From a virus, in IMG/VR virus record IMGVR_UViG_3300017751_000019, positions 1-56,405 of that record: DNA of 56,405 bases; one strand, written 5' to 3'. Below the pieces are notes generated by a model. That model saw nothing but the letters and a program-made list of their open reading frames with translations. It made no database searches and was not told the DNA's origin. The position numbers and the translations under genes are program-made. Below are positions 1 to 56,405 of the stretch, piece by piece. Numbering within the stretch: position 1 is the stretch's first letter; each line of letters starts with the position of its first letter.

Positions 1-99
1 GACAAGGATTCTCTTGCTGACTCCTGCTACGGAGTAAGTGACGATGTACTCATTGGTATCTGAGTCATATCCCACGATGTCATAATTAATCGTGCTCAT
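1..99 (-). CDS. Partial small unknown protein (cassette copy A)
   Basis: The first 33 codons of a gene that runs off the left edge of the window. It starts at an ATG (97-99) overlapping the TGA of the DUF6065 gene before it, behind a GGGAAAGA-type ribosome site. The visible residues align without gaps to the start of the complete 88-residue protein at 55849-56115, about 21 of 33 identical, sharing Y-D-x-D-T, E-Y, V-T-Y and V-A-G. Function is unknown. It is the second gene of a duplicated two-gene cassette. Confidence 0.8.
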   Translation of the reverse strand, partial: MSTINYDIVGYDSDTNEYIVTYSVAGVSKRILV

Positions 100-800
100 T
101 TTCTTTCCCACATAGTTTCTCGATACAGGCTTGGCTGAGACGATCTTCGCTCTCGGGTGAGATTAAGGGTCTCGATCTCTTTGCTATTCATAGCACGTAT
201 CTCTGGTTTCTTGTTCATGCCTCGTTTAAAAGGTATGGCTTGGGCAATAGGATAGCCGCGAGGCAATCTTATGGTCGTCCCTTTTTGTTTTAGGAATGAG
301 GGGAAGTTTACAAACTCAAAATACTTGTCTGTCTCAACGATGCCGCTCATGCACTCGATGATGTTGTTCTCACGGTTGAGAGGGGGGACAAAAAGTGTTG
401 ACCATCCGGGAGGGGTTTTCAGGTGCCAGTAGTTTAGGAACTTGAGGGGTGGGGACGGCAATCCGTGATGCCCTTTGATTTGAAAGTTTTCATGCGGCTC
501 GATCACACCACGAGTAAAATCTGTCCTCCAGTCCACGCCGCTGCCGTCCTCGTTGACTACGATTTCTATTTCGGCAGGCGTAACCATGAGGTAGCCTGAG
601 ACCATCGCGTCAAGAAAGGGTGGACATCTTTTAATGGTTCGGTAGGGCCAGACTTCGGAGTCGTCTTTGTCCTCGTGCTGGAAGTTTTTTAGCTTCTTGA
701 ACCAGTCGGGTATATGGGATCGAGCAGGCTTTGGTTCAGGGATAATTCCGTAAAGCTCGGGTTCAGTTGTAAAGGTTACTTTAGATTTACTTAATATCAT
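96..800 (-). CDS. DUF6065-like phage protein (cassette copy A)
   Basis: A 234-residue soluble protein. Its layout (P-E-P-x-P-A near residue 22, I-P-D-W-F, then [10 protein letters not shown]-x-S-G-Y around residues 57-70, and a C-terminal [13 protein letters not shown] segment) resembles the uncharacterised DUF6065 family, recalled from memory and not searched. No enzyme motif is evident. The start ATG (798-800) overlaps the TGA of the glycine-rich protein gene. The C-terminal 84 residues are about 80 percent identical to the partial copy at 56112-56405, so the phage carries two versions. Its position among late genes suggests a virion-linked or late role, which is inference. Confidence 0.7.
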
Positions 801-2569
801 TGTCTCTCGAACGTAATGGTAACAGTGCCTGATGACACAGTGACTGGGATAGCCTGCTGTGCCTGAGTCACTGTTATACTTTGGTTCGAGTAGCTTGTCG
901 TCCCGCCCGCGTTACCGGATCCGCCTGCGTTTCCTGCCTTTCCTGACCAGTTGCTTGGTGCGGCATTGCCGGGGTTTCCTGAACCTCCACCAGTGCCTGC
1001 GCTGCCTGCGTTTCCGTTAGCCCCAGAGTTTCCGGCATTCCCGTTAGTTGCGCCATTTCCGTTGTTGCCGGGGTTTCCGTTTGATCCAGCGTTACCGGGA
1101 TTTCCTGATCCACCGCCGTTTGCGCCGTTACCGTTGTTGCCGTAAGAGCCTACGTTGCCAGAAGCACCTGAGTTGCCAGAGTTGCCCGGGTTTCCATTGT
1201 TGCCTCTTCCTCCTCGACCACCGCCTGCTACGTTGTTCAAGCCTCCAGTCCCACCATTACCATAGTTGTAGGCGTTGGAGTTGCCGTCAGGACTTCCTGT
1301 AGCACCTACACCAACATTATTGTTTGTGGCGGGGAATCTCCCTCCACCTTGGCCTCCGCCGCCTCTCGCGCCACCGTTCCCTCGATTTCCTCTGGCTCCG
1401 TTGTTGCCCGCGTTTCCTGATGATCCGGGATTGCCGGGATTTCCTGCGTTTCCTCGTGCGCCACCGTTTCCGCGAACACCATTGTTTCCAGAGTTGCCCG
1501 GGTTTCCAGCGTTGCCTGCACTTCCTCCATTGCCGCGAACACCGTTGTTTCCGGGGTTTCCGGAGTTTCCGGGATTGCCCGGAGTTCCGCCGTTGCCGCC
1601 GGTGCCACTTGGCCCTGCCGCACCAGCATTACCTCTTGCGCCAGCGCTTCCTGCTGCTCCGCCTGCGAAGTTTGCGTAGTTGCCGAAGGTTGTTGCCGCG
1701 CCTGCATTACCGTTGCTTCCGGGATTTCCATTGGAGCCTGCGTTACCTGTAGAGCCGGGATTGCCTGCACTACCATTATTGCCTGCGTTTCCTGCTGTGC
1801 CGCTGTTGGCTCCGTTGCCGTTACTGCCTACGTTGCCAGAGTTGCCATTGTTACCTGAGTTGCCTGATGTAGCGCCGTTACCATTGGAGCCTACGTTTCC
1901 GGGGTTGCCGTTAGCTCCTGCTCCACCGGGGTTTCCGTTGTTTCCGAATCCGCGTCCATTGCCGTTGTTGCCATAGTTTCCAACTGGGCCGTTATTACCC
2001 GCGTTTCCCGGGGTTCCAGAGAGGCCAGCGCCACCGCCAGCGCCGCCATTGCCCCGGTAAGGGCCGCCTGCGGCGTTGCCGGGATTGCCCGGGGAGGCGT
2101 TCTTAAAGAAGACTGACCAGCCGCCACCACCACCTCCGCCGGGGCCGCCAGCCACGCCGGGGTTTCCGGGGTTGCCAGCATTGCCTGCGCCTCCGCCGTT
2201 GCCTCGGTTTCCTCGCGCACCATTGCTTCCGGAATTTCCTGAGTTGCCGGGGTTTCCTGAGTTTCCTGCTGAGCCACCGTTACCACGGACGCCATTATTC
2301 CCCGCGTTTCCGGGGTTGCCCGCGTTTCCTGCATTGCCTCTCGCTCCGGCATTTCCCGCGACACCCGGATTTCCCGGATTGCCAGCAGTGCCTTGATTGC
2401 CGGGATTGCCTGAGTTACCGGGATTCCCTGAATTACCGGACGAGCCTTTAGCCTGCACCGTTACCTTTGAGATTCCGGGCGGTAGATTAAAAGTACCCGA
2501 GGACGAGAGTGTTACCGTCCCCCCGGGAAATAGTGGGTCTGCTTTGAGAGCGGTTCCAAGGAAAGGCAT
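797..2569 (-). CDS. Gly-Asn-X repeat protein, adhesin/tail-tip-like
   Basis: A 590-residue protein. Residues 1-45 form a short beta-type domain ([12 protein letters not shown]) like the start of the glycine-rich phage domain family Gly_rich_2. Residues about 46-560 are almost continuous triplets G-N-x or G-x-x, where x is often P, S, A or N. The last 30 residues are again beta-like. Such triplets can form bundles of polyglycine II helices, as known for receptor-binding adhesins of some T4-like phages; applying that here is inference. It lies two genes downstream of a tail fibre gene, which fits a fibre tip or adhesin. The repeat is broken by a G-rich block with an aromatic W-S-V-F-F-K patch near residue 150. 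The DNA is GC-rich and repetitive, and produces long antisense ORFs that are artefacts. Confidence 0.75.
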
Positions 2570-2902
2570 TTAGGACACCTTGATAGCTAGTTCGATAAAG
2601 TCGCTAGGTAAGTCTGATGCCTGAACTGCGTAATTTTGTTTGCGATAGCTGTCAGAGCCATCATCTGCTTCCCAGATAACAATGTCGTAAATAATTAGAG
2701 GTGTTTCAGAGAAGATAACTGGCTCTTCGTCTTCATCTCTAAACCATGTAGATAAGGCGGCTAGGCTTTCTGTTGGATCTTCATACTGTAAGTCAGTGAA
2801 CTGAATCGCTCGAGTATCTAGCCATGCACGCATCTGAGATGTCGCTAACTGCCCGACTTTTCCGTAGAGATGAATATTGTCATAGCGAACAGGAGTGGTC
2901 AT
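2570..2902 (-). CDS. Unknown 110-residue protein between fibre and adhesin genes
   Basis: A small acidic protein of mixed alpha/beta character, with Y-G-K-V-G near residue 13, a T-W-F segment near 52 and P-L-I-I-Y-D near 68. The spacing vaguely recalls a thioredoxin/glutaredoxin fold, but there is no C-x-x-C, so no redox function is claimed. It starts 2 bases after the fibre gene stop, and its TAA is directly followed by the next ATG, so it is translated with its neighbours. Its place between a fibre and a putative tip protein would suit a fibre assembly or connector role (inference). Confidence 0.65.
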   Translation of the reverse strand: MTTPVRYDNIHLYGKVGQLATSQMRAWLDTRAIQFTDLQYEDPTESLAALSTWFRDEDEEPVIFSETPLIIYDIVIWEADDGSDSYRKQNYAVQASDLPSDFIELAIKVS

Positions 2903-2904
2903 TG

Positions 2905-4926
2905 TTAAGCCTCATAGAATGACAGTGAAACATAAATTGTTGTGGAGCCCTTCACCATCAGCGCAGTGTAAATAGTTTCCTTGTTAGCGGAGGTATTTAC
3001 TGCTGGCTGTGTGGACGAACTGTTGTACTTGATTGAGTAGCCAGAGGGGGCGGCGAAGGTAAATGTTCTTCCGCCTGTGCCGTCTTGTTTAACGAAGATG
3101 GTTATTGTTCTCGCTGAACCAGCAGGGAGTTCGTCAGTGTCAGGCAAAGTGACTGTTGTGTCTCCAACCAAGGTGTATCGCACATTGTTGGTTGCGTCAG
3201 GAATTGTTTGAGCGCCTGTGACGCTAGTGTTTGTTGCGATGGTTTCTTGGAAATTCTCTAGGGTGACATCAGTGACTTTGTTGTTATCGAAGTCAATGTC
3301 ACCCGTCATGGTGCCGCCAGCAAGCGGCAACTTGGCGGCGATAGCATTGTTAGTTGTCGTTGCGAAGTTGGAGTCATCGCCTAGCGCAGCGGCCAACTCG
3401 TTTAGAGTGTCCAGAGCAGCGGGTGCGCTGTCCACGACATTTGCTACAGCCGTGTCCACGTATGTTTTGTTTGCGGCATGTCCGTTTGCTGTTGGGTTTG
3501 GAACTGTTATCGCAGTGGTTGTGGACGCGCCAATGTCAGCAATGGTCTGAAGGTTTAGTGTGGTCGGCACAAACGAGGACGAGCCAGTGTTGTAGACAAG
3601 GCCTTGGTTTGCTGTCGGAGTGGTTGCTGCGACATTGGATAGGTCGCCAATCGCTACGTTAGCGAAACCAGCGGAGCTTACAAACGATGATCCGTTGTAA
3701 ACCTTCATTGCATTTACAGATGTGTCGTACCAAAGGTCGCCTGTTGTGACACCACTAGGGGCTGACGCACTAATAAAGTAGGTCGTGGCAAAGGTGTTCA
3801 CATTGGTAATGTTGGTTGCGACCGTGTTCACGTTTGAGATTGAGCCCGCAACTGTGGTTACGTTGCTGTTGTTTCCTGATACAGCAGACACGTCACTGGA
3901 TATACCAGCAACTGTTGTTACGTTGGAACTGATTCCTGCAACTGTGTTTATGTTTGCATTGTTGCCTGCAACTGTTGTGATGTTGCTGTCGATGCCTGCA
4001 ACCGTGTTTACGTTTGCAATAGAGCCTGCGACAGCTCCGATTGTGTCGGTGCCTGTAAGGTTTGTTGCGACAGTACCAATGTCTGTTGCGTCTCCTGCTA
4101 CTGCTGTTACGTTGGCTGAGATTCCTGCGACAGTGTTTACGTTGGCGATGTTTGTTGAAACTGTGCCGATGTCTGAGGCATCGCCTGCGACAGCCGTTAC
4201 GTCTGATGCAATGCCAGCAACTGAGGTTACGTTTGCGGAGATTCCGCCAACAGTGTTTACGTTAGCGATGTTGGTTGCAACGGTGTTGATGTTTGATATG
4301 CCGGTAGCAACGGTTGTGACGTTGGCGCTGGTTGCCCAGTATTTCGCTGAGTAGTTTGTGCCGTCCACAGTACCACTGGTTTTGATTGCCCACTCAGAGG
4401 CGGCTCCCTTGCCAGCGGTATCAGTGATTCCTGTGCCGCCTATGGCCCATGCCTTTGCTGAGTAATCTGATCCTGATACAGCGCCATCAACTTTGTTTGC
4501 GTAGTTCTTTACGAGAGTGCCATCAATAATCTTCAGGAACTTGCTTGCATCTGGTGTTGCATTAGAGGATGTGTGGGCAACCGTACAGAGGAATGTGTCT
4601 TGGTCTTTGGTTGCAATGTCGAGAACTTTGTATGCGGTTGATGTGGCATAGGTGCCGCGTGCATTAAAGATTTCGATGCCAGAGTCAACATAGCTGTTTG
4701 CTGTTCCCACTCGGACTTGTAACTTGTTGTTGTCTGTCGTGAGCACCCTTACAGAAAAGATCGTCGGGTCAAAGATGCCTGTCGATGCGTTAAAGATGTC
4801 GCCAAGCATTTGAGCGATAGTGCGGTCGCCTAGCTCGGCATTCTCCATATAGGTGTCGAGGATGTGCTCGCCAGTCTTTGCGGAGACGAATCTTAGTTGC
4901 TCACTTGTTGGGCGTGTAATAGCCAT
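2905..4926 (-). CDS. Tail fibre-like protein with trimerising repeats
   Basis: A 673-residue protein. Residues 15-70 (Y-M-E-N-A-E-L-G-D-R-T and R-V-G-T) match the same region of the 515-residue protein at 47061-48608, suggesting a shared virion-anchor domain. Residues about 200-380 are a degenerate repeat of the type N-V-T-T-V-A-G-I-S, common in fibre shafts. Residues about 385-420 contain the P-S-G-V-x-T-G-D-L-W-Y-D motif seen in phage fibre and baseplate proteins. The C-terminal part is beta-rich. The start ATG overlaps the stop of the 67-residue gene. It probably contacts the host surface. Confidence 0.8.
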   Translation of the reverse strand: MAITRPTSEQLRFVSAKTGEHILDTYMENAELGDRTIAQMLGDIFNASTGIFDPTIFSVRVLTTDNNKLQVRVGTANSYVDSGIEIFNARGTYATSTAYKVLDIATKDQDTFLCTVAHTSSNATPDASKFLKIIDGTLVKNYANKVDGAVSGSDYSAKAWAIGGTGITDTAGKGAASEWAIKTSGTVDGTNYSAKYWATSANVTTVATGISNINTVATNIANVNTVGGISANVTSVAGIASDVTAVAGDASDIGTVSTNIANVNTVAGISANVTAVAGDATDIGTVATNLTGTDTIGAVAGSIANVNTVAGIDSNITTVAGNNANINTVAGISSNVTTVAGISSDVSAVSGNNSNVTTVAGSISNVNTVATNITNVNTFATTYFISASAPSGVTTGDLWYDTSVNAMKVYNGSSFVSSAGFANVAIGDLSNVAATTPTANQGLVYNTGSSSFVPTTLNLQTIADIGASTTTAITVPNPTANGHAANKTYVDTAVANVVDSAPAALDTLNELAAALGDDSNFATTTNNAIAAKLPLAGGTMTGDIDFDNNKVTDVTLENFQETIATNTSVTGAQTIPDATNNVRYTLVGDTTVTLPDTDELPAGSARTITIFVKQDGTGGRTFTFAAPSGYSIKYNSSSTQPAVNTSANKETIYTALMVKGSTTIYVSLSFYEA

Positions 4927-5129
4927 TAGATGTTCACCTTGAGGTTAGCCACTTCGATTTCGAGGTCGCGGACTTGCTTCTGTAGCTTCACGATTGTCTT
5001 GGCGTTGGTTGCGCCCCAATCAGTAGTGTTGAGATCGACCTGATTAAAGACGGCGTGGACATAGTTCACGATGTCAGTATCTAGATCGGGCTCCATTGCT
5101 GCTGCGAGTGCGTTTATCGTGTTAGCCAT
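4926..5129 (-). CDS. Small coiled-coil protein between portal and fibre
   Basis: A 67-residue protein with an acidic N-terminal half and a heptad-like C-terminus (K-L-Q-K-Q-V-R-D-L-E-I-E-V), likely a short coiled coil. It overlaps the end of the portal gene by 8 bases, and its TAA runs into the fibre ATG, so it sits in a tight late operon. Function is unknown; a minor structural or assembly protein is the natural guess from position. Confidence 0.65.
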   Translation of the reverse strand: MANTINALAAAMEPDLDTDIVNYVHAVFNQVDLNTTDWGATNAKTIVKLQKQVRDLEIEVANLKVNI

Positions 5130-7053
5130 TTTGCATCCTCTGTTTCTCGCTCATCGGAATAAGGTTTCCTTTCTGAGCTTCACGTTCGATTTGTTCCTGC
5201 GGCGCAACACTTGCTCCACGCATTTTCTCCATAAGGGCGATTTGCTGACTAGGTGAGTTACCCTGTTGCTTCTCTTCCTCGGAGATGCGGAACTGGTCTA
5301 GGTCTGAAATGCCAAGTGCGCGGATTGCTTCTTCTGCAATCTTGCCCATCTTGTATTCCATGTTGAGGCCAGTCTGGGACATGATCTGTAGCATGTTCAT
5401 CCACGTCTCAGCGTTTCGTGTTGGCTCCACGGGTAGCGTGCCATCGATAACGAGATAGTCGATCTTGCCTTGCAGGTCTTTAGCGCCATAGTCGATGTAG
5501 CCATCCTGAACCAAGTCAGCTAACTGACCGGGCATCTTGTCTTCATCGATCTTGATGGAGCCGTTAATTTCTAGTGCGTCCTGAATGTTCGAGGTCATCA
5601 TGCGAACCATTGGACGGATTGTCGTAGCCGAGATGACGCGACTTAAAACGCCAAGGCGCTGAGAGCCGAGCTGAGTCAGACGTTGGATTTCTGTTGCGGT
5701 TCTAACGTCTGGTGTCGGCATACCTTGTTGTGCATCGGATGCGCTGGACACTCGGTTCTTGAGTTCGGACATCGCTTGGATGTCGTTCCAGTGTCCACGG
5801 GTAACGTCAGGGACTTGAGCAATATAGACACCATCACCGGGTTTAGCTCCCGGCATGGTTCTCACAACACCCCAAGGGTTTCGGTCAATGAGGTCTGGCA
5901 CCATCACCTGTGTTGGATCAACAAAGATTAGGTTATTGAGCGCAGCCTGAACATTATCGATACGGCTTCGTAACAGCCACGTAGCAATGTCGTGCATGGG
6001 CAACATAAGATCATAGAGTGATTGTCCCCATGTTTTGTGTGTGTCGTTATAGAGGCCACCCATCACCATCGGGAACTGCTGACCGTATGGGTTTAGCTGC
6101 ATACGGATACAGACGTGCTCGTCTAGGATCGTGATGACCATCCAAATTTGTTCGATGGACGGAATGCCAATCTCATGTCCTGAGAATCGCACCCAACATT
6201 CGTCAGTGACGCGAGCGTCTCCCAGTGTGAAGTATGCGTGGTCTGCCATGCCTCCACTGTTCGGAGCGGCAGGATCAATATTAAGTCCACGGCCTTCTTC
6301 TTTGTGCCAGCGGTGGGCTTGCCAACCTGACTTCGCCGAACCTGTTCTGTGGCGTAGCTCGGGGTGATCCTTTAGCTTGGGGTATAGGCCAGTGTTGACT
6401 AGCGAGTTATATGACTGGTAGTCGGTGAACACGCAGAACTGCCACTGCTCCCATTCGCCCCAGCTTACTCTTGGGTCTGGGAAGCATCGGCGTGGATCAA
6501 TGTTGACGATACGGTTCTGGTTGTCATTGGCATCCCACACAATTTTGGTGGGGGCGAATCCGTAACGGATGCTATCGAGAAGCATCTGCGCCATTCTCGC
6601 TTCACCAGCAGTGCGTCGCATCTGTGAGTGCAGTACTCGCTCAAGAATCGATGCAGTCTTTCGGCTGTTGCGATCCAATCCCTCGAGCTGGAACATGGGG
6701 TTACGTCCACCCAGTGCGGCCATCAAGTAGGTGAGGACTGTGTCAGCAACAGCTCGCGTGTCTGCGACTACTGCCTTCTCGCGGAACTGAGTGGCATCTG
6801 GCGGAACCCAAACATCGTGCGCTCGATCAGCTTCTGTCCAGTGATCGTAGCGTTTCTTGATTTTGTTGTAGGACATGTCCACGCATGATTTAACGTAGTC
6901 AACAATGCGTCGCTCCTCATCTTCTTTGAGGTCACCGGATATGTCTTCGTATGCAACTATTTTGTTGGCGAGCCTAGAGAGATCAACCACTTGTCCATTG
7001 GTCGATGAGCCTGCGTAGTCCGCACCATAGTAGGTTCTTTTTTTGTCTGCCAT
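5122..7053 (-). CDS. Portal protein (head-tail connector)
   Basis: A 643-residue protein with the features of large podovirus-type portals. The N-terminal half has an R-Y-D-H-W segment near residue 64 and an A-D-T-V-L-T-Y-L-M region. A long central alpha/beta core (P-R-R-C-F-P-D-P near residues 172-179) follows, then a helical C-terminus rich in M and Q. The portal forms the ring at one capsid vertex through which the terminase pumps DNA. It sits directly downstream of the large terminase with a 49-base gap, the usual order. That gap carries the GGACGACCA word and a TTTATAAG box, so it may hold its own late promoter. Confidence 0.88.
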   Translation of the reverse strand: MADKKRTYYGADYAGSSTNGQVVDLSRLANKIVAYEDISGDLKEDEERRIVDYVKSCVDMSYNKIKKRYDHWTEADRAHDVWVPPDATQFREKAVVADTRAVADTVLTYLMAALGGRNPMFQLEGLDRNSRKTASILERVLHSQMRRTAGEARMAQMLLDSIRYGFAPTKIVWDANDNQNRIVNIDPRRCFPDPRVSWGEWEQWQFCVFTDYQSYNSLVNTGLYPKLKDHPELRHRTGSAKSGWQAHRWHKEEGRGLNIDPAAPNSGGMADHAYFTLGDARVTDECWVRFSGHEIGIPSIEQIWMVITILDEHVCIRMQLNPYGQQFPMVMGGLYNDTHKTWGQSLYDLMLPMHDIATWLLRSRIDNVQAALNNLIFVDPTQVMVPDLIDRNPWGVVRTMPGAKPGDGVYIAQVPDVTRGHWNDIQAMSELKNRVSSASDAQQGMPTPDVRTATEIQRLTQLGSQRLGVLSRVISATTIRPMVRMMTSNIQDALEINGSIKIDEDKMPGQLADLVQDGYIDYGAKDLQGKIDYLVIDGTLPVEPTRNAETWMNMLQIMSQTGLNMEYKMGKIAEEAIRALGISDLDQFRISEEEKQQGNSPSQQIALMEKMRGASVAPQEQIEREAQKGNLIPMSEKQRMQNG

Positions 7054-7082
7054 GCCGTGTAATTTGCCTTATAAAGTGTATG

Positions 7083-7091
7083 TGGTCGTCC
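7083..7091 (-). promoter_or_regulatory. GGACGACCA word upstream of the portal gene
   Basis: Read on the minus strand, the gap between terminase and portal contains CAGGGACGACCA, followed 8 bases later by TTTATAAGG and then the ATG. The same nonamer recurs in other minus-strand gaps (23079, 41091, 50888). It may be a late promoter element or an mRNA signal; the role is unproven. Confidence 0.4.
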
Positions 7092-7102
7092 CTGTGTCAG
7101 CG

Positions 7103-8728
7103 TTACTCGCCCCATCCTTTAAACATTTGCGTTCCGAATTGCGCGGACAAGGAATCCCTATTTCTCTGTGCTTCTTGATTGAGGGAGTTGCTCGCATTGA
7201 GAGAGCCGAACATGGCTTCCGGGGTAATTGTTTGGCGGGACAGGATGTCCACAGCCATAGACAGTGCATCGACTTGGTCATCGTGGCGACCTGCCGGGAA
7301 AGCTGTGCATTCTTCCACGAAATCGTCCAGCCACTTTGCTTTCTCGGGCAAGTGGACGCGACCACCTTGGATTAGGGGCGTGATTCCGTTGACTCGGCTG
7401 ACTTTGTCGTTGACTACCTTGTAGGGGACGACTGCCATGCCGGATTCTCGGCGTAAGTCTTGGATAATGGACTGGCCAGACGCCTTATCTTCCACATATA
7501 GGGCGCGGAGTCCCTTTCCTCGCCAAGATGCGTTGATGTTGATGAGCTTTTGGCGAAGGTCTGGGTATTCCCATCGTCCACGGTGGACTTCAACGATGTA
7601 TATGTCCCCGTCTTGGGTAAGACCAGCGACTATGGCGACCGAATAGTCCGATGTTTCCGTCTTTTTGAAGGCCGTATCTGCCGCAATGATGATTGTTTGG
7701 AAGTTATTGGGGTGCAAATCCTCTGGATAGTAGCTCCACCACTCTGATTTGAGGATGTTTCCGCCCTCAATGTAGGGTCTTTGCTGGTATAGAGAGGCAA
7801 AGTCGCGTGGGTTTAGGCGTTCTCGGCGTCTAAGTTCCTCGACAGGGAAGCGTTCTGGCCATAAGGCAACGTCTTCTTCCTCTTGGATGTAGCGTTTTGT
7901 CTTGGACAGGTTGCTTAGCTCGTTGGCTTCCACATACATAGGGTGTTCTGGCGGTAAGTGTCTTCGGGAAATCTTTTTTCCGCCTACCTTTCTTATGGCT
8001 GGATAGTCGAGGTGCATCCACATGCCTTCCTTCCAATCCTCTGTGCGCATAAGACGGCCTGCCAAGTCGTCTGGATGCCAGCGGGTGAGGATAACTATCT
8101 GGCTGGGTAACTGGCCTTTTGCGTCTGGCTGTAGTCGAGTGGAGAGGGCGGCTGTGTAGAAGTCCCAGATTTTGTTTCGCTGGGTTGCGGACTCTGCGTC
8201 CTCTCGAGATTTGGTTGGGTCATCCACTATAAGGAGGTTAGCGGGTCGGCCTGTTGTTGTACCGCCGATGCCTACGCCGAAGTAGGCTCCGCCCATCTCT
8301 GTTCTCCAGACGTCGGCTGCTCGACTGTCTGAGGACATGCGGAAGTCTGGGAATGCTTGCTGAACTTCCACGCCACTGGCTCTGTCACGCACTTGTCTAC
8401 CGAAGTCACTGGCCAGCATTGCGTTGTATGAGCAGGACAGGATGTAGCGGCTTGGGTTGCGTGCCATGTAATAGGCAGGAAAGAGGACGGTGGAGAATGT
8501 GGACTTGGCATGACGAGGTGGCATCGTGACAAGAATGTTTCTGGCGGGGCGTCCTTCTTCGTCTTCAAGGATTCCTTTCTCGAGGGCGTCGAGCTTGTTG
8601 ATTAAGTCTATCTGGAAGTCGGCGAGGTCGAAGGTGGGCTCGGCTACCTTAACGAATCCAAGGAATGATTTCTCTGCATCCTTGAGCTTGAGGAGGTGCT
8701 TGGCCGCTGCCGCACGAGATACGCTCAT
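7103..8728 (-). CDS. terL: Terminase large subunit (packaging ATPase/nuclease)
   Basis: A 541-residue protein that would drive ATP-dependent DNA packaging and cut concatemers. Walker A is P-P-R-H-A-K-S-T at 70-77, and Walker B is L-L-I-V-D-D at 165-170. A coupling-type L-T-R-W-H follows at about 214-218. The RNase H-like nuclease begins at A-A-D-T (D351) with D361, and ends with G-R-H-D-D-Q-V-D-A-L at about 480-489. The length is typical for the family. The ATG overlaps the stop of the 79-residue gene, and the portal follows. The set 9307 to 5122 is a standard packaging module. Confidence 0.95.
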   Translation of the reverse strand: MSVSRAAAAKHLLKLKDAEKSFLGFVKVAEPTFDLADFQIDLINKLDALEKGILEDEEGRPARNILVTMPPRHAKSTFSTVLFPAYYMARNPSRYILSCSYNAMLASDFGRQVRDRASGVEVQQAFPDFRMSSDSRAADVWRTEMGGAYFGVGIGGTTTGRPANLLIVDDPTKSREDAESATQRNKIWDFYTAALSTRLQPDAKGQLPSQIVILTRWHPDDLAGRLMRTEDWKEGMWMHLDYPAIRKVGGKKISRRHLPPEHPMYVEANELSNLSKTKRYIQEEEDVALWPERFPVEELRRRERLNPRDFASLYQQRPYIEGGNILKSEWWSYYPEDLHPNNFQTIIIAADTAFKKTETSDYSVAIVAGLTQDGDIYIVEVHRGRWEYPDLRQKLININASWRGKGLRALYVEDKASGQSIIQDLRRESGMAVVPYKVVNDKVSRVNGITPLIQGGRVHLPEKAKWLDDFVEECTAFPAGRHDDQVDALSMAVDILSRQTITPEAMFGSLNASNSLNQEAQRNRDSLSAQFGTQMFKGWGE

Positions 8729-8964
8729 ACAATGATTCCGGTTTTCTTTGTGAACTGGGCATCGGTTATTTTTTGAGCTAGGCGTCTGTCGTGGATGTTG
8801 TCAGCCATGATTCTCATGAAGTGATCCATCACGGCAGACTGATGTCTGTGCGGGGGAACCTCAGAGAGGTTGAGCTGGGACATGGCATTGCCAAGCTCAC
8901 TCATTGTCATGGATGATGCTGCCGCATCTTTCTGGATGTTCTTGACCATTCCTTTATTGCTCAT
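8725..8964 (-). CDS. Unknown 79-residue protein between terminase genes
   Basis: A small helical protein rich in Met and Gln, with no recognised motif. It overlaps the end of the small-terminase candidate by 11 bases and the start of the large terminase by 4. This position in the packaging operon allows a role as a terminase accessory factor, or as the actual small subunit if the upstream gene is something else. Its function cannot be read from sequence. Confidence 0.65.
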   Translation of the reverse strand: MSNKGMVKNIQKDAAASSMTMSELGNAMSQLNLSEVPPHRHQSAVMDHFMRIMADNIHDRRLAQKITDAQFTKKTGIIV

Positions 8965-9307
8965 CGATTACTTCCTCTTTGGTTTCTTCTTCGGTTTCAG
9001 CGATGCCATCGACACCGCTGGCTATTCTTTCAAGTTCCTCTCGGGACATTTCAGTGAGGTTTTTTACTGAATGTTCGTGCTGGTGATAGGAAGCTGAGAG
9101 GTCAGGAATGACCTTATTAAGGAGGCTAGAAAAGACCCTTGCTTGGGTGGGCGTCCACTCTATATGGCCCTTAACGACCTCGTCAGCCAGCGTGAGATGC
9201 GTCTGCATCTTGCTTGCTATCTGTCCTCGTAGGTTCGCTACCTGATGGGGTGATAAAGCGACTTGGCCAGTGGCCGTTTTGACTGATATTCGGGTAGTTC
9301 TACTCAT
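8954..9307 (-). CDS. terS: Probable terminase small subunit
   Basis: A 117-residue protein, first gene of the packaging operon, with a G-G-A-G ribosome site 6 bases before its ATG. The first half is a likely DNA-binding helical region (L-S-P-H-Q-V-A-N-L). The middle W-T-P-T-Q-A-R-V-F-S-S-L-L-N-K-V-I-P-D-L resembles the W-x-x-x-Q segment common in small terminases and replication-linked phage proteins. The C-terminus is strongly acidic, as in many small terminases that contact the large subunit. Assignment rests on that pattern and on position immediately before terL. Confidence 0.65.
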   Translation of the reverse strand: MSRTTRISVKTATGQVALSPHQVANLRGQIASKMQTHLTLADEVVKGHIEWTPTQARVFSSLLNKVIPDLSASYHQHEHSVKNLTEMSREELERIASGVDGIAETEEETKEEVIDEQ

Positions 9308-9471
9308 ATATAGCTCCAGACGTTTTCATTTTTGCTCGCGAGTCGAGACCCCCCGGTGACGTTGACGCGCACCACCGTGGGAGGCGGGGCCGGGATAGCC
9401 CCCCGGGGGGGTATATGGGCGCAGATTGGGTCGTGGCAGGGCTGAAACCCGCGCCGTTGCTGGGATTTCTC

Positions 9472-9490
9472 TCCCCTGAGAGGGGATTTT
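9472..9490 (+). terminator. Terminator-like hairpin
   Basis: TCCCCT and AGGGGA form a six-pair stem around a GAG loop, followed by TTTTC. It reads rightwards, away from the terminase genes, and would stop a transcript coming from the left part of the divergent region. Confidence 0.45.
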
Positions 9491-9598
9491 CTTGCGTGGG
9501 CGTTTCGCAGGCGCTGGAAAGGCACGCGAACGATGGGGTCTGGGGAGATTTTGTAACCATTTCAGCACATTACCCGTGCGTGCGTGGGTGTGTCGTCC

Positions 9599-9625
9599 AG
9601 TCCCCAAAGGGGACTAGGGGTTTTT
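9599..9625 (+). terminator. Terminator-like hairpin before the accessory operon
   Basis: AGTCCCC and GGGGACT pair perfectly over an AAA loop (9599-9615). Five bases later comes GGGG then TTTTT. The CCCC arm can alternatively pair with the second GGGG directly before the T run, giving two competing folds. This leaves only about 70 bases of leader to the next gene. Confidence 0.45.
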
Positions 9626-9695
9626 CGTCGGAAGATTTCCTTCCAGCCCGCCGTTTGCATTCCGCAGGGCGAGTAGCTCACACAGGAGAACACCC

Positions 9696-10034
9696 ATGAG
9701 CCAGTTCAAATCCGTTTCACTCAAGCAAATCGCACGCACAATCGAAGACGCACACGAGGACGATCGAGGTCGTCTGGTCGCGGAGGCGTTGATCGAACTC
9801 GAGCCGCGTCTGGAACGCGCACAGGAGCGCAAGCAGGAGGGCAAGGTCAAGCGCACACGCAAGGCCATCGAGCAGTTGGTCTCGCAGGGCGCGGTTGATC
9901 ACACGCAGTGCTTCGCCATGCAGACGTCACGCAAGCCCAAGGCCAAGGCCAAGCCGAACACGCAGGCGCAGATGATGCGCATGACCAAGGCTGATCTGGT
10001 TGCGGCGCTCATGCTTGCAGGCGACCTGTCCTAA
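9696..10034 (+). CDS. Basic helical protein, first gene of the accessory block
   Basis: A 112-residue, highly charged protein. Residues 1-70 are mostly helix (R-L-E-R-A-Q-E-R-K-Q-E-G). Then comes a basic linker with A-K-A-K-A-K and a C-terminal M-T-K-A-D-L-V-A-A-L-M helix. It has a good ribosome site (AGGAG, 8 bases before the ATG) and is followed by a strong terminator, so it is a single-gene unit. Basic linker plus helices suggests nucleic-acid binding, but no family is recognised. Codon use is more GC-rich than in the late genes. Confidence 0.75.
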   Translation: MSQFKSVSLKQIARTIEDAHEDDRGRLVAEALIELEPRLERAQERKQEGKVKRTRKAIEQLVSQGAVDHTQCFAMQTSRKPKAKAKPNTQAQMMRMTKADLVAALMLAGDLS

Positions 10035-10061
10035 TTCGCACACACGGATGTGCTTCCCCAA

Positions 10062-10092
10062 CCCTCACAGCTTCGGCTGTGGGGGTTTTTTT
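10062..10092 (+). terminator. Strong rho-independent terminator
   Basis: A ten-pair stem (10062-10071 with 10076-10085, one G-T pair) closed by a TTCG tetraloop and followed by seven T. It ends the transcript of the 9696-10034 gene. Confidence 0.9.
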
Positions 10093-10171
10093 GTGTCTGC
10101 ACGTTGTCGGCAGGCACACGGTCGAGCATCGACCGATCAACGACAGCACCCGTCATCACAGGAGATACCCA

Positions 10172-10354
10172 ATGACGATACGCAAAACCACGAGCAAGAC
10201 CGACACCGCATGGCGGTGGCTCGCAATCGGTCAACAACCCGCAGGACACGCGGACGAGCTTCTGCTCAACCACGACGTTCAGGCGACTGACTACCCAGAC
10301 GAGGACGACCTCGCTCTGTTCGGCTACACGCTGGTAAGGGAGGACGAGTCATGA
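10172..10354 (+). CDS. Unknown 60-residue acidic protein
   Basis: The first gene of a run of overlapping small genes. The start at 10172 is chosen because AGGAG sits 7 bases before it; an upstream in-frame ATG at 10079 lies directly behind the terminator stem and lacks a ribosome site. The C-terminus is rich in D and E (D-E-D-D-L-A-L-F-G-Y). Its TGA overlaps the next ATG. No family is recognised. Confidence 0.65.
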   Translation: MTIRKTTSKTDTAWRWLAIGQQPAGHADELLLNHDVQATDYPDEDDLALFGYTLVREDES

Positions 10355-10518
10355 GCATCTTCCGAGTCACCTCAATGGTTGCACCTGAAGGCGTCAACGA
10401 CGTGCTACACGTCGAAGCCAACAGCGCCAGTGATGCGCTCGCCATCATCCACCGCGAGGACGGGACTTCGTTGGTCGAGCACTTCGACTACGTGAAGATC
10501 GAGGAGGTCGCGTCATGA
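10351..10518 (+). CDS. Unknown 55-residue protein
   Basis: Starts at an ATG overlapping the stop of the gene before (ATGA) and ends in another ATGA overlap. The sequence alternates beta and helix (F-R-V-T-S-M-V, then S-A-S-D-A-L-A-I-I-H) and looks like a small folded domain. Function is unknown. Its place in a chain of overlapping genes strongly supports that it is translated. Confidence 0.65.
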   Translation: MSIFRVTSMVAPEGVNDVLHVEANSASDALAIIHREDGTSLVEHFDYVKIEEVAS

Positions 10519-10691
10519 ACGTAGACGAGCTGTTCACCCTTCACTTCCGTGGCGATGAGCCACGCGATGTACGTAAACGACGCCGCTCTTGTGAGTGGCA
10601 TCAAGGACGTTACAAGGATCGAGTCCGCCACTACTTACGCCAAGGATATTCCAAGGCCGAATCCATGAAACGCGCAGGAGAAAACCAGTGA
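10515..10691 (+). CDS. Unknown 58-residue basic protein
   Basis: A small, strongly basic protein (R-K-R-R-R near residues 20-24, R-Y-K-D-R-V-R-H-Y) with a helical C-terminus that reads like a short DNA-binding element (Y-L-R-Q-G-Y-S-K-A-E-S-M). ATGA overlap at its start and TGATG at its end. It is an acidic operon's only strongly basic member. No family is recognised. Confidence 0.65.
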   Translation: MNVDELFTLHFRGDEPRDVRKRRRSCEWHQGRYKDRVRHYLRQGYSKAESMKRAGENQ

Positions 10692-11023
10692 TGTATTACG
10701 TGAACGTGTACGAGAAAGCGTCCGCTTACGGCGGGCCTGAAGAGGGTGGCTGGTGGTACACAGTCATCGAGCCGCTTGGTTGTGAGGGATCAACAGCGAA
10801 CGAGGACGAGGCCAGAGACTTGGCTGAGTCCGTTCGTCTGGAGATCGAGCAACCCGAAGCCTACTACATGGGCATCAACAACGCAGATGGGTGTGACCCT
10901 GACGGCCAAGGTGACGACAGCTACCTGACGGTCGGCGGAGTGTGGGGTGACAGCAGTCTCGTTGTGTATGTCGAGGATCATCCACCCAAGCATCAACCAG
11001 AGGAGCGACCGCACTATGAGTGA
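10691..11023 (+). CDS. Unknown 110-residue acidic protein
   Basis: Starts at the ATG at 10691, coupled to the previous stop (TGATG) and preceded by AGGAG. The N-terminal M-Y-Y-V-N-V-Y-E-K-A-S-A-Y-G-G is followed by W-W-Y and an acidic helix with R-D-L-A-E-S-V-R. Strongly acidic overall, as is typical of small early phage proteins that imitate DNA or bind host enzymes; that is only a general resemblance. Function is unknown. Confidence 0.7.
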   Translation: MYYVNVYEKASAYGGPEEGGWWYTVIEPLGCEGSTANEDEARDLAESVRLEIEQPEAYYMGINNADGCDPDGQGDDSYLTVGGVWGDSSLVVYVEDHPPKHQPEERPHYE

Positions 11024-11183
11024 TCAGGTATTGAACGAGGACTTCGAGCTTGGGCTAGTCAGCCTGTGCATCGAGTTCTTTGGTGAATCAGGCGACTGGT
11101 TCTACGACTACGACGTGGACGCGAACGGAGAAGGTAGCGTCTACATCCGACTAACCGTACCAGCAGAGGAGAGCGAGACATGA
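11016..11183 (+). CDS. Unknown 55-residue acidic protein
   Basis: An acidic small protein (W-F-Y-D-Y-D-V-D-A-N-G-E-G near the middle). Its start overlaps the previous gene by 8 bases, with GAGG just upstream, and it ends in an ATGA overlap. It resembles a single small domain with a beta hairpin. No family is recognised. Confidence 0.65.
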   Translation: MSDQVLNEDFELGLVSLCIEFFGESGDWFYDYDVDANGEGSVYIRLTVPAEESET

Positions 11184-11482
11184 GCGACGATTCAATCCAC
11201 TACAGCCATGTGGACAAGCATGGCATGTGGTCGCTAAAAGACCATCCGATCAACCCCGCGACTCAGGCAGAGGCAGACGTGATCTACAACGATCTCGGCA
11301 TGTACCTGTCACCCGAAAGCGTCCACTCGGACGGCGAGAGCAGTGAGTCAATGGCACGCGATCACTTCAACTACTACATGCGCAAGGCAATGAGAGTTGA
11401 GCGGTGTGGATTCCTGCCAACGGAATGGAGTGACGTGTGGGAGCCGGGTCAATCACCGAAAGCAATAGGGCTGTGGACATGA
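11180..11482 (+). CDS. Unknown 100-residue protein
   Basis: An acidic protein with a W-S-L-K-D-H-P-I-N segment near residue 18, a helical S-S-E-S-M-A-R-D-H-F-N-Y-Y-M-R-K-A-M and a Trp-rich C-terminus. Joined to both neighbours by 4-base overlaps, with AGGAG before the start. No family is recognised. Confidence 0.65.
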   Translation: MSDDSIHYSHVDKHGMWSLKDHPINPATQAEADVIYNDLGMYLSPESVHSDGESSESMARDHFNYYMRKAMRVERCGFLPTEWSDVWEPGQSPKAIGLWT

Positions 11483-11604
11483 GTGCCGCAGAGTTCTGGG
11501 CATGGCTAGACAGTTGCCCATCAACAGAGTGGTTCGTGGCTGATGTCGAGACCGGATGCGCTCGAGTGTTTTTTACTTACGAGGAAGAGGAGGACGAAGC
11601 ATGA
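11479..11604 (+). CDS. Unknown 41-residue protein
   Basis: A very short gene with ATGA overlaps at both ends. The N-terminus is aromatic (A-E-F-W-A-W-L-D), the C-terminus a run of Glu and Asp. It fills an interval that would otherwise break the chain of coupled genes, which is the main support for it being real. Confidence 0.6.
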   Translation: MSAAEFWAWLDSCPSTEWFVADVETGCARVFFTYEEEEDEA

Positions 11605-11771
11605 AAACATACGAAGCGTATGTCAGCGGCGGTACAAGCCGCAGGGTAATAGTCGAGGCCAAGAATCAAGTCGAGGCTGAACTCGAGGCTATTCGAGAGT
11701 TCACCGCACTTGTTGGTGCTGAAGGCCATGTTGAAGTTATGGACATAGAGCAAATAGGAGACGAATCATGA
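11601..11771 (+). CDS. Unknown 56-residue protein
   Basis: A small beta-beta-alpha-beta protein (K-T-Y-E-A-Y-V-S-G-G, then V-I-V-E-A-K-N-Q-V-E-A-E-L-E-A). The Glu-rich GAGGAAGAGGAGG stretch just upstream supplies the ribosome site, and the start is coupled to the previous stop. No family is recognised. Confidence 0.65.
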   Translation: MKTYEAYVSGGTSRRVIVEAKNQVEAELEAIREFTALVGAEGHVEVMDIEQIGDES

Positions 11772-11953
11772 ACGACCAAACCTATCAGCAAGCAGTCGAG
11801 CAGGCCAGAGAGGAGGCTCTCGAGAGGTATCTGAACAACCGAATCGTTGAGTATCGCAAACAGAACGTGGACGTTGTACTCATAGCAGGGACGACACACG
11901 CCATAGCAATCGTGTTTGGTATGTGGCTGTTCTCAACGGTGTGGGGTGCCTGA
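11768..11953 (+). CDS. Small membrane protein
   Basis: A 61-residue protein with a charged helical N-terminal half (E-Q-A-R-E-E-A-L-E-R-Y-L) and one hydrophobic segment at about 37-58 (V-V-L-I-A-G-T, A-I-A-I-V-F-G-M-W-L-F), ending in W-G-A. It is likely a single-pass inner-membrane protein with its N-terminus in the cytoplasm. Overlaps both neighbours by 1-4 bases. Small membrane proteins in early phage regions sometimes serve in superinfection exclusion; nothing here proves that. Confidence 0.7.
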   Translation: MNDQTYQQAVEQAREEALERYLNNRIVEYRKQNVDVVLIAGTTHAIAIVFGMWLFSTVWGA

Positions 11954-12234
11954 TGCCAGAAGATACTGCGATGCTCAATTCGAGTGGCCGTCCGGCCAAG
12001 GATCAGGTCGTTCGACATTACGAGGACGGATCATCTGATTTCATTAGTTACGGCATGACCATTGTGTCACGCCCATTCAATTACCCAAGCGAGCCAATCG
12101 TGCTAGACGTGGACAAGTGGAACTACTCAATCACCACTGCCCGCTACCGCAACAGGTTCCTTGGGGAATCTACTGGCGACACCCGTCGCCGCATTAAGTC
12201 AGGCCAGTATGTGCTGAGCAATTTGAACGCATAG
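11953..12234 (+). CDS. Unknown 93-residue protein
   Basis: Starts at 11953 within a TGATG overlap. Contains V-V-R-H-Y-E-D-G-S-S-D-F-I-S-Y-G-M and a basic C-terminus (R-Y-R-N-R-F-L-G, R-R-R-I-K-S-G). It could be a small nucleic-acid-associated protein, but no family is recognised. Last gene of the strictly overlapping series. Confidence 0.65.
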   Translation: MPEDTAMLNSSGRPAKDQVVRHYEDGSSDFISYGMTIVSRPFNYPSEPIVLDVDKWNYSITTARYRNRFLGESTGDTRRRIKSGQYVLSNLNA

Positions 12235-12243
12235 GAGTTACCC

Positions 12244-12627
12244 ATGTTCAAGATATTACGCAACATTTTTAGCCAGTTTGAAGCAGTGAATGACCCAAGT
12301 ATTTTGCAGACCACACCAGAGATGAACAAGATTAATCACCGTGAGCGTGCGTCCACGCCATCTCGAATCATCTCGGTACGGGGCAAGACGTTTGGTGTCG
12401 GTTTGGTACGCAATGCCAATGCGCGCAACCGATGGAAGAGGTTGTCCACGCTGCAAGTGGGCGAAGAGATGTGCTTCATGGAGAAGCAAGTCACGATGCA
12501 CAAAGCAGTAAAGTCATACCGCAACAGTTGGGAAGGCCAGAGTCGTGAGTACGTAATCAATCCTGCAACACTCGAGGGTGCTCGAATCCCAAGCCAAGAG
12601 GTGTCAGTAGTTACTCGCACCGCCTGA
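12244..12627 (+). CDS. Unknown 127-residue basic protein
   Basis: Begins 9 bases after the previous gene with AGGAGTTACCC before the ATG. Rich in Arg and Asn (R-N-A-N-A-R-N-R-W-K-R), with a beta-like core (I-I-S-V-R-G-K-T-F-G-V-G). It is followed by a GGGGC-TACA-GCCCC hairpin (12635-12648) without a T run, then by the operator region, so it is probably the last gene of this operon. Confidence 0.7.
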   Translation: MFKILRNIFSQFEAVNDPSILQTTPEMNKINHRERASTPSRIISVRGKTFGVGLVRNANARNRWKRLSTLQVGEEMCFMEKQVTMHKAVKSYRNSWEGQSREYVINPATLEGARIPSQEVSVVTRTA

Positions 12628-12712
12628 AAATCCTGGGGCTACAGCCCCTGTCAAATGCAACGGCTCGGCATCGAAAGGTGTCGGGTCGTTGTCGTTATGG
12701 TGTCACGTTATG

Positions 12713-12758
12713 TTGACACACGCACGCTTCAGTGTTCTCATGACACCTTTAGGTGTCA
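12713..12758 (+). promoter_or_regulatory. Promoter with overlapping 18-base operator
   Basis: TTGACA (12713) is followed after 17 bases by a weak -10, TCTCAT (12736). The palindrome TGACACCTTTAGGTGTCA (12741-12758) starts at the last base of the -10 and covers the expected transcription start, a classic repressor position. A looser repeat GTGTCA-N8-TGACAC lies just upstream, around 12700-12720. The same palindrome occurs at 28155 and 24531. It would control the CobS/CobT-like operon. Confidence 0.7.
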
Positions 12759-12786
12759 CTCACATTTACTTTAAAGGTTACTTATT

Positions 12787-14469
12787 ATGGTTAAAAAATC
12801 TATCGATTTATTCATAGAGGCATTTCAGCCCGAACTCACGCCAGAGCAACGCCGCAACACTTGTCGCAAGGCATTGGCTGAGGCTATTGGTGATACACGT
12901 ATGGACATTCAACTGTTATGGAATGAGGGAGAGTGGAAGCATCAGTTATCCGAACCCCGACTTACACCACGAGGTATCGCCAGTTTGTTTGGTAAGCCTC
13001 ACAGTATGTTGGTGTCAGCATTGAGCATCATGCTTGACGGCGACGAAACCAGCCGTCGCGTTGGTGAAGAGTCAAGGGGCAAGCTCGAGCTTTGGCATAC
13101 GGCAATGAAGTACCCACACAAGTGTGCAGAAGGATCACGGGGCAAGGTGTTTGGTATGCACAGGGATTGGGATGAAGCCTACTTCATGGACATCATATCG
13201 TATGCGGAGACGTTAGGTATTGACTGTGCCGCCAGCGCAAACATGAAACCGACTAAGACTGCTAGTAAGTCCAAGGCATCAGCGCCTGCCGCAGGTATTG
13301 AGACTGCGCTTAACGGACTGCTCGACACAGTGGGACTGCCTGACTACAGCGATCTCAGAGAGACTCTGGATAACCTAGTTGTATTGAAAGGCGACCTGAG
13401 AGACAAGGACGCAACCATCGAATCAATGAAGCGCCAGATAGACATGGCATCCAAGGCTACGTTGGCTCCCGTCAGCGTGAAGGGTAGCGGTGATGTGCCT
13501 GATGGCAAGGTCGAGATTGCCAAGGCGTATGACCTGTTCGATGTGGGTGCTAGTGACCGCTCGATGTTCGACTTCGATCTGCCTCATGGGGTGTGGGATC
13601 ACGATCACCCTTATGTTCCTGATGTGGACACAGCTTATGTGTTTGACCCCGAGACACTGATCCCAGTGTTGCTTGCTGTTGTGAACAATCGTATCCCGTG
13701 GTTGCGTGGACATACTGGTACTGGCAAGACAACGCTTGCCGAGCAAGTGTATGCACGCCTCAAGTTGCCAGTGTTCAGGCTCAATCTGGACAGTGACATT
13801 ACTCGTGGTGAACTGGTTGGTCGAGAAGTTATTCGCACTGACAGCGATGGCAAGACAGTGACTGAGTTTGTGGACGGGATTATCCCGATGGCAATGCAAC
13901 AGCCCTGTCTGCTACTGCTCGATGAGGTCGATGCGGCGAGGCCAGACATGGGCTTTGTCCTACAGCGATTGCTTGAGGGCAAGGGGTTCATGTTACTCGA
14001 GGATGGTGGACGCACAGTCGTACCGCATCAGCACTTCCGCATGATCGCAACAGCGAATACCAATGGGCGTGGTGACGAGACAGGATTGTACTCGGGGACA
14101 CGGGCTTTGGGTACAGCATTCGTGAACAGGTTCAAGCCTTACATCGAGGTTGATTACATGACCGAGGATGAAGAGGCTGAGTTGTTGCATGACAAGAATC
14201 CTGCTCTGGACAAGGATGACTGCAAGACTATTGCGAGGTATGCAACCGAGCACAGGACAGCGTTCAAGCAGAGTGATGTCACGTTGGCGTGTTCGCCCAG
14301 AGATACCTTGGCATTTGCGGCCAGTGCGGTGGACTACAAGAGGTGCTTCGGGTCAGGCAGTGGATGGATGATGCTTGCCTTGAAGCATTCGATATTGAAT
14401 GCGGCAGACAGTGACGACAAGCAGGCGCTTGAGGGACTGGCGAGCCGAGTGATTGGAGGAACTGTATGA
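12787..14469 (+). CDS. CobS-like AAA+ ATPase (MoxR group)
   Basis: A 560-residue protein. The N-terminal 240 residues are a phage-specific helical region with a linker rich in Lys and Ala. The C-terminal AAA+ module has Walker A G-H-T-G-T-G-K-T at 308-315, Walker B L-L-L-L-D-E at 375-380, and sensor and arginine-finger type segments after it (A-T-A-N-T-N-G and F-V-N-R-F). This matches the CobS subunit of cobaltochelatase and related MoxR ATPases, which remodel a partner carrying a VWA domain. The next gene, overlapping by 4 bases, is such a partner. A role in cobalt insertion is not implied: phage CobS-like proteins have no proven function. The operon is headed by the operator palindrome. Confidence 0.85.
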   Translation: MVKKSIDLFIEAFQPELTPEQRRNTCRKALAEAIGDTRMDIQLLWNEGEWKHQLSEPRLTPRGIASLFGKPHSMLVSALSIMLDGDETSRRVGEESRGKLELWHTAMKYPHKCAEGSRGKVFGMHRDWDEAYFMDIISYAETLGIDCAASANMKPTKTASKSKASAPAAGIETALNGLLDTVGLPDYSDLRETLDNLVVLKGDLRDKDATIESMKRQIDMASKATLAPVSVKGSGDVPDGKVEIAKAYDLFDVGASDRSMFDFDLPHGVWDHDHPYVPDVDTAYVFDPETLIPVLLAVVNNRIPWLRGHTGTGKTTLAEQVYARLKLPVFRLNLDSDITRGELVGREVIRTDSDGKTVTEFVDGIIPMAMQQPCLLLLDEVDAARPDMGFVLQRLLEGKGFMLLEDGGRTVVPHQHFRMIATANTNGRGDETGLYSGTRALGTAFVNRFKPYIEVDYMTEDEEAELLHDKNPALDKDDCKTIARYATEHRTAFKQSDVTLACSPRDTLAFAASAVDYKRCFGSGSGWMMLALKHSILNAADSDDKQALEGLASRVIGGTV

Positions 14470-16451
14470 GACAGATAAGCGGAGACAAGTTGACACACGA
14501 GGTAACGGCTAATGCTCGTACCTTTTATAGGAACCAAGACCTTGAGGTTCTGATCGGTGGTGATCAGGCCATGACGAATGGCAAGACGGTGTACCTGCCC
14601 ACGATTCCGTTGGGTGTTGATTACGACGAAGATGAGGTGCGTACCATTCGCGGGTTCGTTGATCACGAAGCAGGACATGGACGCCACACTAACTTCTCGT
14701 TGGGACGTCGCAAGAAGTACAAGGAGTTGATGGCTCAAGTCGAGCACTTCATGCCTATCACGAATGGACTCGAGGACGTCCGCATCGAGCGGCTGATCAC
14801 GCAAGAGTATCCCGGCTCCAAGCGCAACCTTGAGGCCACAAGCCAGTGGGCAAACAAGTTATTTCTTGATCACTGGGATGGCACACCACCCACGCTTGAT
14901 GAGATAGGTGCAGTCGCGATCACATGGGAGGGACGCAGACGCATGGGCTACGACGATCCGACTATTCAGCAGTGCCTAGACACCTTGAGTGACGAGGTCA
15001 GGGCTGAGGTTGAGGGTGCTGTGGACAGGTTGTCCAAGGCCAAGTCAACCAAGGCGTGCATGGATATATCCGAGGAGTTGTGCAAGCAGTGGGGGCTTGA
15101 CCAGCGAGGCAAGGAAGAGGAACAGCAGGAGCAGCAGGGTGGCAGCGAAGAAGGCGAGGACGAGTCCGAGGACAGCAATCAGTCTAGCAATGACACTGGA
15201 GCTGACAGCTCTGGAGCTGACGATGCCGAGCAGAATCAGGGTGAGAACGCTGATGACAAAGCCGAGGACATGAGCGGTGGCGAGGGTGATGGTGAGCCAG
15301 AGAAAGAGGATGGCACTGAGGGCTCGGGTGACAATAGAGATGATCAGGGTACTCAGGCTGATGGTCAGGACAGTGAGCACAAGAAGCAGGTGCAGAAGTC
15401 TGCGGGGCATGGGTTCGATGTTGACAAGCCCAAGCAAGCGTATGACCCAAATCTTGATAAGGCCATGCAAAACATTGTGCAGAACAAAGAGGCAAGCGGT
15501 GGCTCTTATGTTGCTCATGGTCGCAAGTACGATGTCCACGAGAAGGCAGGCAACTGGAGCAGGCACACCCAAGATAGCATTGAGGCGGCCAAGAGATATG
15601 GAGCCTACAACATGACCCGCAATCAGATTGGCAGTCACATGAACAAGATGCGACGCAATCTCGAGAGGGCTTTGATTGCCAAGCAGGACAGGTCATGGCG
15701 GTCAGGCTATGAGGAAGGGACACTTGATAGTCGTAGGTTATCGAGAGCAGTGAGCGGTGACACCAGTGTGTATCGCAAGAGGACACCAGCCGAGGACATG
15801 GATACCTGTGTGATGCTTTGCATTGATGCCAGTGGGAGCATGGGACATTCCAAATGTCAGCTTGCAATGCAGTCAGCGATTGCTATGGGCGAGGTGTTCG
15901 AGAAGGTTGGTATTCCGTATGCGGTGACAGCGTTTAATACTCGCGCCCACAACGATAACAACACCAGAGCATACAACAATAGCGTTCGCAACCATCAGCA
16001 TGTCGAGGGTAGGTCACACTGTTTGTCCACGTACCTGCTCAAGGATTACGACGAGTCGTTACGCCAGACCAAGCACCAGATTGCCGCTTACGAAATGCTC
16101 GTGGGTTCAGGGAATACTGATGGTGATTCGCTGATGTATATCAAGCAAGCCTATGTAGATCGTCGCCACGAGAGTCGCAACATTATGTTTGTGTTCAGCG
16201 ATGGTGAGCCAGTGGGTACGAATGAGGATGCTGAGAGGTCTCGTCTCAAGAATGTATGCGCTGATATTGAGAGGCATATCGAGTTGGTCGGGTTCGGAAT
16301 CAAGACGGATGTGGACAGGTACTACAGCCATAGCGTTCAGGTGGACAGCCTTGATGAGATGAGCGGCAAGGTCATGAAGCAGGTTGCCAGTATGTTGCTC
16401 GGACAGAAGTTCAAGGTGGACGCCAAGGAGGTAGCGACCAATGCAGCGTAA
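14466..16451 (+). CDS. CobT-like VWA protein with HExxH motif
   Basis: A 661-residue protein paired with the AAA+ ATPase. Residues 67-71 read H-E-A-G-H, followed by E-D-V-R-I-E at 103-108, together resembling a zinc metallopeptidase site. Residues about 215-310 are an acidic, Ser- and Gly-rich linker, as in CobT. The C-terminal VWA domain has a MIDAS motif, D-A-S-G-S at about 454-458, which binds a metal ion and partner proteins. In cobaltochelatase CobT is the VWA partner of CobS; here the pair may instead be a protein-remodelling or proteolytic machine acting during infection (inference). The gene overlaps its partner by 4 bases and the next gene by 11. Confidence 0.85.
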   Translation: MRQISGDKLTHEVTANARTFYRNQDLEVLIGGDQAMTNGKTVYLPTIPLGVDYDEDEVRTIRGFVDHEAGHGRHTNFSLGRRKKYKELMAQVEHFMPITNGLEDVRIERLITQEYPGSKRNLEATSQWANKLFLDHWDGTPPTLDEIGAVAITWEGRRRMGYDDPTIQQCLDTLSDEVRAEVEGAVDRLSKAKSTKACMDISEELCKQWGLDQRGKEEEQQEQQGGSEEGEDESEDSNQSSNDTGADSSGADDAEQNQGENADDKAEDMSGGEGDGEPEKEDGTEGSGDNRDDQGTQADGQDSEHKKQVQKSAGHGFDVDKPKQAYDPNLDKAMQNIVQNKEASGGSYVAHGRKYDVHEKAGNWSRHTQDSIEAAKRYGAYNMTRNQIGSHMNKMRRNLERALIAKQDRSWRSGYEEGTLDSRRLSRAVSGDTSVYRKRTPAEDMDTCVMLCIDASGSMGHSKCQLAMQSAIAMGEVFEKVGIPYAVTAFNTRAHNDNNTRAYNNSVRNHQHVEGRSHCLSTYLLKDYDESLRQTKHQIAAYEMLVGSGNTDGDSLMYIKQAYVDRRHESRNIMFVFSDGEPVGTNEDAERSRLKNVCADIERHIELVGFGIKTDVDRYYSHSVQVDSLDEMSGKVMKQVASMLLGQKFKVDAKEVATNAA

Positions 16452-16632
16452 GGCAAAGGTGTATACCAAATGGTTTGGCGTGACCGACCGAGTGTGGCCT
16501 TGGGGTTTCTGGTTCGAGGTTGGTTACGAGGTTAAGACAAGGCGCGTGGACAAGTATGACTACGCAGAGATCGGACGGATTGTACGCAAGCATGAGAGGA
16601 AAGCCAGATGGCAGAGCAAGGCAAGAGTTTAG
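16441..16632 (+). CDS. Unknown 63-residue basic protein
   Basis: An Arg/Lys- and Trp-rich small protein (W-F-G-V-T-D-R-V-W-P-W-G-F-W-F-E-V-G-Y). It overlaps the CobT-like gene by 11 bases, with AAGGAGG just upstream, and the next gene by 25. No family is recognised. Co-transcribed with the CobS/CobT pair. Confidence 0.6.
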   Translation: MQRKAKVYTKWFGVTDRVWPWGFWFEVGYEVKTRRVDKYDYAEIGRIVRKHERKARWQSKARV

Positions 16633-16796
16633 TGGTGGATAAGATCGAGTGGTACTTGAGGGAGCATGTGCAACATTGCGAGCGTGCAGGTGCTGAGCAA
16701 GATAACTGGACACTATTAGTAGAGGAGGCTCTCGAGCATATCTATTGTTTGGAGTCGAAGTTGGAAGCAATACATAAGGAGTCAGCTAGTGAATGA
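16608..16796 (+). CDS. Unknown 62-residue helical protein
   Basis: A mostly helical acidic protein (W-Y-L-R-E-H-V, L-L-V-E-E-A-L-E-H-I-Y-C-L-E-S-K-L). Overlaps the previous gene by 25 bases in another frame and the next by 8. GAGAGGAAAG supplies a ribosome site. No family is recognised; it looks like a small protein-protein interaction module. Confidence 0.6.
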   Translation: MAEQGKSLVVDKIEWYLREHVQHCERAGAEQDNWTLLVEEALEHIYCLESKLEAIHKESASE

Positions 16797-16977
16797 GCGA
16801 GACGATTTGATCGCAAGGGTGAGGACAGGGATGTCCACGGATGAGGATGCCAGTGAGGTGAAGCGCATGATGGAGTACATGCGTGACTGTGAAGAGTTAG
16901 TGGAGGCGGCACTGAGCAATGACGTTTCGGTGTTGCGCAAGGTAATTGAGAGACAAAGTTTTAGGAGATCAGCGTGA
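16789..16977 (+). CDS. Unknown 62-residue helical protein
   Basis: A helical, charged small protein starting at GTG (16789), with AAGGAG 11 bases before it. Contains E-V-K-R-M-M-E-Y-M-R-D-C-E-E-L-V. Ends in a TGA overlapped by the next GTG start. No family is recognised. Confidence 0.6.
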   Translation: MNERDDLIARVRTGMSTDEDASEVKRMMEYMRDCEELVEAALSNDVSVLRKVIERQSFRRSA

Positions 16978-17450
16978 ATATATTTGTACTGGATGCGTCG
17001 CCATTGAGAGCGGCAGAGATGCACTGTGATAAGCACGTACCAAAGATGGTACTTGAGACTGCTCAAATAATGAGCACTGTGTTGAACGAGAAGGGGTTGA
17101 AGGGAGCCTATAAGAGTACCCATAAGAACCATCCTTGTACTGTGTGGGCAGGCCAGAGTTTTGCTAATTATATGTGGACGATGGCGTTGGGTATGGCGTT
17201 AGGTTTGGAATATGAGAAGCGATTCGGGCGCACGCACAAGAGTGCGGACGCCATCTGGAGTATGAAAGATGTCCCCGTTCGAGTTCTGCGGGACGCCTTC
17301 GACAAGGACGAGATGACTGATTGGGTGTTGGCAATGCCCGACGAGTACAAGTGTAGTGATGCTGTCCACAGCTACCGGGAGTACTACCGGGGAGCCAAGG
17401 CACACTTCGCACGATGGGATAGGGGCGAGACGCCAGAGTGGTGGGCATAA
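16974..17450 (+). CDS. Conserved phage protein, possible DNA glycosylase-like
   Basis: A 158-residue protein whose pattern is one I recall from many phages: N-I-F-V-L-D near the start, then M-H-C-D-K-H-V-P-K-M-V-L-E-T-A-Q-I-M (16-33), K-S-T-H-K-N-H-P-C (47-55), P-D-E-Y-K-C and a C-terminal P-E-W-W. Databases sometimes label this family as pyrimidine-dimer DNA glycosylase/endonuclease V, but I have not verified that and no catalytic residue is shown. The conserved H, D, K and C residues suggest an enzyme. Starts at GTG in a GTGA overlap with the previous stop, and its TAA overlaps the next ATG. Confidence 0.65.
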   Translation: MNIFVLDASPLRAAEMHCDKHVPKMVLETAQIMSTVLNEKGLKGAYKSTHKNHPCTVWAGQSFANYMWTMALGMALGLEYEKRFGRTHKSADAIWSMKDVPVRVLRDAFDKDEMTDWVLAMPDEYKCSDAVHSYREYYRGAKAHFARWDRGETPEWWA

Positions 17451-17947
17451 TGAATGTGGTGGACAACTTCCTGCCGGATGCGCTGCTCGACGGGTTGGAT
17501 AATGACCCCACGATAAATTTGCTTAGGAACAATGGCATCAGGTGGTGGGACGGAGTGACCGAGGGCAACCGAGTGCATGAGATTATTCGTTTTTGTTGTG
17601 ATCAATTCCATGTTCAAGGTATGTGTGGATTCGAGTACTGGTTTAACGTGACCGAGAATGACGCTGGCCCTTGGCATGTGGACAAGGACGAGGGCGCTGA
17701 TGTTCTTGTGCCAGCAGACTGGTCTTGTATTCTTTATGTGATACCACATCAGATATGGGGTGGGTTCCTCGAGATGGAGTGCGGAGATGACACGAGGACA
17801 GAGGTTGAACGTATCTCTCCGAGGTTTAATAGGTGTGTTGTTCTGGACAATGGCGTTTGGCATAGAGTGTCTAGGGTGTGGTCTGGTCAACGACATGCGC
17901 TGTTAATAAATGGTTGGAAGCAAGCGCCTTCTACGGCAGATACGTAA
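17450..17947 (+). CDS. 2OG-Fe(II) oxygenase superfamily protein (1 of 4)
   Basis: A 165-residue single-domain dioxygenase. The iron ligands fit the HxD...H pattern: H76-V-D78 and H138 in G-V-W-H-R-V, with R148 ten residues later as the likely 2-oxoglutarate contact. The core is the expected beta-rich jelly roll. The ATG at 17450 is used rather than the upstream in-frame one at 17438, because it overlaps the previous stop (TAATG). The enzyme would hydroxylate a substrate using oxygen and 2-oxoglutarate; the substrate is unknown. It closes the CobS/CobT operon. Confidence 0.8.
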   Translation: MNVVDNFLPDALLDGLDNDPTINLLRNNGIRWWDGVTEGNRVHEIIRFCCDQFHVQGMCGFEYWFNVTENDAGPWHVDKDEGADVLVPADWSCILYVIPHQIWGGFLEMECGDDTRTEVERISPRFNRCVVLDNGVWHRVSRVWSGQRHALLINGWKQAPSTADT

Positions 17948-18013
17948 GACAAATACCCTGTTGACACCTGTGTGTGGACGAGATGCGCCAAGCTGGTAGG
18001 CGTAAATTACGCA

Positions 18014-18038
18014 TAAGGTGTTGAATACAGACACCTTA
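18014..18038. promoter_or_regulatory. Split operator-like inverted repeat
   Basis: TAAGGTGT and ACACCTTA, eight perfect pairs, separated by 9 bases. The half sites match the AGGTGT/ACACCT arms of the operator palindrome at 12741 and 28155, but in the opposite arrangement and further apart. It lies 20 bases upstream of the -35 box of the LuxR-type gene, a position suited to regulation. Confidence 0.5.
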
Positions 18039-18057
18039 ATTATTCTTATTAACGCTC

Positions 18058-18086
18058 TTGACATCCAATGCACTCCCCTTTATATT
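18058..18086 (+). promoter_or_regulatory. Sigma70-type promoter of the LuxR-type/integrase genes
   Basis: TTGACA (18058-18063), a 17-base spacer, and TATATT (18081-18086). Transcription would start near 18093, giving a leader of about 55 bases before the ATG at 18147. Confidence 0.75.
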
Positions 18087-18146
18087 CCCTTTGCTGTCAT
18101 GATTTCATTACAGTTATGTGCAAACGTATAATACAGGAGGAGCCAC

Positions 18147-18575
18147 ATGAAACTTGAAGACAAAGTGAATAGGCTCGAAGGGAGAATCGAGAGCCTAGAG
18201 AGAATGGTAGACAGGCTAGTACTTGGGCAAGGTCATCAAGTACAGCACGAGGATATGGTCAAGGCCATTCTCCCGAGATTAACTGCCAAACAACATGTTG
18301 CATTACAGATGATCATGCTTGGTTGCAGTAATGCACAGATAGCAAAGAGGTTTAACGTTACGGAGAATACCGCAAAGGTACACGTCAGAGGGATCGCCAG
18401 AAAGTATCGCGTGAGCACCCGCTCGCAGATCGTTATGGCGGCAGTGTCTGAGTGGGAATCTGTTACATCAAATCAATACTTGCTTATGAGCGGAGGCATA
18501 CCGAAGGATTGGGGTGAGACATATGGACGTGGGCCTATAACAAAAGACCCTCACTCTAAAATATACAGGAGTTAA
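18147..18575 (+). CDS. LuxR-type helix-turn-helix regulator
   Basis: A 142-residue protein with AGGAGG 7 bases before its ATG. Residues 1-30 form a coiled coil (V-N-R-L-E-G-R-I-E-S-L-E-R-M-V), probably for dimerisation. Residues about 50-105 are a GerE/LuxR HTH: L-T-A-K-Q-H, G-C-S-N-A-Q-I-A-K-R-F-N-V-T-E-N-T-A-K-V-H-V. There is no ligand or receiver domain. The gene is followed after 3 bases by the integrase, so it may control lysogeny or integration. It has its own strong promoter and an upstream operator-like repeat. Confidence 0.85.
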   Translation: MKLEDKVNRLEGRIESLERMVDRLVLGQGHQVQHEDMVKAILPRLTAKQHVALQMIMLGCSNAQIAKRFNVTENTAKVHVRGIARKYRVSTRSQIVMAAVSEWESVTSNQYLLMSGGIPKDWGETYGRGPITKDPHSKIYRS

Positions 18576-18578
18576 TTT

Positions 18579-19598
18579 ATGTTGCAGTTGAAGAGACGTG
18601 GAAAGACGTGGTACGTCACTGGTTTTTACGAGGGCAAGCGCATCAGGGTTAGTGCGAAAACTGATGATCAGATGGAAGCCCAGAGAGTGAGACTGCGCAT
18701 AGAGAATGAGTTGATCAATGGCAATTCTGCTGATGCCTCAACGAAGGAGGGAGAGGTATTTAGTTTTGCGATGGCAAGCTACCTAAAGAGGAGAGAGTTT
18801 ACCAGCGAGAGCACCTTGCGTTATCTGAATATGTTTAATGAGATGTGGGGTGAAGTGCCACTGCTTAAAATGGATCAGCATTTTATTGCTGAGTATATCG
18901 ATGTCCGATATACGGAGGTTCAAAGCGCAACGATACGGCGAGAGGTTAATGCGCTGATGCCAGTGTTGCGTCATGCTAAAAAGCGTGGGTTGATAACGAT
19001 GGTGCCAGATGTTGATCGACCTGCTGATGGAGAGCCAAGGACGAGGTGTCTTGACCAAGAAGAGTTGGCGGCATTCAATGGACAATGTGGTGACCCTAAT
19101 GGCAGTGGAATTACAGCAAGATATTGCATGACGTGCTTCTTGTTAGCGACTGGTGCTCGGATAGGTGAGGCTGTTGCGTTGAGTTGGGATGATGTGGAGT
19201 TGGATGTTGATCAGCCTTTTGTCACCCTTCATACCCGCAAAACCAAAGGCCAGAAGAAGGTGGCCAGACGTGTGCCTTTGCACGAAAATATGCAAGACCT
19301 GATGATCCAATGGCGATCAACTCAAGCCAGAAGTAAAAAGGTGTGGAGTGCTTGGCAGGATAGCCGAGGTGCAGGCAAGGCAGTCAAAAGCCTAATGAGT
19401 TTGGTTGGGATAAAAGATTTCCAGCCCCATGATTTGAGGCGCACCTTTGCCACTGAGTTACTCAAGAATGGTGTGAGAGAAAGAGTGGTCGCTGACCTGT
19501 TGGGTCACAGTAGTTTGGCTATGGTCATGCGCTACATGATCCCGCCTGACTCCACCAAGGTGGACGCGATAGCTAGTTTGTATCAACGTAGTGCGTGA
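18579..19598 (+). CDS. int: Tyrosine-recombinase integrase
   Basis: A 339-residue integrase that would recombine attP with the host attB. Residues 1-55 resemble an arm-binding domain (W-Y-V-T-G-F-Y-E-G-K-R-I-R), 60-150 a core-binding SAM-like domain. The catalytic residues are visible: R194 in G-A-R-I-G-E, K222 or K224 in the beta hairpin, H284-x-x-R287 (P-H-D-L-R-R-T-F), H310 (L-L-G-H-S-S) and the nucleophile Y319 (M-R-Y-M). AGGAG precedes the ATG. The gene points at the tRNA-Ser fragment 110 bases downstream, the usual int-attP arrangement. Confidence 0.95.
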   Translation: MLQLKRRGKTWYVTGFYEGKRIRVSAKTDDQMEAQRVRLRIENELINGNSADASTKEGEVFSFAMASYLKRREFTSESTLRYLNMFNEMWGEVPLLKMDQHFIAEYIDVRYTEVQSATIRREVNALMPVLRHAKKRGLITMVPDVDRPADGEPRTRCLDQEELAAFNGQCGDPNGSGITARYCMTCFLLATGARIGEAVALSWDDVELDVDQPFVTLHTRKTKGQKKVARRVPLHENMQDLMIQWRSTQARSKKVWSAWQDSRGAGKAVKSLMSLVGIKDFQPHDLRRTFATELLKNGVRERVVADLLGHSSLAMVMRYMIPPDSTKVDAIASLYQRSA

Positions 19599-19666
19599 CA
19601 CACACGCTATTAGGTGTCGAAAGCGTGGTCACACACAACGAATGAAGAAGTAAACTGAATTACAAA

Positions 19667-19695
19667 TTGAAAACCAATAAGAGAGGCAATACAAT
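19667..19695 (+). promoter_or_regulatory. Promoter directly in front of the tRNA-Ser fragment
   Basis: TTGAAA (19667-19672), exactly 17 bases, then TACAAT (19690-19695). Transcription would start near 19702, some 8 bases before the first base of the tRNA-like block. In a prophage this promoter could drive the rebuilt tRNA gene. Confidence 0.6.
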
Positions 19696-20014
19696 GCACG
19701 CGAATCAAAGGAGAAGTGGCCGAGTGGCTGAAGGCGCGCCCCTGCTAAGGATTGAGAAGGCACGGGGAACGCTATTTGAGAGACTTCTGACACCTTTTAG
19801 ACGTATCAGGGTGGCACTGGTTGACTGGAATAACCCCGTAATAGTTATCGCAAGTCCCAATATGTCACTTATGACACACACATATGACACCTTAATCTGC
19901 ACTTTAACGACCAACATTAAGGCCATGCCTCAAGGTCGTGAACATGATGAACTCGAAGAGGTGCGGGATTTAATTGAAGGGTTTAAAGAGGCTTACATTG
20001 CGTCTCAAAAATAG
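19694..20014 (+). CDS. Doubtful gene overlapping attP
   Basis: An open frame of up to 106 residues from ATG 19694 that reads straight through the tRNA-like block, so at least its first third is probably not a natural protein. The C-terminal part (from ATG 19862, T-Y-D-T-L-I-C-T-L-T-T-N-I-K-A-M then an acidic helix) looks more protein-like and may be the real 50-residue gene. GAGAGG precedes the 19694 ATG, but that ATG overlaps a -10 box. The stop overlaps the convergent oxygenase gene by 10 bases. Confidence 0.35.
   Translation: MHANQRRSGRVAEGAPLLRIEKARGTLFERLLTPFRRIRVALVDWNNPVIVIASPNMSLMTHTYDTLICTLTTNIKAMPQGREHDELEEVRDLIEGFKEAYIASQK
19710..19750 (+). other. Probable attP core: 5' half of tRNA-Ser(GCU)
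   Basis: The 41 bases from 19710 match the first half of a bacterial tRNA-Ser with anticodon GCT (19744-19746): acceptor arm, D-arm with TGGCCGAGTGGCTGAAGGCGC, and the anticodon stem-loop with CTGCTAA. After the first two bases of the 3' anticodon arm the match stops, so it is not a working tRNA gene. Such fragments next to an integrase gene usually mark attP, with attB in the host tRNA gene. It is unusual that the phage carries the 5' rather than the 3' part. Translating the block gives the spurious peptide G-R-V-A-E-G-A-P-L-L. Confidence 0.8.
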
Positions 20015-20763
20015 ACACCGATAGTATTTGTGTCCAACAAAAGAGCCCCGTGTCCCTGTAAAGTGATGCGGGGTTTTTCTTTGGAGGGCATGTGATCCGA
20101 TGCGATCCGGTGGGGAAACCTGCCGTCATGTATATAGAGATGTCCTATCTCGTAGGGTAAGTATGTTCTTTGCGTTGCCCCGTTTTCCCAATAATCAAGT
20201 CCGCCCTTTCCGTCAGGTAATTCTAGTGCCAGTGTGTAGCTGAATGGGTTCGCGAATGGCTCCGGCCAGAGTATGCGTTGGAAGGGTTCGTCCGTGTGTA
20301 TGTGGCCTCCATCTGGATGCTTGCCTGCATTCTCTCCGAAGATGTGGAAGCCTGTTAGTCCAGCCATAGGCAACTCGACAACTTTGTGGTTGAAGCATTT
20401 CTCTATGGCTTTGTAGACGAGATCGAGCAGGGGAGTGAAGTGCTTTGCGATGATAATGTTGTTCTCTTCTGCGACCTGATAGTAACTTGCGTGGCCATCA
20501 GATATGACGAGGTCGTTGTACGTGGACGCACCTATTGTATAGAAGGTTCCATCCCCCCTGCTGATCCAATGGGGACGTAAACGCTTCACGACTTCGGCGT
20601 AATGTTCGGATACTTTTTCGTTGAGGAGGGGGACGTCGATGATGTCGATGGAGTTTTTTGGGGACGCAGCGTGGCGAATGTTCTCTGCGATGTTTGCCCA
20701 TCTTGCTTCGTCCTCCGCCTCACTTTCTTTCGGGGGATGAAGGTACGTCACAGTTGCGGTCAT
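20005..20763 (-). CDS. 2OG-Fe(II) oxygenase superfamily protein (2 of 4)
   Basis: A 252-residue dioxygenase, the longest of the four. Iron ligands: H156-T-D158 in G-G-H-I-H-T-D-E-P-F, and H218 in G-R-F-P-H-R-I. R232 in K-P-R-I-T-L-Q-G-H is the likely 2-oxoglutarate anchor. An N-terminal helical extension of about 70 residues precedes the jelly roll. The H-T-D-E-P-F and Y-T-L-A-L-E-L-P motifs resemble prolyl-hydroxylase-type phage enzymes. It is the last gene of a lysis/nuclease operon, 1 base after the endolysin. Substrate unknown. Confidence 0.85.
   Translation of the reverse strand: MTATVTYLHPPKESEAEDEARWANIAENIRHAASPKNSIDIIDVPLLNEKVSEHYAEVVKRLRPHWISRGDGTFYTIGASTYNDLVISDGHASYYQVAEENNIIIAKHFTPLLDLVYKAIEKCFNHKVVELPMAGLTGFHIFGENAGKHPDGGHIHTDEPFQRILWPEPFANPFSYTLALELPDGKGGLDYWENGATQRTYLPYEIGHLYIHDGRFPHRIASDHMPSKEKPRITLQGHGALLLDTNTIGVYF
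20046..20078 (+). terminator. Terminator after the integrase/attP region
   Basis: CCCCG (20046-20050) and CGGGG (20069-20073) close an 18-base loop, followed by TTTTT. It lies inside the 3' end of the convergent oxygenase gene and would end rightward transcription. The long loop makes it a moderate candidate. Confidence 0.5.
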
Positions 20764-20764
20764 G

Positions 20765-21127
20765 TCAGTATGACCATAGAGCAGGTGATGCTTTACCCGC
20801 GCAATCGTCTAGGTGGATGAAGCGCGAGGACAAGCTACCCTTTTGGGCGACGCCGATTCGTTTGAAACCTTTTGCTCTCGCAGCGTCGATTAATTTCATA
20901 GCTCGTTCACCGTGGACAGCGATGTCTATGGCCCGCCCGGATTGGTGCGCCCCGGGGGAATTTTTTCGTTTTTCTATTGGGTGCTCGGCGCACCTGTAGC
21001 CAGAGGTGACGACGAATGGGAAGCCGAGTTCTTCTCTGAGTTCCTCGATGACGCCCATGAAGCTGTGGTCAATACCTTCTTCGCCACAGTGTTGGCAGGC
21101 TAATTCTTTTTCGGTGAAATACTTCAT
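20765..21127 (-). CDS. M15 peptidase-type endolysin
   Basis: A 120-residue D,D/L-D carboxypeptidase-like enzyme that would cleave peptide cross-links in the cell wall at lysis. The zinc site is visible: H61 in G-A-H-Q-S-G-R-A-I-D-I with D68, and H105 in F-I-H-L-D. T-S-G-Y-R-C near residue 41 is also typical of M15A enzymes. An N-terminal C-x-x-C (11-14) is common in phage versions. There is no signal peptide, so release depends on the holin two genes upstream. Confidence 0.9.
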   Translation of the reverse strand: MKYFTEKELACQHCGEEGIDHSFMGVIEELREELGFPFVVTSGYRCAEHPIEKRKNSPGAHQSGRAIDIAVHGERAMKLIDAARAKGFKRIGVAQKGSLSSRFIHLDDCAGKASPALWSY

Positions 21128-21128
21128 G

Positions 21129-21449
21129 TTATTTCCTTGTCATGTAGGCAGTCGCGCCAAAGAACATACCGATCACGGATGCCTGACTCAGGAATAGCAT
21201 GTCGGATAGGGCTGCTAGGGTTTCGAGGCGTGACTCGGGGACGAATGGCATGAGTGGGAGGAGGGCAAAGGTACACATAGATACCATTGCCACCCATGCC
21301 ATTCGTCTTTGACTGTCAGCTTTCTCTTCTTGCAGTTCTAGCTTGAGCATCTCTTGGTTACGCGCAATCTCTTGGTCGGTGACCGTGCCGTCCCCGTCGA
21401 GATCGTATTGAGCGAACCTGCTGTTGGGTTCAAGTTTCTTTGGGCTCAC
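21129..21449 (-). CDS. Two-TM membrane protein with EF-hand-like loop
   Basis: A 106-residue protein. Residues 14-25 read D-L-D-G-D-G-T-V-T-D-Q-E, a canonical 12-residue EF-hand calcium loop (positions 1, 3, 5 and 12 acidic). A charged helix (38-48) follows, then hydrophobic segments at about 49-68 and 80-103. It starts at GTG, overlapping the holin stop by 4 bases, and sits between holin and endolysin. It may be a calcium-sensitive holin partner or antiholin (inference). Confidence 0.75.
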   Translation of the reverse strand: MSPKKLEPNSRFAQYDLDGDGTVTDQEIARNQEMLKLELQEEKADSQRRMAWVAMVSMCTFALLPLMPFVPESRLETLAALSDMLFLSQASVIGMFFGATAYMTRK

Positions 21450-21817
21450 TTGCCTACACCTTTCACGCGCTCGTAACTACGTCCACCAGAGAGGCCGAGC
21501 ATACCGAGGAGGATGGGCATCATGACCGAGGCATCTGCTTGTGGGATTGTGACGCCGAAGCCAGCGGCGAGAGGCGACACGAGGAAGTTTACGAATAGGG
21601 ATATGACACAAACATAACCGCATAAGGGTCGCCAAGATGATTGGAACCATCCGCCTTTAGCATCTTCCTTTAGGATTTCTATTTGCCCAAGCATGATTTC
21701 TTGATGATGTCGTTCTGACATCGTAGCTATCTGGTGGGCGAGTGCGGCCTTCTGATCTTTGTCCTCGATGAATTTATCGAGCAGCCCGGTGACCGGGCCA
21801 ATGAGTTGTGCGAGCAT
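21446..21817 (-). CDS. Holin (3TM-type family)
   Basis: A 123-residue membrane protein resembling the Holin_3TMs group: a soluble N-terminal helix (F-I-E-D-K-D-Q-K-A-A-L-A-H-Q-I-A), an amphipathic stretch with W-F-Q-S-S-W-R-P-L, then hydrophobic segments at about 70-90 (C-G-Y-V-C-V-I-S-L-F-V-N-F-L-V) and 100-115. The start at 21817 is preferred over the upstream in-frame one because AGGAGGT lies 7 bases before it. It would form membrane lesions that release the M15 endolysin. Confidence 0.85.
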   Translation of the reverse strand: MLAQLIGPVTGLLDKFIEDKDQKAALAHQIATMSERHHQEIMLGQIEILKEDAKGGWFQSSWRPLCGYVCVISLFVNFLVSPLAAGFGVTIPQADASVMMPILLGMLGLSGGRSYERVKGVGK

Positions 21818-21867
21818 AATGTTACCTCCTGATACCATTATTCATGGGGAGGACAAGCACTGTCGTC

Positions 21868-22275
21868 CTAGCTGTTGTTGATGATTAGGCTGAATACGAA
21901 GAAGATAATCATGATGCCAAGGAGACTGGCACCAATACCGACGGACACTTGGAGATAGAAATCTATTCTGTCTTGGCGTGCTCTAGCGGCATCAATGGCT
22001 TCCTGCTTGCGACGCTTTCTTGCTTCGCCTCTCATGCGAATGAGTTCATTCCACGCATCGGCACCACGAGTATACATAATGAGTTCACGTAGCTCGTCCT
22101 CCATCTCCCGAGCTTTGGTTTTGGCAATGAATTCGTCCATTGCTTCTTCCTCGGCAGAGCCGAAGACTTTCTTTTTGCCTTTCGCTTTTGAGTATTGGGA
22201 GTTGATCTGGTCGGTGGCTGCCCATAGTTTTCCAACCTCACCCATGAGGTCTTGTACTTCTCGTCCTGCGGACAC
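21868..22275 (-). CDS. Single-TM protein of the lysis region
   Basis: A protein of at least 135 residues: a long charged helical region, with R-M-R-G-E-A-R-K-R-R-K-Q-E-A just before a hydrophobic segment at about 110-132 (V-G-I-G-A-S-L-L-G-I-M-I-I-F-F-V-F), then a short tail. The annotated GTG start has no ribosome site. The frame continues 17 codons upstream, starting I-D-P-L-S-I-A-V-G-A-F, to an ATC (22324-22326) spaced 7 bases from AGAGGG. Related phage proteins, as I recall them, begin M-D-P, so the true start is probably there. Function is unknown; spanin-like or virion roles are possible. Confidence 0.7.
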   Translation of the reverse strand: MSAGREVQDLMGEVGKLWAATDQINSQYSKAKGKKKVFGSAEEEAMDEFIAKTKAREMEDELRELIMYTRGADAWNELIRMRGEARKRRKQEAIDAARARQDRIDFYLQVSVGIGASLLGIMIIFFVFSLIINNS

Positions 22276-22330
22276 GCCAGCTTTGATCGCACCGAATGCG
22301 CCAACTGCTATTGATAAGGGGTCGATGTTA

Positions 22331-22534
22331 CTACCCTCTCTTCCAGCTTATTCTCTTGCTGGATGTTTTCTTTTTAGCAGCGGAGGTGCATTGAGCTTTG
22401 GTGGGACGACATGCGGGATAGCCTTTACGCTTCTCACCTTTCTTTCGTCCACACGGCTTCCCGGTCTTGCAATCTACCCAGCCCTTGCCGCCGTTCTGAG
22501 CGAACCACTTCTTGAGAGAATTACTTTTTGCCAC
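22331..22534 (-). CDS. Lys/Cys-rich microprotein 1 (DUF5872-like)
   Basis: A 67-residue, very basic protein with G-W-V-D-C-K-T-G-K-P-C-G-R-K near residues 19-32 and C at about 44 and 51, followed by a lysine-rich tail. This resembles a small zinc-finger-like family found in marine phages and giant viruses (DUF5872-type, recalled, not searched). It starts at GTG, 14 bases inside the next upstream small gene. Probably a nucleic-acid-binding or virion-packaged protein. Confidence 0.65.
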   Translation of the reverse strand: MAKSNSLKKWFAQNGGKGWVDCKTGKPCGRKKGEKRKGYPACRPTKAQCTSAAKKKTSSKRISWKRG

Positions 22535-22676
22535 GCTTCTTATTCCCCCAGTTCTTAGCGCCTACCTTCCGGCACTTAACAAGTGCTCCACTAGCATAAG
22601 CTGATGGCCATACCTTGTAGCGAGACTTCACCTTGCTGTAGCAGGCGTCCTTCTTTGTTTTACTTTTTGCGGCCAC
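22521..22676 (-). CDS. Lys/Cys-rich microprotein 2
   Basis: A 51-residue basic protein starting at GTG with GGGAGGT 4-5 bases before it. Sequence features: K-K-D-A-C-Y-S-K-V-K-S-R-Y-K-V-W-P-S-A-Y-A-S-G near residues 8-30, then C35 and a K/G/N-rich tail. The P-S-A-Y-A-S-G-A-L-V-K-C-R-K pattern is common in small marine phage proteins. It overlaps the next gene by 14 bases. Likely nucleic-acid binding. Confidence 0.7.
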   Translation of the reverse strand: MAAKSKTKKDACYSKVKSRYKVWPSAYASGALVKCRKVGAKNWGNKKRGKK

Positions 22677-22725
22677 GACTACCTCCCGTGCGCTTTTCCG
22701 TACATGGACAAGGCTTGTGCTTCAT
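22660..22725 (-). CDS. Possible 21-residue basic microprotein
   Basis: An ATG-to-TAA frame encoding a short Lys/Cys/Gly peptide (K-P-C-P-C-T-E-K-R, then G-G-S-R-G-R-K-K). It overlaps the next gene by 17 bases. No clear ribosome site precedes it, so it may be chance. Its composition matches the surrounding microproteins. Confidence 0.3.
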   Translation of the reverse strand: MKHKPCPCTEKRTGGSRGRKK

Positions 22726-22736
22726 ATTCGCTGAAC

Positions 22737-22763
22737 GTGTGCGCCGCCCTAGCGGGCGCACAC
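22737..22763. other. Nine-pair GC hairpin between microprotein genes
   Basis: GTGTGCGCC and GGCGCACAC pair perfectly over a 9-base loop. There is no T run on either side, so it is not a standard terminator. It follows the stop of the 85-residue gene and could stabilise or separate messages. Confidence 0.6.
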
Positions 22764-22775
22764 TCTTAGATTTCT

Positions 22776-23033
22776 TTACCACGCCTTGCATGACCAGTAC
22801 CTCGCTTTGGTTTTAGGGCCGGGGGACGAGCAGTTATGGCGAGCCCGGAAAGATTTCTTGCGGGCCGGGATGTGTTTCTTGATGGTCATGTTCTTGTCCC
22901 CGAAGCGAACGACCTTAACTGAGCTACCGTCCTTCACGCAGACAGCAGACTTCTTGGGGCCACTTGGGGTTTTGAAAGGTTTGTTGAGGCTCTTGCCTTT
23001 GCAGGCGGAGGACACTCGCTTTTTGGCTGCCAT
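22776..23033 (-). CDS. Lys/Cys-rich microprotein 3
   Basis: An 85-residue basic protein with C10, C32, C69 and C82 set in a K/S/P-rich sequence (K-K-R-V-S-S-A-C-K-G-K-S, then A-R-H-N-C-S-S-P-G-P-K-T-K-A-R-Y-W-S-C). The C-terminal C-S-S-P-G-P-K-T-K-A-R-Y-W-S-C-K-A-W pattern is one I associate with small phage structural or DNA-binding proteins of unknown role. AGGAG precedes the ATG. It comes right after the gap holding GGACGACCA. Confidence 0.7.
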   Translation of the reverse strand: MAAKKRVSSACKGKSLNKPFKTPSGPKKSAVCVKDGSSVKVVRFGDKNMTIKKHIPARKKSFRARHNCSSPGPKTKARYWSCKAW

Positions 23034-23075
23034 AATATTCTCCTGTGATATAGAAAATACTACGCGCCAGAGGAG

Positions 23076-23567
23076 TTATGGTCGTCCGTGCTTTTTTTGG
23101 TGTCGTGTTATTGCCTTGCACCATTCGACCATTTCGTCCACGGTCATTGTGTGCTTCATTAGGTTAGCTATGAAGCAGACCAGATGGATGTTGTCCTTGG
23201 TGTAGCCTTTCTTGTTGTCTATCCTGTCGATGCTGACATTGGTGTAGACCGCTCCGTCGCCACGGGTGTGAGTCATAGGCTTGCCAGATAAAGCGCACTT
23301 ACCGGCCTGCTTCGTCCATTGCTCAAGGACGTCGAAAGAAGAGAGATGCCAGCCTTTAGTTGTTGATCTGGCTCTAGCTTGTACCATTGCCATGAGGAAT
23401 GGCCCGGGGTCTTCTTGATTGAACCTTGCTGCTTCGCGAAGTTGGTTACAAGGACGGCACTTGCCGTAGGGTTTGCCCTCCCTGTCACCAGCCGAAGCAC
23501 CGCGCAACCTAAATTGATTAAGAGGTTTCTGCCTCTTGCATCCGGGGCAGCGTTTTGTCTCCGACAT
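23076..23567 (-). CDS. HNH endonuclease
   Basis: A 163-residue nuclease. It opens with two C-x-x-C pairs (C8-x-x-C11 and C37-x-x-C40), a zinc-knuckle typical of small phage HNH enzymes. A C-A-L-S-G-K-P-M segment follows, and the HNH core S-I-D-R-I-D-N-K-K-G-Y-T-K-D-N-I-H-L-V-C lies near residues 113-132. It may be a homing endonuclease or act in DNA processing. Its ATG is tightly packed after the previous stop, so it looks part of the operon and not an independent insert. Confidence 0.85.
   Translation of the reverse strand: MSETKRCPGCKRQKPLNQFRLRGASAGDREGKPYGKCRPCNQLREAARFNQEDPGPFLMAMVQARARSTTKGWHLSSFDVLEQWTKQAGKCALSGKPMTHTRGDGAVYTNVSIDRIDNKKGYTKDNIHLVCFIANLMKHTMTVDEMVEWCKAITRHQKKHGRP
23079..23087 (-). 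promoter_or_regulatory. GGACGACCA word at the HNH gene end
   Basis: Here the nonamer forms the last codons (G-R-P) of the HNH gene, directly before its TAA, about 45 bases upstream of the microprotein ATG. Same strand and same relation to the next gene as the other copies. Confidence 0.35.
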
Positions 23568-23570
23568 TAC

Positions 23571-23807
23571 TCAGTGCGCCGTCCTCTTGATGGACATCAT
23601 GTCAAAGACCTTGCCCTTCACGAGTTCTAAGTGGCCAAGGATACGGCTGGGATCATCCATTATGTCCTCGGACATACCTATGAATATGCCCTCAGAATCT
23701 TCGCTCATTACTCGAGCGAGGACGACTACGTTTTGGATGTCGCCTCCATTATCTTTAAGCTCAGTTACCATCTCTTCTAGTGTGTCAATGTAACATTCAT
23801 TGCTCAT
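23571..23807 (-). CDS. Unknown 78-residue acidic protein
   Basis: A small acidic protein with a central hydrophobic strand (I-Q-N-V-V-V-L-A-R-V-M), a following acidic loop and a helix. It overlaps the Hjc-like gene by 11 bases. Its length and V-V-L-A-R-V-M-S-E-D pattern suggest a small sensor or partner protein, but no family is recognised. Confidence 0.65.
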   Translation of the reverse strand: MSNECYIDTLEEMVTELKDNGGDIQNVVVLARVMSEDSEGIFIGMSEDIMDDPSRILGHLELVKGKVFDMMSIKRTAH

Positions 23808-24165
23808 GCTTAACCTCTCCTGTGAGGATTAAGTATGCGCGATAAATATCCTTCCAGTCGTCCAGCCTCATGATGACTAACGAATCTTTTGTATCGACAT
23901 TATTCTTGCGGGTGATTACTACTGGTGCGTCGGGGCATTGCCTTGCCTTAATGCCTCTCTCAGCCTGCTCCATTGCGGAGTAGACAGATGCCTTCTCTGT
24001 TCTCTTGGCCTCTACCCATACGTCAGGAGTGCCATACAGATCAGCCATCTGGATGTCACCAAAACCGCCGCCGCTCAACGGCGAGCGGTTGACGGGGATA
24101 CCAAGGTTATCGGTGAGATACTTAGCCAGTTCAACTTCGTATCCGTTACCTTTGCGGACACTCAC
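23797..24165 (-). CDS. Hjc-like PD-(D/E)XK nuclease
   Basis: A 122-residue nuclease. The catalytic set is visible: E11 in the first helix, G-D37 in G-G-F-G-D-I-Q, D48 in T-P-D-V-W, and E52-A-K54. This order (E...D...ExK) matches archaeal-type Holliday junction resolvases and VRR-like phage nucleases. It would cut branched or replicating DNA. Starts at GTG in an overlap with the HTH/zinc gene. With the RuvC-like enzyme at 24692 the phage has two unrelated candidate resolvases on opposite strands. Confidence 0.75.
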   Translation of the reverse strand: MSVRKGNGYEVELAKYLTDNLGIPVNRSPLSGGGFGDIQMADLYGTPDVWVEAKRTEKASVYSAMEQAERGIKARQCPDAPVVITRKNNVDTKDSLVIMRLDDWKDIYRAYLILTGEVKHEQ

Positions 24166-24458
24166 TCGTCCTCATAACCTCTATCGGCTCGGCACTTCTT
24201 GCAGTAGTACCAGTTTTTAGGGCGCAGCTCTGTGGACTTGCAGTCCATACAAGGACGCTCCCACATAGCTACCGTTACTTTGCGTGCAACAACATATTTA
24301 GCGCCTTCAAAATCACGTAGTCCTTCTCGGACTAGAATTCTTTTAAGAGTATCGACACACACATCTAATCTGCGTGCGGCTTCAGTAAGGGTAACTTGCG
24401 CGTGATGTTCAGTTAGCCAAGTCATGTTGTCGTCAGTGATCTCGACGACTCTAGGCAA
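24162..24458 (-). CDS. HTH protein with C-terminal zinc ribbon
   Basis: A 98-residue protein. Residues 22-48 form a helix-turn-helix (V-T-L-T-E-A-A-R-R-L-D-V-C-V-D-T-L-K-R-I-L), and the C-terminus has C-M-D-C and C-K-K-C pairs, a treble-clef or zinc-ribbon pattern. It probably binds DNA. Starts at TTG, with GGGAG 9 bases before it. It leads the minus-strand nuclease/lysis operon behind the regulated divergent promoter. Confidence 0.7.
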   Translation of the reverse strand: MPRVVEITDDNMTWLTEHHAQVTLTEAARRLDVCVDTLKRILVREGLRDFEGAKYVVARKVTVAMWERPCMDCKSTELRPKNWYYCKKCRADRGYEDE

Positions 24459-24494
24459 CTTAAAACTCTCCCATGTAAGTTAGTTGTGCTTTGC

Positions 24495-24522
24495 ATTGTA
24501 GCACTAAGGTGACACTTAGCAA
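24495..24522 (-). promoter_or_regulatory. Leftward promoter of the nuclease/lysis operon
   Basis: On the minus strand: TTGCTA (24517-24522), 16 bases, TACAAT (24495-24500). The spacer contains AGTGTCACCTTA, a half-operator. The full operator at 24531 lies just upstream of the -35. Confidence 0.55.
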
Positions 24523-24530
24523 CAAATAAC

Positions 24531-24544
24531 ACACCTAAAGGTGT
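24531..24544. promoter_or_regulatory. Operator palindrome between divergent promoters
   Basis: ACACCTAAAGGTGT, a perfect 14-base inverted repeat and the reverse complement form of the core found at 12741 and 28155. It sits between the leftward promoter (24495-24522) and the rightward one (24551-24579), so one bound protein could control both. Confidence 0.7.
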
Positions 24545-24550
24545 ATAAAG

Positions 24551-24579
24551 TTGACATTTGGTTCGATTCATGATAATTT
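24551..24579 (+). promoter_or_regulatory. Rightward promoter
   Basis: TTGACA (24551-24556) with TAATTT after 17 bases (24574-24579); GATAAT (24572-24577) is an alternative -10 with a short 15-base spacer. It reads toward the RuvC-like gene but meets a terminator first. Confidence 0.6.
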
Positions 24580-24584
24580 AACGT

Positions 24585-24665
24585 CTGTGACTTAGTTAGA
24601 GTTACTTCAACTGATTTACTCCCCTATTAACCCTGCTCTGGCTGACGCCTCGCAGGGTTTTTTTT
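24585..24665 (+). ncRNA. Possible short leader RNA or attenuator
   Basis: The rightward promoter and the terminator at 24629-24665 would produce an RNA of about 80 bases with no open frame of note. It is either a stand-alone small RNA or a leader that limits RuvC-like gene expression until read-through. Inferred from promoter and terminator only. Confidence 0.35.
24629..24665 (+). terminator. Terminator before the RuvC-like gene
   Basis: AACCCTGC and GCAGGGTT pair perfectly, with an inner GGC-TGAC-GCC stem in the loop, followed by eight T. It lies 27 bases upstream of the RuvC-like start codon, so transcription must pass it or start beyond it. Confidence 0.85.
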
Positions 24666-24691
24666 AAGTCTTAATTAAAGGTTTATTTAAA

Positions 24692-25153
24692 GTGACGTCA
24701 CAGACGATCCTCGGCTTAGACCTCGCATCCAAAACTGGTTGGGCTCACTCTAATGGTAACGGCGGGGTGATAGACCTACGCAATAAAGAAAAAGACTGGG
24801 GCCAGATGGCTGTTAAGTTTCACAGCAACCTGAGTTTCATTATTGAATCTGATAAACCTGACCGTATAATCTCTGAGCTTCCCCCTAACCGTTTACTCGG
24901 TGCCGCACGAATGATTCTCCTTGGCTTGCATTGGCAGGCGAGAGGGATTGCAAAAAGCTACGGCATTCCTTTCTCCAATGTAGCTGTCCCCACACTAAAG
25001 AAGTGGGCAACAGGATCAGGAAAGGCAGACAAGAAAGACATGATAAGAGCAGCTTGCGATCTCGGCTGGCAACAACCGCTCGATGACAACCATGCCGACG
25101 CCATCTTGATCTGCAAGTGGGGTGAAGAATGTTTCAAGGAGTCAAAAGAGTGA
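24692..25153 (+). CDS. RuvC-like Holliday junction resolvase
   Basis: A 153-residue RNase H-fold nuclease of the RuvC type found in many phages. Acidic catalytic residues: D10 in I-L-G-L-D-L-A-S-K-T-G-W-A, E62 in I-I-S-E-L-P-P-N, and a C-terminal pair in D-D-N-H-A-D-A-I-L-I. It would resolve branched DNA from replication or recombination before packaging. Starts at GTG, with AAAGG 10 bases before it. It is the first gene of a two-gene unit on the plus strand. Confidence 0.88.
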   Translation: MTSQTILGLDLASKTGWAHSNGNGGVIDLRNKEKDWGQMAVKFHSNLSFIIESDKPDRIISELPPNRLLGAARMILLGLHWQARGIAKSYGIPFSNVAVPTLKKWATGSGKADKKDMIRAACDLGWQQPLDDNHADAILICKWGEECFKESKE

Positions 25154-25350
25154 CGATAGAATTAGAACCTATGGACGCAAGTCGCAAGGATAACTACACG
25201 GCAGATGATTGGAAGGCTTTGGGTAGGGCTTGGGCGGACAAGGAGCCAGAGTTAAAAGCTATGACCGATGAACTAAGGCGCGTGTTCCCCGGTTCTTACG
25301 TTACTTATATTGGGCCTAACCGTAATCTGAAAAAAACAGGCTTAGAGTAA
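25150..25350 (+). CDS. Unknown 66-residue protein
   Basis: A small charged protein (D-D-W-K-A-L-G-R-A-W-A-D-K-E-P-E-L helix, then a beta hairpin ending in P-N-R-N-L-K). The GTG at 25150 overlaps the RuvC-like stop (GTGA), with AAGGAG 9 bases before it; an upstream ATG at 25129 is less likely. Its 3' end overlaps the convergent oxygenase gene by 35 bases. No family is recognised. Confidence 0.6.
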   Translation: MTIELEPMDASRKDNYTADDWKALGRAWADKEPELKAMTDELRRVFPGSYVTYIGPNRNLKKTGLE

Positions 25351-25837
25351 ACCTAAATGATGGTGCCGAGGACGAAGGCGGCCTAAGTGCATGAGGCACA
25401 TTCTTGTCCAGCCATAAAACTTGACCGGGAACAAACGGAATACAGGCGTGAATGTCCACGCCGTTGTCCTCATAGATTATTGTCTCGCCCGCCCAGTCTT
25501 GCTCCCAATCGTGATTAACGTAATACACAAGCGTGTGCTGATTAGGGTGGGCGTGAACAAAGTGGACGTTGTGGGGTGTCGTCAAGTTCACCCAGCATGA
25601 GTCTTGAGGACGACCCCCAATCAAATCCAATAGTCGCTTATCTTTTATCATCTGGAAAAACCCAAGCCGACTAACGTCCTCTTCACTGTAAGCGGAGCAA
25701 AGATACTTATGTCGCTCCGCCTTTGTGCCTTGTCTATCAGAATTGCCAATGTAATAGCGTGAGTTAATTACGAAATCAAACACGGATTGCTGATCAGCAA
25801 AAGACAAAGCATCGCGTATGGTAGTATAGCGGCTCAT
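25316..25837 (-). CDS. 2OG-Fe(II) oxygenase superfamily protein (3 of 4), HxH variant
   Basis: A 173-residue P4H-like enzyme. The fold signature is clear: H-T-L-V-Y-Y-V-N-H-D-W, then W-A-G-E-T-I-I-Y-E-D, P-G-Q-V-L-W-L-D, V-P-H149 and R162. The first iron motif, however, reads H95-A-H97, where HxD is expected, so iron binding may use a different residue, or activity may be altered. The start at 25837 overlaps the previous stop (ATGA). It sits at the end of the replication operon. Substrate unknown. Confidence 0.8.
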   Translation of the reverse strand: MSRYTTIRDALSFADQQSVFDFVINSRYYIGNSDRQGTKAERHKYLCSAYSEEDVSRLGFFQMIKDKRLLDLIGGRPQDSCWVNLTTPHNVHFVHAHPNQHTLVYYVNHDWEQDWAGETIIYEDNGVDIHACIPFVPGQVLWLDKNVPHALRPPSSSAPSFRFTLSLFFSDYG

Positions 25838-26016
25838 ACACGAGCCCTGTTGCCGCACCGAGGGCATGGTTTGATAATTACCTTGTGTCTGGGCTCGCAT
25901 TTACAATAGACCATGTTCTCTTCCTCGTCAGCAACATGGCTGAGATTGTACCCAGCCTTCGGTTGCAGAAACTTTTTAGGGTTAAGCTGTTTCAAGTCAC
26001 GATTAGTTAGCTTCAT
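25834..26016 (-). CDS. Small zinc-ribbon-like protein
   Basis: A 60-residue protein with a basic helical N-terminus (L-K-Q-L-N-P-K-K-F-L) and a C-terminal C-K-C plus C-P-R-C pattern, a probable zinc ribbon. It overlaps the PrimPol gene by 14 bases and the oxygenase gene by 4. It could be an accessory of the replication protein; function is unknown. Confidence 0.65.
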   Translation of the reverse strand: MKLTNRDLKQLNPKKFLQPKAGYNLSHVADEEENMVYCKCEPRHKVIIKPCPRCGNRARV

Positions 26017-27919
26017 TGATGCCTAACCACTCGTTGATTACGTCTAATGGACGAGATAGTTCTTGGCTGATGTCCACCGGGCCACGACCATCAAGTGCCA
26101 TCTCTTTAGCTCGCTGTTTGGTAGAATAGCTGCTTACCAATTTCTTCTTGCCGGATACTTTGTGGACGGCCCAGCCGATGAACTGGATGGGATCATGCAC
26201 CTCTGTCCACTCACGCACCTTGCCGTATCGAATCTCAAGAGCCATCGCAACATACCAATCCTTTGACAGCTTAGCCTCTAGCGCATCCATAGGTGGACGC
26301 TCGTACTTGTCATTCCACATGCCAGCTTTTTGCTTGGCTGTTTCCTCGTCCCTGTAGATTTGGGTGACACGGATTTGAGTTTCGAGGACAGTGAGCTGGT
26401 TGGTTGAGCCCGCTTCTCGTCCTAGTCCATCGTCTCCGGGCTTGTTGCTGTGGTGCAACATGATGACGGTCATGCCTGCATTACGAAGCCGCAGTGCAAG
26501 CCTATTTATCTCTGACCATTCCTCTGCTGAGTTCTCGCTCATGCCAGACCATGCTGTACGTATAGTGTCGAACACAACGATCTCTGGCTTGTAGTACTCA
26601 ACCCAACCCGACATCTCACGAAGACCAGCGGCGGTGCGCATATTTATTTCCTTGTCCTCGAGCCAAGGTGTCCAGACGGAGAACCTATCCTCTGCGTCTC
26701 CAAACATTTCTCGAAGGTCTCCAAGGCGACGACCAAGGTCGCCTTGGCTTAATTCAAAGTCGAAGTAAAGTACACGCGCAGGCTTGTGACACTCGAATGG
26801 GCCGAAGTATCTAGCCCCCGCCGAGAGCGCATATAAGGCGTGCTGGAGGAACATTGTTTTACCTGAGCCCGAGTATCCATGTATCTGAATAATGGTGTTA
26901 GGACGCAACCAAGGCTCGAGAAAGTACTGCCTGTTCTTGCCCTGTTCAATTAGGCCATCGGCATCGGTGACGGTGATCAGTTTCCGCTCACGTTTCTCAC
27001 CATCAAAGACTTCAATGTCGGGACGCTTATAGATGTACTCACCAGAGTTCGGATCGAAACGCTCTGGATGATTACGCCGCTCCATGCGTTCAACACTATC
27101 GAGAGTGTCCTCAAATTCTTTGTCGCGTAGATGTTCGCGGAAGAAGTGATCCATGAATGCGCGGCAACGAACACGAAGCTCGGGGCCGAATGCACCTTGC
27201 AGTACACATTCAGATGCGTATCTCATTACACGTTCGTTGCGACCATTCCCTTGGCCAGCAGGAATCTTTCCATCCTTAAATCCACGCTTCTTTACAAAGG
27301 CTTCTGTGCGCTCCCACTCTGTCATGAGTGCGGTGGGATCGAAACGTATATCGGTAAGGTTTAAGTCCTCAAACACAAACTCATTCTTGGCGTCCACAGA
27401 GTTGCTTGGCGACCAGTCCTTCCATACGGGCATGTCATCGAACATGTCGAGGCCAGAGGGGATGCACCATTTGTAGTTTAACGAGGGTGGTAGTAGTGCA
27501 TAGCTACCATCTCCACGGAAATCTAGCCCGTTAGTCCGAGGCCAATCCGAACCAGTGGAATTACCTCCGGCTCTTGGGCCTCGGCGTACACCATCACGAG
27601 GATGGGTAAACCATAGGTGACATCCTCGCTTAGTGGACACGCGAATAGGTGAACGCATATCACAGCTTAATGCTGAGCTAAGCGCCTCATCGTTATCGCA
27701 GTCCACAATGACAACACCTGAAACCTCACCTGTTACCACGGCTATGTTGGCGTCAGGCCAAGTGGTAAACCACTGCTCTACCTCTTCATGAGTGGGTTGT
27801 CGATTTTGATACTCCTTCCACCTTATTGCAGGGCGCTTTGTATCAGGTCGTATTGGAATGATTGAGAGACCTTGTTCAAGGTACTCAATCGCTGCATCTA
27901 TCAGTGACTCTTGTGGCAT
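26003..27919 (-). CDS. PrimPol-RecA-like replication protein
   Basis: A 638-residue fusion. Residues 1-150 form an archaeo-eukaryotic primase/polymerase domain: D73-x-D75 in V-I-V-D-C-D-N-D, H101 in G-C-H-L-W-F, and G-L-D-F-R-G-D-G-S-Y-A-L-L-P-P-S (131-146). Residues about 335-560 are a RecA/AAA_25-type ATPase with Walker A G-Y-S-G-S-G-K-T (348-355), Walker B I-V-V-F-D-T, and M-L-H-H-S-N. The C-terminus has a short HTH-like region. It probably primes and unwinds DNA at the phage origin, like RepA-type primase-helicases. No replicative DNA polymerase is seen in the window, so this may be the central replication enzyme. Confidence 0.88.
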   Translation of the reverse strand: MPQESLIDAAIEYLEQGLSIIPIRPDTKRPAIRWKEYQNRQPTHEEVEQWFTTWPDANIAVVTGEVSGVVIVDCDNDEALSSALSCDMRSPIRVSTKRGCHLWFTHPRDGVRRGPRAGGNSTGSDWPRTNGLDFRGDGSYALLPPSLNYKWCIPSGLDMFDDMPVWKDWSPSNSVDAKNEFVFEDLNLTDIRFDPTALMTEWERTEAFVKKRGFKDGKIPAGQGNGRNERVMRYASECVLQGAFGPELRVRCRAFMDHFFREHLRDKEFEDTLDSVERMERRNHPERFDPNSGEYIYKRPDIEVFDGEKRERKLITVTDADGLIEQGKNRQYFLEPWLRPNTIIQIHGYSGSGKTMFLQHALYALSAGARYFGPFECHKPARVLYFDFELSQGDLGRRLGDLREMFGDAEDRFSVWTPWLEDKEINMRTAAGLREMSGWVEYYKPEIVVFDTIRTAWSGMSENSAEEWSEINRLALRLRNAGMTVIMLHHSNKPGDDGLGREAGSTNQLTVLETQIRVTQIYRDEETAKQKAGMWNDKYERPPMDALEAKLSKDWYVAMALEIRYGKVREWTEVHDPIQFIGWAVHKVSGKKKLVSSYSTKQRAKEMALDGRGPVDISQELSRPLDVINEWLGINEAN

Positions 27920-28109
27920 TCATCTCACCTTTAAAGTAATCGTCAATTTTAATTTGTGGTTCAACTTCCTTTATCCGCTCAATAATCCTGCTCGACATCA
28001 TGCCTTGAGCAATCCATCGGTAAGGAGTTGTGCGACTTATTCCAAGTGCCGAAGCTAAAGCGGCGGCACCGCCACAGTCGTCAACGAGTTTCTCAATGTT
28101 TAGTTTCAT
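27885..28109 (-). CDS. Cro/YdaS-like HTH regulator
   Basis: A 74-residue protein. Residues about 9-35 form a helix-turn-helix (C-G-G-A-A-A-L-A-S-A-L-G-I-S-R-T-T-P-Y-R-W-I-A-Q-G-M), typical of Cro/C1/YdaS proteins, followed by I-I-E-R-I-K. It is divergent from the recombination operon with the operator palindrome between them, and overlaps the PrimPol gene by 35 bases. It is a good candidate for the protein that binds the TGACACC palindrome; that is inference. Confidence 0.8.
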   Translation of the reverse strand: MKLNIEKLVDDCGGAAALASALGISRTTPYRWIAQGMMSSRIIERIKEVEPQIKIDDYFKGEMNATRVTDRCSD

Positions 28110-28133
28110 TTTTACTCTTTCGTTATTTATTAG

Positions 28134-28170
28134 TTGACACTGTCGTACTAATGTGACACCTTTAGGTGTC
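28134..28170 (+). promoter_or_regulatory. Operator/promoter of the divergent switch region
   Basis: TTGACA at 28134-28139 and the palindrome GACACCTTTAGGTGTC at 28155-28170, between the HTH gene (left) and the recombination operon (right). A convincing -10 is not visible at standard spacing. The operator overlaps where a start site would lie, suggesting repression. Confidence 0.6.
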
Positions 28171-28198
28171 TAATGCAACAATTAAAGTGAAGGTTAAT

Positions 28199-28693
28199 AT
28201 GAAATTACGCAAAAGAAGTGCGACGCTTTCGTCGCCAAAGACTATCGTTCCATCAGCCACCCCTACCTATATAGCCTCTGGAATATTTAAAGATGGCCAA
28301 TGGGTTATGGATGCTCCCGAATTTGAGGAGGCCGTCGTTAGCGCAGTGGATTGCCGCGCAAAGATCGATGCACTCAGGGTTCAACTCGATTCAGCGGAAG
28401 CAAAGATTGTCGAGTTAAGTGAGCAGGTGAGTGGCGACACTGAGAAAGACCTCGAGATAAAGGGGTACGGCTTTGATGTAAAGATTAAACGCCGTAACCA
28501 ATATCGATGGGACACACAACGGCTGTCGGAAATATTCAGGAACGATGACTCCTTACCCACGCACGTCAAAAAACAATTATCCGTTGACCGAAAAACTTAT
28601 GAGCGTTTGGATCAGGCGACCAAAAATGTGTTGCGTCCAGCCCTCAATATCGTGAACCAAAAACCATCCCTAAATATTACGAGGAGTAACTAA
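28199..28693 (+). CDS. Conserved phage recombination-operon protein
   Basis: A 164-residue protein. The start at 28199 is chosen because GAAGG lies 6 bases before it; the longer frame would begin with a GTG inside the operator. The middle forms a coiled coil (A-K-I-D-A-L-R-V-Q-L-D-S-A-E-A-K-I-V-E-L), followed by a beta domain (G-Y-G-F-D-V-K-I-K-R-R-N-Q-Y-R-W-D). Similar proteins precede Sak4-type genes in other phages as I recall (DUF7173-like), but no function is known. It overlaps the next gene by one base (TAATG). Confidence 0.65.
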   Translation: MKLRKRSATLSSPKTIVPSATPTYIASGIFKDGQWVMDAPEFEEAVVSAVDCRAKIDALRVQLDSAEAKIVELSEQVSGDTEKDLEIKGYGFDVKIKRRNQYRWDTQRLSEIFRNDDSLPTHVKKQLSVDRKTYERLDQATKNVLRPALNIVNQKPSLNITRSN

Positions 28694-29466
28694 TGGGTAT
28701 GTTCAACTCAACGAGTACGGCAGGTACTCAACATCACAAGACTCTTATCTATGGTCATCATGGGTACGGCAAAACATTTCAGTGCCGTTTCTATGCCGAA
28801 GAGTACGGCAAGGGTTTAATCATCTCTGGTGAGAGCGGCCTCTCGTCTCTGTCAGATGTGGACATCGACTACGTCAAATTCCACGGATGGGATCGCAAGC
28901 ACTGGCCTAACCTTACCGAAGATCAACTCTGCTTCCGTGACATTCTCAAGCTAGTTATGTCGGAGGACTTCAAGTCACAGGGCTACAAGTGGATAGCCAT
29001 TGATAGCCTTACGGAGATGTCTGATAGATGTATGTCAGATGTGGAGAAGTCTTTCGATAACCCCAATGACATGCGCAAGTGGCAAGACTACGAGCGCCAA
29101 ATGATTGGTGCTCTCAAGCTCATTCGAGATATGCCATACGAAATTCTAATGACCTGCTTAGCCAAAGAAGAAAAGAACGACAACGATGCTGTCGAGTACT
29201 GGCCAATGGTTCAGCAAACTAAGGTTGCTAAAAAATTGCCTGCTTTATTTGACCACGTTTTTTGTGGCATCCGAAGCACCGATGAATCCAGTGGCGCTGT
29301 CACTGTTACCCGCCAGATCATTACGGATGATGTCCGTGGATGGAAAGGCAAAACCCGCGATCCTCGTGGTCGTCTATCACCCGTAGAAAAGTGCGGAAAT
29401 GTCGTGGAGTTGCTGAAGAAAATCAACGCACCCACAAGTCAAATTAAAACTGGAGATAAGAAATGA
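28693..29466 (+). CDS. Sak4-like RecA-fold ATPase (AAA_24)
   Basis: A 257-residue single-domain ATPase. Walker A is G-H-H-G-Y-G-K-T at about 21-28, Walker B W-I-A-I-D-S-L-T near 98-105. The G-L-I-I-S-G-E-S-G-L strand resembles AAA_24 phage nucleotide-binding proteins. That family includes Sak4-type single-strand annealing recombinases, which work with a phage SSB. The next two genes are an SSB-like protein and a nuclease, completing a recombination set. The gene overlaps both neighbours. Confidence 0.8.
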   Translation: MGMFNSTSTAGTQHHKTLIYGHHGYGKTFQCRFYAEEYGKGLIISGESGLSSLSDVDIDYVKFHGWDRKHWPNLTEDQLCFRDILKLVMSEDFKSQGYKWIAIDSLTEMSDRCMSDVEKSFDNPNDMRKWQDYERQMIGALKLIRDMPYEILMTCLAKEEKNDNDAVEYWPMVQQTKVAKKLPALFDHVFCGIRSTDESSGAVTVTRQIITDDVRGWKGKTRDPRGRLSPVEKCGNVVELLKKINAPTSQIKTGDKK

Positions 29467-29993
29467 GTAGTTGGAGTTTCGATAAACTAGACCTCGCTAA
29501 TGTATCTGACGAGGGAGGACGAGCCACACTGCGTCCGGGAAACCATTCTGTGAAAATTGCCGAGGCAGAAATTAAAACTACCAAGGCAGGCACAGGCAAA
29601 TACCTTCAAATCAAACTGGCAAACGAAGAAGGCCAGTACGTTACTGATCGTATTAACGTCCATAACCCTAACCCCAAGGCTACCGAGATTGGCCTAGCGC
29701 GATTGAAAAGTCTGCTGACTTTTGGTGGACATCCTTCCCCTGACAAGCCGGGCGACATCAAGTCGATCATCGGCCTCAAGGTTGGTGTCCGTGTTGAACA
29801 GGGTGAAAGCTGGCAGGACAATGATGGCAACGTGCGACCCGGCGGTGGACAGCCTCGCAACAACGGAGCTTTCTTTGCTTTGGATGGAAGCGTCCAGTTG
29901 GGCGAGAGCGAGCCAGCACCTCAAATGGCATCACCTGCCAAGAGCGGTGGTACAGCGGCGGCATCAATGCCGAATGATGACATCCCCTTTTAG
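29463..29993 (+). CDS. SSB-like protein (DUF669 type) with acidic tip
   Basis: A 176-residue protein. The N-terminal domain (S-W-S-F-D-K-L-D-L-A-N-V) and the K-Y-L-Q-I-K-L-A-N-E-E-G core fit DUF669 phage proteins. A Pro/Ala/Ser-rich linker of about 25 residues ends in N-D-D-I-P-F, nearly the conserved tip by which bacterial SSB recruits partner proteins. I therefore read it as a phage single-stranded DNA-binding protein, working with the Sak4-like ATPase it overlaps by 4 bases. Confidence 0.8.
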   Translation: MSSWSFDKLDLANVSDEGGRATLRPGNHSVKIAEAEIKTTKAGTGKYLQIKLANEEGQYVTDRINVHNPNPKATEIGLARLKSLLTFGGHPSPDKPGDIKSIIGLKVGVRVEQGESWQDNDGNVRPGGGQPRNNGAFFALDGSVQLGESEPAPQMASPAKSGGTAAASMPNDDIPF

Positions 29994-30000
29994 TTAGGAT

Positions 30001-30020
30001 GGGGGCAGGTAACTGCCCCC
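30001..30020 (+). other. Perfect eight-pair hairpin before the nuclease gene
   Basis: GGGGGCAG and CTGCCCCC enclose a GTAA tetraloop. It lies 10 bases after the SSB-like stop and 8 bases before the nuclease ATG. No T run follows, so it may block ribosomes, RNases or weakly terminate. Confidence 0.75.
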
Positions 30021-30028
30021 TAATCTCT

Positions 30029-30835
30029 ATGGAAGAAATGAAAGATAGAATCGACGCAAGTTGGGTAGAGGAGGGCGAGCAAAGAGCCTACCTTGGAGCC
30101 AGCATGATTGGCCATGAGTGTGAAGCATATCTGGCAATGGGTTTGCGAGGTTACCCTAAAAGACCTTTCCCTCCTCACGTCCTCAGAATATTTCAGCTTG
30201 GGCATGTCATTGAAGATTTAGTTGTAGCCCACCTCAAGAAGGCTGGCTATCACGTACAAGAAAAGAACGAGTTCACAGGTCGCCAGTTTGAGTGGAAGGA
30301 TTTGGGTGGACACGTTAAGGCTCATGCTGACGGAATGATTGATCTTGGTACTGGCGTGATGTCATTGCTTGAGATCAAGAGCATGAACGACAAGAAGCAT
30401 AAAGAGTTCGTGCGGAAGGGAATAAAGAATGCCAACCGGACTTATTACGAGCAGATGCAGATGATGATGGGCATGGACGGGCGATTGAAGGATGCCTTGT
30501 TTATTGCCTACAACAAGAATGACAGCACCTATGCTTGCGAGGTTGTTGAATATGATCCGCTTGATTACGCATACATCGTGGACAAGGTTAATCGTATTGT
30601 TGCCGGAAGATCAGTAAAGCTCCGCGCAGTGGAGGGTAAGTTTCCCTGTACTTGGTGCGATAGGGCAACCCTTTGCTGGAGTGATGAGCAAGATTCAGAG
30701 ATACCTACACTTTGTCGTACATGTAACTGGAGTAAACCTACAGATGATGGCGCATGGAAGTGTGCGAAATACAACAAGCGTTGCGAAGACCCATGTGATG
30801 ATTGGGTGAGAATAGAATTGGAGCCAGCACTATGA
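30029..30835 (+). CDS. Cas4/RecB-like PD-(D/E)XK nuclease
   Basis: A 268-residue nuclease. The core is G-H-V-K-A-H-A-D-G-M-I (Asp) and L-L-E-I-K-S-M (ExK), with a QxxxY-like motif represented by Y-Y-E-Q-M-Q-M-M-M. A Cys in G-H-E-C-E and a C-terminal cluster (C-T-W-C, C-R-T-C, K-C, R-C, P-C) could hold an iron-sulphur cluster or zinc, as in Cas4/AddB-like exonucleases. The ATG at 30029 is preferred to 29999, because the latter lies before the hairpin. It would supply ssDNA for the annealing system. Confidence 0.8.
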   Translation: MEEMKDRIDASWVEEGEQRAYLGASMIGHECEAYLAMGLRGYPKRPFPPHVLRIFQLGHVIEDLVVAHLKKAGYHVQEKNEFTGRQFEWKDLGGHVKAHADGMIDLGTGVMSLLEIKSMNDKKHKEFVRKGIKNANRTYYEQMQMMMGMDGRLKDALFIAYNKNDSTYACEVVEYDPLDYAYIVDKVNRIVAGRSVKLRAVEGKFPCTWCDRATLCWSDEQDSEIPTLCRTCNWSKPTDDGAWKCAKYNKRCEDPCDDWVRIELEPAL

Positions 30836-31125
30836 ATGACAAGACGAAAATAGAAAGGCTTGCTCAACTCAAGGAAGTTTTAATAAACCTTGGTATGGCT
30901 AGATGCGAGCAGATCGAACTCAATCATCAGGTTGAGAGTATGAATGACAGGATCAACCAGTTGAACCTTGATCAGAGCGCGGCCAAGACAAAAGACGCAA
31001 TCATGAAGGTTGTGGACAAGCGTAGACATACCCGAGAGAGACTGACGGAAGTGCGCGTTGAGGTGCAGGAGCTGGAGACTGAGCAACAGAAGATTGAGAG
31101 TGAACTTAAATGGGGAAGAGAATGA
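30832..31125 (+). CDS. Coiled-coil protein of the recombination operon
   Basis: A 97-residue protein that is nearly all helix with heptad pattern (I-E-L-N-H-Q-V-E-S-M-N-D-R-I-N-Q-L, then L-E-T-E-Q-Q-K-I-E-S-E-L). The start at 30832 overlaps the nuclease stop (ATGA). No family is recognised; likely a dimeric accessory protein. Confidence 0.65.
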   Translation: MNDKTKIERLAQLKEVLINLGMARCEQIELNHQVESMNDRINQLNLDQSAAKTKDAIMKVVDKRRHTRERLTEVRVEVQELETEQQKIESELKWGRE

Positions 31126-31388
31126 TTGTGAATGAAGATATTTATGGCACTTCATCGAGATCAGATGGTTCGTCTGCTGACTATTACATGTTGCCAGATA
31201 ACGCTACAGAGCTTCAGCATCTGATTAGCGACAAGGACATGAACGCACAGATGGGCGAGATTTTTAGAGCCGTCTATCGATATGGCGAGGCATCTCACAG
31301 CGACATGATGCGGGATGCAAAAAAGATTCGGTTCTACATTGATGCTGAAATTGAGCGACTCGAAAAACTAAACATCTGGCCAAGATGA
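31122..31388 (+). CDS. DUF3310-like protein
   Basis: An 88-residue protein. The pattern Y-Y-M-L-P-D-N-A-T-E-L-Q-H-L-I-S, then Q-M-G-E-I-F-R-A-V-Y-R-Y-G and D-A-K-K-I-R-F-Y-I-D-A-E-I-E-R-L, resembles DUF3310 phage proteins, small helical proteins sometimes fused to nucleotide kinases. The start at 31122 gives an ATGA overlap and uses GGGGAAG; an upstream ATG at 31110 is possible. Function is unknown. Confidence 0.65.
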   Translation: MIVNEDIYGTSSRSDGSSADYYMLPDNATELQHLISDKDMNAQMGEIFRAVYRYGEASHSDMMRDAKKIRFYIDAEIERLEKLNIWPR

Positions 31389-31612
31389 AGACCCGCATTC
31401 ACGTTAATCAGCACAACATCCGAGCGAACACAAAAGGCGATGACCTTCCTGTTATCACTGTGAAAGACTACAGGCGTAACAGGAAAGTCAATTCAGCCAG
31501 AGTGATGCTAGGTGATACAGAGGTTTGTCGGGTTGTGTATCGGCCTGACAAGCCACTTCCTTGTGGCGCTAAGGTCTGGATAGAGACTGACCTAGATGTT
31601 GAGACTGATTAA
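31385..31612 (+). CDS. Conserved small phage protein
   Basis: A 75-residue beta-rich protein beginning M-K-T-R-I-H-V-N-Q-H-N-I-R-A-N and containing V-I-T-V-K and C-R-V-V-Y-R-P-D-K-P-L-P-C-G-A-K-V-W-I-E-T. I recall similar sequences in many unrelated phages, without known function. Last gene of the rightward operon; its stop overlaps the convergent giant gene by 4 bases. Confidence 0.7.
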   Translation: MKTRIHVNQHNIRANTKGDDLPVITVKDYRRNRKVNSARVMLGDTEVCRVVYRPDKPLPCGAKVWIETDLDVETD

Positions 31613-34600
31613 TCCCAACCCTTAGACCAACCTTTACCCCACGAACTACCTTTCTTTTTAACCTCTCCAGCTATCTCGTCTACTGCGGCTTCCTTGAGCG
31701 GCTTAATTCCTCCAACGACAGGTATGCGTCCAACGACAGACCTAGCGGCTGAACGCTCCTTCCCGTTAGCATCTTCATTGGTGTCAGTCACACCCTGCAC
31801 AACATTGACTGCATCGTTGAATAATCCTACCGATGGGCCAAAGATTGTGCTCGCGATCCTCTGCTTACCATAGGCTCCGTTGTCGAGTTGCTCGGCAGTG
31901 TCGTAGAACATGTTGGCAACAAGACCTAGTCCACCAATCTGAACCATAGACTCCACATACCAGCCAAGATAGTCGTCCCTGTCCCCGTGGATGTTGGTGT
32001 CAAATCCAAATCCTTCGGCTATTTTGCTGAGCTTTCTTTCCCGGAAGGTTTCGTTGTCCTCGCCTCGCTTCTGGACAATGTCCTTGGCTGCGAGTGACAA
32101 AGCACCACCTAGCGGTGCGGCAGTAGCCAACATGAGTAGAGGGCCAAAGCGTCGTCCACCACCAGTGACCGGGTCAACTTCTGTTGCCTGCTTGATTGAG
32201 TCATTGACTAGACGGCCAAGCATGAGAGGGTAACTCTTTAGCTGGAAGATCATCGCACCAACCGGAGTCTGAGCCCACAAGGGTACATCGTTCGGGTTTG
32301 GGGTAAAGATCGCCTCGTTAGCAAACTTGTTCATCGCAGAGCGAAGCTCAGGATGCTGGTTAAAGTCGGTGATGCCACGTATTGAGGTCATGCCGTCATC
32401 AAGATACTTGTCCAGACCATAGCGTCGCAACACTCGGAACGCCTTTTTGAACTGGGTGTTCTGCTGAGTCGCTGGCATGTTTGGATTGTAGTTGGTTAGC
32501 GCACGGTCGTACTCGGTGTAGAAAAACTCCAAGCCCACAGCTCCAGCCATATTCCTGTTGAGGTTTGTCCACGGAGTCAGCATGGTCGCATTGAAAAACG
32601 CGACAGTATTTTTGCTGGCAGCGGTTCCGTGCATCCCGGTTAATCTCTCGTGGACGACATTCTCAATAGCAAGGCCAGCGTTCTGGATAAACGACCGATA
32701 GTGCGGATCGCTTGCGTACTTAGTCATCGCCTTAGTGAAAGCAACTGGGCTACCTGACCGTACTGCCGTAAGCATTGGATCGCCAAGCGAGGTCAGGGTT
32801 GTAAAGCTCAACAAGGATACTGAGTTGAAGTTCCTTACTGCTTTACTCGCGGTGTTCATTGCGGCATAACCAGCCCCTGATGCACCTACAGGCTTACGTT
32901 GAACCGCCCTAAATATCTCCATAGCTGACTTGATGTGCTCGTTGTGCGGTCGGTTGTTGCCCATCCTTACACGGTCTTGAACTCCGCCCACGATAGCTTC
33001 GGATCGCTTGCTGAACACAGCTTTGTCAGCAGGGTCTGCCGACTCATCGAATGCTCTCAAGTACTCAAGCATCTCGGGTGTAGTCGCTCCTCTCTCAGCC
33101 ATCGCCAATAACTCTTGTGCGGCAGCTTTCGCTCCAGCAACGTCATTCTCGAATGGCATCAAGGTTTCCCGAACCAGCTCACCCTCGTCCACAGAACCTG
33201 TGTCGCTGATAGAGCGCATCTTCTTGGAGGTGATCTTCTTTGTGGTCAGCAGCTTCGTGACAGCATCAGTTGTATCGCCTGCGTCCTCGAGGATATTCAT
33301 GTAATCATGGAATCCATGTGACTGATTTCCATACTTAGATGCAAAGTCGATGCGACGAGAGGCTGAGTCAACGTACTTAGCCAGAACACTCTCAAGGTCG
33401 TCCTCAAGGTATCTGCCTACGTCGTCAAGAAGCTCGGGATACTTGTCTAGGCGAATCATTCGTTGATAGTCGATATGATCGCCAGTGACATCACGGCTAC
33501 CACCTGTAGGTGGTTCAACGTAAACGCCGTCCTCATCAATGATATGGCCGAACACTCGTTGAGCTTGGGCTTCTGCATTCTCTCTAGTTAGAACACGTCC
33601 TTCTTCCTTGGCTTCGAGAGCGAAGTAGCGGATGAGACGTTCTTTAAAGTCGGCCTCGTTCTGCATTACTTTTTCCATCGACCAGACTTGAGGGAAGTAG
33701 TTCTCGATGTTGCCGATCATTACGCCAGCATCAACCATTTCTCGACGCAGAGTATTAAATGCTCCGCGTACCATCTTGTAAACACCTTGCTCGTCCACGG
33801 TTAATTTAGCTTCGTGTCGTCCACCGGGTTGATTTCTCAGTGCGTTCACAATATTTCTGTGCGACTGCGGCTGATCCATGCGCATCCGATCTGAGCCCTT
33901 AAAGGACAGGTCAGTTGATCTGCGCAACCAGTTTCCGAACGTGCTCCTTGAGTCGCTAAGCTGTCGCATCTGCTTAAATATCGGGATGAGGATGCCACCA
34001 GTTCGACCATTAGTCCTCTCGAAATGGCCAACACCGCTATCTCGTGGAGGCGCAATCCAGTCAGCTACCCAACTCATTCCGTTCTCGCGTAGACGCTCAC
34101 TGTTGGAGCCAATGGAAACGGTGATGGCGCGCTGTATTGCGCTGGCCTCACGGTTATCTGGGTACTTGCCCCCCATCATCTTGCCGAGACCTGAAGCTGC
34201 GTTTGGATTCACGCCAGAGTTTAGTAGCGTTTGGACAAGAGCAGTTGTTTGAGGCTGACCAATGTTTATGTCGAGGGTCTTAGAGCTGAGAAGGGTTGAT
34301 GTTACAGATTGCAGTTCTATATCAATCGCTGATTCATCACCAATAGGCGGAACATCAAAGTCTCCGTTGTCCACAAACCTAACCTTGGCCGAATCAAAAA
34401 TCTCTGTCTTCTCTATAGGGCGGTCAGTCGGGCTCACCTTCTTGGGGTCATAGCTTGTGAAGCCGTCGAAGCCCATGCGATTTAACTCAAGGCTAAGGTC
34501 GTTGCGGCTGGAGGGTTTGTTTCCCATCATATTAAGAATCATATCGAGCACTTCGTTACCCGCCAAACTATCCGGCTGATTCTGACCAACTTGCGCGGCT

Positions 34601-37600
34601 TGTCGTGCTGTAAAATAATTCTCTTTAATTAGGTGCTTGACCACAGCAGACACAAAGGAGGAGTCATTCGTGTAGCGGGCTCTTGGGCCAAAGTCGGCAA
34701 CATTGCTTGCGCTTATGTAGACAGGCTCCGGGCCACTGACTTCAATGCCAAGTTTGATCAGCTCGTCATCAATAAAGGATATACCGTCTATTAATGACTC
34801 CTCGAGTTTAATTGTGCCGTCCTTTGAATTCCTTGTTGCCTCTTCAAGCCTGTCATTGAGGACTTGTTTTTCATTAAGCAATTCATCGATCTTTGTCTGA
34901 TCTGCATCCGTCCGCTTTCCTTTGCCTTTGATGTCAACAACGCCAGTTTCTTCTGCGGCCTGTGATGAGTATCTGTAGGCAATAGGGTTGCGTCCGCGAT
35001 TGCCAGAGTTTGTGTAAAACACCAGAGGGCGGTCATCACCTTTGCTTAGACCGTCTCCAATAAACTCATTGATAGCTCTTTTCCGAGAGTCAGGGCTGGC
35101 GTTCCATAGTCTAGGCTCTCGGTTCGTGGAAACAATAGGAGGCATTACATCAGGGCGTGCCGGAATGCTAAGGTCGGTCTTTCTTTCAAACAGGTTTCCT
35201 CTGCCATCAATCTGAGGGAAGGCGCGTCTTAGGTCTTTATCTAAGTGTCCGTTAAGAACCAAGGCTACTCGATCTATTATCGCGTCGTAAGCAGCTACCT
35301 GCTCTGCATGGCGAGAAGCGTTATACATTGACCCGTTATCTCGTATGCGATTCATCATCTCACCGATGACATTCCCGTCACTAGAAATAACTGCCTTAGC
35401 TGATGGGTCTATTCCGTCGAGGCGAAGAACCATTTCAACGACTTGCTCTACACCGCCCTCATCACCACGATTTAGCAGTTTTGAGATGTTGCGCATTCTG
35501 TCCCGCAAAGAAGCAAAGGCATCACTGCTGAAGTCGTTATCAAAGGTATCTCTGGAGCCAGCGGTCATAGGATCAAACTCGTCCCCGCGTGCGGCGACAA
35601 CAAGTCGCTGCGCGATACCCTCGTCAGATGCCTCGGAAATATTGTTGAGACGCAAGAAGATGCTCCGGGACTTGTACCCCTCCCGCTTTGTGCGATGACC
35701 CATTTTCTCTTGAGCTTCTCGAACAGATGCTGGCCCACTGGCTGAGAGGCTGTTGGCATCAAGACCCTCGCCCTCACGTATCTCTCTATTAATAGCGTCC
35801 GCTGTGACTGTATCTGTAACTGTGATAGGACTGATGGAGGTGACCCTTTCTGTATTAGCGCGAGCCTCCAGTTCGAGACTAGCCTGAAGCACCTCATCAG
35901 TGAGATTCTTGGCGGCCATTCCATCAGCCTTGATCTTCTCCAGCGAAGATGTGGACATGGTTTTAAAGCTAGGAGACTGGGCAGGGTTTGTCTCAGAAAC
36001 CTGCGGAACTTCTTTTGATTCAATAATTGCTTTTGTTGCCGCTTTTTCTTGGGTGATTTTACGCTCAGCTTTCTGTCTCTGGGCTCGACCCTTGGCAAAA
36101 CGCTCTTTAAAGAAAGTTCGCTGCTGAGACTCTTTTCGCTTCGCAAGGGTTTTACCCTCCGGGAACATCTCAAGGTCTTCATCAATTAGCCTGTTGAATA
36201 CACGCCGCAGATTTTTACTTATGTCTTCGTGAGCTTTTAGGTGCGGTTGTGCATTGCCTTCTAGCGCCAAGAATTTATAGAGATCGTCAGCTTTTTTGGG
36301 ATCAATAAGCTGAGCCGCAAAGTCCACGTCTCCATCAACAAGATCATCAACACTTTCTATTTTAAGAATGTCGAAAATATCTCGGGCCAAACGAGCATTA
36401 GCCGCGTTCGTTTTCTGCGTAAGCTGGAGCGGAGCGAATTCTTTCTTCCGGCCAGTGGCTGACATACCATAAAGGCGTTTAGCAAAATCTAGGGCGGCAT
36501 TTATTAATGCTTCAGGATTAGCAGAGTGATCAGTGTATAACTCCACCTGATACTCAAGGTCATCTACGAGCATATTTAAATCTTTTGCTACCCTTACTAT
36601 AGTTTGGCCAGCAGGGGTAGATGGTGGTGCGGCATCCCTCACTGCCATAGCTTCGCCGCCATCTGGAAGGATACGGGCGAATAATTTTTCTAGGTCGGGG
36701 TCTATATTCTTTGGGTCTAGCGCACGGTTGAATACACCCAGAACAACCTTGGATACTTTTTTCCAAAAGCTGTCTGACACTCCGTGGAATGCCTTAATTG
36801 ATTCCCCATATTGCTGGCTTCGAGCAAACCCGGATGCTTTGTTTTGCATCGTCCACATTGAAAACTGCTCAGCAAAGAACTCTTGAGGTGAGCGGATTCC
36901 CGGAGCATAAAAAACCTCCCCAAGGGTTTCTGCATTTTTAGGTAGCTTGTCAGCAACAGATGCTTCGTTTACCTGACCGTCAGCGTCAATGTATTTTGAC
37001 ATTGCTCCCCAGAACTCTAGCTTGTCCTCAGTGCTTAAAAGGTTGGCATACGTCCAGTGGCCCATCTCATGTGCAAGCGTGCGTATTCGGTCGTTGGGCA
37101 GTTGAGTTTCATCGATTCCCTTTGGCTTAGTGGCAAGAGATATTGAGTTATTTTTCCCACGGTATAAGCCGTCACCCTTGTAGGTATTTCCGTCAAATTT
37201 GGGAGCGCCTCGCCCGCCATCTTTGGCAAGCATCTCAATGAGACGCTTTCCTTCGGCTAACTCTTCGTTAGAGAAATCACTGAATAGTCTTTTGAAGTCT
37301 GCCTGACTGGTCTTGATAGCCAATGTGTCTAGTCGTATGTCTTCGGGGACATATTTTGCTTTAAATTGGTAAAGGTCAGATACAAATTTAATAGTATCTG
37401 TAGCGCCTTTTTCAGGCCAACCGAGAACCAAATCTACATCGGTGATCATCTGGTTGAGATCAGCTTTGCTTGCCACTCCGCCGTTAGCAGACATAAGGTC
37501 AACAAACCGCTCGATAACATCCAGTGGCTTGTAGAAAAGGGCAGACTCAGAATTCGGTAGGTTTTCAGCTAAGGATACAAGTCTTGAGATGTCATCCACG

Positions 37601-40600
37601 GTCACTGAAACCAGCTCTTGCCCAGCTTCTTTTTGGGTTAAGAATGACTTAATTTTCTTCGGCTCAACACTGTCGGCCTTCCACGCAACAAAGCTATCAT
37701 TAGCTAGGCGTGAGCCAGTAGTTGCTGACCCGTTGACGTATCCTGCTGTCCACTCGCCATCAGGCATTTTGCCGACGAGATCAGAAAGGGTCTTGCCTGC
37801 CTCGATCTGCTTGTTCGAGATAACACGAATATTCTTGTCGGGGTCATCAGGCAGTACCGCCAGACGCATACCATCTTCATCAACAGCGGGTAGATCAGGA
37901 ATAACCGTGAGAGGAGTTGTGTTGGCTGTTTCTTTTGCAACTGACTTGGAGTCAATGCCTTTTACAGCGTCAAGGTAATCCTTAATAGAACCACCACCAC
38001 GCAATACTGCACCAGCCTCCCTTAGTTTTTTAGCCTTCGGAATGTAAGGTTCGTCCACATCCAGTCCGTCCTCGGGTTTTACTGTCTCCCATCCTTCAAG
38101 AGCTTCAATGGATCGATATGACTTGCCTCGGCTATCAACATACAGGGTCTCACCTTTCTTGGCTCGAGACTGCACAAACTTCTTCTTGCCTTCTGTGCCA
38201 TACTCTTTCATCTTGCCTTGGTTGGTGGCATAGACCTTCTCTCCGCCAAGGGAGGTGTACTTCACGATCTTGTAAACTTCTTTGTTCTGGTAGACGCCGT
38301 TATCGTCTTGGATCATTTGCGTCTTTCTTGCTTCGTCTACAGCGGCCTCATGGCCATAGATAATTTTCTCGTCCTCAGTGAGAGGGCCGCGACCTTTCCC
38401 TTCTGTCCCCGGTAGGACTTCAGGCGCTCTACCAATGACTCCATATCCACCGCCAATATCAGTACTGCTACGCAAGAACGACTGTATTTTTCCACGGGTA
38501 GTTCGACCAGCAGTTGTATCGATTGGCTCTCGGCCAGCGGCACTTGGGATTCTTTGGTTTGCTCTATCCAAGTCGTCTGAGATTAGCCTGTCGTAGGCCA
38601 GTACTTTCGCGTACTCAGGAGTTAGCTTTTTATCTTTTGCCATCTCCTGACGCATTATCTCTAGCAGTCGCTTTTTGTCTCTAGTGTTAAGTGAGGCAAT
38701 CTGACCTTTTAGTTCGCTTGAGTTTGACTGGACTTCTACGTCAATTTTTCTAGGGTTCATCTGCCCCAGCATCCAGTCGGTGACCTCATCACCGCGACCT
38801 TTAGGTGCTTTCTGCTCAATCAAATACCTGAACGTGTCAGGGTCATCCCTGAGCATCATCATCAGGGTATCTTCGTCAATGTCCTTGAGTAGTTTCTCGA
38901 ACACCCCGTCAGCCACGGCGTCAATATCTGGCGCTTCAACTGGCTGGCGTGCGGTATTTGCTTTTAGATATGCACGAAGATTCTTTTGAGCTACTCTGGT
39001 TAAAACACCTTCTCCGGTTACGGGGAGTATGTTGTTTTCAATCAGGTCAGCAAGATCATCCTCATCAAGGTTTGCCTTTGACAGAATGTTGGTTATGGAT
39101 TTCTGCTGTTCGGCAGAGCGATACTTAACCTCAGTGATCTTGATCTCGTCATCAATAAGTTCTTCAGCGGTTAAAGGCTCTTTCTTGCCGGGGACACCGT
39201 CCACGAACATATCTCTGAATGCGTCACGGCCAGCTTGGGTCACCTTTCCGTTGGGTGACACCTCGATTTGACCAGCATTGATCATCCCGAGGAAGTCGTC
39301 CTCGGTCAGACCCATTTGTCCTAGTTGCTGCTTTATCGACGCTTCTTGTTGCGCACCTCGGTATTTGACTTCGGTAACTTGTTGCGTGGGAGCTTCTGCG
39401 GCTGGAGCTTCTGGAGCAACTGTAGCTTCAGGAGCTGGAGCTTCAGGGGCAACTGCGGCATCTGGTGCAGCTTCAGTTTGTCCACGAGCCTTAACAATTG
39501 CTCTTACTTGCTTTACGCCGATGCCGAACTTGGTTTCAGGCTCGACATCAGTAAGCTCCGCGACAGTGATGCCATTTTCTTCTGCCGCCTTTCGCGCTCC
39601 TTTTGTTAGCTTGAAGCCAGACAGGTCAGTTGAGTCACCTGCATCTGGTTGGGCAGGAGTTTCTGGTGCTGGCTCTGGTGCGCTAGGTGCTGTTCCTGTT
39701 GCGGGTGCTGGAGCTTGACCCGCTGCGGCGGCATCTTCTGCGTCCGCTGCTCGCTCAACGCCTGCAATTCTATCTAGTATAGACTGTAGGCTCGCACTGT
39801 CGCCTGCTTCAAATGCGGCGCGATAAGCTGTTTTGAGCTTAGTTAATTCCTGAGATCGCTTTTGTCCACGCTTGTTCTCAGCGGGATCGGCTGACTGGAG
39901 TAGGGGGGCAATGTCATCCTCGTATGCGGACAAGCGTCCATTCAACTCGAGCATGTCATTAAGCAGGCGGGCGCGTGTAACCAGATCATCGACCATGCCC
40001 GGATTGCCGTCCATAGCCTGAACGATCTCTGACTCAGTCTTTTTTATCTCTTCCTGAATCGCTACTAAATCGACTTCAAGGTCTAGGTCAGTTGGCATCC
40101 GGCCAGTGGTATCTGGGCCTTGAGTCTCTGCCTCCGTTGTCCCGGCCTCGGGAGCATTTGGATCAGGATCAACATCCGGGTTTGGCTGTTCACGGTTGGG
40201 CGGAATATTGTTTTTAAGAATCTGGTTTACAGTCCCTTGGGGGAGTTGAGGTATCTCGTCCTCCGTCCATCCAAGCTCAACCAGTCGTCGGTTCTCACGG
40301 AATATTGTTCCCGGGGCATCGACAGTGCGGCCCATCTTTTGATACTGAGCACCAAGTCCACCGAACACAGCACCAGCTCCAGCGCCAAACAATATGCCTG
40401 ACCCGCCAGCTACTGCCGCATCTCCAAAACTATACTCGTCGCGAATACCAAGATTGATGTCTCGAGCTTGCTCTAAAGAGTTGAAGCCAGTTTCAGCGAT
40501 ACCACTTGCGGCACCTTCAGCGATAGCACCTTTCTTCATGCCAGCCTTGAGAGCACCCTGAGCGCCTTGCCGCAAAACAGCTTTAGCCGCTTGTCCACCA

Positions 40601-41034
40601 GCACCAAAACCGATTAGGTTTAGTGGGTCTGTGACTGCCGCTGCAACATTGATTGCCAGACCTTTAGCGCCTCGCCCACCTTCCTCATAGAAGTCTGGAA
40701 CGCTGTCGAACACTTCGTTCATGCGAATCATGAGCTGTCGCTGTCGCGAGTCGGCACCCATTGATTCTGCTACTTCTTTACCGAGGGAGACAGAGTTCAT
40801 GTTCTGCCACTGATTATCAGTGTAGAAAGCATCGATCAGGTCTGTTTCGCTGTTGAAGTATTGGCCTTTGCCTGCGTAGTACTCACGCATTTCGGCCATA
40901 AAGGTGGGGTCGTTGAAGGCTTCTAGCCCAGTTGAGGTGCTTAAAGTGCCAAAGGTGTAATCAGTTGGTTCGCTCAGCCCGTCTATATCTACTTGCGTAG
41001 ATACGCGCCGATAATCATCTTGGTAGTCTGCCAC
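31609..41034 (-). CDS. Giant 3141-residue internal virion protein
   Basis: One frame of 9.4 kb. Residues 1-240 include Gly/Ala-rich hydrophobic stretches like phage ejection proteins. Residues about 478-520 (L-T-K-G-A-R-K-A-A-E-E-N-G-I) resemble a small E3-binding domain. Two related units starting T-E-V-K-Y-R follow near 555 and 631. Residues about 1320-1326 contain H-E-M-G-H, a zinc-peptidase motif. Residues about 2050-2210 end in M-G-F-D-G-F-T-S-Y-D-P-K-K-V, similar to ART-type domains of polyvalent phage proteins. The C-terminus has further hydrophobic segments. It is probably injected with the DNA. Starts at GTG (41034), downstream of GGACGACCA. Confidence 0.85.
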   Translation of the reverse strand: MADYQDDYRRVSTQVDIDGLSEPTDYTFGTLSTSTGLEAFNDPTFMAEMREYYAGKGQYFNSETDLIDAFYTDNQWQNMNSVSLGKEVAESMGADSRQRQLMIRMNEVFDSVPDFYEEGGRGAKGLAINVAAAVTDPLNLIGFGAGGQAAKAVLRQGAQGALKAGMKKGAIAEGAASGIAETGFNSLEQARDINLGIRDEYSFGDAAVAGGSGILFGAGAGAVFGGLGAQYQKMGRTVDAPGTIFRENRRLVELGWTEDEIPQLPQGTVNQILKNNIPPNREQPNPDVDPDPNAPEAGTTEAETQGPDTTGRMPTDLDLEVDLVAIQEEIKKTESEIVQAMDGNPGMVDDLVTRARLLNDMLELNGRLSAYEDDIAPLLQSADPAENKRGQKRSQELTKLKTAYRAAFEAGDSASLQSILDRIAGVERAADAEDAAAAGQAPAPATGTAPSAPEPAPETPAQPDAGDSTDLSGFKLTKGARKAAEENGITVAELTDVEPETKFGIGVKQVRAIVKARGQTEAAPDAAVAPEAPAPEATVAPEAPAAEAPTQQVTEVKYRGAQQEASIKQQLGQMGLTEDDFLGMINAGQIEVSPNGKVTQAGRDAFRDMFVDGVPGKKEPLTAEELIDDEIKITEVKYRSAEQQKSITNILSKANLDEDDLADLIENNILPVTGEGVLTRVAQKNLRAYLKANTARQPVEAPDIDAVADGVFEKLLKDIDEDTLMMMLRDDPDTFRYLIEQKAPKGRGDEVTDWMLGQMNPRKIDVEVQSNSSELKGQIASLNTRDKKRLLEIMRQEMAKDKKLTPEYAKVLAYDRLISDDLDRANQRIPSAAGREPIDTTAGRTTRGKIQSFLRSSTDIGGGYGVIGRAPEVLPGTEGKGRGPLTEDEKIIYGHEAAVDEARKTQMIQDDNGVYQNKEVYKIVKYTSLGGEKVYATNQGKMKEYGTEGKKKFVQSRAKKGETLYVDSRGKSYRSIEALEGWETVKPEDGLDVDEPYIPKAKKLREAGAVLRGGGSIKDYLDAVKGIDSKSVAKETANTTPLTVIPDLPAVDEDGMRLAVLPDDPDKNIRVISNKQIEAGKTLSDLVGKMPDGEWTAGYVNGSATTGSRLANDSFVAWKADSVEPKKIKSFLTQKEAGQELVSVTVDDISRLVSLAENLPNSESALFYKPLDVIERFVDLMSANGGVASKADLNQMITDVDLVLGWPEKGATDTIKFVSDLYQFKAKYVPEDIRLDTLAIKTSQADFKRLFSDFSNEELAEGKRLIEMLAKDGGRGAPKFDGNTYKGDGLYRGKNNSISLATKPKGIDETQLPNDRIRTLAHEMGHWTYANLLSTEDKLEFWGAMSKYIDADGQVNEASVADKLPKNAETLGEVFYAPGIRSPQEFFAEQFSMWTMQNKASGFARSQQYGESIKAFHGVSDSFWKKVSKVVLGVFNRALDPKNIDPDLEKLFARILPDGGEAMAVRDAAPPSTPAGQTIVRVAKDLNMLVDDLEYQVELYTDHSANPEALINAALDFAKRLYGMSATGRKKEFAPLQLTQKTNAANARLARDIFDILKIESVDDLVDGDVDFAAQLIDPKKADDLYKFLALEGNAQPHLKAHEDISKNLRRVFNRLIDEDLEMFPEGKTLAKRKESQQRTFFKERFAKGRAQRQKAERKITQEKAATKAIIESKEVPQVSETNPAQSPSFKTMSTSSLEKIKADGMAAKNLTDEVLQASLELEARANTERVTSISPITVTDTVTADAINREIREGEGLDANSLSASGPASVREAQEKMGHRTKREGYKSRSIFLRLNNISEASDEGIAQRLVVAARGDEFDPMTAGSRDTFDNDFSSDAFASLRDRMRNISKLLNRGDEGGVEQVVEMVLRLDGIDPSAKAVISSDGNVIGEMMNRIRDNGSMYNASRHAEQVAAYDAIIDRVALVLNGHLDKDLRRAFPQIDGRGNLFERKTDLSIPARPDVMPPIVSTNREPRLWNASPDSRKRAINEFIGDGLSKGDDRPLVFYTNSGNRGRNPIAYRYSSQAAEETGVVDIKGKGKRTDADQTKIDELLNEKQVLNDRLEEATRNSKDGTIKLEESLIDGISFIDDELIKLGIEVSGPEPVYISASNVADFGPRARYTNDSSFVSAVVKHLIKENYFTARQAAQVGQNQPDSLAGNEVLDMILNMMGNKPSSRNDLSLELNRMGFDGFTSYDPKKVSPTDRPIEKTEIFDSAKVRFVDNGDFDVPPIGDESAIDIELQSVTSTLLSSKTLDINIGQPQTTALVQTLLNSGVNPNAASGLGKMMGGKYPDNREASAIQRAITVSIGSNSERLRENGMSWVADWIAPPRDSGVGHFERTNGRTGGILIPIFKQMRQLSDSRSTFGNWLRRSTDLSFKGSDRMRMDQPQSHRNIVNALRNQPGGRHEAKLTVDEQGVYKMVRGAFNTLRREMVDAGVMIGNIENYFPQVWSMEKVMQNEADFKERLIRYFALEAKEEGRVLTRENAEAQAQRVFGHIIDEDGVYVEPPTGGSRDVTGDHIDYQRMIRLDKYPELLDDVGRYLEDDLESVLAKYVDSASRRIDFASKYGNQSHGFHDYMNILEDAGDTTDAVTKLLTTKKITSKKMRSISDTGSVDEGELVRETLMPFENDVAGAKAAAQELLAMAERGATTPEMLEYLRAFDESADPADKAVFSKRSEAIVGGVQDRVRMGNNRPHNEHIKSAMEIFRAVQRKPVGASGAGYAAMNTASKAVRNFNSVSLLSFTTLTSLGDPMLTAVRSGSPVAFTKAMTKYASDPHYRSFIQNAGLAIENVVHERLTGMHGTAASKNTVAFFNATMLTPWTNLNRNMAGAVGLEFFYTEYDRALTNYNPNMPATQQNTQFKKAFRVLRRYGLDKYLDDGMTSIRGITDFNQHPELRSAMNKFANEAIFTPNPNDVPLWAQTPVGAMIFQLKSYPLMLGRLVNDSIKQATEVDPVTGGGRRFGPLLMLATAAPLGGALSLAAKDIVQKRGEDNETFRERKLSKIAEGFGFDTNIHGDRDDYLGWYVESMVQIGGLGLVANMFYDTAEQLDNGAYGKQRIASTIFGPSVGLFNDAVNVVQGVTDTNEDANGKERSAARSVVGRIPVVGGIKPLKEAAVDEIAGEVKKKGSSWGKGWSKGWD

Positions 41035-41090
41035 GTCGGTTCTCCAGTTTCCGTATTAGCTAACCCATACGGTACTGTTGAACCGACGCT

Positions 41091-41099
41091 TGGTCGTCC
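41091..41099 (-). promoter_or_regulatory. GGACGACCA word upstream of the giant gene
   Basis: CAGGGACGACCA lies just after the stop of the 644-residue gene and about 55 bases before the giant gene start, in the only sizeable gap of this region. Same strand and relation as the copies at 7083 and 50888. Confidence 0.4.
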
Positions 41100-41102
41100 C
41101 TG

Positions 41103-43037
41103 TTAGAGGTTGCTCAGCAAGGCTTTCATGATGAGATCAGTCTGATCATCAAGGGTCGTTCCTTGCCTTCTCATGTTTGGATAGTTGGCATTAACCGGGT
41201 TCTGGCTAGTCCCACGACGTTGAGCCAACCTTTTGCTTGAGCCGGGGTTTCCTCCCGGTGTGCTAAGCGAGGCCGCTGACGGATGCTTGTTTACGCCAGC
41301 TTCGCGCATGGTGTCCTCAACCTGCTGTTGCGTTAGCTGACCACCACCCCTAATAATGTCAGCATAGCCTTTCTTCTCGAAGTAGTCCTGCAACTGGAGC
41401 AAGTTAGCTGATCCCGGATCGAAGTCATTGATCGTCGCCAAGCCTTTATCTCGAAGGGCGACCGACCTAGCCTCAACTTGAACCTGAGCCAGCTTTTGCT
41501 GAAGTTGCTCTACCTGCTGGTCAAGAGACGCTATGTGCTTCTGTCCTTGAGCCCTTGCTAGAGTAACCTGCTGGCCGTAGTCTTCGTTAATGGTTCCATA
41601 GAAGTTTGCCGGGTTCTCTGAGCGAGCAACGATATCAATAATGGTTTGACGCTGAGTCGCAATATCTTGGATATGACCCTGAAGGTCTCTAATATGAGAG
41701 TTATAGTTAGACGACCCAAGGCGAGTTTGATATTGGTTGCCTTTAAAGTTGGTTACATCTGCGGTGTCACCCAAGACCTTTTTGATTTGATCTTGGTTTT
41801 CACTTATCTGTTTGCCAACTCTTCCTTGGCTATTAGCGCCATCACCAAATGCGTCGCCAACATAGTCTGTTATATAGGTCTTCTTTTGGAGACCTTGATT
41901 CTGCATGTACTCATTCACGATGTTTTGCTTGTAAGTATTGGTAGGCACAAATCCATTTTGGCTGTACTTACTGAGTATCTCATTCATTTTCTGCGAAGAT
42001 ATTCCATCCCCTTCGGCGTCAATCTCTGAAACCAAAGCAGATATAGCGGCACGGTTATTCGAGTTGTGGGTCATTGAAAATTGTTGGAGGGCGATCTGTG
42101 CCGTCTTGTCATCTATCTCGTCAAACTGAGAGAGGTAACTGACAAGCTCGTCAGTGTTTGCTTTTACCATTGGAATGGCTCGGTCGGTTCCGGCAGTCAT
42201 CGCCGCCGAACGCTTACCGTCAAAGATGTTGTCTTGCTGGGCCGTTAAACGCTGTTCGATCTCTTCGTCCTTTAAAAACATAGAGAACCTCTCGCCTATA
42301 GCCTTGCGAATACTATCAACATTGCCAGCGCCAACCTGATTTAAATAGTTTGGGTCGGCAAGCAATGTATTTAATTTATCAAACGCAGCTACTCGTCGAG
42401 TCTCTTTCTCATCCTCAAAAAGATTGGAGTAGAGATTCTTGAAGGTGCCAGAGTTGACCATGTGCGGGTTAGCTGAATTACTGGCGAACTCATCAAATGA
42501 TGTCCCCGCAGAGATTTGTGAGGTGATCAGGTCTTTATTATCGTTAAAGTACCGCTGATCAAACTGCTTACTAATAGCGTTCAGGTCTAGCCCCTGAAGG
42601 TAACGCTTATCATCGTCTAGCTGATCGCTCTGGAATCCGGTGTCTGGGTTAAGAGCATTCAGATCAGATTGCAGGCGATTCATAGCGGTCTTAATGTCGC
42701 CTGTTTCGGTGTAGTAACCAAACAAGTTGTCCTGCATGTCCTGCTTATTTTGTTTCTTGGCGGCAACATTGGCTTGGTACTCTCGACGCTCTCTAGCGTA
42801 ATTAGCCTCAGAGTTCCTGCGAGCAATATCTTTGATCGTCTCTTCAGTTGCGGCACCCGAGCGCAAGTAAGGGCTTGAGCCAGCGAACTGGTCAACCGCG
42901 TCACGCAACTCCTGTGTGGTTGCGTATGGGTTGGCTTTCTTGAATTCCTCGAAAGCCTTTGCTGTCTTCATACGCTGGTTATCAAGCTCGTCATTACGAT
43001 CTTGATAACCTTGGTATACGTATCCGCCAAATGCCAT
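41103..43037 (-). CDS. Internal virion protein-like, helical
   Basis: A 644-residue, mostly helical and polar protein, rich in Gln, Asn and Asp, with a coiled-coil region around residues 440-495 (A-S-L-D-Q-Q-V-E-Q-L-Q-Q-K-L). There are no enzyme motifs. It begins with a short G-G-Y-V-Y-Q-G-Y-Q segment. Its position between other internal proteins and the giant protein matches the second ejection protein of T7-type phages by order, not by sequence. Confidence 0.7.
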   Translation of the reverse strand: MAFGGYVYQGYQDRNDELDNQRMKTAKAFEEFKKANPYATTQELRDAVDQFAGSSPYLRSGAATEETIKDIARRNSEANYARERREYQANVAAKKQNKQDMQDNLFGYYTETGDIKTAMNRLQSDLNALNPDTGFQSDQLDDDKRYLQGLDLNAISKQFDQRYFNDNKDLITSQISAGTSFDEFASNSANPHMVNSGTFKNLYSNLFEDEKETRRVAAFDKLNTLLADPNYLNQVGAGNVDSIRKAIGERFSMFLKDEEIEQRLTAQQDNIFDGKRSAAMTAGTDRAIPMVKANTDELVSYLSQFDEIDDKTAQIALQQFSMTHNSNNRAAISALVSEIDAEGDGISSQKMNEILSKYSQNGFVPTNTYKQNIVNEYMQNQGLQKKTYITDYVGDAFGDGANSQGRVGKQISENQDQIKKVLGDTADVTNFKGNQYQTRLGSSNYNSHIRDLQGHIQDIATQRQTIIDIVARSENPANFYGTINEDYGQQVTLARAQGQKHIASLDQQVEQLQQKLAQVQVEARSVALRDKGLATINDFDPGSANLLQLQDYFEKKGYADIIRGGGQLTQQQVEDTMREAGVNKHPSAASLSTPGGNPGSSKRLAQRRGTSQNPVNANYPNMRRQGTTLDDQTDLIMKALLSNL

Positions 43038-43053
43038 GTCTATTACCTTTTAA

Positions 43054-44517
43054 TTAACTGCCAAAGAACTTAAAGTCAGGAAACTTTTCATCAAGGAACG
43101 CGCCGCCGTCTTTCGCTAGTTGTCCTAGTGAACTACCATACTGCTCTGATGCTGTTTTCGCTCTATCGAACTGGGTGTTTGCTGCATTAGAGGCATTCGT
43201 GTAGTTAGTACCCATCGCTGTTGCCTGATTACTAAAGAAGTTGTCTGGGTTATAGCTATTTAACTGCGGCCCAGAAGCATAACCACTCGCGCTGTTTGCG
43301 GCATAGCTGTAGCCGGGGTTAGTCAACTGTTGTGCGTAGGGGTTTGATACTTGCCCTGCGCTGTAAATGCCGCTACCTATAGACATAGGGCCACGGACGC
43401 CAACCGTTGATGTACGGGGATTCTGTAGGTATGCGTTAAATGCAGAGCCAATATCGCGGTCTAGGACTGCCGATGTCTGCGGATTCAATCGAGCTTCAAG
43501 ATCAAGACCTGTCATTCCAGCCTGCTGTTCTGCATCCATCTGCTTGGAGAGAGAAGCATGAAGATTCTCGAATCGATCTTTGCGAATCTTGTTTGCTGTC
43601 TCAACACCAGTGGCCGCATCAGCATTTGCACGAGCCTTAGCTTTAGCGTACTCAGGAGCCAGACGAGCAATGACTTCTGCTCGCTGGGCGTTAGCTGACC
43701 CGCCCATGTCCATGCCTGAACGAATCAGGTTAGCTTCAGTTGTGGACATTGCCTTGTCAGCCAATGAGTCCACTTCACCTTTGTATGAGTCGTAGAGGAC
43801 ATCGGATCGACGTCTAAACTCGTCCTCACCTATTAGCTCAGGAGTAGAGATATTGCCAAACTGATCTAGGACTTCGCGTAGCCTGTCTCGAGTTGCAGAT
43901 GACTCACCGATCACTCTGTTCTGGCGGTCGATCTCTTCGCGTCGTTCTGCCGCACGTATTCTTTTGTCTTCTTGAAGTCGATTGAGCCTGCCTGCGAACT
44001 CCTCGTTGAGAGTCTCGCGGTTCTCACTCATGCGATCTAGTTCTTGGTTTCTCTCTGTACGGGCGCGTTCTCGCTCAGCCTGAAGCTCGGCGATAGCGAA
44101 CTCTCTTTCTTCTTGAGCCAGATTGTCGTTTCTTGCAATTCGATCTAGCTCAAACTGGCGACGCTCTCTAGCCGCAGCATCCATCATGCGCTGACGACTA
44201 AAGGTGTCATCCCTGTCCTGAAGAAGCCTGCCTTCGTTTCTTCGGTCTTGCGCTCTCAGGTACGCCTGAAGGTCTTGCTCCGCTCTGTTCTGACTGTTGT
44301 AAATATCTTTAAAGTAGTCATTTTGATCTTCCTGTAAGCCAAGGGTGTAACCACCCATTTGGCCCTGAAATGCAGCATTCTGAGCAGCATCTCTTCTGGC
44401 GGCTTCAGCGACTTCGGCCTGATACGCGGCCATCTTTTGCTGGTACTTAGCGGCACCTCGGCTTCCAATAGCGCCAAGGATAGAGCCACCCATTTGGAAT
44501 GCGGCTGAAAAACTCAT
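43054..44517 (-). CDS. Internal virion protein-like with long coiled coil
   Basis: A 487-residue protein. Residues 1-30 are small and hydrophobic (F-Q-M-G-G-S-I-L-G-A-I-G-S-R-G-A). Residues about 30-240 are a highly charged helix rich in R, E and Q (R-A-E-Q-D-L-Q-A-Y-L-R-A-Q-D-R-R-N-E-G). The C-terminus is Asn/Ser/Tyr-rich. This profile fits ejection or internal core proteins of podoviruses. It ends 17 bases before the next ATG and starts 1 base after the previous gene. Confidence 0.7.
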   Translation of the reverse strand: MSFSAAFQMGGSILGAIGSRGAAKYQQKMAAYQAEVAEAARRDAAQNAAFQGQMGGYTLGLQEDQNDYFKDIYNSQNRAEQDLQAYLRAQDRRNEGRLLQDRDDTFSRQRMMDAAARERRQFELDRIARNDNLAQEEREFAIAELQAERERARTERNQELDRMSENRETLNEEFAGRLNRLQEDKRIRAAERREEIDRQNRVIGESSATRDRLREVLDQFGNISTPELIGEDEFRRRSDVLYDSYKGEVDSLADKAMSTTEANLIRSGMDMGGSANAQRAEVIARLAPEYAKAKARANADAATGVETANKIRKDRFENLHASLSKQMDAEQQAGMTGLDLEARLNPQTSAVLDRDIGSAFNAYLQNPRTSTVGVRGPMSIGSGIYSAGQVSNPYAQQLTNPGYSYAANSASGYASGPQLNSYNPDNFFSNQATAMGTNYTNASNAANTQFDRAKTASEQYGSSLGQLAKDGGAFLDEKFPDFKFFGS

Positions 44518-44518
44518 G

Positions 44519-46633
44519 TTAAACTATTCCCGTCATTAGGTTCCTAGCAAACGAGGACTGGTTATTCATGTTCACCAGCTCGTCTTCGTCGTCAAGGTTC
44601 GCCAAGTAAGCAGTTAGTTGCTCCTGCGTGATAGGAGTGTTTGCATCTCCCACTGAAGCGAACTGCAAGTTTCCGTAAGCATCAACAGCGCCTTCGACTT
44701 CTGCGGCGGCCAATGCGTCTCTGCTTGCAACCTGTTCAGCATCAAAAGCAAGGCGGTCGCTCTGATCCCTGTATATGTCTGCTAATCCCGCAAGCTCATC
44801 ATTTGCTTGGGTTGCGCCATAGCGTTCGATCTCTTGGCGCAATGCCTCGATCTCATCCCCGGCAATGTTCAAGCCATCATTGTCGAAGAACTCCCGGTTA
44901 CGAATGTCTTGCAACAAAGTCAGCGCGTTACCCTCGAGATCGCTTCTCTTGAGTCCAAGGTTTTCAAGTCTTTCGTCCACGCCACCAAATGCTTCTTGAA
45001 GAGCGGCATAGTTTGCTTCAGTTCCGCCTTGGTACTGTCCAAGCTCTGCCATCTCGCGATCAATCTTTGATCTGAGATTCATTAGGCCAGCTTCGTCGTA
45101 GTCTTGAATCTCTCCGAGTCCGGCCATTAGTTCCTCTAGCTGTCCAGATTCGGCAAGCAATGCCGCGTCCCTTTCACCTATGAGGCCAGATAGTACGCCT
45201 TTAGCTTCCTCTAACGTCCCAAGCTGTCCACTTGAGTCGAAGGCTAGGTCGCTTGTAACGGAGCCGAGGTCACCCTCAAGAGCCCTGATTTGATCTTCAA
45301 GGTCTTGAATGCCATACAGGTCTTTTGTCCCCGCTCGGCTTGCGGCTCTTGCGATTGCATCTGCACGCTGTCTTGCGGCATTGCCAATGGTATCTAGTCG
45401 CCCTTGCTCTTCGGATCGCTCTCGCTGTAGACCATACAACTGATCTTCAAGTGCATATAAATCCTGAAGGTCTCGACCAATATTAAAGTCCATCTCGCTG
45501 TCGAACCCAGAAAGCTGGCTCTCCAGCTCTCTGATCTTGTTCTTCAGCTCGGTTGGGTCACCAACGTCAGCAATACCTAGATCATCGAATGTCGTCTGTA
45601 GGTCTCCGATTTGTCCACGGACACCACCTGTGCTCTCGTCCACGTCTGGCGTGGACGGGTCGTCAGGTATGCCAGTAAAGAACTGATCGATGCGGCCCTG
45701 CTCAGCAGTTTGCTCGCCAATTCTCGAATTAATCAGAGCCTCAAGATTGTCCAGCTCAGTCATCGCATTTGCTTTCGAGTCAAAGCTAAGCGGGCTATCG
45801 AAAGCGTTTATTTCGTTTCTAGCTTGCGCTAGGTCGCGAGAGAACCTACTGAAGTCAGTATTAAGGTCGGCGAACTCAATATCAATGTCACCTTGGTTGG
45901 CCTCGTTAATGTACTGAGTAAAGAAGTCCTTACCGCGTCGCTTCTCTGCTTCTTCTCTAGCTTGAAGATCGTCAATGCTTTCTTGAATTCTATTCAGATC
46001 GCCGAGGTATTTGTTTGACAGACCCGTGTTCAAATCGGATAGGGTAGGCATGTCATACATAACAGACGCACCGTAAGACTCTCCAGCAGGATTAAAGCCG
46101 GGAGAAACTGGAAGCCCGAACTCGTCGTACTGAAGTTGTTGTGGCGGCTCGTATGACCCAAAACTCGACCGTCCTGACCCTTGACCAGCAAGGCCAAAGT
46201 TTGCGCCAGCGAAACCACCAAAGTCGATGTTGTTTAAGTTAAGATTGGTGAAATCAAAAGCGGACGGTTCGATGTTAGATAAGGCATCTTGCTTTTCGGC
46301 TTCTTGAGCTTTTATTGAGTCTTGAACGCCACTCATCCATGAAACATCGCCAGCATTGAAAGACTCAAGGTTGCCCCTCAAGGATTCAATTTCTTTCTCA
46401 ATATCAGAGAGACCGCTAAGGTCATCACCCAAGGACAGGCCGCTTACTGTGTCACTGAAACCACCAATGCCAGACGCAGAATCTGTCAACGCAGAGTTGA
46501 ATAATTTGATTCTGTCGTTATAGTCGCCAGCCAATCTATTTCTGGATTTGTTCTCTTTAGAGACTGCACTCTCTCGCTGCTTGGTATAATCAGGCGGCGG
46601 AGGAGGTGCCGGAGGCCCAGATTTCTTACCCAT
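44519..46633 (-). CDS. Large coiled-coil structural protein
   Basis: A 704-residue protein. It starts with G-P-P-A-P-P-P-P-P-D-Y, a proline run like those at the start of other phage structural proteins, and continues as repeated acidic helical units (D-L-Q-A-R-E-E-A, I-R-E-L-E-S-Q-L, I-R-A-L-E-G-D-L) suggesting a long rod. No enzyme motif. It overlaps the GNAT gene by 8 bases. Likely an internal core or tail-associated protein. Confidence 0.7.
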   Translation of the reverse strand: MGKKSGPPAPPPPPDYTKQRESAVSKENKSRNRLAGDYNDRIKLFNSALTDSASGIGGFSDTVSGLSLGDDLSGLSDIEKEIESLRGNLESFNAGDVSWMSGVQDSIKAQEAEKQDALSNIEPSAFDFTNLNLNNIDFGGFAGANFGLAGQGSGRSSFGSYEPPQQLQYDEFGLPVSPGFNPAGESYGASVMYDMPTLSDLNTGLSNKYLGDLNRIQESIDDLQAREEAEKRRGKDFFTQYINEANQGDIDIEFADLNTDFSRFSRDLAQARNEINAFDSPLSFDSKANAMTELDNLEALINSRIGEQTAEQGRIDQFFTGIPDDPSTPDVDESTGGVRGQIGDLQTTFDDLGIADVGDPTELKNKIRELESQLSGFDSEMDFNIGRDLQDLYALEDQLYGLQRERSEEQGRLDTIGNAARQRADAIARAASRAGTKDLYGIQDLEDQIRALEGDLGSVTSDLAFDSSGQLGTLEEAKGVLSGLIGERDAALLAESGQLEELMAGLGEIQDYDEAGLMNLRSKIDREMAELGQYQGGTEANYAALQEAFGGVDERLENLGLKRSDLEGNALTLLQDIRNREFFDNDGLNIAGDEIEALRQEIERYGATQANDELAGLADIYRDQSDRLAFDAEQVASRDALAAAEVEGAVDAYGNLQFASVGDANTPITQEQLTAYLANLDDEDELVNMNNQSSFARNLMTGIV

Positions 46634-47060
46634 GTTTAATCCACCTACATTCTTCTTTCAACATTGACATCAGGATCGCGTCCTCATGTGGTTCGTCTCC
46701 AAAGAATCTTCTGAGCCTTCCTTCTTCAACAAAGCCCATCTTCTTTTGGAGTTTCAAGGACTCTTCGTTTCCTGCCCTCGTATTAGTGCATAACCTCAAG
46801 ACATCGCACTTAATGAAGGGGTAGCTGTAGATTTCCCTCATTATTCCTTTGGTTAATGCTTTCTTGTCGTCCATCCAAATGGACGCCCATATTTCTCTCT
46901 TCGTGTAGTTGGTGTAAGTAACACCACCAACTAGCTTGTTCTCTTTTGAGTCCCAGATGCCTATCGAAGAGTTAGGCTCTGGGTAGGCAGGACATTCACA
47001 CTTCATTGAGCATATAGCTGCAAGTGCCTCCTGCCTTTCGCTTGTGCAGATGTACCGCAC
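46626..47060 (-). CDS. GNAT-family N-acetyltransferase
   Basis: A 144-residue RimJ/RimL-like protein. Typical elements: V-G-G-V-T-Y (strand 4), an acetyl-CoA loop near residues 70-80 in degenerate form, R-A-G-N-E-E-S-L-K-L-Q-K-K-M-G-F-V-E-E-G (alpha4-strand7 signature, about 95-114). It would transfer an acetyl group to an amine, possibly a protein N-terminus or lysine. It lies inside the structural operon between fibre and internal proteins, so a virion or host protein could be the substrate (inference). Confidence 0.8.
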   Translation of the reverse strand: MRYICTSERQEALAAICSMKCECPAYPEPNSSIGIWDSKENKLVGGVTYTNYTKREIWASIWMDDKKALTKGIMREIYSYPFIKCDVLRLCTNTRAGNEESLKLQKKMGFVEEGRLRRFFGDEPHEDAILMSMLKEECRWIKHG

Positions 47061-48608
47061 TTAGCTACTTAAAATACTGATGGCTAATGTAATCTCCAGA
47101 GTATTAAGACTGCTTGCGTTCGTAATATCGAACCCAATCAGTTTTGACGATGAGGTTGAATCAATCTCTTGCGGCGTGGACAAGACGACCTCCAATCCTG
47201 AAGAGGTTACAGAGTGAGTCGAACCAACAGCCACACCATTCACCGTTATCTGAACAACACCTGTGCCAGATGCGCACTGCAAACTGATTGCATCAACCTG
47301 AATTTTTTGCCTGTAAACTCTTTTGATCGGGACGTTGCCGTTTGAGTTACTGCCAGCACTCTTTAAATATATGCTGTCAGATGCCAACACGGTGGGTAAC
47401 TGAGCCGCTGGTAATCGGCCAGTGCTATCCAGTGTTGCTACTCCGTTGGCCGCACCTTTCTGTGTAACCGGGACAACTGCGGTGTAATCAATATCCGCGT
47501 ATGCCAGAGCAGTACCTGTAGCGTTTACCTTTACAAACTGACCCGCATTCGCGGCGGCAAAGGTAGGTAGTGAGCTTTCTGGGGCAGTCTCTAGCCAAGC
47601 TGTTCCTGTATAAAACTTGAGTCGGTTAGGTGTACCTGAAGTATCCATCCACAAGTCACCGCTCGCTGGCGTTGATGGTGTGGACGAACTAACAGTGAGC
47701 TTAGCTGCTGTTGCAATATGAGCCACAAGGCCAGCGACTTTTGCTTGGGTAATATCCCCATCAGCTATTTGCAAATTGCTGTAGAGAATCTTTCCTGTAG
47801 CTGTGTCAGTGAAGTTAGCTTCTGTCATTAGGCCAGTGACTACGTTAGTCTCTGTGCTCTCAACAGTAATGATGGATACGACATTGCCGGAAGCTACTGT
47901 GCTAGTAAATGTTACTGTGTCAGTTGCCGCGCTAGTCACATAATCATTTGCACCGCCTGATCTTTGCAGGATGCCGTTCTTGTATACCTGAAGAACTGTT
48001 GACTCATCGTGGACAAACGGGAATACAGTTTGGTTCGCCGTGGTCGTAATATCTGAACGAGTAAAGCCAGTGATGGCAGTTGCTCGTATTTTGTAGATGG
48101 TCACAACGGCCCCAGCAGACTGACCTGAGTTGAAGGTGACCGTGTTCGCTGCGCTACTCTTTTGATAGTCGGCTGACGCGCCTTCGACCTTGAGTACACC
48201 GCTAACATAAACCAGCAGTTCGTCCGAACTATCAAAAGCGTAGTTAAACACCGTTTGACTGCCAGTGGCCGTCGTGTCTTGTCTGCTGTAAAGAATCGGA
48301 GCACCAATCTCACTCACTACAGTGCCTGCCGCTCCACGGAGTTCGGCGAGGGTTGCTAGGTTTGCCCAGCCAGTGTCTTGAGATGTGTAGGTTCCTACGC
48401 GGTATTGCAGACCATTAGAGCTGTCATTACGTAGCTCGATTGGCCCCTGCCAAATTCCGTCAGCAGTGAACAGGGTAGAAAGAAGCTCACCGAGCGTCTT
48501 GTCACCTAGTTCAGCAGAGTTCAAGTAACGTATTACGTTCTCGAATTCCGCGTTTATGTTCTGTGATGCAACATAATTTTGTGAGTTTTGTTGTCTAAGC
48601 CGTGCCAT
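47061..48608 (-). CDS. Second tail fibre-like protein
   Basis: A 515-residue protein. Residues 28-70 (Y-L-N-S-A-E-L-G-D-K-T-L, Y-R-V-G-T) match the anchor region of the 673-residue fibre at 2905-4926. Residues about 105-260 hold two related beta units (T-V-F-N-Y-A-F-D-S-S and T-V-F-P-F-V-H-D-E-S, each followed by a Y-x-x-G-x-L segment). Then come P-A-S-G-D-L-W-M-D and a G-R-L-P-A-A-Q-L-P segment, common before fibre tips. The C-terminus is beta-rich. Confidence 0.78.
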   Translation of the reverse strand: MARLRQQNSQNYVASQNINAEFENVIRYLNSAELGDKTLGELLSTLFTADGIWQGPIELRNDSSNGLQYRVGTYTSQDTGWANLATLAELRGAAGTVVSEIGAPILYSRQDTTATGSQTVFNYAFDSSDELLVYVSGVLKVEGASADYQKSSAANTVTFNSGQSAGAVVTIYKIRATAITGFTRSDITTTANQTVFPFVHDESTVLQVYKNGILQRSGGANDYVTSAATDTVTFTSTVASGNVVSIITVESTETNVVTGLMTEANFTDTATGKILYSNLQIADGDITQAKVAGLVAHIATAAKLTVSSSTPSTPASGDLWMDTSGTPNRLKFYTGTAWLETAPESSLPTFAAANAGQFVKVNATGTALAYADIDYTAVVPVTQKGAANGVATLDSTGRLPAAQLPTVLASDSIYLKSAGSNSNGNVPIKRVYRQKIQVDAISLQCASGTGVVQITVNGVAVGSTHSVTSSGLEVVLSTPQEIDSTSSSKLIGFDITNASSLNTLEITLAISILSS

Positions 48609-48609
48609 T

Positions 48610-50097
48610 TTACTTCCTCAGTATCACGCCAATGCCAATAATTCTGCATAACCCCTTACCATTTATGGTCAATCGGTACTGGGCAGCTCTGTATCGCATC
48701 TCTAGTTTTCTTTCGTATTGACGTGATAATGGGACATCAGGGAAGTAGTTGTCGTCCGCGCTATCGCTAATCTCGAATGACAAACTCCCTATCGTTCTAC
48801 CCACGTCATCTATTACCTCTAGCGTCGCGCTACCTGATCCATCTGCTTGAATGATCAGAGAGTTCACTGTCTTTGTCTCAGTGAAACTGCCGTGCCAGAG
48901 AACGGGTGTCGTGACGACCATCTCTGGATGGACGTCACTTTCTTCCTCAATTTTGGCTATATCGTAAATGCCGCCAGAGCTTCCATAGACAAGTCGTCCG
49001 CCTTGGAATGATCCGCATCTTGCGTTCAGGAATGTTCCTTCCGACCATTTGGGCTTGCCTTCAGGGGTTACTGTCAGCGTTAAGCGTTTAGACAGAACGC
49101 CGCCTTTTTGAGGAAAGAATATGTGGTACTGACTCATGTCAGGATCATAGGTTGCGGTAATGTCTTCAGGAGACTCGACACTCGCGATTAACTCGCGATA
49201 CTTAATGTCTATCTTTTCTGATAGCTCTGTTCCCTCGATGGTTATACCGTTGTCCACGGATCGACGAAGACTGTGGACGCCAGATCGAGAGCAGAACAAG
49301 ATGTCGCTACCTGCACGAGTTATGGTCGCATGGCTCACGCAACCTACGTTGATACTTGCCTTATCATCGAGCGCCCATAAATCAATGTTGGCGTCTATGG
49401 CGTAGATAAGTACTCGGTCAGAGGTGAAAACCGCCAAGCGAGTTTGCTCAAACTTAGCCAGACCAGTGATCACTTCTGATGTGCCTAATTGGTTTGATAC
49501 GTCTATCGCGCCAGCACGTAGTACGCTATTACTGTCAAGCGGCTCGTCCCCGGGGAATATTCCATCGTCGTCCACACGGGACAGAAATATCTGAGTCTCT
49601 CTGCCAGATACGCCTGCAACACAGAATCGCCTAGCAACAGATGCGGCGAAGGATGGTCTAAGCTCGTTTAGGTCTGGGCTTCCGTTTGGGGTGTACTTGA
49701 TACCGTCATACGAAATCGACTGAGAACCAGAGCTGAAGAAGTGAACCTTTCTGTTAAAGACCGCCGAAGTTACATTGGAGCCAGAAGGGAAAGCGTTCGT
49801 ATACCTGTGGTCGTCCTCGCTCACAAGGTTTATGCCTGCGCCATCCTGCTCTGCGTAAACAACATTTGCGGCAGAATAAAAATTGACGTTTAGGATTGGG
49901 TGCTCACCCTGAACTAACTTAGCTCCCGGGTCTCTGACTATCTGTCCCCGCCAATCACAGAACGCATTGGTTACCTGCGCAAGATGCTGGCCCTTGCCCG
50001 TATCTAGTGAGGTTGTGTCTCTGGAGACGTCGAGACCCTGAAAGCCGTCATAGCCAACAGTCTTGGTTTGAACTCCTGTTGGAGCTTTAGTCGCCAT
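48610..50097 (-). CDS. Tail nozzle/tubular protein B-like
   Basis: A 495-residue, almost all-beta protein with repeated blades (D-G-I-K-Y-T-P-N-G, V-F-T-S-D-R-V-L-I-Y-A-I, I-L-F-C-S-R-S-G-V-H-S-L), consistent with the propeller-like nozzle proteins of short-tailed phages. It opens with G-Y-D-G-F-Q-G-L-D-V-S-R-D, like other such proteins. It overlaps the adaptor-like gene by one base. Assignment is by fold impression, length and gene order. Confidence 0.7.
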   Translation of the reverse strand: MATKAPTGVQTKTVGYDGFQGLDVSRDTTSLDTGKGQHLAQVTNAFCDWRGQIVRDPGAKLVQGEHPILNVNFYSAANVVYAEQDGAGINLVSEDDHRYTNAFPSGSNVTSAVFNRKVHFFSSGSQSISYDGIKYTPNGSPDLNELRPSFAASVARRFCVAGVSGRETQIFLSRVDDDGIFPGDEPLDSNSVLRAGAIDVSNQLGTSEVITGLAKFEQTRLAVFTSDRVLIYAIDANIDLWALDDKASINVGCVSHATITRAGSDILFCSRSGVHSLRRSVDNGITIEGTELSEKIDIKYRELIASVESPEDITATYDPDMSQYHIFFPQKGGVLSKRLTLTVTPEGKPKWSEGTFLNARCGSFQGGRLVYGSSGGIYDIAKIEEESDVHPEMVVTTPVLWHGSFTETKTVNSLIIQADGSGSATLEVIDDVGRTIGSLSFEISDSADDNYFPDVPLSRQYERKLEMRYRAAQYRLTINGKGLCRIIGIGVILRK

Positions 50098-50564
50098 CAG
50101 TAGGTCACTGTTCCATTTATAGTGCTTGTGGACTTGGCTGTGTAGTTACGCTTATTAGTGCCGTTGTCCATGACACGCATCTGAATAGGTGTGTTTCCGT
50201 TCTTCAGTCGCCAGAGTTCTTGGCTGATCGTTCTGATAAAGAAGGAACCATACTGTTGTGACTTTTCAGATGCTTGTTGTGTCGCGTAGTGATAGAGCAA
50301 GCCAGCGATCATGATCGTGTCAGGAATAGGGCGGGTCTCACTCAGATGCTCATAGTAGTTGAGTTCGTTTGTTGCATCCCAGTAGGGGTGCATGCGCACT
50401 TCATCAATAACCATATTGGCAAACTCGATGAACATTAAGACCGCATCACCAGATAATGTCCCGGGCGAGAAGTCACCAAATCGGCGAACAGCTTGCATGG
50501 CCATCGTCTCAAGCGGTGAGTTCTTGTCGGCTACATGGGGATTGGTGTTGCTGGTCTCTGCCAT
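50097..50564 (-). CDS. Head-tail adaptor-like protein (tail tubular A-like)
   Basis: A 155-residue, mainly helical protein (A-V-L-M-F-I-E-F-A-N-M-V-I-D-E-V, I-A-G-L-L-Y-H-Y-A-T-Q-Q-A-S). Size, helical bundle and place directly before the nozzle-like protein fit the adaptor ring between portal and nozzle. No diagnostic motif, so assignment is contextual. Confidence 0.6.
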   Translation of the reverse strand: MAETSNTNPHVADKNSPLETMAMQAVRRFGDFSPGTLSGDAVLMFIEFANMVIDEVRMHPYWDATNELNYYEHLSETRPIPDTIMIAGLLYHYATQQASEKSQQYGSFFIRTISQELWRLKNGNTPIQMRVMDNGTNKRNYTAKSTSTINGTVTY

Positions 50565-50565
50565 C

Positions 50566-50820
50566 TTAGTCTACCTCTATGACTCGCCCTGTCTGAACGA
50601 AGTGGTGGCGACGAACAAACACTGCGTCCTCCTGAGAGAACTCCCAGACTAATCGTCCGCCGGGTTCTAGTGAGGCGTAGTTGTCGCGAATACTGAATTG
50701 AGTAGGCTCTATCTCTTTAGATTGAAACCAAACTGTCTCAGGAGCCTTCGGTGTAGCAGGAGCTTTTGCTTCAGCCTTAACTTTCTTCGCCTTTGGTTTA
50801 GCGGTTACTTTACTTTCCAT
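50566..50820 (-). CDS. Small head protein with Lys/Ala/Pro N-terminus
   Basis: An 84-residue protein. Residues 1-30 are a K/A/P-rich tail (K-P-K-A-K-K-V-K-A-E-A-K), then a compact beta domain (T-Q-F-S-I-R-D-N-Y-A-S-L, V-F-V-R-R-H-H-F-V). The start at 50820 uses GGAG 6 bases upstream. Genes in this position often encode head decoration or completion proteins; function is inferred only from order after the capsid gene. Confidence 0.6.
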   Translation of the reverse strand: MESKVTAKPKAKKVKAEAKAPATPKAPETVWFQSKEIEPTQFSIRDNYASLEPGGRLVWEFSQEDAVFVRRHHFVQTGRVIEVD

Positions 50821-50832
50821 TATCGTCTCCAT

Positions 50833-50863
50833 AAAAAAAGGGTAGCAGGTTGCCCTACTACCC
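50833..50863 (-). terminator. Terminator after the capsid gene
   Basis: Minus strand: ten-pair stem GGGTAGTAGG/CCTGCTACCC (one T-G pair) with GCAA loop, then seven T. It would reduce expression of downstream tail genes relative to capsid, a common late-operon arrangement. Confidence 0.9.
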
Positions 50864-50887
50864 CTAATTTACGCTTCAAGAAGCGAC

Positions 50888-50896
50888 TGGTCGTCC
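50888..50896 (-). promoter_or_regulatory. GGACGACCA word after the capsid gene
   Basis: Lies 3 bases beyond the capsid stop and just before the terminator. An AAGCG...CGCTT repeat overlaps it, so it may instead form part of the message 3' end. Confidence 0.35.
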
Positions 50897-50898
50897 GC

Positions 50899-52071
50899 TT
50901 ATGCGTTGCTTGACCAGTTCTTGATGTAGCAATGAGTCTTATCCTGAAGCATCTCCAGACCACACTCGGTCAGATACTCGTGGATAGAACCATCAACACC
51001 GTTGCCCTGACGGTTCTCATACAGAGCAGTATCACGACCTTCTAGGTGGCGGTACTTCAAGTATGGGAAGTCAACAACAATCATTGCGTTGTCCATGCCC
51101 GGAACCTGACGGAACTGCGGGTGGAGGTGAACCATAAGGTCACCAGCAAAAGTGTTATAGCGAGTCAGGTTCACACCGTATGCACCTTCAACACTCTCTG
51201 GACGCCAGCGAGACTTACCGAACTCCTGCAAGTGAGCAGCTACTTTGTAGCCAACAAATGCAATCTTCTCTCGTGAACCATACTTGAATACAGTCTTGAT
51301 GAGTTCTTCATCAAACTGAGCTTCGTTCATGGTGCCGTCGCCATCGATGTCGCTTGCAACGTCGATAACGCTTGAGATAGAAGTGGTAAGACCACCAGTG
51401 TAACGACGAGGAGCCGCAGAAGAAGCACTCTCTTCAGCTTTGATGCCGAACAACATAGCGCGTTCGATGTCGCTCATGTGAAGTTTCAGCGCCTTAGTCA
51501 TCGCTTCGTCTTCTTTATCGCCAGTACGCAGATAGGTTGACTTCAGAGTGTTAGACACACCGAAGGCAGTACGGAAAATCTGAGTGTAGTTAGACGCTAC
51601 AGTTGCATCAAACGAGATAGCCGTACCGACATCTTGGTTTTCAGCAGCAGCAAAGCCAGCTACAAACAGTGGTGCGTTGTCCGCGATTTGGTGAGCAGTT
51701 CCGCCGATGTTACGCACAACAGTTACAGTTGTAGCAGTAGTATCAGCAGAGACTCGCATCACTTCACCAGTCTGGCTGTTCACAAGGATAGCGCCAGCAA
51801 CGGCGTACTTGTTATCAGCAGAAGCATCTACAGTGATTGAAGTTGTGCTTGTTGAAGCAACAGCACCATTCACTTGCAGTTTGCGATCTGGCAGTTCGTC
51901 ACGAAAGTTCTTGTACTCAGGATCGTCAGTAGCTTCTGATGAACCCATAGAAAGCAGAGCGTTTAACGGTGCATTACCGTTTGGCTCTAGTAGCGTGAAT
52001 AATTCACGATAGTTTTTGGGGCGAAAGTCACTTGAGAACTCTCCAGTACCCCGTACACCTTGAATAGCCAT
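50899..52071 (-). CDS. Major capsid protein (DUF5309 type)
   Basis: A 390-residue protein. The C-terminal half has the pattern I associate with DUF5309/SU10-type capsid proteins: Y-T-G-G-L-T-T, F-K-Y-G-S-R-E-K-I-A-F-V-G, G-D-L-M-V-H-L-H-P-Q-F, G-R-D-T-A-L-Y-E-N-R-Q-G-N-G and L-T-E-C-G-L-E-M. Residues about 70-150 are beta-rich and may be an inserted domain. It follows the scaffold gene and is insulated by terminators on both sides, fitting very high expression. Codon use is even and the gene lacks GTGGAC words, unlike most others. Confidence 0.92.
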   Translation of the reverse strand: MAIQGVRGTGEFSSDFRPKNYRELFTLLEPNGNAPLNALLSMGSSEATDDPEYKNFRDELPDRKLQVNGAVASTSTTSITVDASADNKYAVAGAILVNSQTGEVMRVSADTTATTVTVVRNIGGTAHQIADNAPLFVAGFAAAENQDVGTAISFDATVASNYTQIFRTAFGVSNTLKSTYLRTGDKEDEAMTKALKLHMSDIERAMLFGIKAEESASSAAPRRYTGGLTTSISSVIDVASDIDGDGTMNEAQFDEELIKTVFKYGSREKIAFVGYKVAAHLQEFGKSRWRPESVEGAYGVNLTRYNTFAGDLMVHLHPQFRQVPGMDNAMIVVDFPYLKYRHLEGRDTALYENRQGNGVDGSIHEYLTECGLEMLQDKTHCYIKNWSSNA

Positions 52072-52249
52072 GATAAGTTTCCTCTTATAGGCAAAAGTTT
52101 ACGAAAATAGTTTGGTGAGTTACTGCGCCTTGTGAGGAATTACCGTCCCAAAAGGAATGTACTCGGGTATATCTGTGTTGCAAAAAGGGGCCGTAGCGCC
52201 TGTGATTTAATAATATGACTTATGGGATATACCCATCGTCCCTGTTTGC
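52072..52249 (-). promoter_or_regulatory. Long leader of the capsid gene
   Basis: About 180 bases between the scaffold terminator and the capsid ATG. It contains CAGGGACGA (52235-52244, a variant of the late word), an inverted repeat GGGTATATC/GATATACCC with about 45 bases between the arms, and CCTATAAGAGG close to the ATG. It probably holds the capsid promoter and a structured 5' leader. Confidence 0.5.
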
Positions 52250-52275
52250 AAAAAAAAGGCTCCCGATTGGGAGCC
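52250..52275 (-). terminator. Terminator after the scaffold gene
   Basis: Minus strand: GGCTCCC/GGGAGCC seven-pair stem with an AATC loop, then eight T. Confidence 0.92.
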
Positions 52276-52297
52276 CTTCCTGTGGTGCTTAGTGCTA

Positions 52298-53308
52298 CTA
52301 GCCTTTGTTCATCGCCGCAGAAGTTAAGCGGTCTAAGGTGGTTGCTTCAGGATTTGCAGAACCATCTGCTCCGCTACCCATAGGAGTCTGAGCTACAGTG
52401 CCAGTGAATGACTGTCTGCGTGCATTGATCTCTTTGAGTCGCTCCATCTCAGGAGAAGCCATGTTGTTTTTAAAATCGTTCATTACGTTAGCGGTCAAGC
52501 GGAGATCAACAAAGTCGTCCTCCGTGTATCCACGCTCGTAAGCAAAGATTCTAAAGTCTTCTGCCTGCTCATCCGATAAGCCAGTGGCTTGAGCCGCTTT
52601 ATCTAGGTTGTTGGCAATCGCTTGCTTGATAGCCTGACCCTTCATGTCTTGAGCTTCGAGACCTTGCTGAACAGCTTGGTTAGCGTTACCTTCGGATTGT
52701 CTCAGGACTTGACCTAGCATCTGCTGAAGCTGGGTCATGTTAGCGCCCATCTTGTTCATCATGTCAGCTTGCTCTCTGAATCCCGGTGGAAGCGAAACAG
52801 CGTTGTCTTCTTCCCATTGGGCCAGAGCATCCATTGACGTCTCAGCTTTGGCTTGGACGTTTGTCTTGCCGTCAGTGTCGCCCATCTGTGCATTCGTCTC
52901 GTTAGCCTTCAAGAGATTTAACAGTTGGCGTGCGGCGTCATCAGGACTTTTAGCAACACCGTTTTTGATTGCGGCTTCAACTACTCTGTTAAGGTTAGAG
53001 TTCTGAGCCTGCTTGTGATTGACATCACGGTAACGCTTAAAAGTTTCCGAGATTTGCTTCGGGCTCAGCTTTCGCATATCGCCGTCACCAAAGTCGATCT
53101 CGTAGAGAATCGCGTCTGCATCCATACGATCACCTTCTGTTTTTGGTGATCCGTCAGCAACAGCTTTCTCTTGGTCAGTGGGTACTTCAGGAGCTTTTTC
53201 AGCGGCCTGTTGAGGCACTGGTTGCTCTGGTACTTGTGGTTGGACACCCATTTGTTGCGATGCCACTCGGTCTATCATTGCACTTGGGTCTATCGGTTGG
53301 TCAGCCAT
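52298..53308 (-). CDS. Scaffold protein
   Basis: A 336-residue, highly charged, Gln/Ala-rich helical protein located directly before the major capsid gene. N-terminal P/Q/V-rich low-complexity region (residues 15-60), helical middle (M-T-Q-L-Q-Q-M-L-G-Q-V-L-R-Q), a C-terminal helix (R-L-K-E-I-N-A-R-R-Q). This is the usual profile of phage scaffolds, which guide capsid assembly and leave before or during packaging. Confidence 0.85.
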   Translation of the reverse strand: MADQPIDPSAMIDRVASQQMGVQPQVPEQPVPQQAAEKAPEVPTDQEKAVADGSPKTEGDRMDADAILYEIDFGDGDMRKLSPKQISETFKRYRDVNHKQAQNSNLNRVVEAAIKNGVAKSPDDAARQLLNLLKANETNAQMGDTDGKTNVQAKAETSMDALAQWEEDNAVSLPPGFREQADMMNKMGANMTQLQQMLGQVLRQSEGNANQAVQQGLEAQDMKGQAIKQAIANNLDKAAQATGLSDEQAEDFRIFAYERGYTEDDFVDLRLTANVMNDFKNNMASPEMERLKEINARRQSFTGTVAQTPMGSGADGSANPEATTLDRLTSAAMNKG

Positions 53309-53311
53309 TTC

Positions 53312-53632
53312 TTATTCCTCTCCCGGCCTTGGCGGGGATTTAGTTAGTATGTCGAAAGAAGCCTGAGCTTCGTCCGGCAGGTTTGCTGCCTCAAGTGCTA
53401 TGGCGCTCTCCAGATGTGCTGTGAGTCGCTCAGGTAGATCAAGAAGCTGTTTTGCGGCCCAGATTGAGCCACGACGAAAGTGCATCTCTTCAACTGACAT
53501 GTTTGCATTAGTTGCCATGCCAAGAGCTGCACCGACGATCTCTTTCTCCATGACCTCTTCGATGTAAGTCCATCCGCGAGAGGTCTTGAGTGTTGCTAGT
53601 CCCTTATGAAGGGTTTCATGTTTACGTGACAT
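53312..53632 (-). CDS. Unknown 106-residue helical protein
   Basis: A mostly helical protein (I-E-E-V-M-E-K-E-I-V-G-A-A-L-G-M-A, R-R-G-S-I-W-A-A-K-Q-L-L-D-L-P-E-R-L) ending 3 bases before the scaffold gene. The W-A-A-K-Q-L-L-D-L-P pattern occurs in small proteins before scaffolds in other podoviruses as I recall. Possibly head-assembly related. Confidence 0.6.
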   Translation of the reverse strand: MSRKHETLHKGLATLKTSRGWTYIEEVMEKEIVGAALGMATNANMSVEEMHFRRGSIWAAKQLLDLPERLTAHLESAIALEAANLPDEAQASFDILTKSPPRPGEE

Positions 53633-53651
53633 TTAATTAACCTTAGAGTTT

Positions 53652-53762
53652 TTACTTGCGGCCCTTACCTCTGCCGCCCATTACTGGCTTAAACTTTTTG
53701 CTCGCGCTGGGCTTCTTCTTACTTCCAGCGTTCTTAGTTACTCTCTTGCGTCCCATTGCCAT
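53652..53762 (-). CDS. Basic 36-residue microprotein
   Basis: A very small gene, almost all K, R, G and S (G-R-K-R-V-T-K-N-A-G-S-K-K-K, ending G-G-R-G-K-G-R-K). Its start overlaps the end of the 185-residue gene by 29 bases in another frame. Similar in character to the microproteins at 22.3-23 kb. It may bind DNA or act as a virion basic peptide. Confidence 0.5.
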   Translation of the reverse strand: MAMGRKRVTKNAGSKKKPSASKKFKPVMGGRGKGRK

Positions 53763-54291
53763 TGTCGTATTCCTCTCTTGCTAGTCTTCGTTTAAGTAGG
53801 TGCTCAATCTCTTCTGGGTGAGCACGTAGGTAGTACCTCTTAGCCTCAAGCTGTCTGCTTGCATCATCAAGCTCGGTTAGCCTCTGAATGAATATCAAGG
53901 CATAAGGCTCATCGACGAGAGGCGTACATTCCTCTTCATCATCTATAAATTCTGGGTCGGGGTCGTCCGGGTGAAAGCCAATAAACCAGAGGTTACGCCG
54001 GGAAAACTTTTTCTCGGAGTTCAGCCTGTCCAAGTCCTCGTGCATTTCTTTTGCTGTCATCGACGGGCTTAACTCGTAGTGGATGACAATGCTTTTGTCC
54101 TTGGGGAAATTTCTTGATGTTCTCTGTATGTTTGAGTAGCCCCAACCAAAACCGCTTTCAATGTCTACTTTGTCTGAGACAATAGCTTTCGATGCGTAAG
54201 GGCAGGCAGGCATACCAGAGAATTGAGGGTGGACGGTGGACAAAGCATTAACTGCCCAGACACGAAGTTCCTCGCGGATTAAATCTTTCAT
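53734..54291 (-). CDS. Unknown 185-residue protein
   Basis: An acidic protein with an alpha/beta core (S-I-V-I-H-Y-E-L-S-P-S-M-T-A-K-E-M, N-L-W-F-I-G-F-H-P-D-D-P-D-P-E-F-I) and a charged helical C-terminus. The F-H-P-D-D-P-D region could bind a metal, but no family is recognised. Overlaps the upstream membrane protein gene by 4 bases. Confidence 0.6.
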   Translation of the reverse strand: MKDLIREELRVWAVNALSTVHPQFSGMPACPYASKAIVSDKVDIESGFGWGYSNIQRTSRNFPKDKSIVIHYELSPSMTAKEMHEDLDRLNSEKKFSRRNLWFIGFHPDDPDPEFIDDEEECTPLVDEPYALIFIQRLTELDDASRQLEAKRYYLRAHPEEIEHLLKRRLAREEYDNGNGTQESN

Positions 54292-54542
54292 TCGCCTGTG
54301 GTGTAGACGTTTACTGCCAGAGCAGTGGCAATAGCGGCCAGAACAAGCGTTGTTAAAAACTTAGCGACTGTCTGGCCAACGGCCTTTTTTACTTCTCGCC
54401 ACCCATCGAGAAGGTCTCTCAGCTCATGTACGTCATGAATAGCTTCTTCATCAGAAAGGCCAACGTCGGCAAGCGCCTTCTTTGCGCCTTTCTCCGCTGC
54501 CGCTTCAAGCATTAACTTGAATTCTTCTGATTTTATATCCAT
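54288..54542 (-). CDS. Small membrane protein (DUF6127-like)
   Basis: An 84-residue protein: a helical cytosolic part (A-A-E-K-G-A-K-K-A-L-A-D-V-G-L) with an R-D-L-L-D-G-W-R-E-V-K-K amphipathic stretch, then a hydrophobic segment at about 60-80 (F-L-T-T-L-V-L-A-A-I-A-T-A-L-A-V). The layout resembles DUF6127 phage proteins, found near tail and lysis genes. Function unknown. Confidence 0.65.
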   Translation of the reverse strand: MDIKSEEFKLMLEAAAEKGAKKALADVGLSDEEAIHDVHELRDLLDGWREVKKAVGQTVAKFLTTLVLAAIATALAVNVYTTGE

Positions 54543-54578
54543 AGCAGATTGTCGCTTTAGGGTTACAGGGTTGTCGTC

Positions 54579-55124
54579 CTACTTTAATTGGGGGCCGATA
54601 AACCAAGTCACGATGCTGTGGCGTGTACCTGATGTAACGGGAGTCACTTGGTGCATTCTGAATGAGGGAAATACCAGTATTGATCCTTGCTCTTTAAATC
54701 CCTCTACAGTCTCCCCTTCACCGTCCTCGTTGATGAAGTGAAACTCTCCACCCTCATAGTCTTCGGGTTTGTTTAGCTGAATTACTATGCTCAATTTGCG
54801 CATACCGTCAGCGAGGGCGAAGGTATCCATGTGAGGCTTGTAGTGTTCGCCAATGCCATAGCGAGTGAATTGAATGCCGTCTTGTCCAGTAGCATCAAAC
54901 TGCCATGCTTGTTCGTTGGCCAGCTTGCCGTACATGTTTGTGATTGCGCTAATCCAGTGGATAGGTGGAACCCAGCCGACCTTTGAGCGACGAACATCCT
55001 CGTTGACTTCTCCGCCAGCAATACCGTCCTCCAGCTTCTGAGAGTTCCCGCAGTCTATGATGAGGTCGCAAAGACCCTTGTCTAACTCACCAGTCCAGAG
55101 CCAGTACTCAGGGTCTAGGATCAT
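54579..55124 (-). CDS. 2OG-Fe(II) oxygenase superfamily protein (4 of 4)
   Basis: A 181-residue PKHD-type dioxygenase. Iron ligands H98-M-D100 (H-Y-K-P-H-M-D) and H158 (R-M-H-Q-V), with R168 (G-T-R-H-S-I-V-T-W-F) for 2-oxoglutarate. Y-E-G-G-E-F-H-F (123-130) and G-S-I-L-V-F-P-S-F are typical strands. It sits in the late region beside genes of the duplicated cassette; phage PKHD enzymes are suspected to modify virion or host proteins. Overlaps the upstream gene by 4 bases. Confidence 0.88.
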   Translation of the reverse strand: MILDPEYWLWTGELDKGLCDLIIDCGNSQKLEDGIAGGEVNEDVRRSKVGWVPPIHWISAITNMYGKLANEQAWQFDATGQDGIQFTRYGIGEHYKPHMDTFALADGMRKLSIVIQLNKPEDYEGGEFHFINEDGEGETVEGFKEQGSILVFPSFRMHQVTPVTSGTRHSIVTWFIGPQLK

Positions 55125-55849
55125 TTGTAGACGAGCGCGACGATGGTGTCACCGTGGGCGGTGAACGTGGCTTCATCCGAGCGTAGCTCGATAAAATCTT
55201 TTGCATTAAACGAAGAGCCAGAAATGTCAGCGCCTGCATGAATTGGAATGATAAGACAGTGGTCTCCTCGTTTTTCTATAGTGATGGTTTCCCCCGCTCG
55301 GACAGGACGAACTAGGCGGCTCCAATTTGGTTCGTCATTAGGTAGGTCTTGAGGCATTAGGCAGTGCAGTGAAGCCCCTGATTGAAGCACCTCAAAGCCA
55401 AGCGATCTTTCATAAGGCTGGTAAGACCATTTAGTTGGTTGCCAGTCTGTTTGATCCCAGTATCTTGAGCCATCAATGTAGGCGTGAACCTTCATCTCCT
55501 CACTATCAAAAACAAAACGGGTCACAAAGAAAGGCTCTGTTCCTTCCATTGCACTTTGAACTTCTGCCATATCAGCTTCTGGTTCACAGTGAGATGTGTA
55601 ACAAAGGTGCTCACCTGAAGGGACATTAGGGCTGATGGTCGCAAAACACCAAGGCCATCGAGAGTGATATACATGGTCAGTGTCATCATGCTTTACGCTT
55701 GTAGACCTATCAAAGAAAGTTGTTAGTTCTTTTGCGGTGTAGCTCAGCGTCTTGCCAGCAGGCATATCGAGAGACTCGCTTAAAGTAAAGACACCATTTT
55801 TAAGGAGGAGGGGGAAGGCGTGCTCTGAAAGCAAGTCTCTATCTGACAT
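55121..55849 (-). CDS. Unknown 242-residue beta-rich protein
   Basis: A beta-rich protein with features of a double-stranded beta-helix/cupin-like fold: V-R-A-G-E-T-I-T-I-E-K-R-G-D-H-C-L-I-I-P-I (about 181-201) and a preceding D-Q-T-D-W-Q-P-T-K-W-S-Y region. No complete metal site is evident. It is coupled to the oxygenase gene downstream (4-base overlap) and to the small protein upstream (TAATG), so it may serve the same process. Confidence 0.6.
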   Translation of the reverse strand: MSDRDLLSEHAFPLLLKNGVFTLSESLDMPAGKTLSYTAKELTTFFDRSTSVKHDDTDHVYHSRWPWCFATISPNVPSGEHLCYTSHCEPEADMAEVQSAMEGTEPFFVTRFVFDSEEMKVHAYIDGSRYWDQTDWQPTKWSYQPYERSLGFEVLQSGASLHCLMPQDLPNDEPNWSRLVRPVRAGETITIEKRGDHCLIIPIHAGADISGSSFNAKDFIELRSDEATFTAHGDTIVALVYK

Positions 55850-56115
55850 TAGACTACTCCAGTCGTGATCTGAGCATCTCCAGAGTAACCAATAAGGTCA
55901 TCAACATTGTCAGGGACTGGCGGGATAATTTCTGGGGATTCAACGTCTCGTATTGCAACTTCAATAGCTAGTTTTGTACGGGCAGAATCTATCGAGTTGC
56001 CAGACTTTATGACAGGAACAAGTATTTTTTTGGTCGTTCCTGCAACTGGATAGGTTACAAGGTACTCCATTGTGTCTGCATCGTATGCAGCGATTCTGTA
56101 GCTGATAGAACTCAT
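55849..56115 (-). CDS. Small unknown protein (cassette copy B)
   Basis: An 88-residue, beta-rich acidic protein. The ATG at 56115 is preferred over an in-frame GTG at 56127, because GGGAG lies 5 bases before it and it overlaps the previous stop (ATGA), as in copy A. It contains Y-D-A-D-T-M-E-Y-L-V-T-Y and an I-P-P-V-P-D-N-V-D linker. Paralogue of the partial gene at 1-99. Function is unknown. Confidence 0.7.
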   Translation of the reverse strand: MSSISYRIAAYDADTMEYLVTYPVAGTTKKILVPVIKSGNSIDSARTKLAIEVAIRDVESPEIIPPVPDNVDDLIGYSGDAQITTGVV

Positions 56116-56405
56116 TTTCTCTCCCACATAGTTTCACGATAAAGGCTTGGATGAGATGAGCGTTTATCTCTAGTTTTTTGGAGATGCACCAACTCTTTTT
56201 TGTTCATAGCCCTTATCTCTGCCGTCTTCTCCATACCCCTCTTAAAAGGTATGGCCTGCGCAATAGGATAGCCCCGAGGCAATAATATGGTCGTCCCTCT
56301 CTGCTTTATGAAGGATGGGAAGTTCACATACTCAAAGTACTTGTCTGTCTCAACGATGCCGCGCATGCACTCGATAATGTTGTTCTCACGGTTGAGAGGG
56401 GGAAC
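56112..56405 (-). CDS. Partial DUF6065-like protein (cassette copy B)
   Basis: The last 97 codons of a DUF6065-like gene whose start lies beyond the right edge. The frame stays open to the edge and aligns without gaps to copy A (96-800), including [12 protein letters not shown]. About 80 percent identity over the final 84 residues. Confidence 0.85.
   Translation of the reverse strand, partial: VPPLNRENNIIECMRGIVETDKYFEYVNFPSFIKQRGTTILLPRGYPIAQAIPFKRGMEKTAEIRAMNKKELVHLQKTRDKRSSHPSLYRETMWERK

Follow-up and report, generated by a model that had tools for sequence, protein, structure and literature searches.

The host-takeover module of phage SPO1 is located in the terminal redundancy. Clusters of small accessory genes are a known kind of phage locus, and the SPO1 module, carried by a Herelleviridae phage, is one such cluster (passages of PMC6873191 and PMC8208478); eight of its products slowed host growth, according to passages of the first of these sources (PMC6873191). 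RNA-driven antitermination of phage early genes is described for the put RNA of phage HK022 (in part of PMC9378689). The CRP-810-type family of phages comprises at least eight subgroups and has an integrase in 217 of 251 genomes, and integration has been demonstrated for CRP-810 (passages of PMC11288001, in which neither small genes nor a terminator are discussed).

Here, we characterize a cluster of ten small genes at positions 10172–12234 of the window, by which we mean the whole 56,405 bases of an IMG/VR virus record. As in SPO1, the locus is a cluster of accessory genes; specific to it are a predicted terminator that precedes the gene slot family-wide, and slot contents that appear to be exchanged one gene at a time.

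Placement of the window in the CRP-810-type family

TerL of the window is 61.9% identical to TerL of Roseobacter phage CRP-810 (OR671924), and the gene order of the two matches: minus-strand structural genes, then divergent plus-strand genes. The shared plus-strand content consists of cobS/cobT, a LuxR-type HTH gene, an integrase, a primase/polymerase, an AAA protein and a PD-(D/E)XK nuclease, and in both phages TerS is divergent from g0, the gene that precedes the cluster. Judged by TerL relatedness and synteny, the window belongs to the CRP-810-type marine phage family, and the family is, on the grounds of the integrase gene in the window and the integration reported for CRP-810, temperate. 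CRP-810 differs in the slot itself, which has four annotated genes (gp02–gp05), none of which corresponds by BLAST to any of g1–g10.

A contig of the window's own species (IMGVR 3300031851_000483) is 99.95% identical across 13.4 kb. Searching bacterial genomes with TerL gave three loci, and L037 alone among them is a close match (53%); a DNA-level search of INPHARED with positions 9000–13500 returned no match. Relatives were drawn from the best 80 of 341 TerL loci (54 with at least 1.8 kb beyond TerL), with identical stretches counted once; their genes come from a simple caller trained on the window genes, which misses or adds small genes. Counts of terminators, upstream elements and slot sizes are given without L040 (the window's own species, with g0 miscalled), L100 and L107, in all three of which the called g0 is shorter than 90 aa, and without L115, which has no cassette gene.

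Ten overlapping genes as a putative coupled cassette

Positions 10172–12234 hold ten intact frames on the plus strand, every one starting with ATG. The preliminary description had reported ten tiny genes with essentially no spacing, and the junctions bear this out: all nine overlap, by 1, 4 or 8 nt. Six are ATGA joins with a 4-nt overlap (g1/g2, g2/g3, g5/g6, g6/g7, g7/g8 and g8/g9), two are TGATG joins with a 1-nt overlap (g3/g4 and g9/g10), and g4/g5 overlap by 8 nt. In order, the genes are g1 (10172–10354; 60 aa, acidic), g2 (10351–10518; 55 aa, acidic), g3 (10515–10691; 58 aa), g4 (10691–11023; 110 aa, net charge −19), g5 (11016–11183; 55 aa, acidic), g6 (11180–11482; 100 aa, acidic), g7 (11479–11604; 41 aa, acidic), g8 (11601–11771; 56 aa, acidic), g9 (11768–11953; 61 aa) and g10 (11953–12234; 93 aa).

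The protein properties are also as first described, namely mostly acidic (net negative charge in eight of the ten), with one very basic protein (g3, pI 10.1) and one membrane-bound (a single clear segment, in g9 only, with a Kyte-Doolittle value of 1.97 at residue 36; the next best value is 1.05). Gene ends partly code the ribosome site of the next gene, and charges recomputed after trimming the last 8 residues indicate that this contributes some, not most, of the acidity. The further claim that none of the ten is recognised stands for eight of them, for which nothing convincing was found, and fails for g4 (three unnamed PHROGs) and g10 (one PHROG; DUF8033-like); no convincing match to any of g1–g10 came from Pfam, NCBIfam or PADLOC. 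A DpnD/PcfM-like identity for g2 and g8 found no support in any search and was dropped.

With a chain defined as ATG ORFs of at least 40 aa joined at junctions of −8 to +3 nt, the longest chain is ten ORFs on the plus strand and one on the minus strand, and in 1000 dinucleotide-preserving shuffles it was never longer than three. This test, together with the g4 and g10 families described below, argues against the ORFs being mis-called rather than genes, a reading that can point to g7 (only 41 aa, without a strong SD) and to which we attach almost no probability. Exact SD matches of at least 5 nt precede eight of the ten genes; g7 and g10 have none, and so would rely on translational coupling, which is established for ATGA and TGATG junctions (passages of PMC6728339). 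With modest confidence, we read g1–g10 as one polycistronic, translationally coupled accessory cassette.

The cassette lies on the strand of cobS/cobT, the HTH gene and the integrase, opposite to the virion genes. It is followed on that plus strand by g11 (12244–12627; 127 aa, basic), a gene that close relatives conserve as the final one ahead of cobS, by a cobS-like gene for a MoxR-type AAA ATPase (12787–14469), which forms the right border of the slot, and by a cobT-like gene for a VWA protein (14466–16451). A sub-threshold match to Histone3 at 12737–12782, the sole Rfam match, was read as chance. Since the cassette adjoins cobS/cobT in the same orientation across the family, and overlapping gene pairs often code complex subunits (passages of PMC10666635), the cassette proteins might assemble into a single complex, or act as accessories to the CobS/CobT-like MoxR-VWA pair. 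However, CobS/CobT are retained across relatives whose cassette genes differ, and we regard this possibility as very improbable.

A conserved slot with exchanged contents

The order g0, terminator, small genes, cobS/cobT is common to the relatives. Among the 30 loci that reach cobS, the slot holds 2–10 called genes (g11-type genes counted), and its gene sets differ even between contigs whose TerL proteins are 81–87% identical. In the loci compared by BLAST, full matches to g1–g9 come only from the same-species contig; g1 is matched partly in 3300021185_002299, and g4 weakly in a Bacillus phage. Four further contigs carry g10 at 66–69% and g11 at 36–42% identity, and g0 (35–51%) is found in more contigs than either. 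Outside the species, in 2.04 Mb of loci, g1–g3, g5 and g7–g9 have no match at E 0.05, and g6 has one weak match only (28%, not credible).

Profiles reach slightly further. When a profile was built from the gene that opens the cassette in seven relatives, g1 came top among 707 targets (E 0.035); with a profile of the relatives' membrane gene, the top target was g9 (E 0.36). The targets include open frames that overlap genes. Profiles of the relatives' other cassette genes (families C–G) match none of g1–g10 above background. Both ranks are suggestive and no proof. By these comparisons, g10 is the only cassette gene clearly shared with close relatives, with g1 and g9 borderline. Absence of conservation in relatives, which the preliminary description had named as a refutation of its functional proposal, holds for most of the genes and counts against the proposal: g2, g3 and g5–g8 have no credible relative in the 2.04 Mb. 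High turnover would also be expected of arms-race genes, and weak conservation could equally signal dispensable ones.

One locus indicates how the contents may change. In L127 (6.3 kb), g4 is present at 78% identity; it overlaps the gene before it by 4 nt and the one after it by 8 nt, the latter as in the window; the likeness extends ~15 bases past g4 at both ends, and nothing elsewhere in L127 matches the window. That g4 alone is shared suggests that genes are exchanged singly.

Two cassette genes belong to large phage families

IMG/VR holds at least 321 confirmed loci of the g4 family and at least 453 loci of the g10 family, the best 80 of each being used here; the family alignments (A6 and A7) contain 65 and 66 non-identical members, from 79 loci each. 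The three PHROGs matched by g4 (24642, 30656 and 7302; best 9.8e-7) resemble it in the N-terminal YVNVY...YGGPEEGGWWY. In INPHARED, 51 records match g4 at E ≤ 1, mostly weakly and mostly from Streptomyces phages, the best E being 2e-4 among the matches listed. The core Y.N.Y...YGGPEEGGWWY and the end P..RP.YE are common to phages of Alphaproteobacteria, Bacillus and Streptomyces; the branch to which the window belongs has an acidic loop, and is without the Cys-rich extension that members from Bacillus phages have at the N-terminus.

The g4 structure model (mean pLDDT 89.8) has a compact alpha/beta fold. Its viral fold matches at E ≤ 0.03 are mostly from its own family, the best including proteins of Streptomyces phage Wofford and Bacillus phage Mater that are also related to g4 by sequence, and a search of PDB sequences with the g4 profile gave nothing at E ≤ 1. 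Structure prediction had been proposed as a way to find DNA mimics; for g4, the most negative protein, the compact predicted fold lends that idea no support, and the best match on a second fold comparison (a topoisomerase I complex; Z 4.0, rmsd 3.8, 54 aligned) is not a clear one. In Bacillus phages Mater and P59, the g4 relatives are located within the terminal repeats, but 16 of 65 g4-family loci lie near genes read as small terminase, so that the location is not confined to early regions.

For g10, one PHROG (1e-6) and 23 INPHARED records were matched, 15 of the latter being Pelagibacter phages. The g10 model (mean pLDDT 96.4) matches BFVD entries named DUF8033 in UniProt tables (best E 2.5e-8, TM 0.87), and one of the named proteins, Barba19A gp058, resembles g10 by sequence as well as fold; on this predicted fold and sequence similarity, g10 is DUF8033-like. 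Pfam gave no DUF8033 match for g10 or 67 family members, and the version used may lack the model; a literature search for DUF8033 found nothing. Searching the PDB with the g10 fold gave nothing at E ≤ 0.001, and the best VIA-align row, a metallo-beta-lactamase (Z 4.7, rmsd 3.8, 77 aligned), was tied with other rows. In pelagiphages HTVC109P and HTVC048P, the g10 relative lies in an early block ahead of a MarR-like gene, an integrase and an RNA polymerase, among small genes as in the window; these phages have a single-subunit RNA polymerase gene, whereas none was identified in the window.

By sequence, g4 and g10 are thus large phage protein families, conserved over distant phages and with invariant motifs; they are very widespread, have confident models and are open to assay. 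Their conservation, and a chain of ten overlapping genes with SD sites that is far from chance, speak against the view that the slot simply tolerates a neutral build-up of dispensable ORFans, with overlaps reflecting genome compaction only. That most of the genes have no relatives, and that some relatives have two called genes, is what a neutral process would give, and we consider it improbable overall.

A predicted terminator between g0 and the cassette

The position of g0 (9696–10034, plus strand; 112 aa, Lys-rich) is conserved in the family, and the gene is followed by a predicted intrinsic terminator (10060–10095, plus strand): a hairpin at 10060–10087 with 12 pairs and a dG of −20.1, then a T-tract. 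Each of 38 distinct loci has a predicted terminator of dG −18 or lower directly behind g0, whereas only 14 of 184 other cassette genes are followed by one. These loci contain 30 different hairpin sequences, all folding as near-perfect stems, and eight close relatives display double-sided changes at 7 of 16 predicted pairs (four of the 16 lie outside the terminator stem). The predicted terminator is strong, conserved and evidently under selection.

From the hairpin end to the first cassette start codon there are 25–37 nt in 28 of 37 distinct loci, which is too short for a sigma-70 promoter; the remaining loci have 71–81 nt (six) or long gaps of 177, 224 and 254 nt (three). In the window, 84 nt and two further hairpins separate the terminator from the g1 ATG. 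Scanning for sigma-70 promoters gave none at g1, at g0 or in the 84-nt gap (positions 9000–13000 had 2 sites, with 2.3 expected), and this gap could house a promoter of another consensus. A terminator that mostly leaves no room for a promoter implies that the cassette is probably transcribed via readthrough or antitermination. The likeness to HK022 put is one of arrangement only (terminator, no promoter, genes).

The same features bear on the possibility that these are moron-like genes expressed from the prophage: the terminator would isolate the cassette, a weak promoter of its own would drive it, and expression in the lysogen would exclude other phages, with the single-membrane protein g9 as the superinfection-exclusion factor. 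The integrase in the window, the integration of CRP-810 (passages of PMC11288001), the recurrence of a membrane-segment protein in the cassettes of relatives, and a second predicted terminator behind the final cassette gene, ahead of cobS, in three loci (L046, L047 and L110) are all consistent with such a role. The 28 loci without promoter room, and the lack of a sigma-70 match in the window's gap, are not, and we hold prophage expression to be unlikely, though not negligibly so.

A candidate promoter or regulator site, CATTTCA-n-TTAC-N18-GTCGTCC, lies upstream of g0 (9554–9598, plus strand by inferred sense; motif at 9558–9598). Of 35 distinct regions upstream of g0, 31 contain GTCGTCC, and 31 regions can be aligned on [GA]TCGTCC, 80–160 nt before that gene. 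The strict pattern is found upstream of g0 in 41 of 50 loci and is missing there in nine; between g0 and the cassette it occurs in L098 only, while the [GA]TCGTCC half is present in that gap in L055, L057, L059, L060, L098 and L119. L069 and L086 have just the GTCGTCC half, upstream of g0. Strict matches on the other strand number three, and the window has three more on the plus strand (at 874, 33377 and 50869). These exceptions weigh against reading the element as a promoter or regulator site. The element is always 5' of the cassette and sometimes 3' of g0, which speaks for a function in the plus-strand operon; it may instead serve the divergent TerS operon. As a candidate promoter, it was considered for phage-factor, ECF-like and host types.

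Proposed mechanism and possible function

The explanation that we prefer, and hold to be somewhat likely, is a coupled accessory cassette behind a terminator, with exchanged content and host-acting products. Transcription would start upstream of g0, and many polymerases would halt after that gene; the remainder, by readthrough or antitermination, would proceed through the cassette, giving less transcript of it, and onward to cobS/cobT. Ribosomes would move from gene to gene through termination-reinitiation, which would hold the dosage of the gene set together and make any gene replaceable by one with the same junction type. In a weaker step of the proposal, the products would act early on the host, in takeover or counter-defence, which would account for genes that are small, turn over quickly and deviate in base composition. 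The GC of the cassette is 0.548, compared with 0.502 ± 0.025 in same-size windows; it exceeds the genome mean by ~1.8 standard deviations and is equalled or exceeded by 18 of 272 windows.

A more speculative extension, which we put forward as possible but doubtful, is that all slot genes depend on regulated antitermination begun at the CATTTCA-TTAC-GTCGTCC element. Captured host-interaction genes would then be silent unless the lytic programme runs, which would explain why small genes that might do harm can reside in a temperate phage and yet go unexpressed in the prophage state, and the minority lineage with the element between the g0 terminator and the slot would bypass the gate. With or without such a gate, the slot is defined and alignable across a globally distributed marine phage family, in which small host-interaction genes would be swapped singly.

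The preliminary description had proposed host takeover or anti-defence for the cluster. The strand shared with the integrase block, the early-type positions of g10 relatives and the terminal-repeat positions of g4 relatives favour the proposal, while the searches returned no defence-family match; by analogy, a host-takeover or counter-defence role is plausible. Against PADLOC, whose models cover defence and not anti-defence, g8 gave a weak match to a DruM fragment (E 0.014). Like a host-takeover module, g1–g10 form a cluster of small co-oriented accessory genes. No cassette gene was matched to a SPO1 gene in the general database searches, and the terminal repeats that hold g4 relatives are those of other Herelleviridae. 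ORFs of at most 120 aa make up 70% of the neighbours in the g4 family and 79% in the g10 family, compared with 56% at TerL loci.

Candidate regulatory and accessory features

The divergent region between the TerS operon and g0, the gene upstream of the ten-gene cassette, contains a CATTTCA-TTAC-GTCGTCC element that is conserved among the aligned relatives and followed by a small hairpin (window 9554-9615). This element is perhaps a promoter, or perhaps a binding site for the phage's LuxR-type HTH protein. A LuxR-type HTH was recognised by eye in a 142-aa protein (window 18147-18575), for which PHROGs returned weak sigma-factor matches (E 0.001). g0 itself (window 9696-10034) and its relatives are Lys/Ala/Pro-rich and, judged by eye only, recall histone-H1-like proteins; a terminator lies 3' of them.

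At the right border of the cassette slot, the 'cobS/cobT' pair (window 12787-16451) has the appearance of a MoxR AAA ATPase plus a VWA protein. Both PHROGs and the CRP-810 record label it with a cobalamin function, perhaps misleadingly.

Proteins of related loci and virion genes

Cassettes of another subgroup encode a 211-220 aa protein (L014 4899-5534; similar in L012, L018, L019 and L028) with a sub-threshold match to Api92-like DUF1281_C (E 0.021 for L014). The Bacillus phage relatives of cassette gene g4 (L035 4890-5264, L121 2878-3264) have an additional N-terminal, Cys-rich, zinc-ribbon-like stretch.

Situated among the virion genes is a 3141-aa protein (window 31609-41034, minus strand), whose only match is a weak PHROG virion-structural one, confined to residues 2793-2943. 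Finally, a TerL 53% identical to that of the window occurs on a contig of a Neomarinimicrobiota MAG (L037), possibly reflecting a host link or a binned phage.
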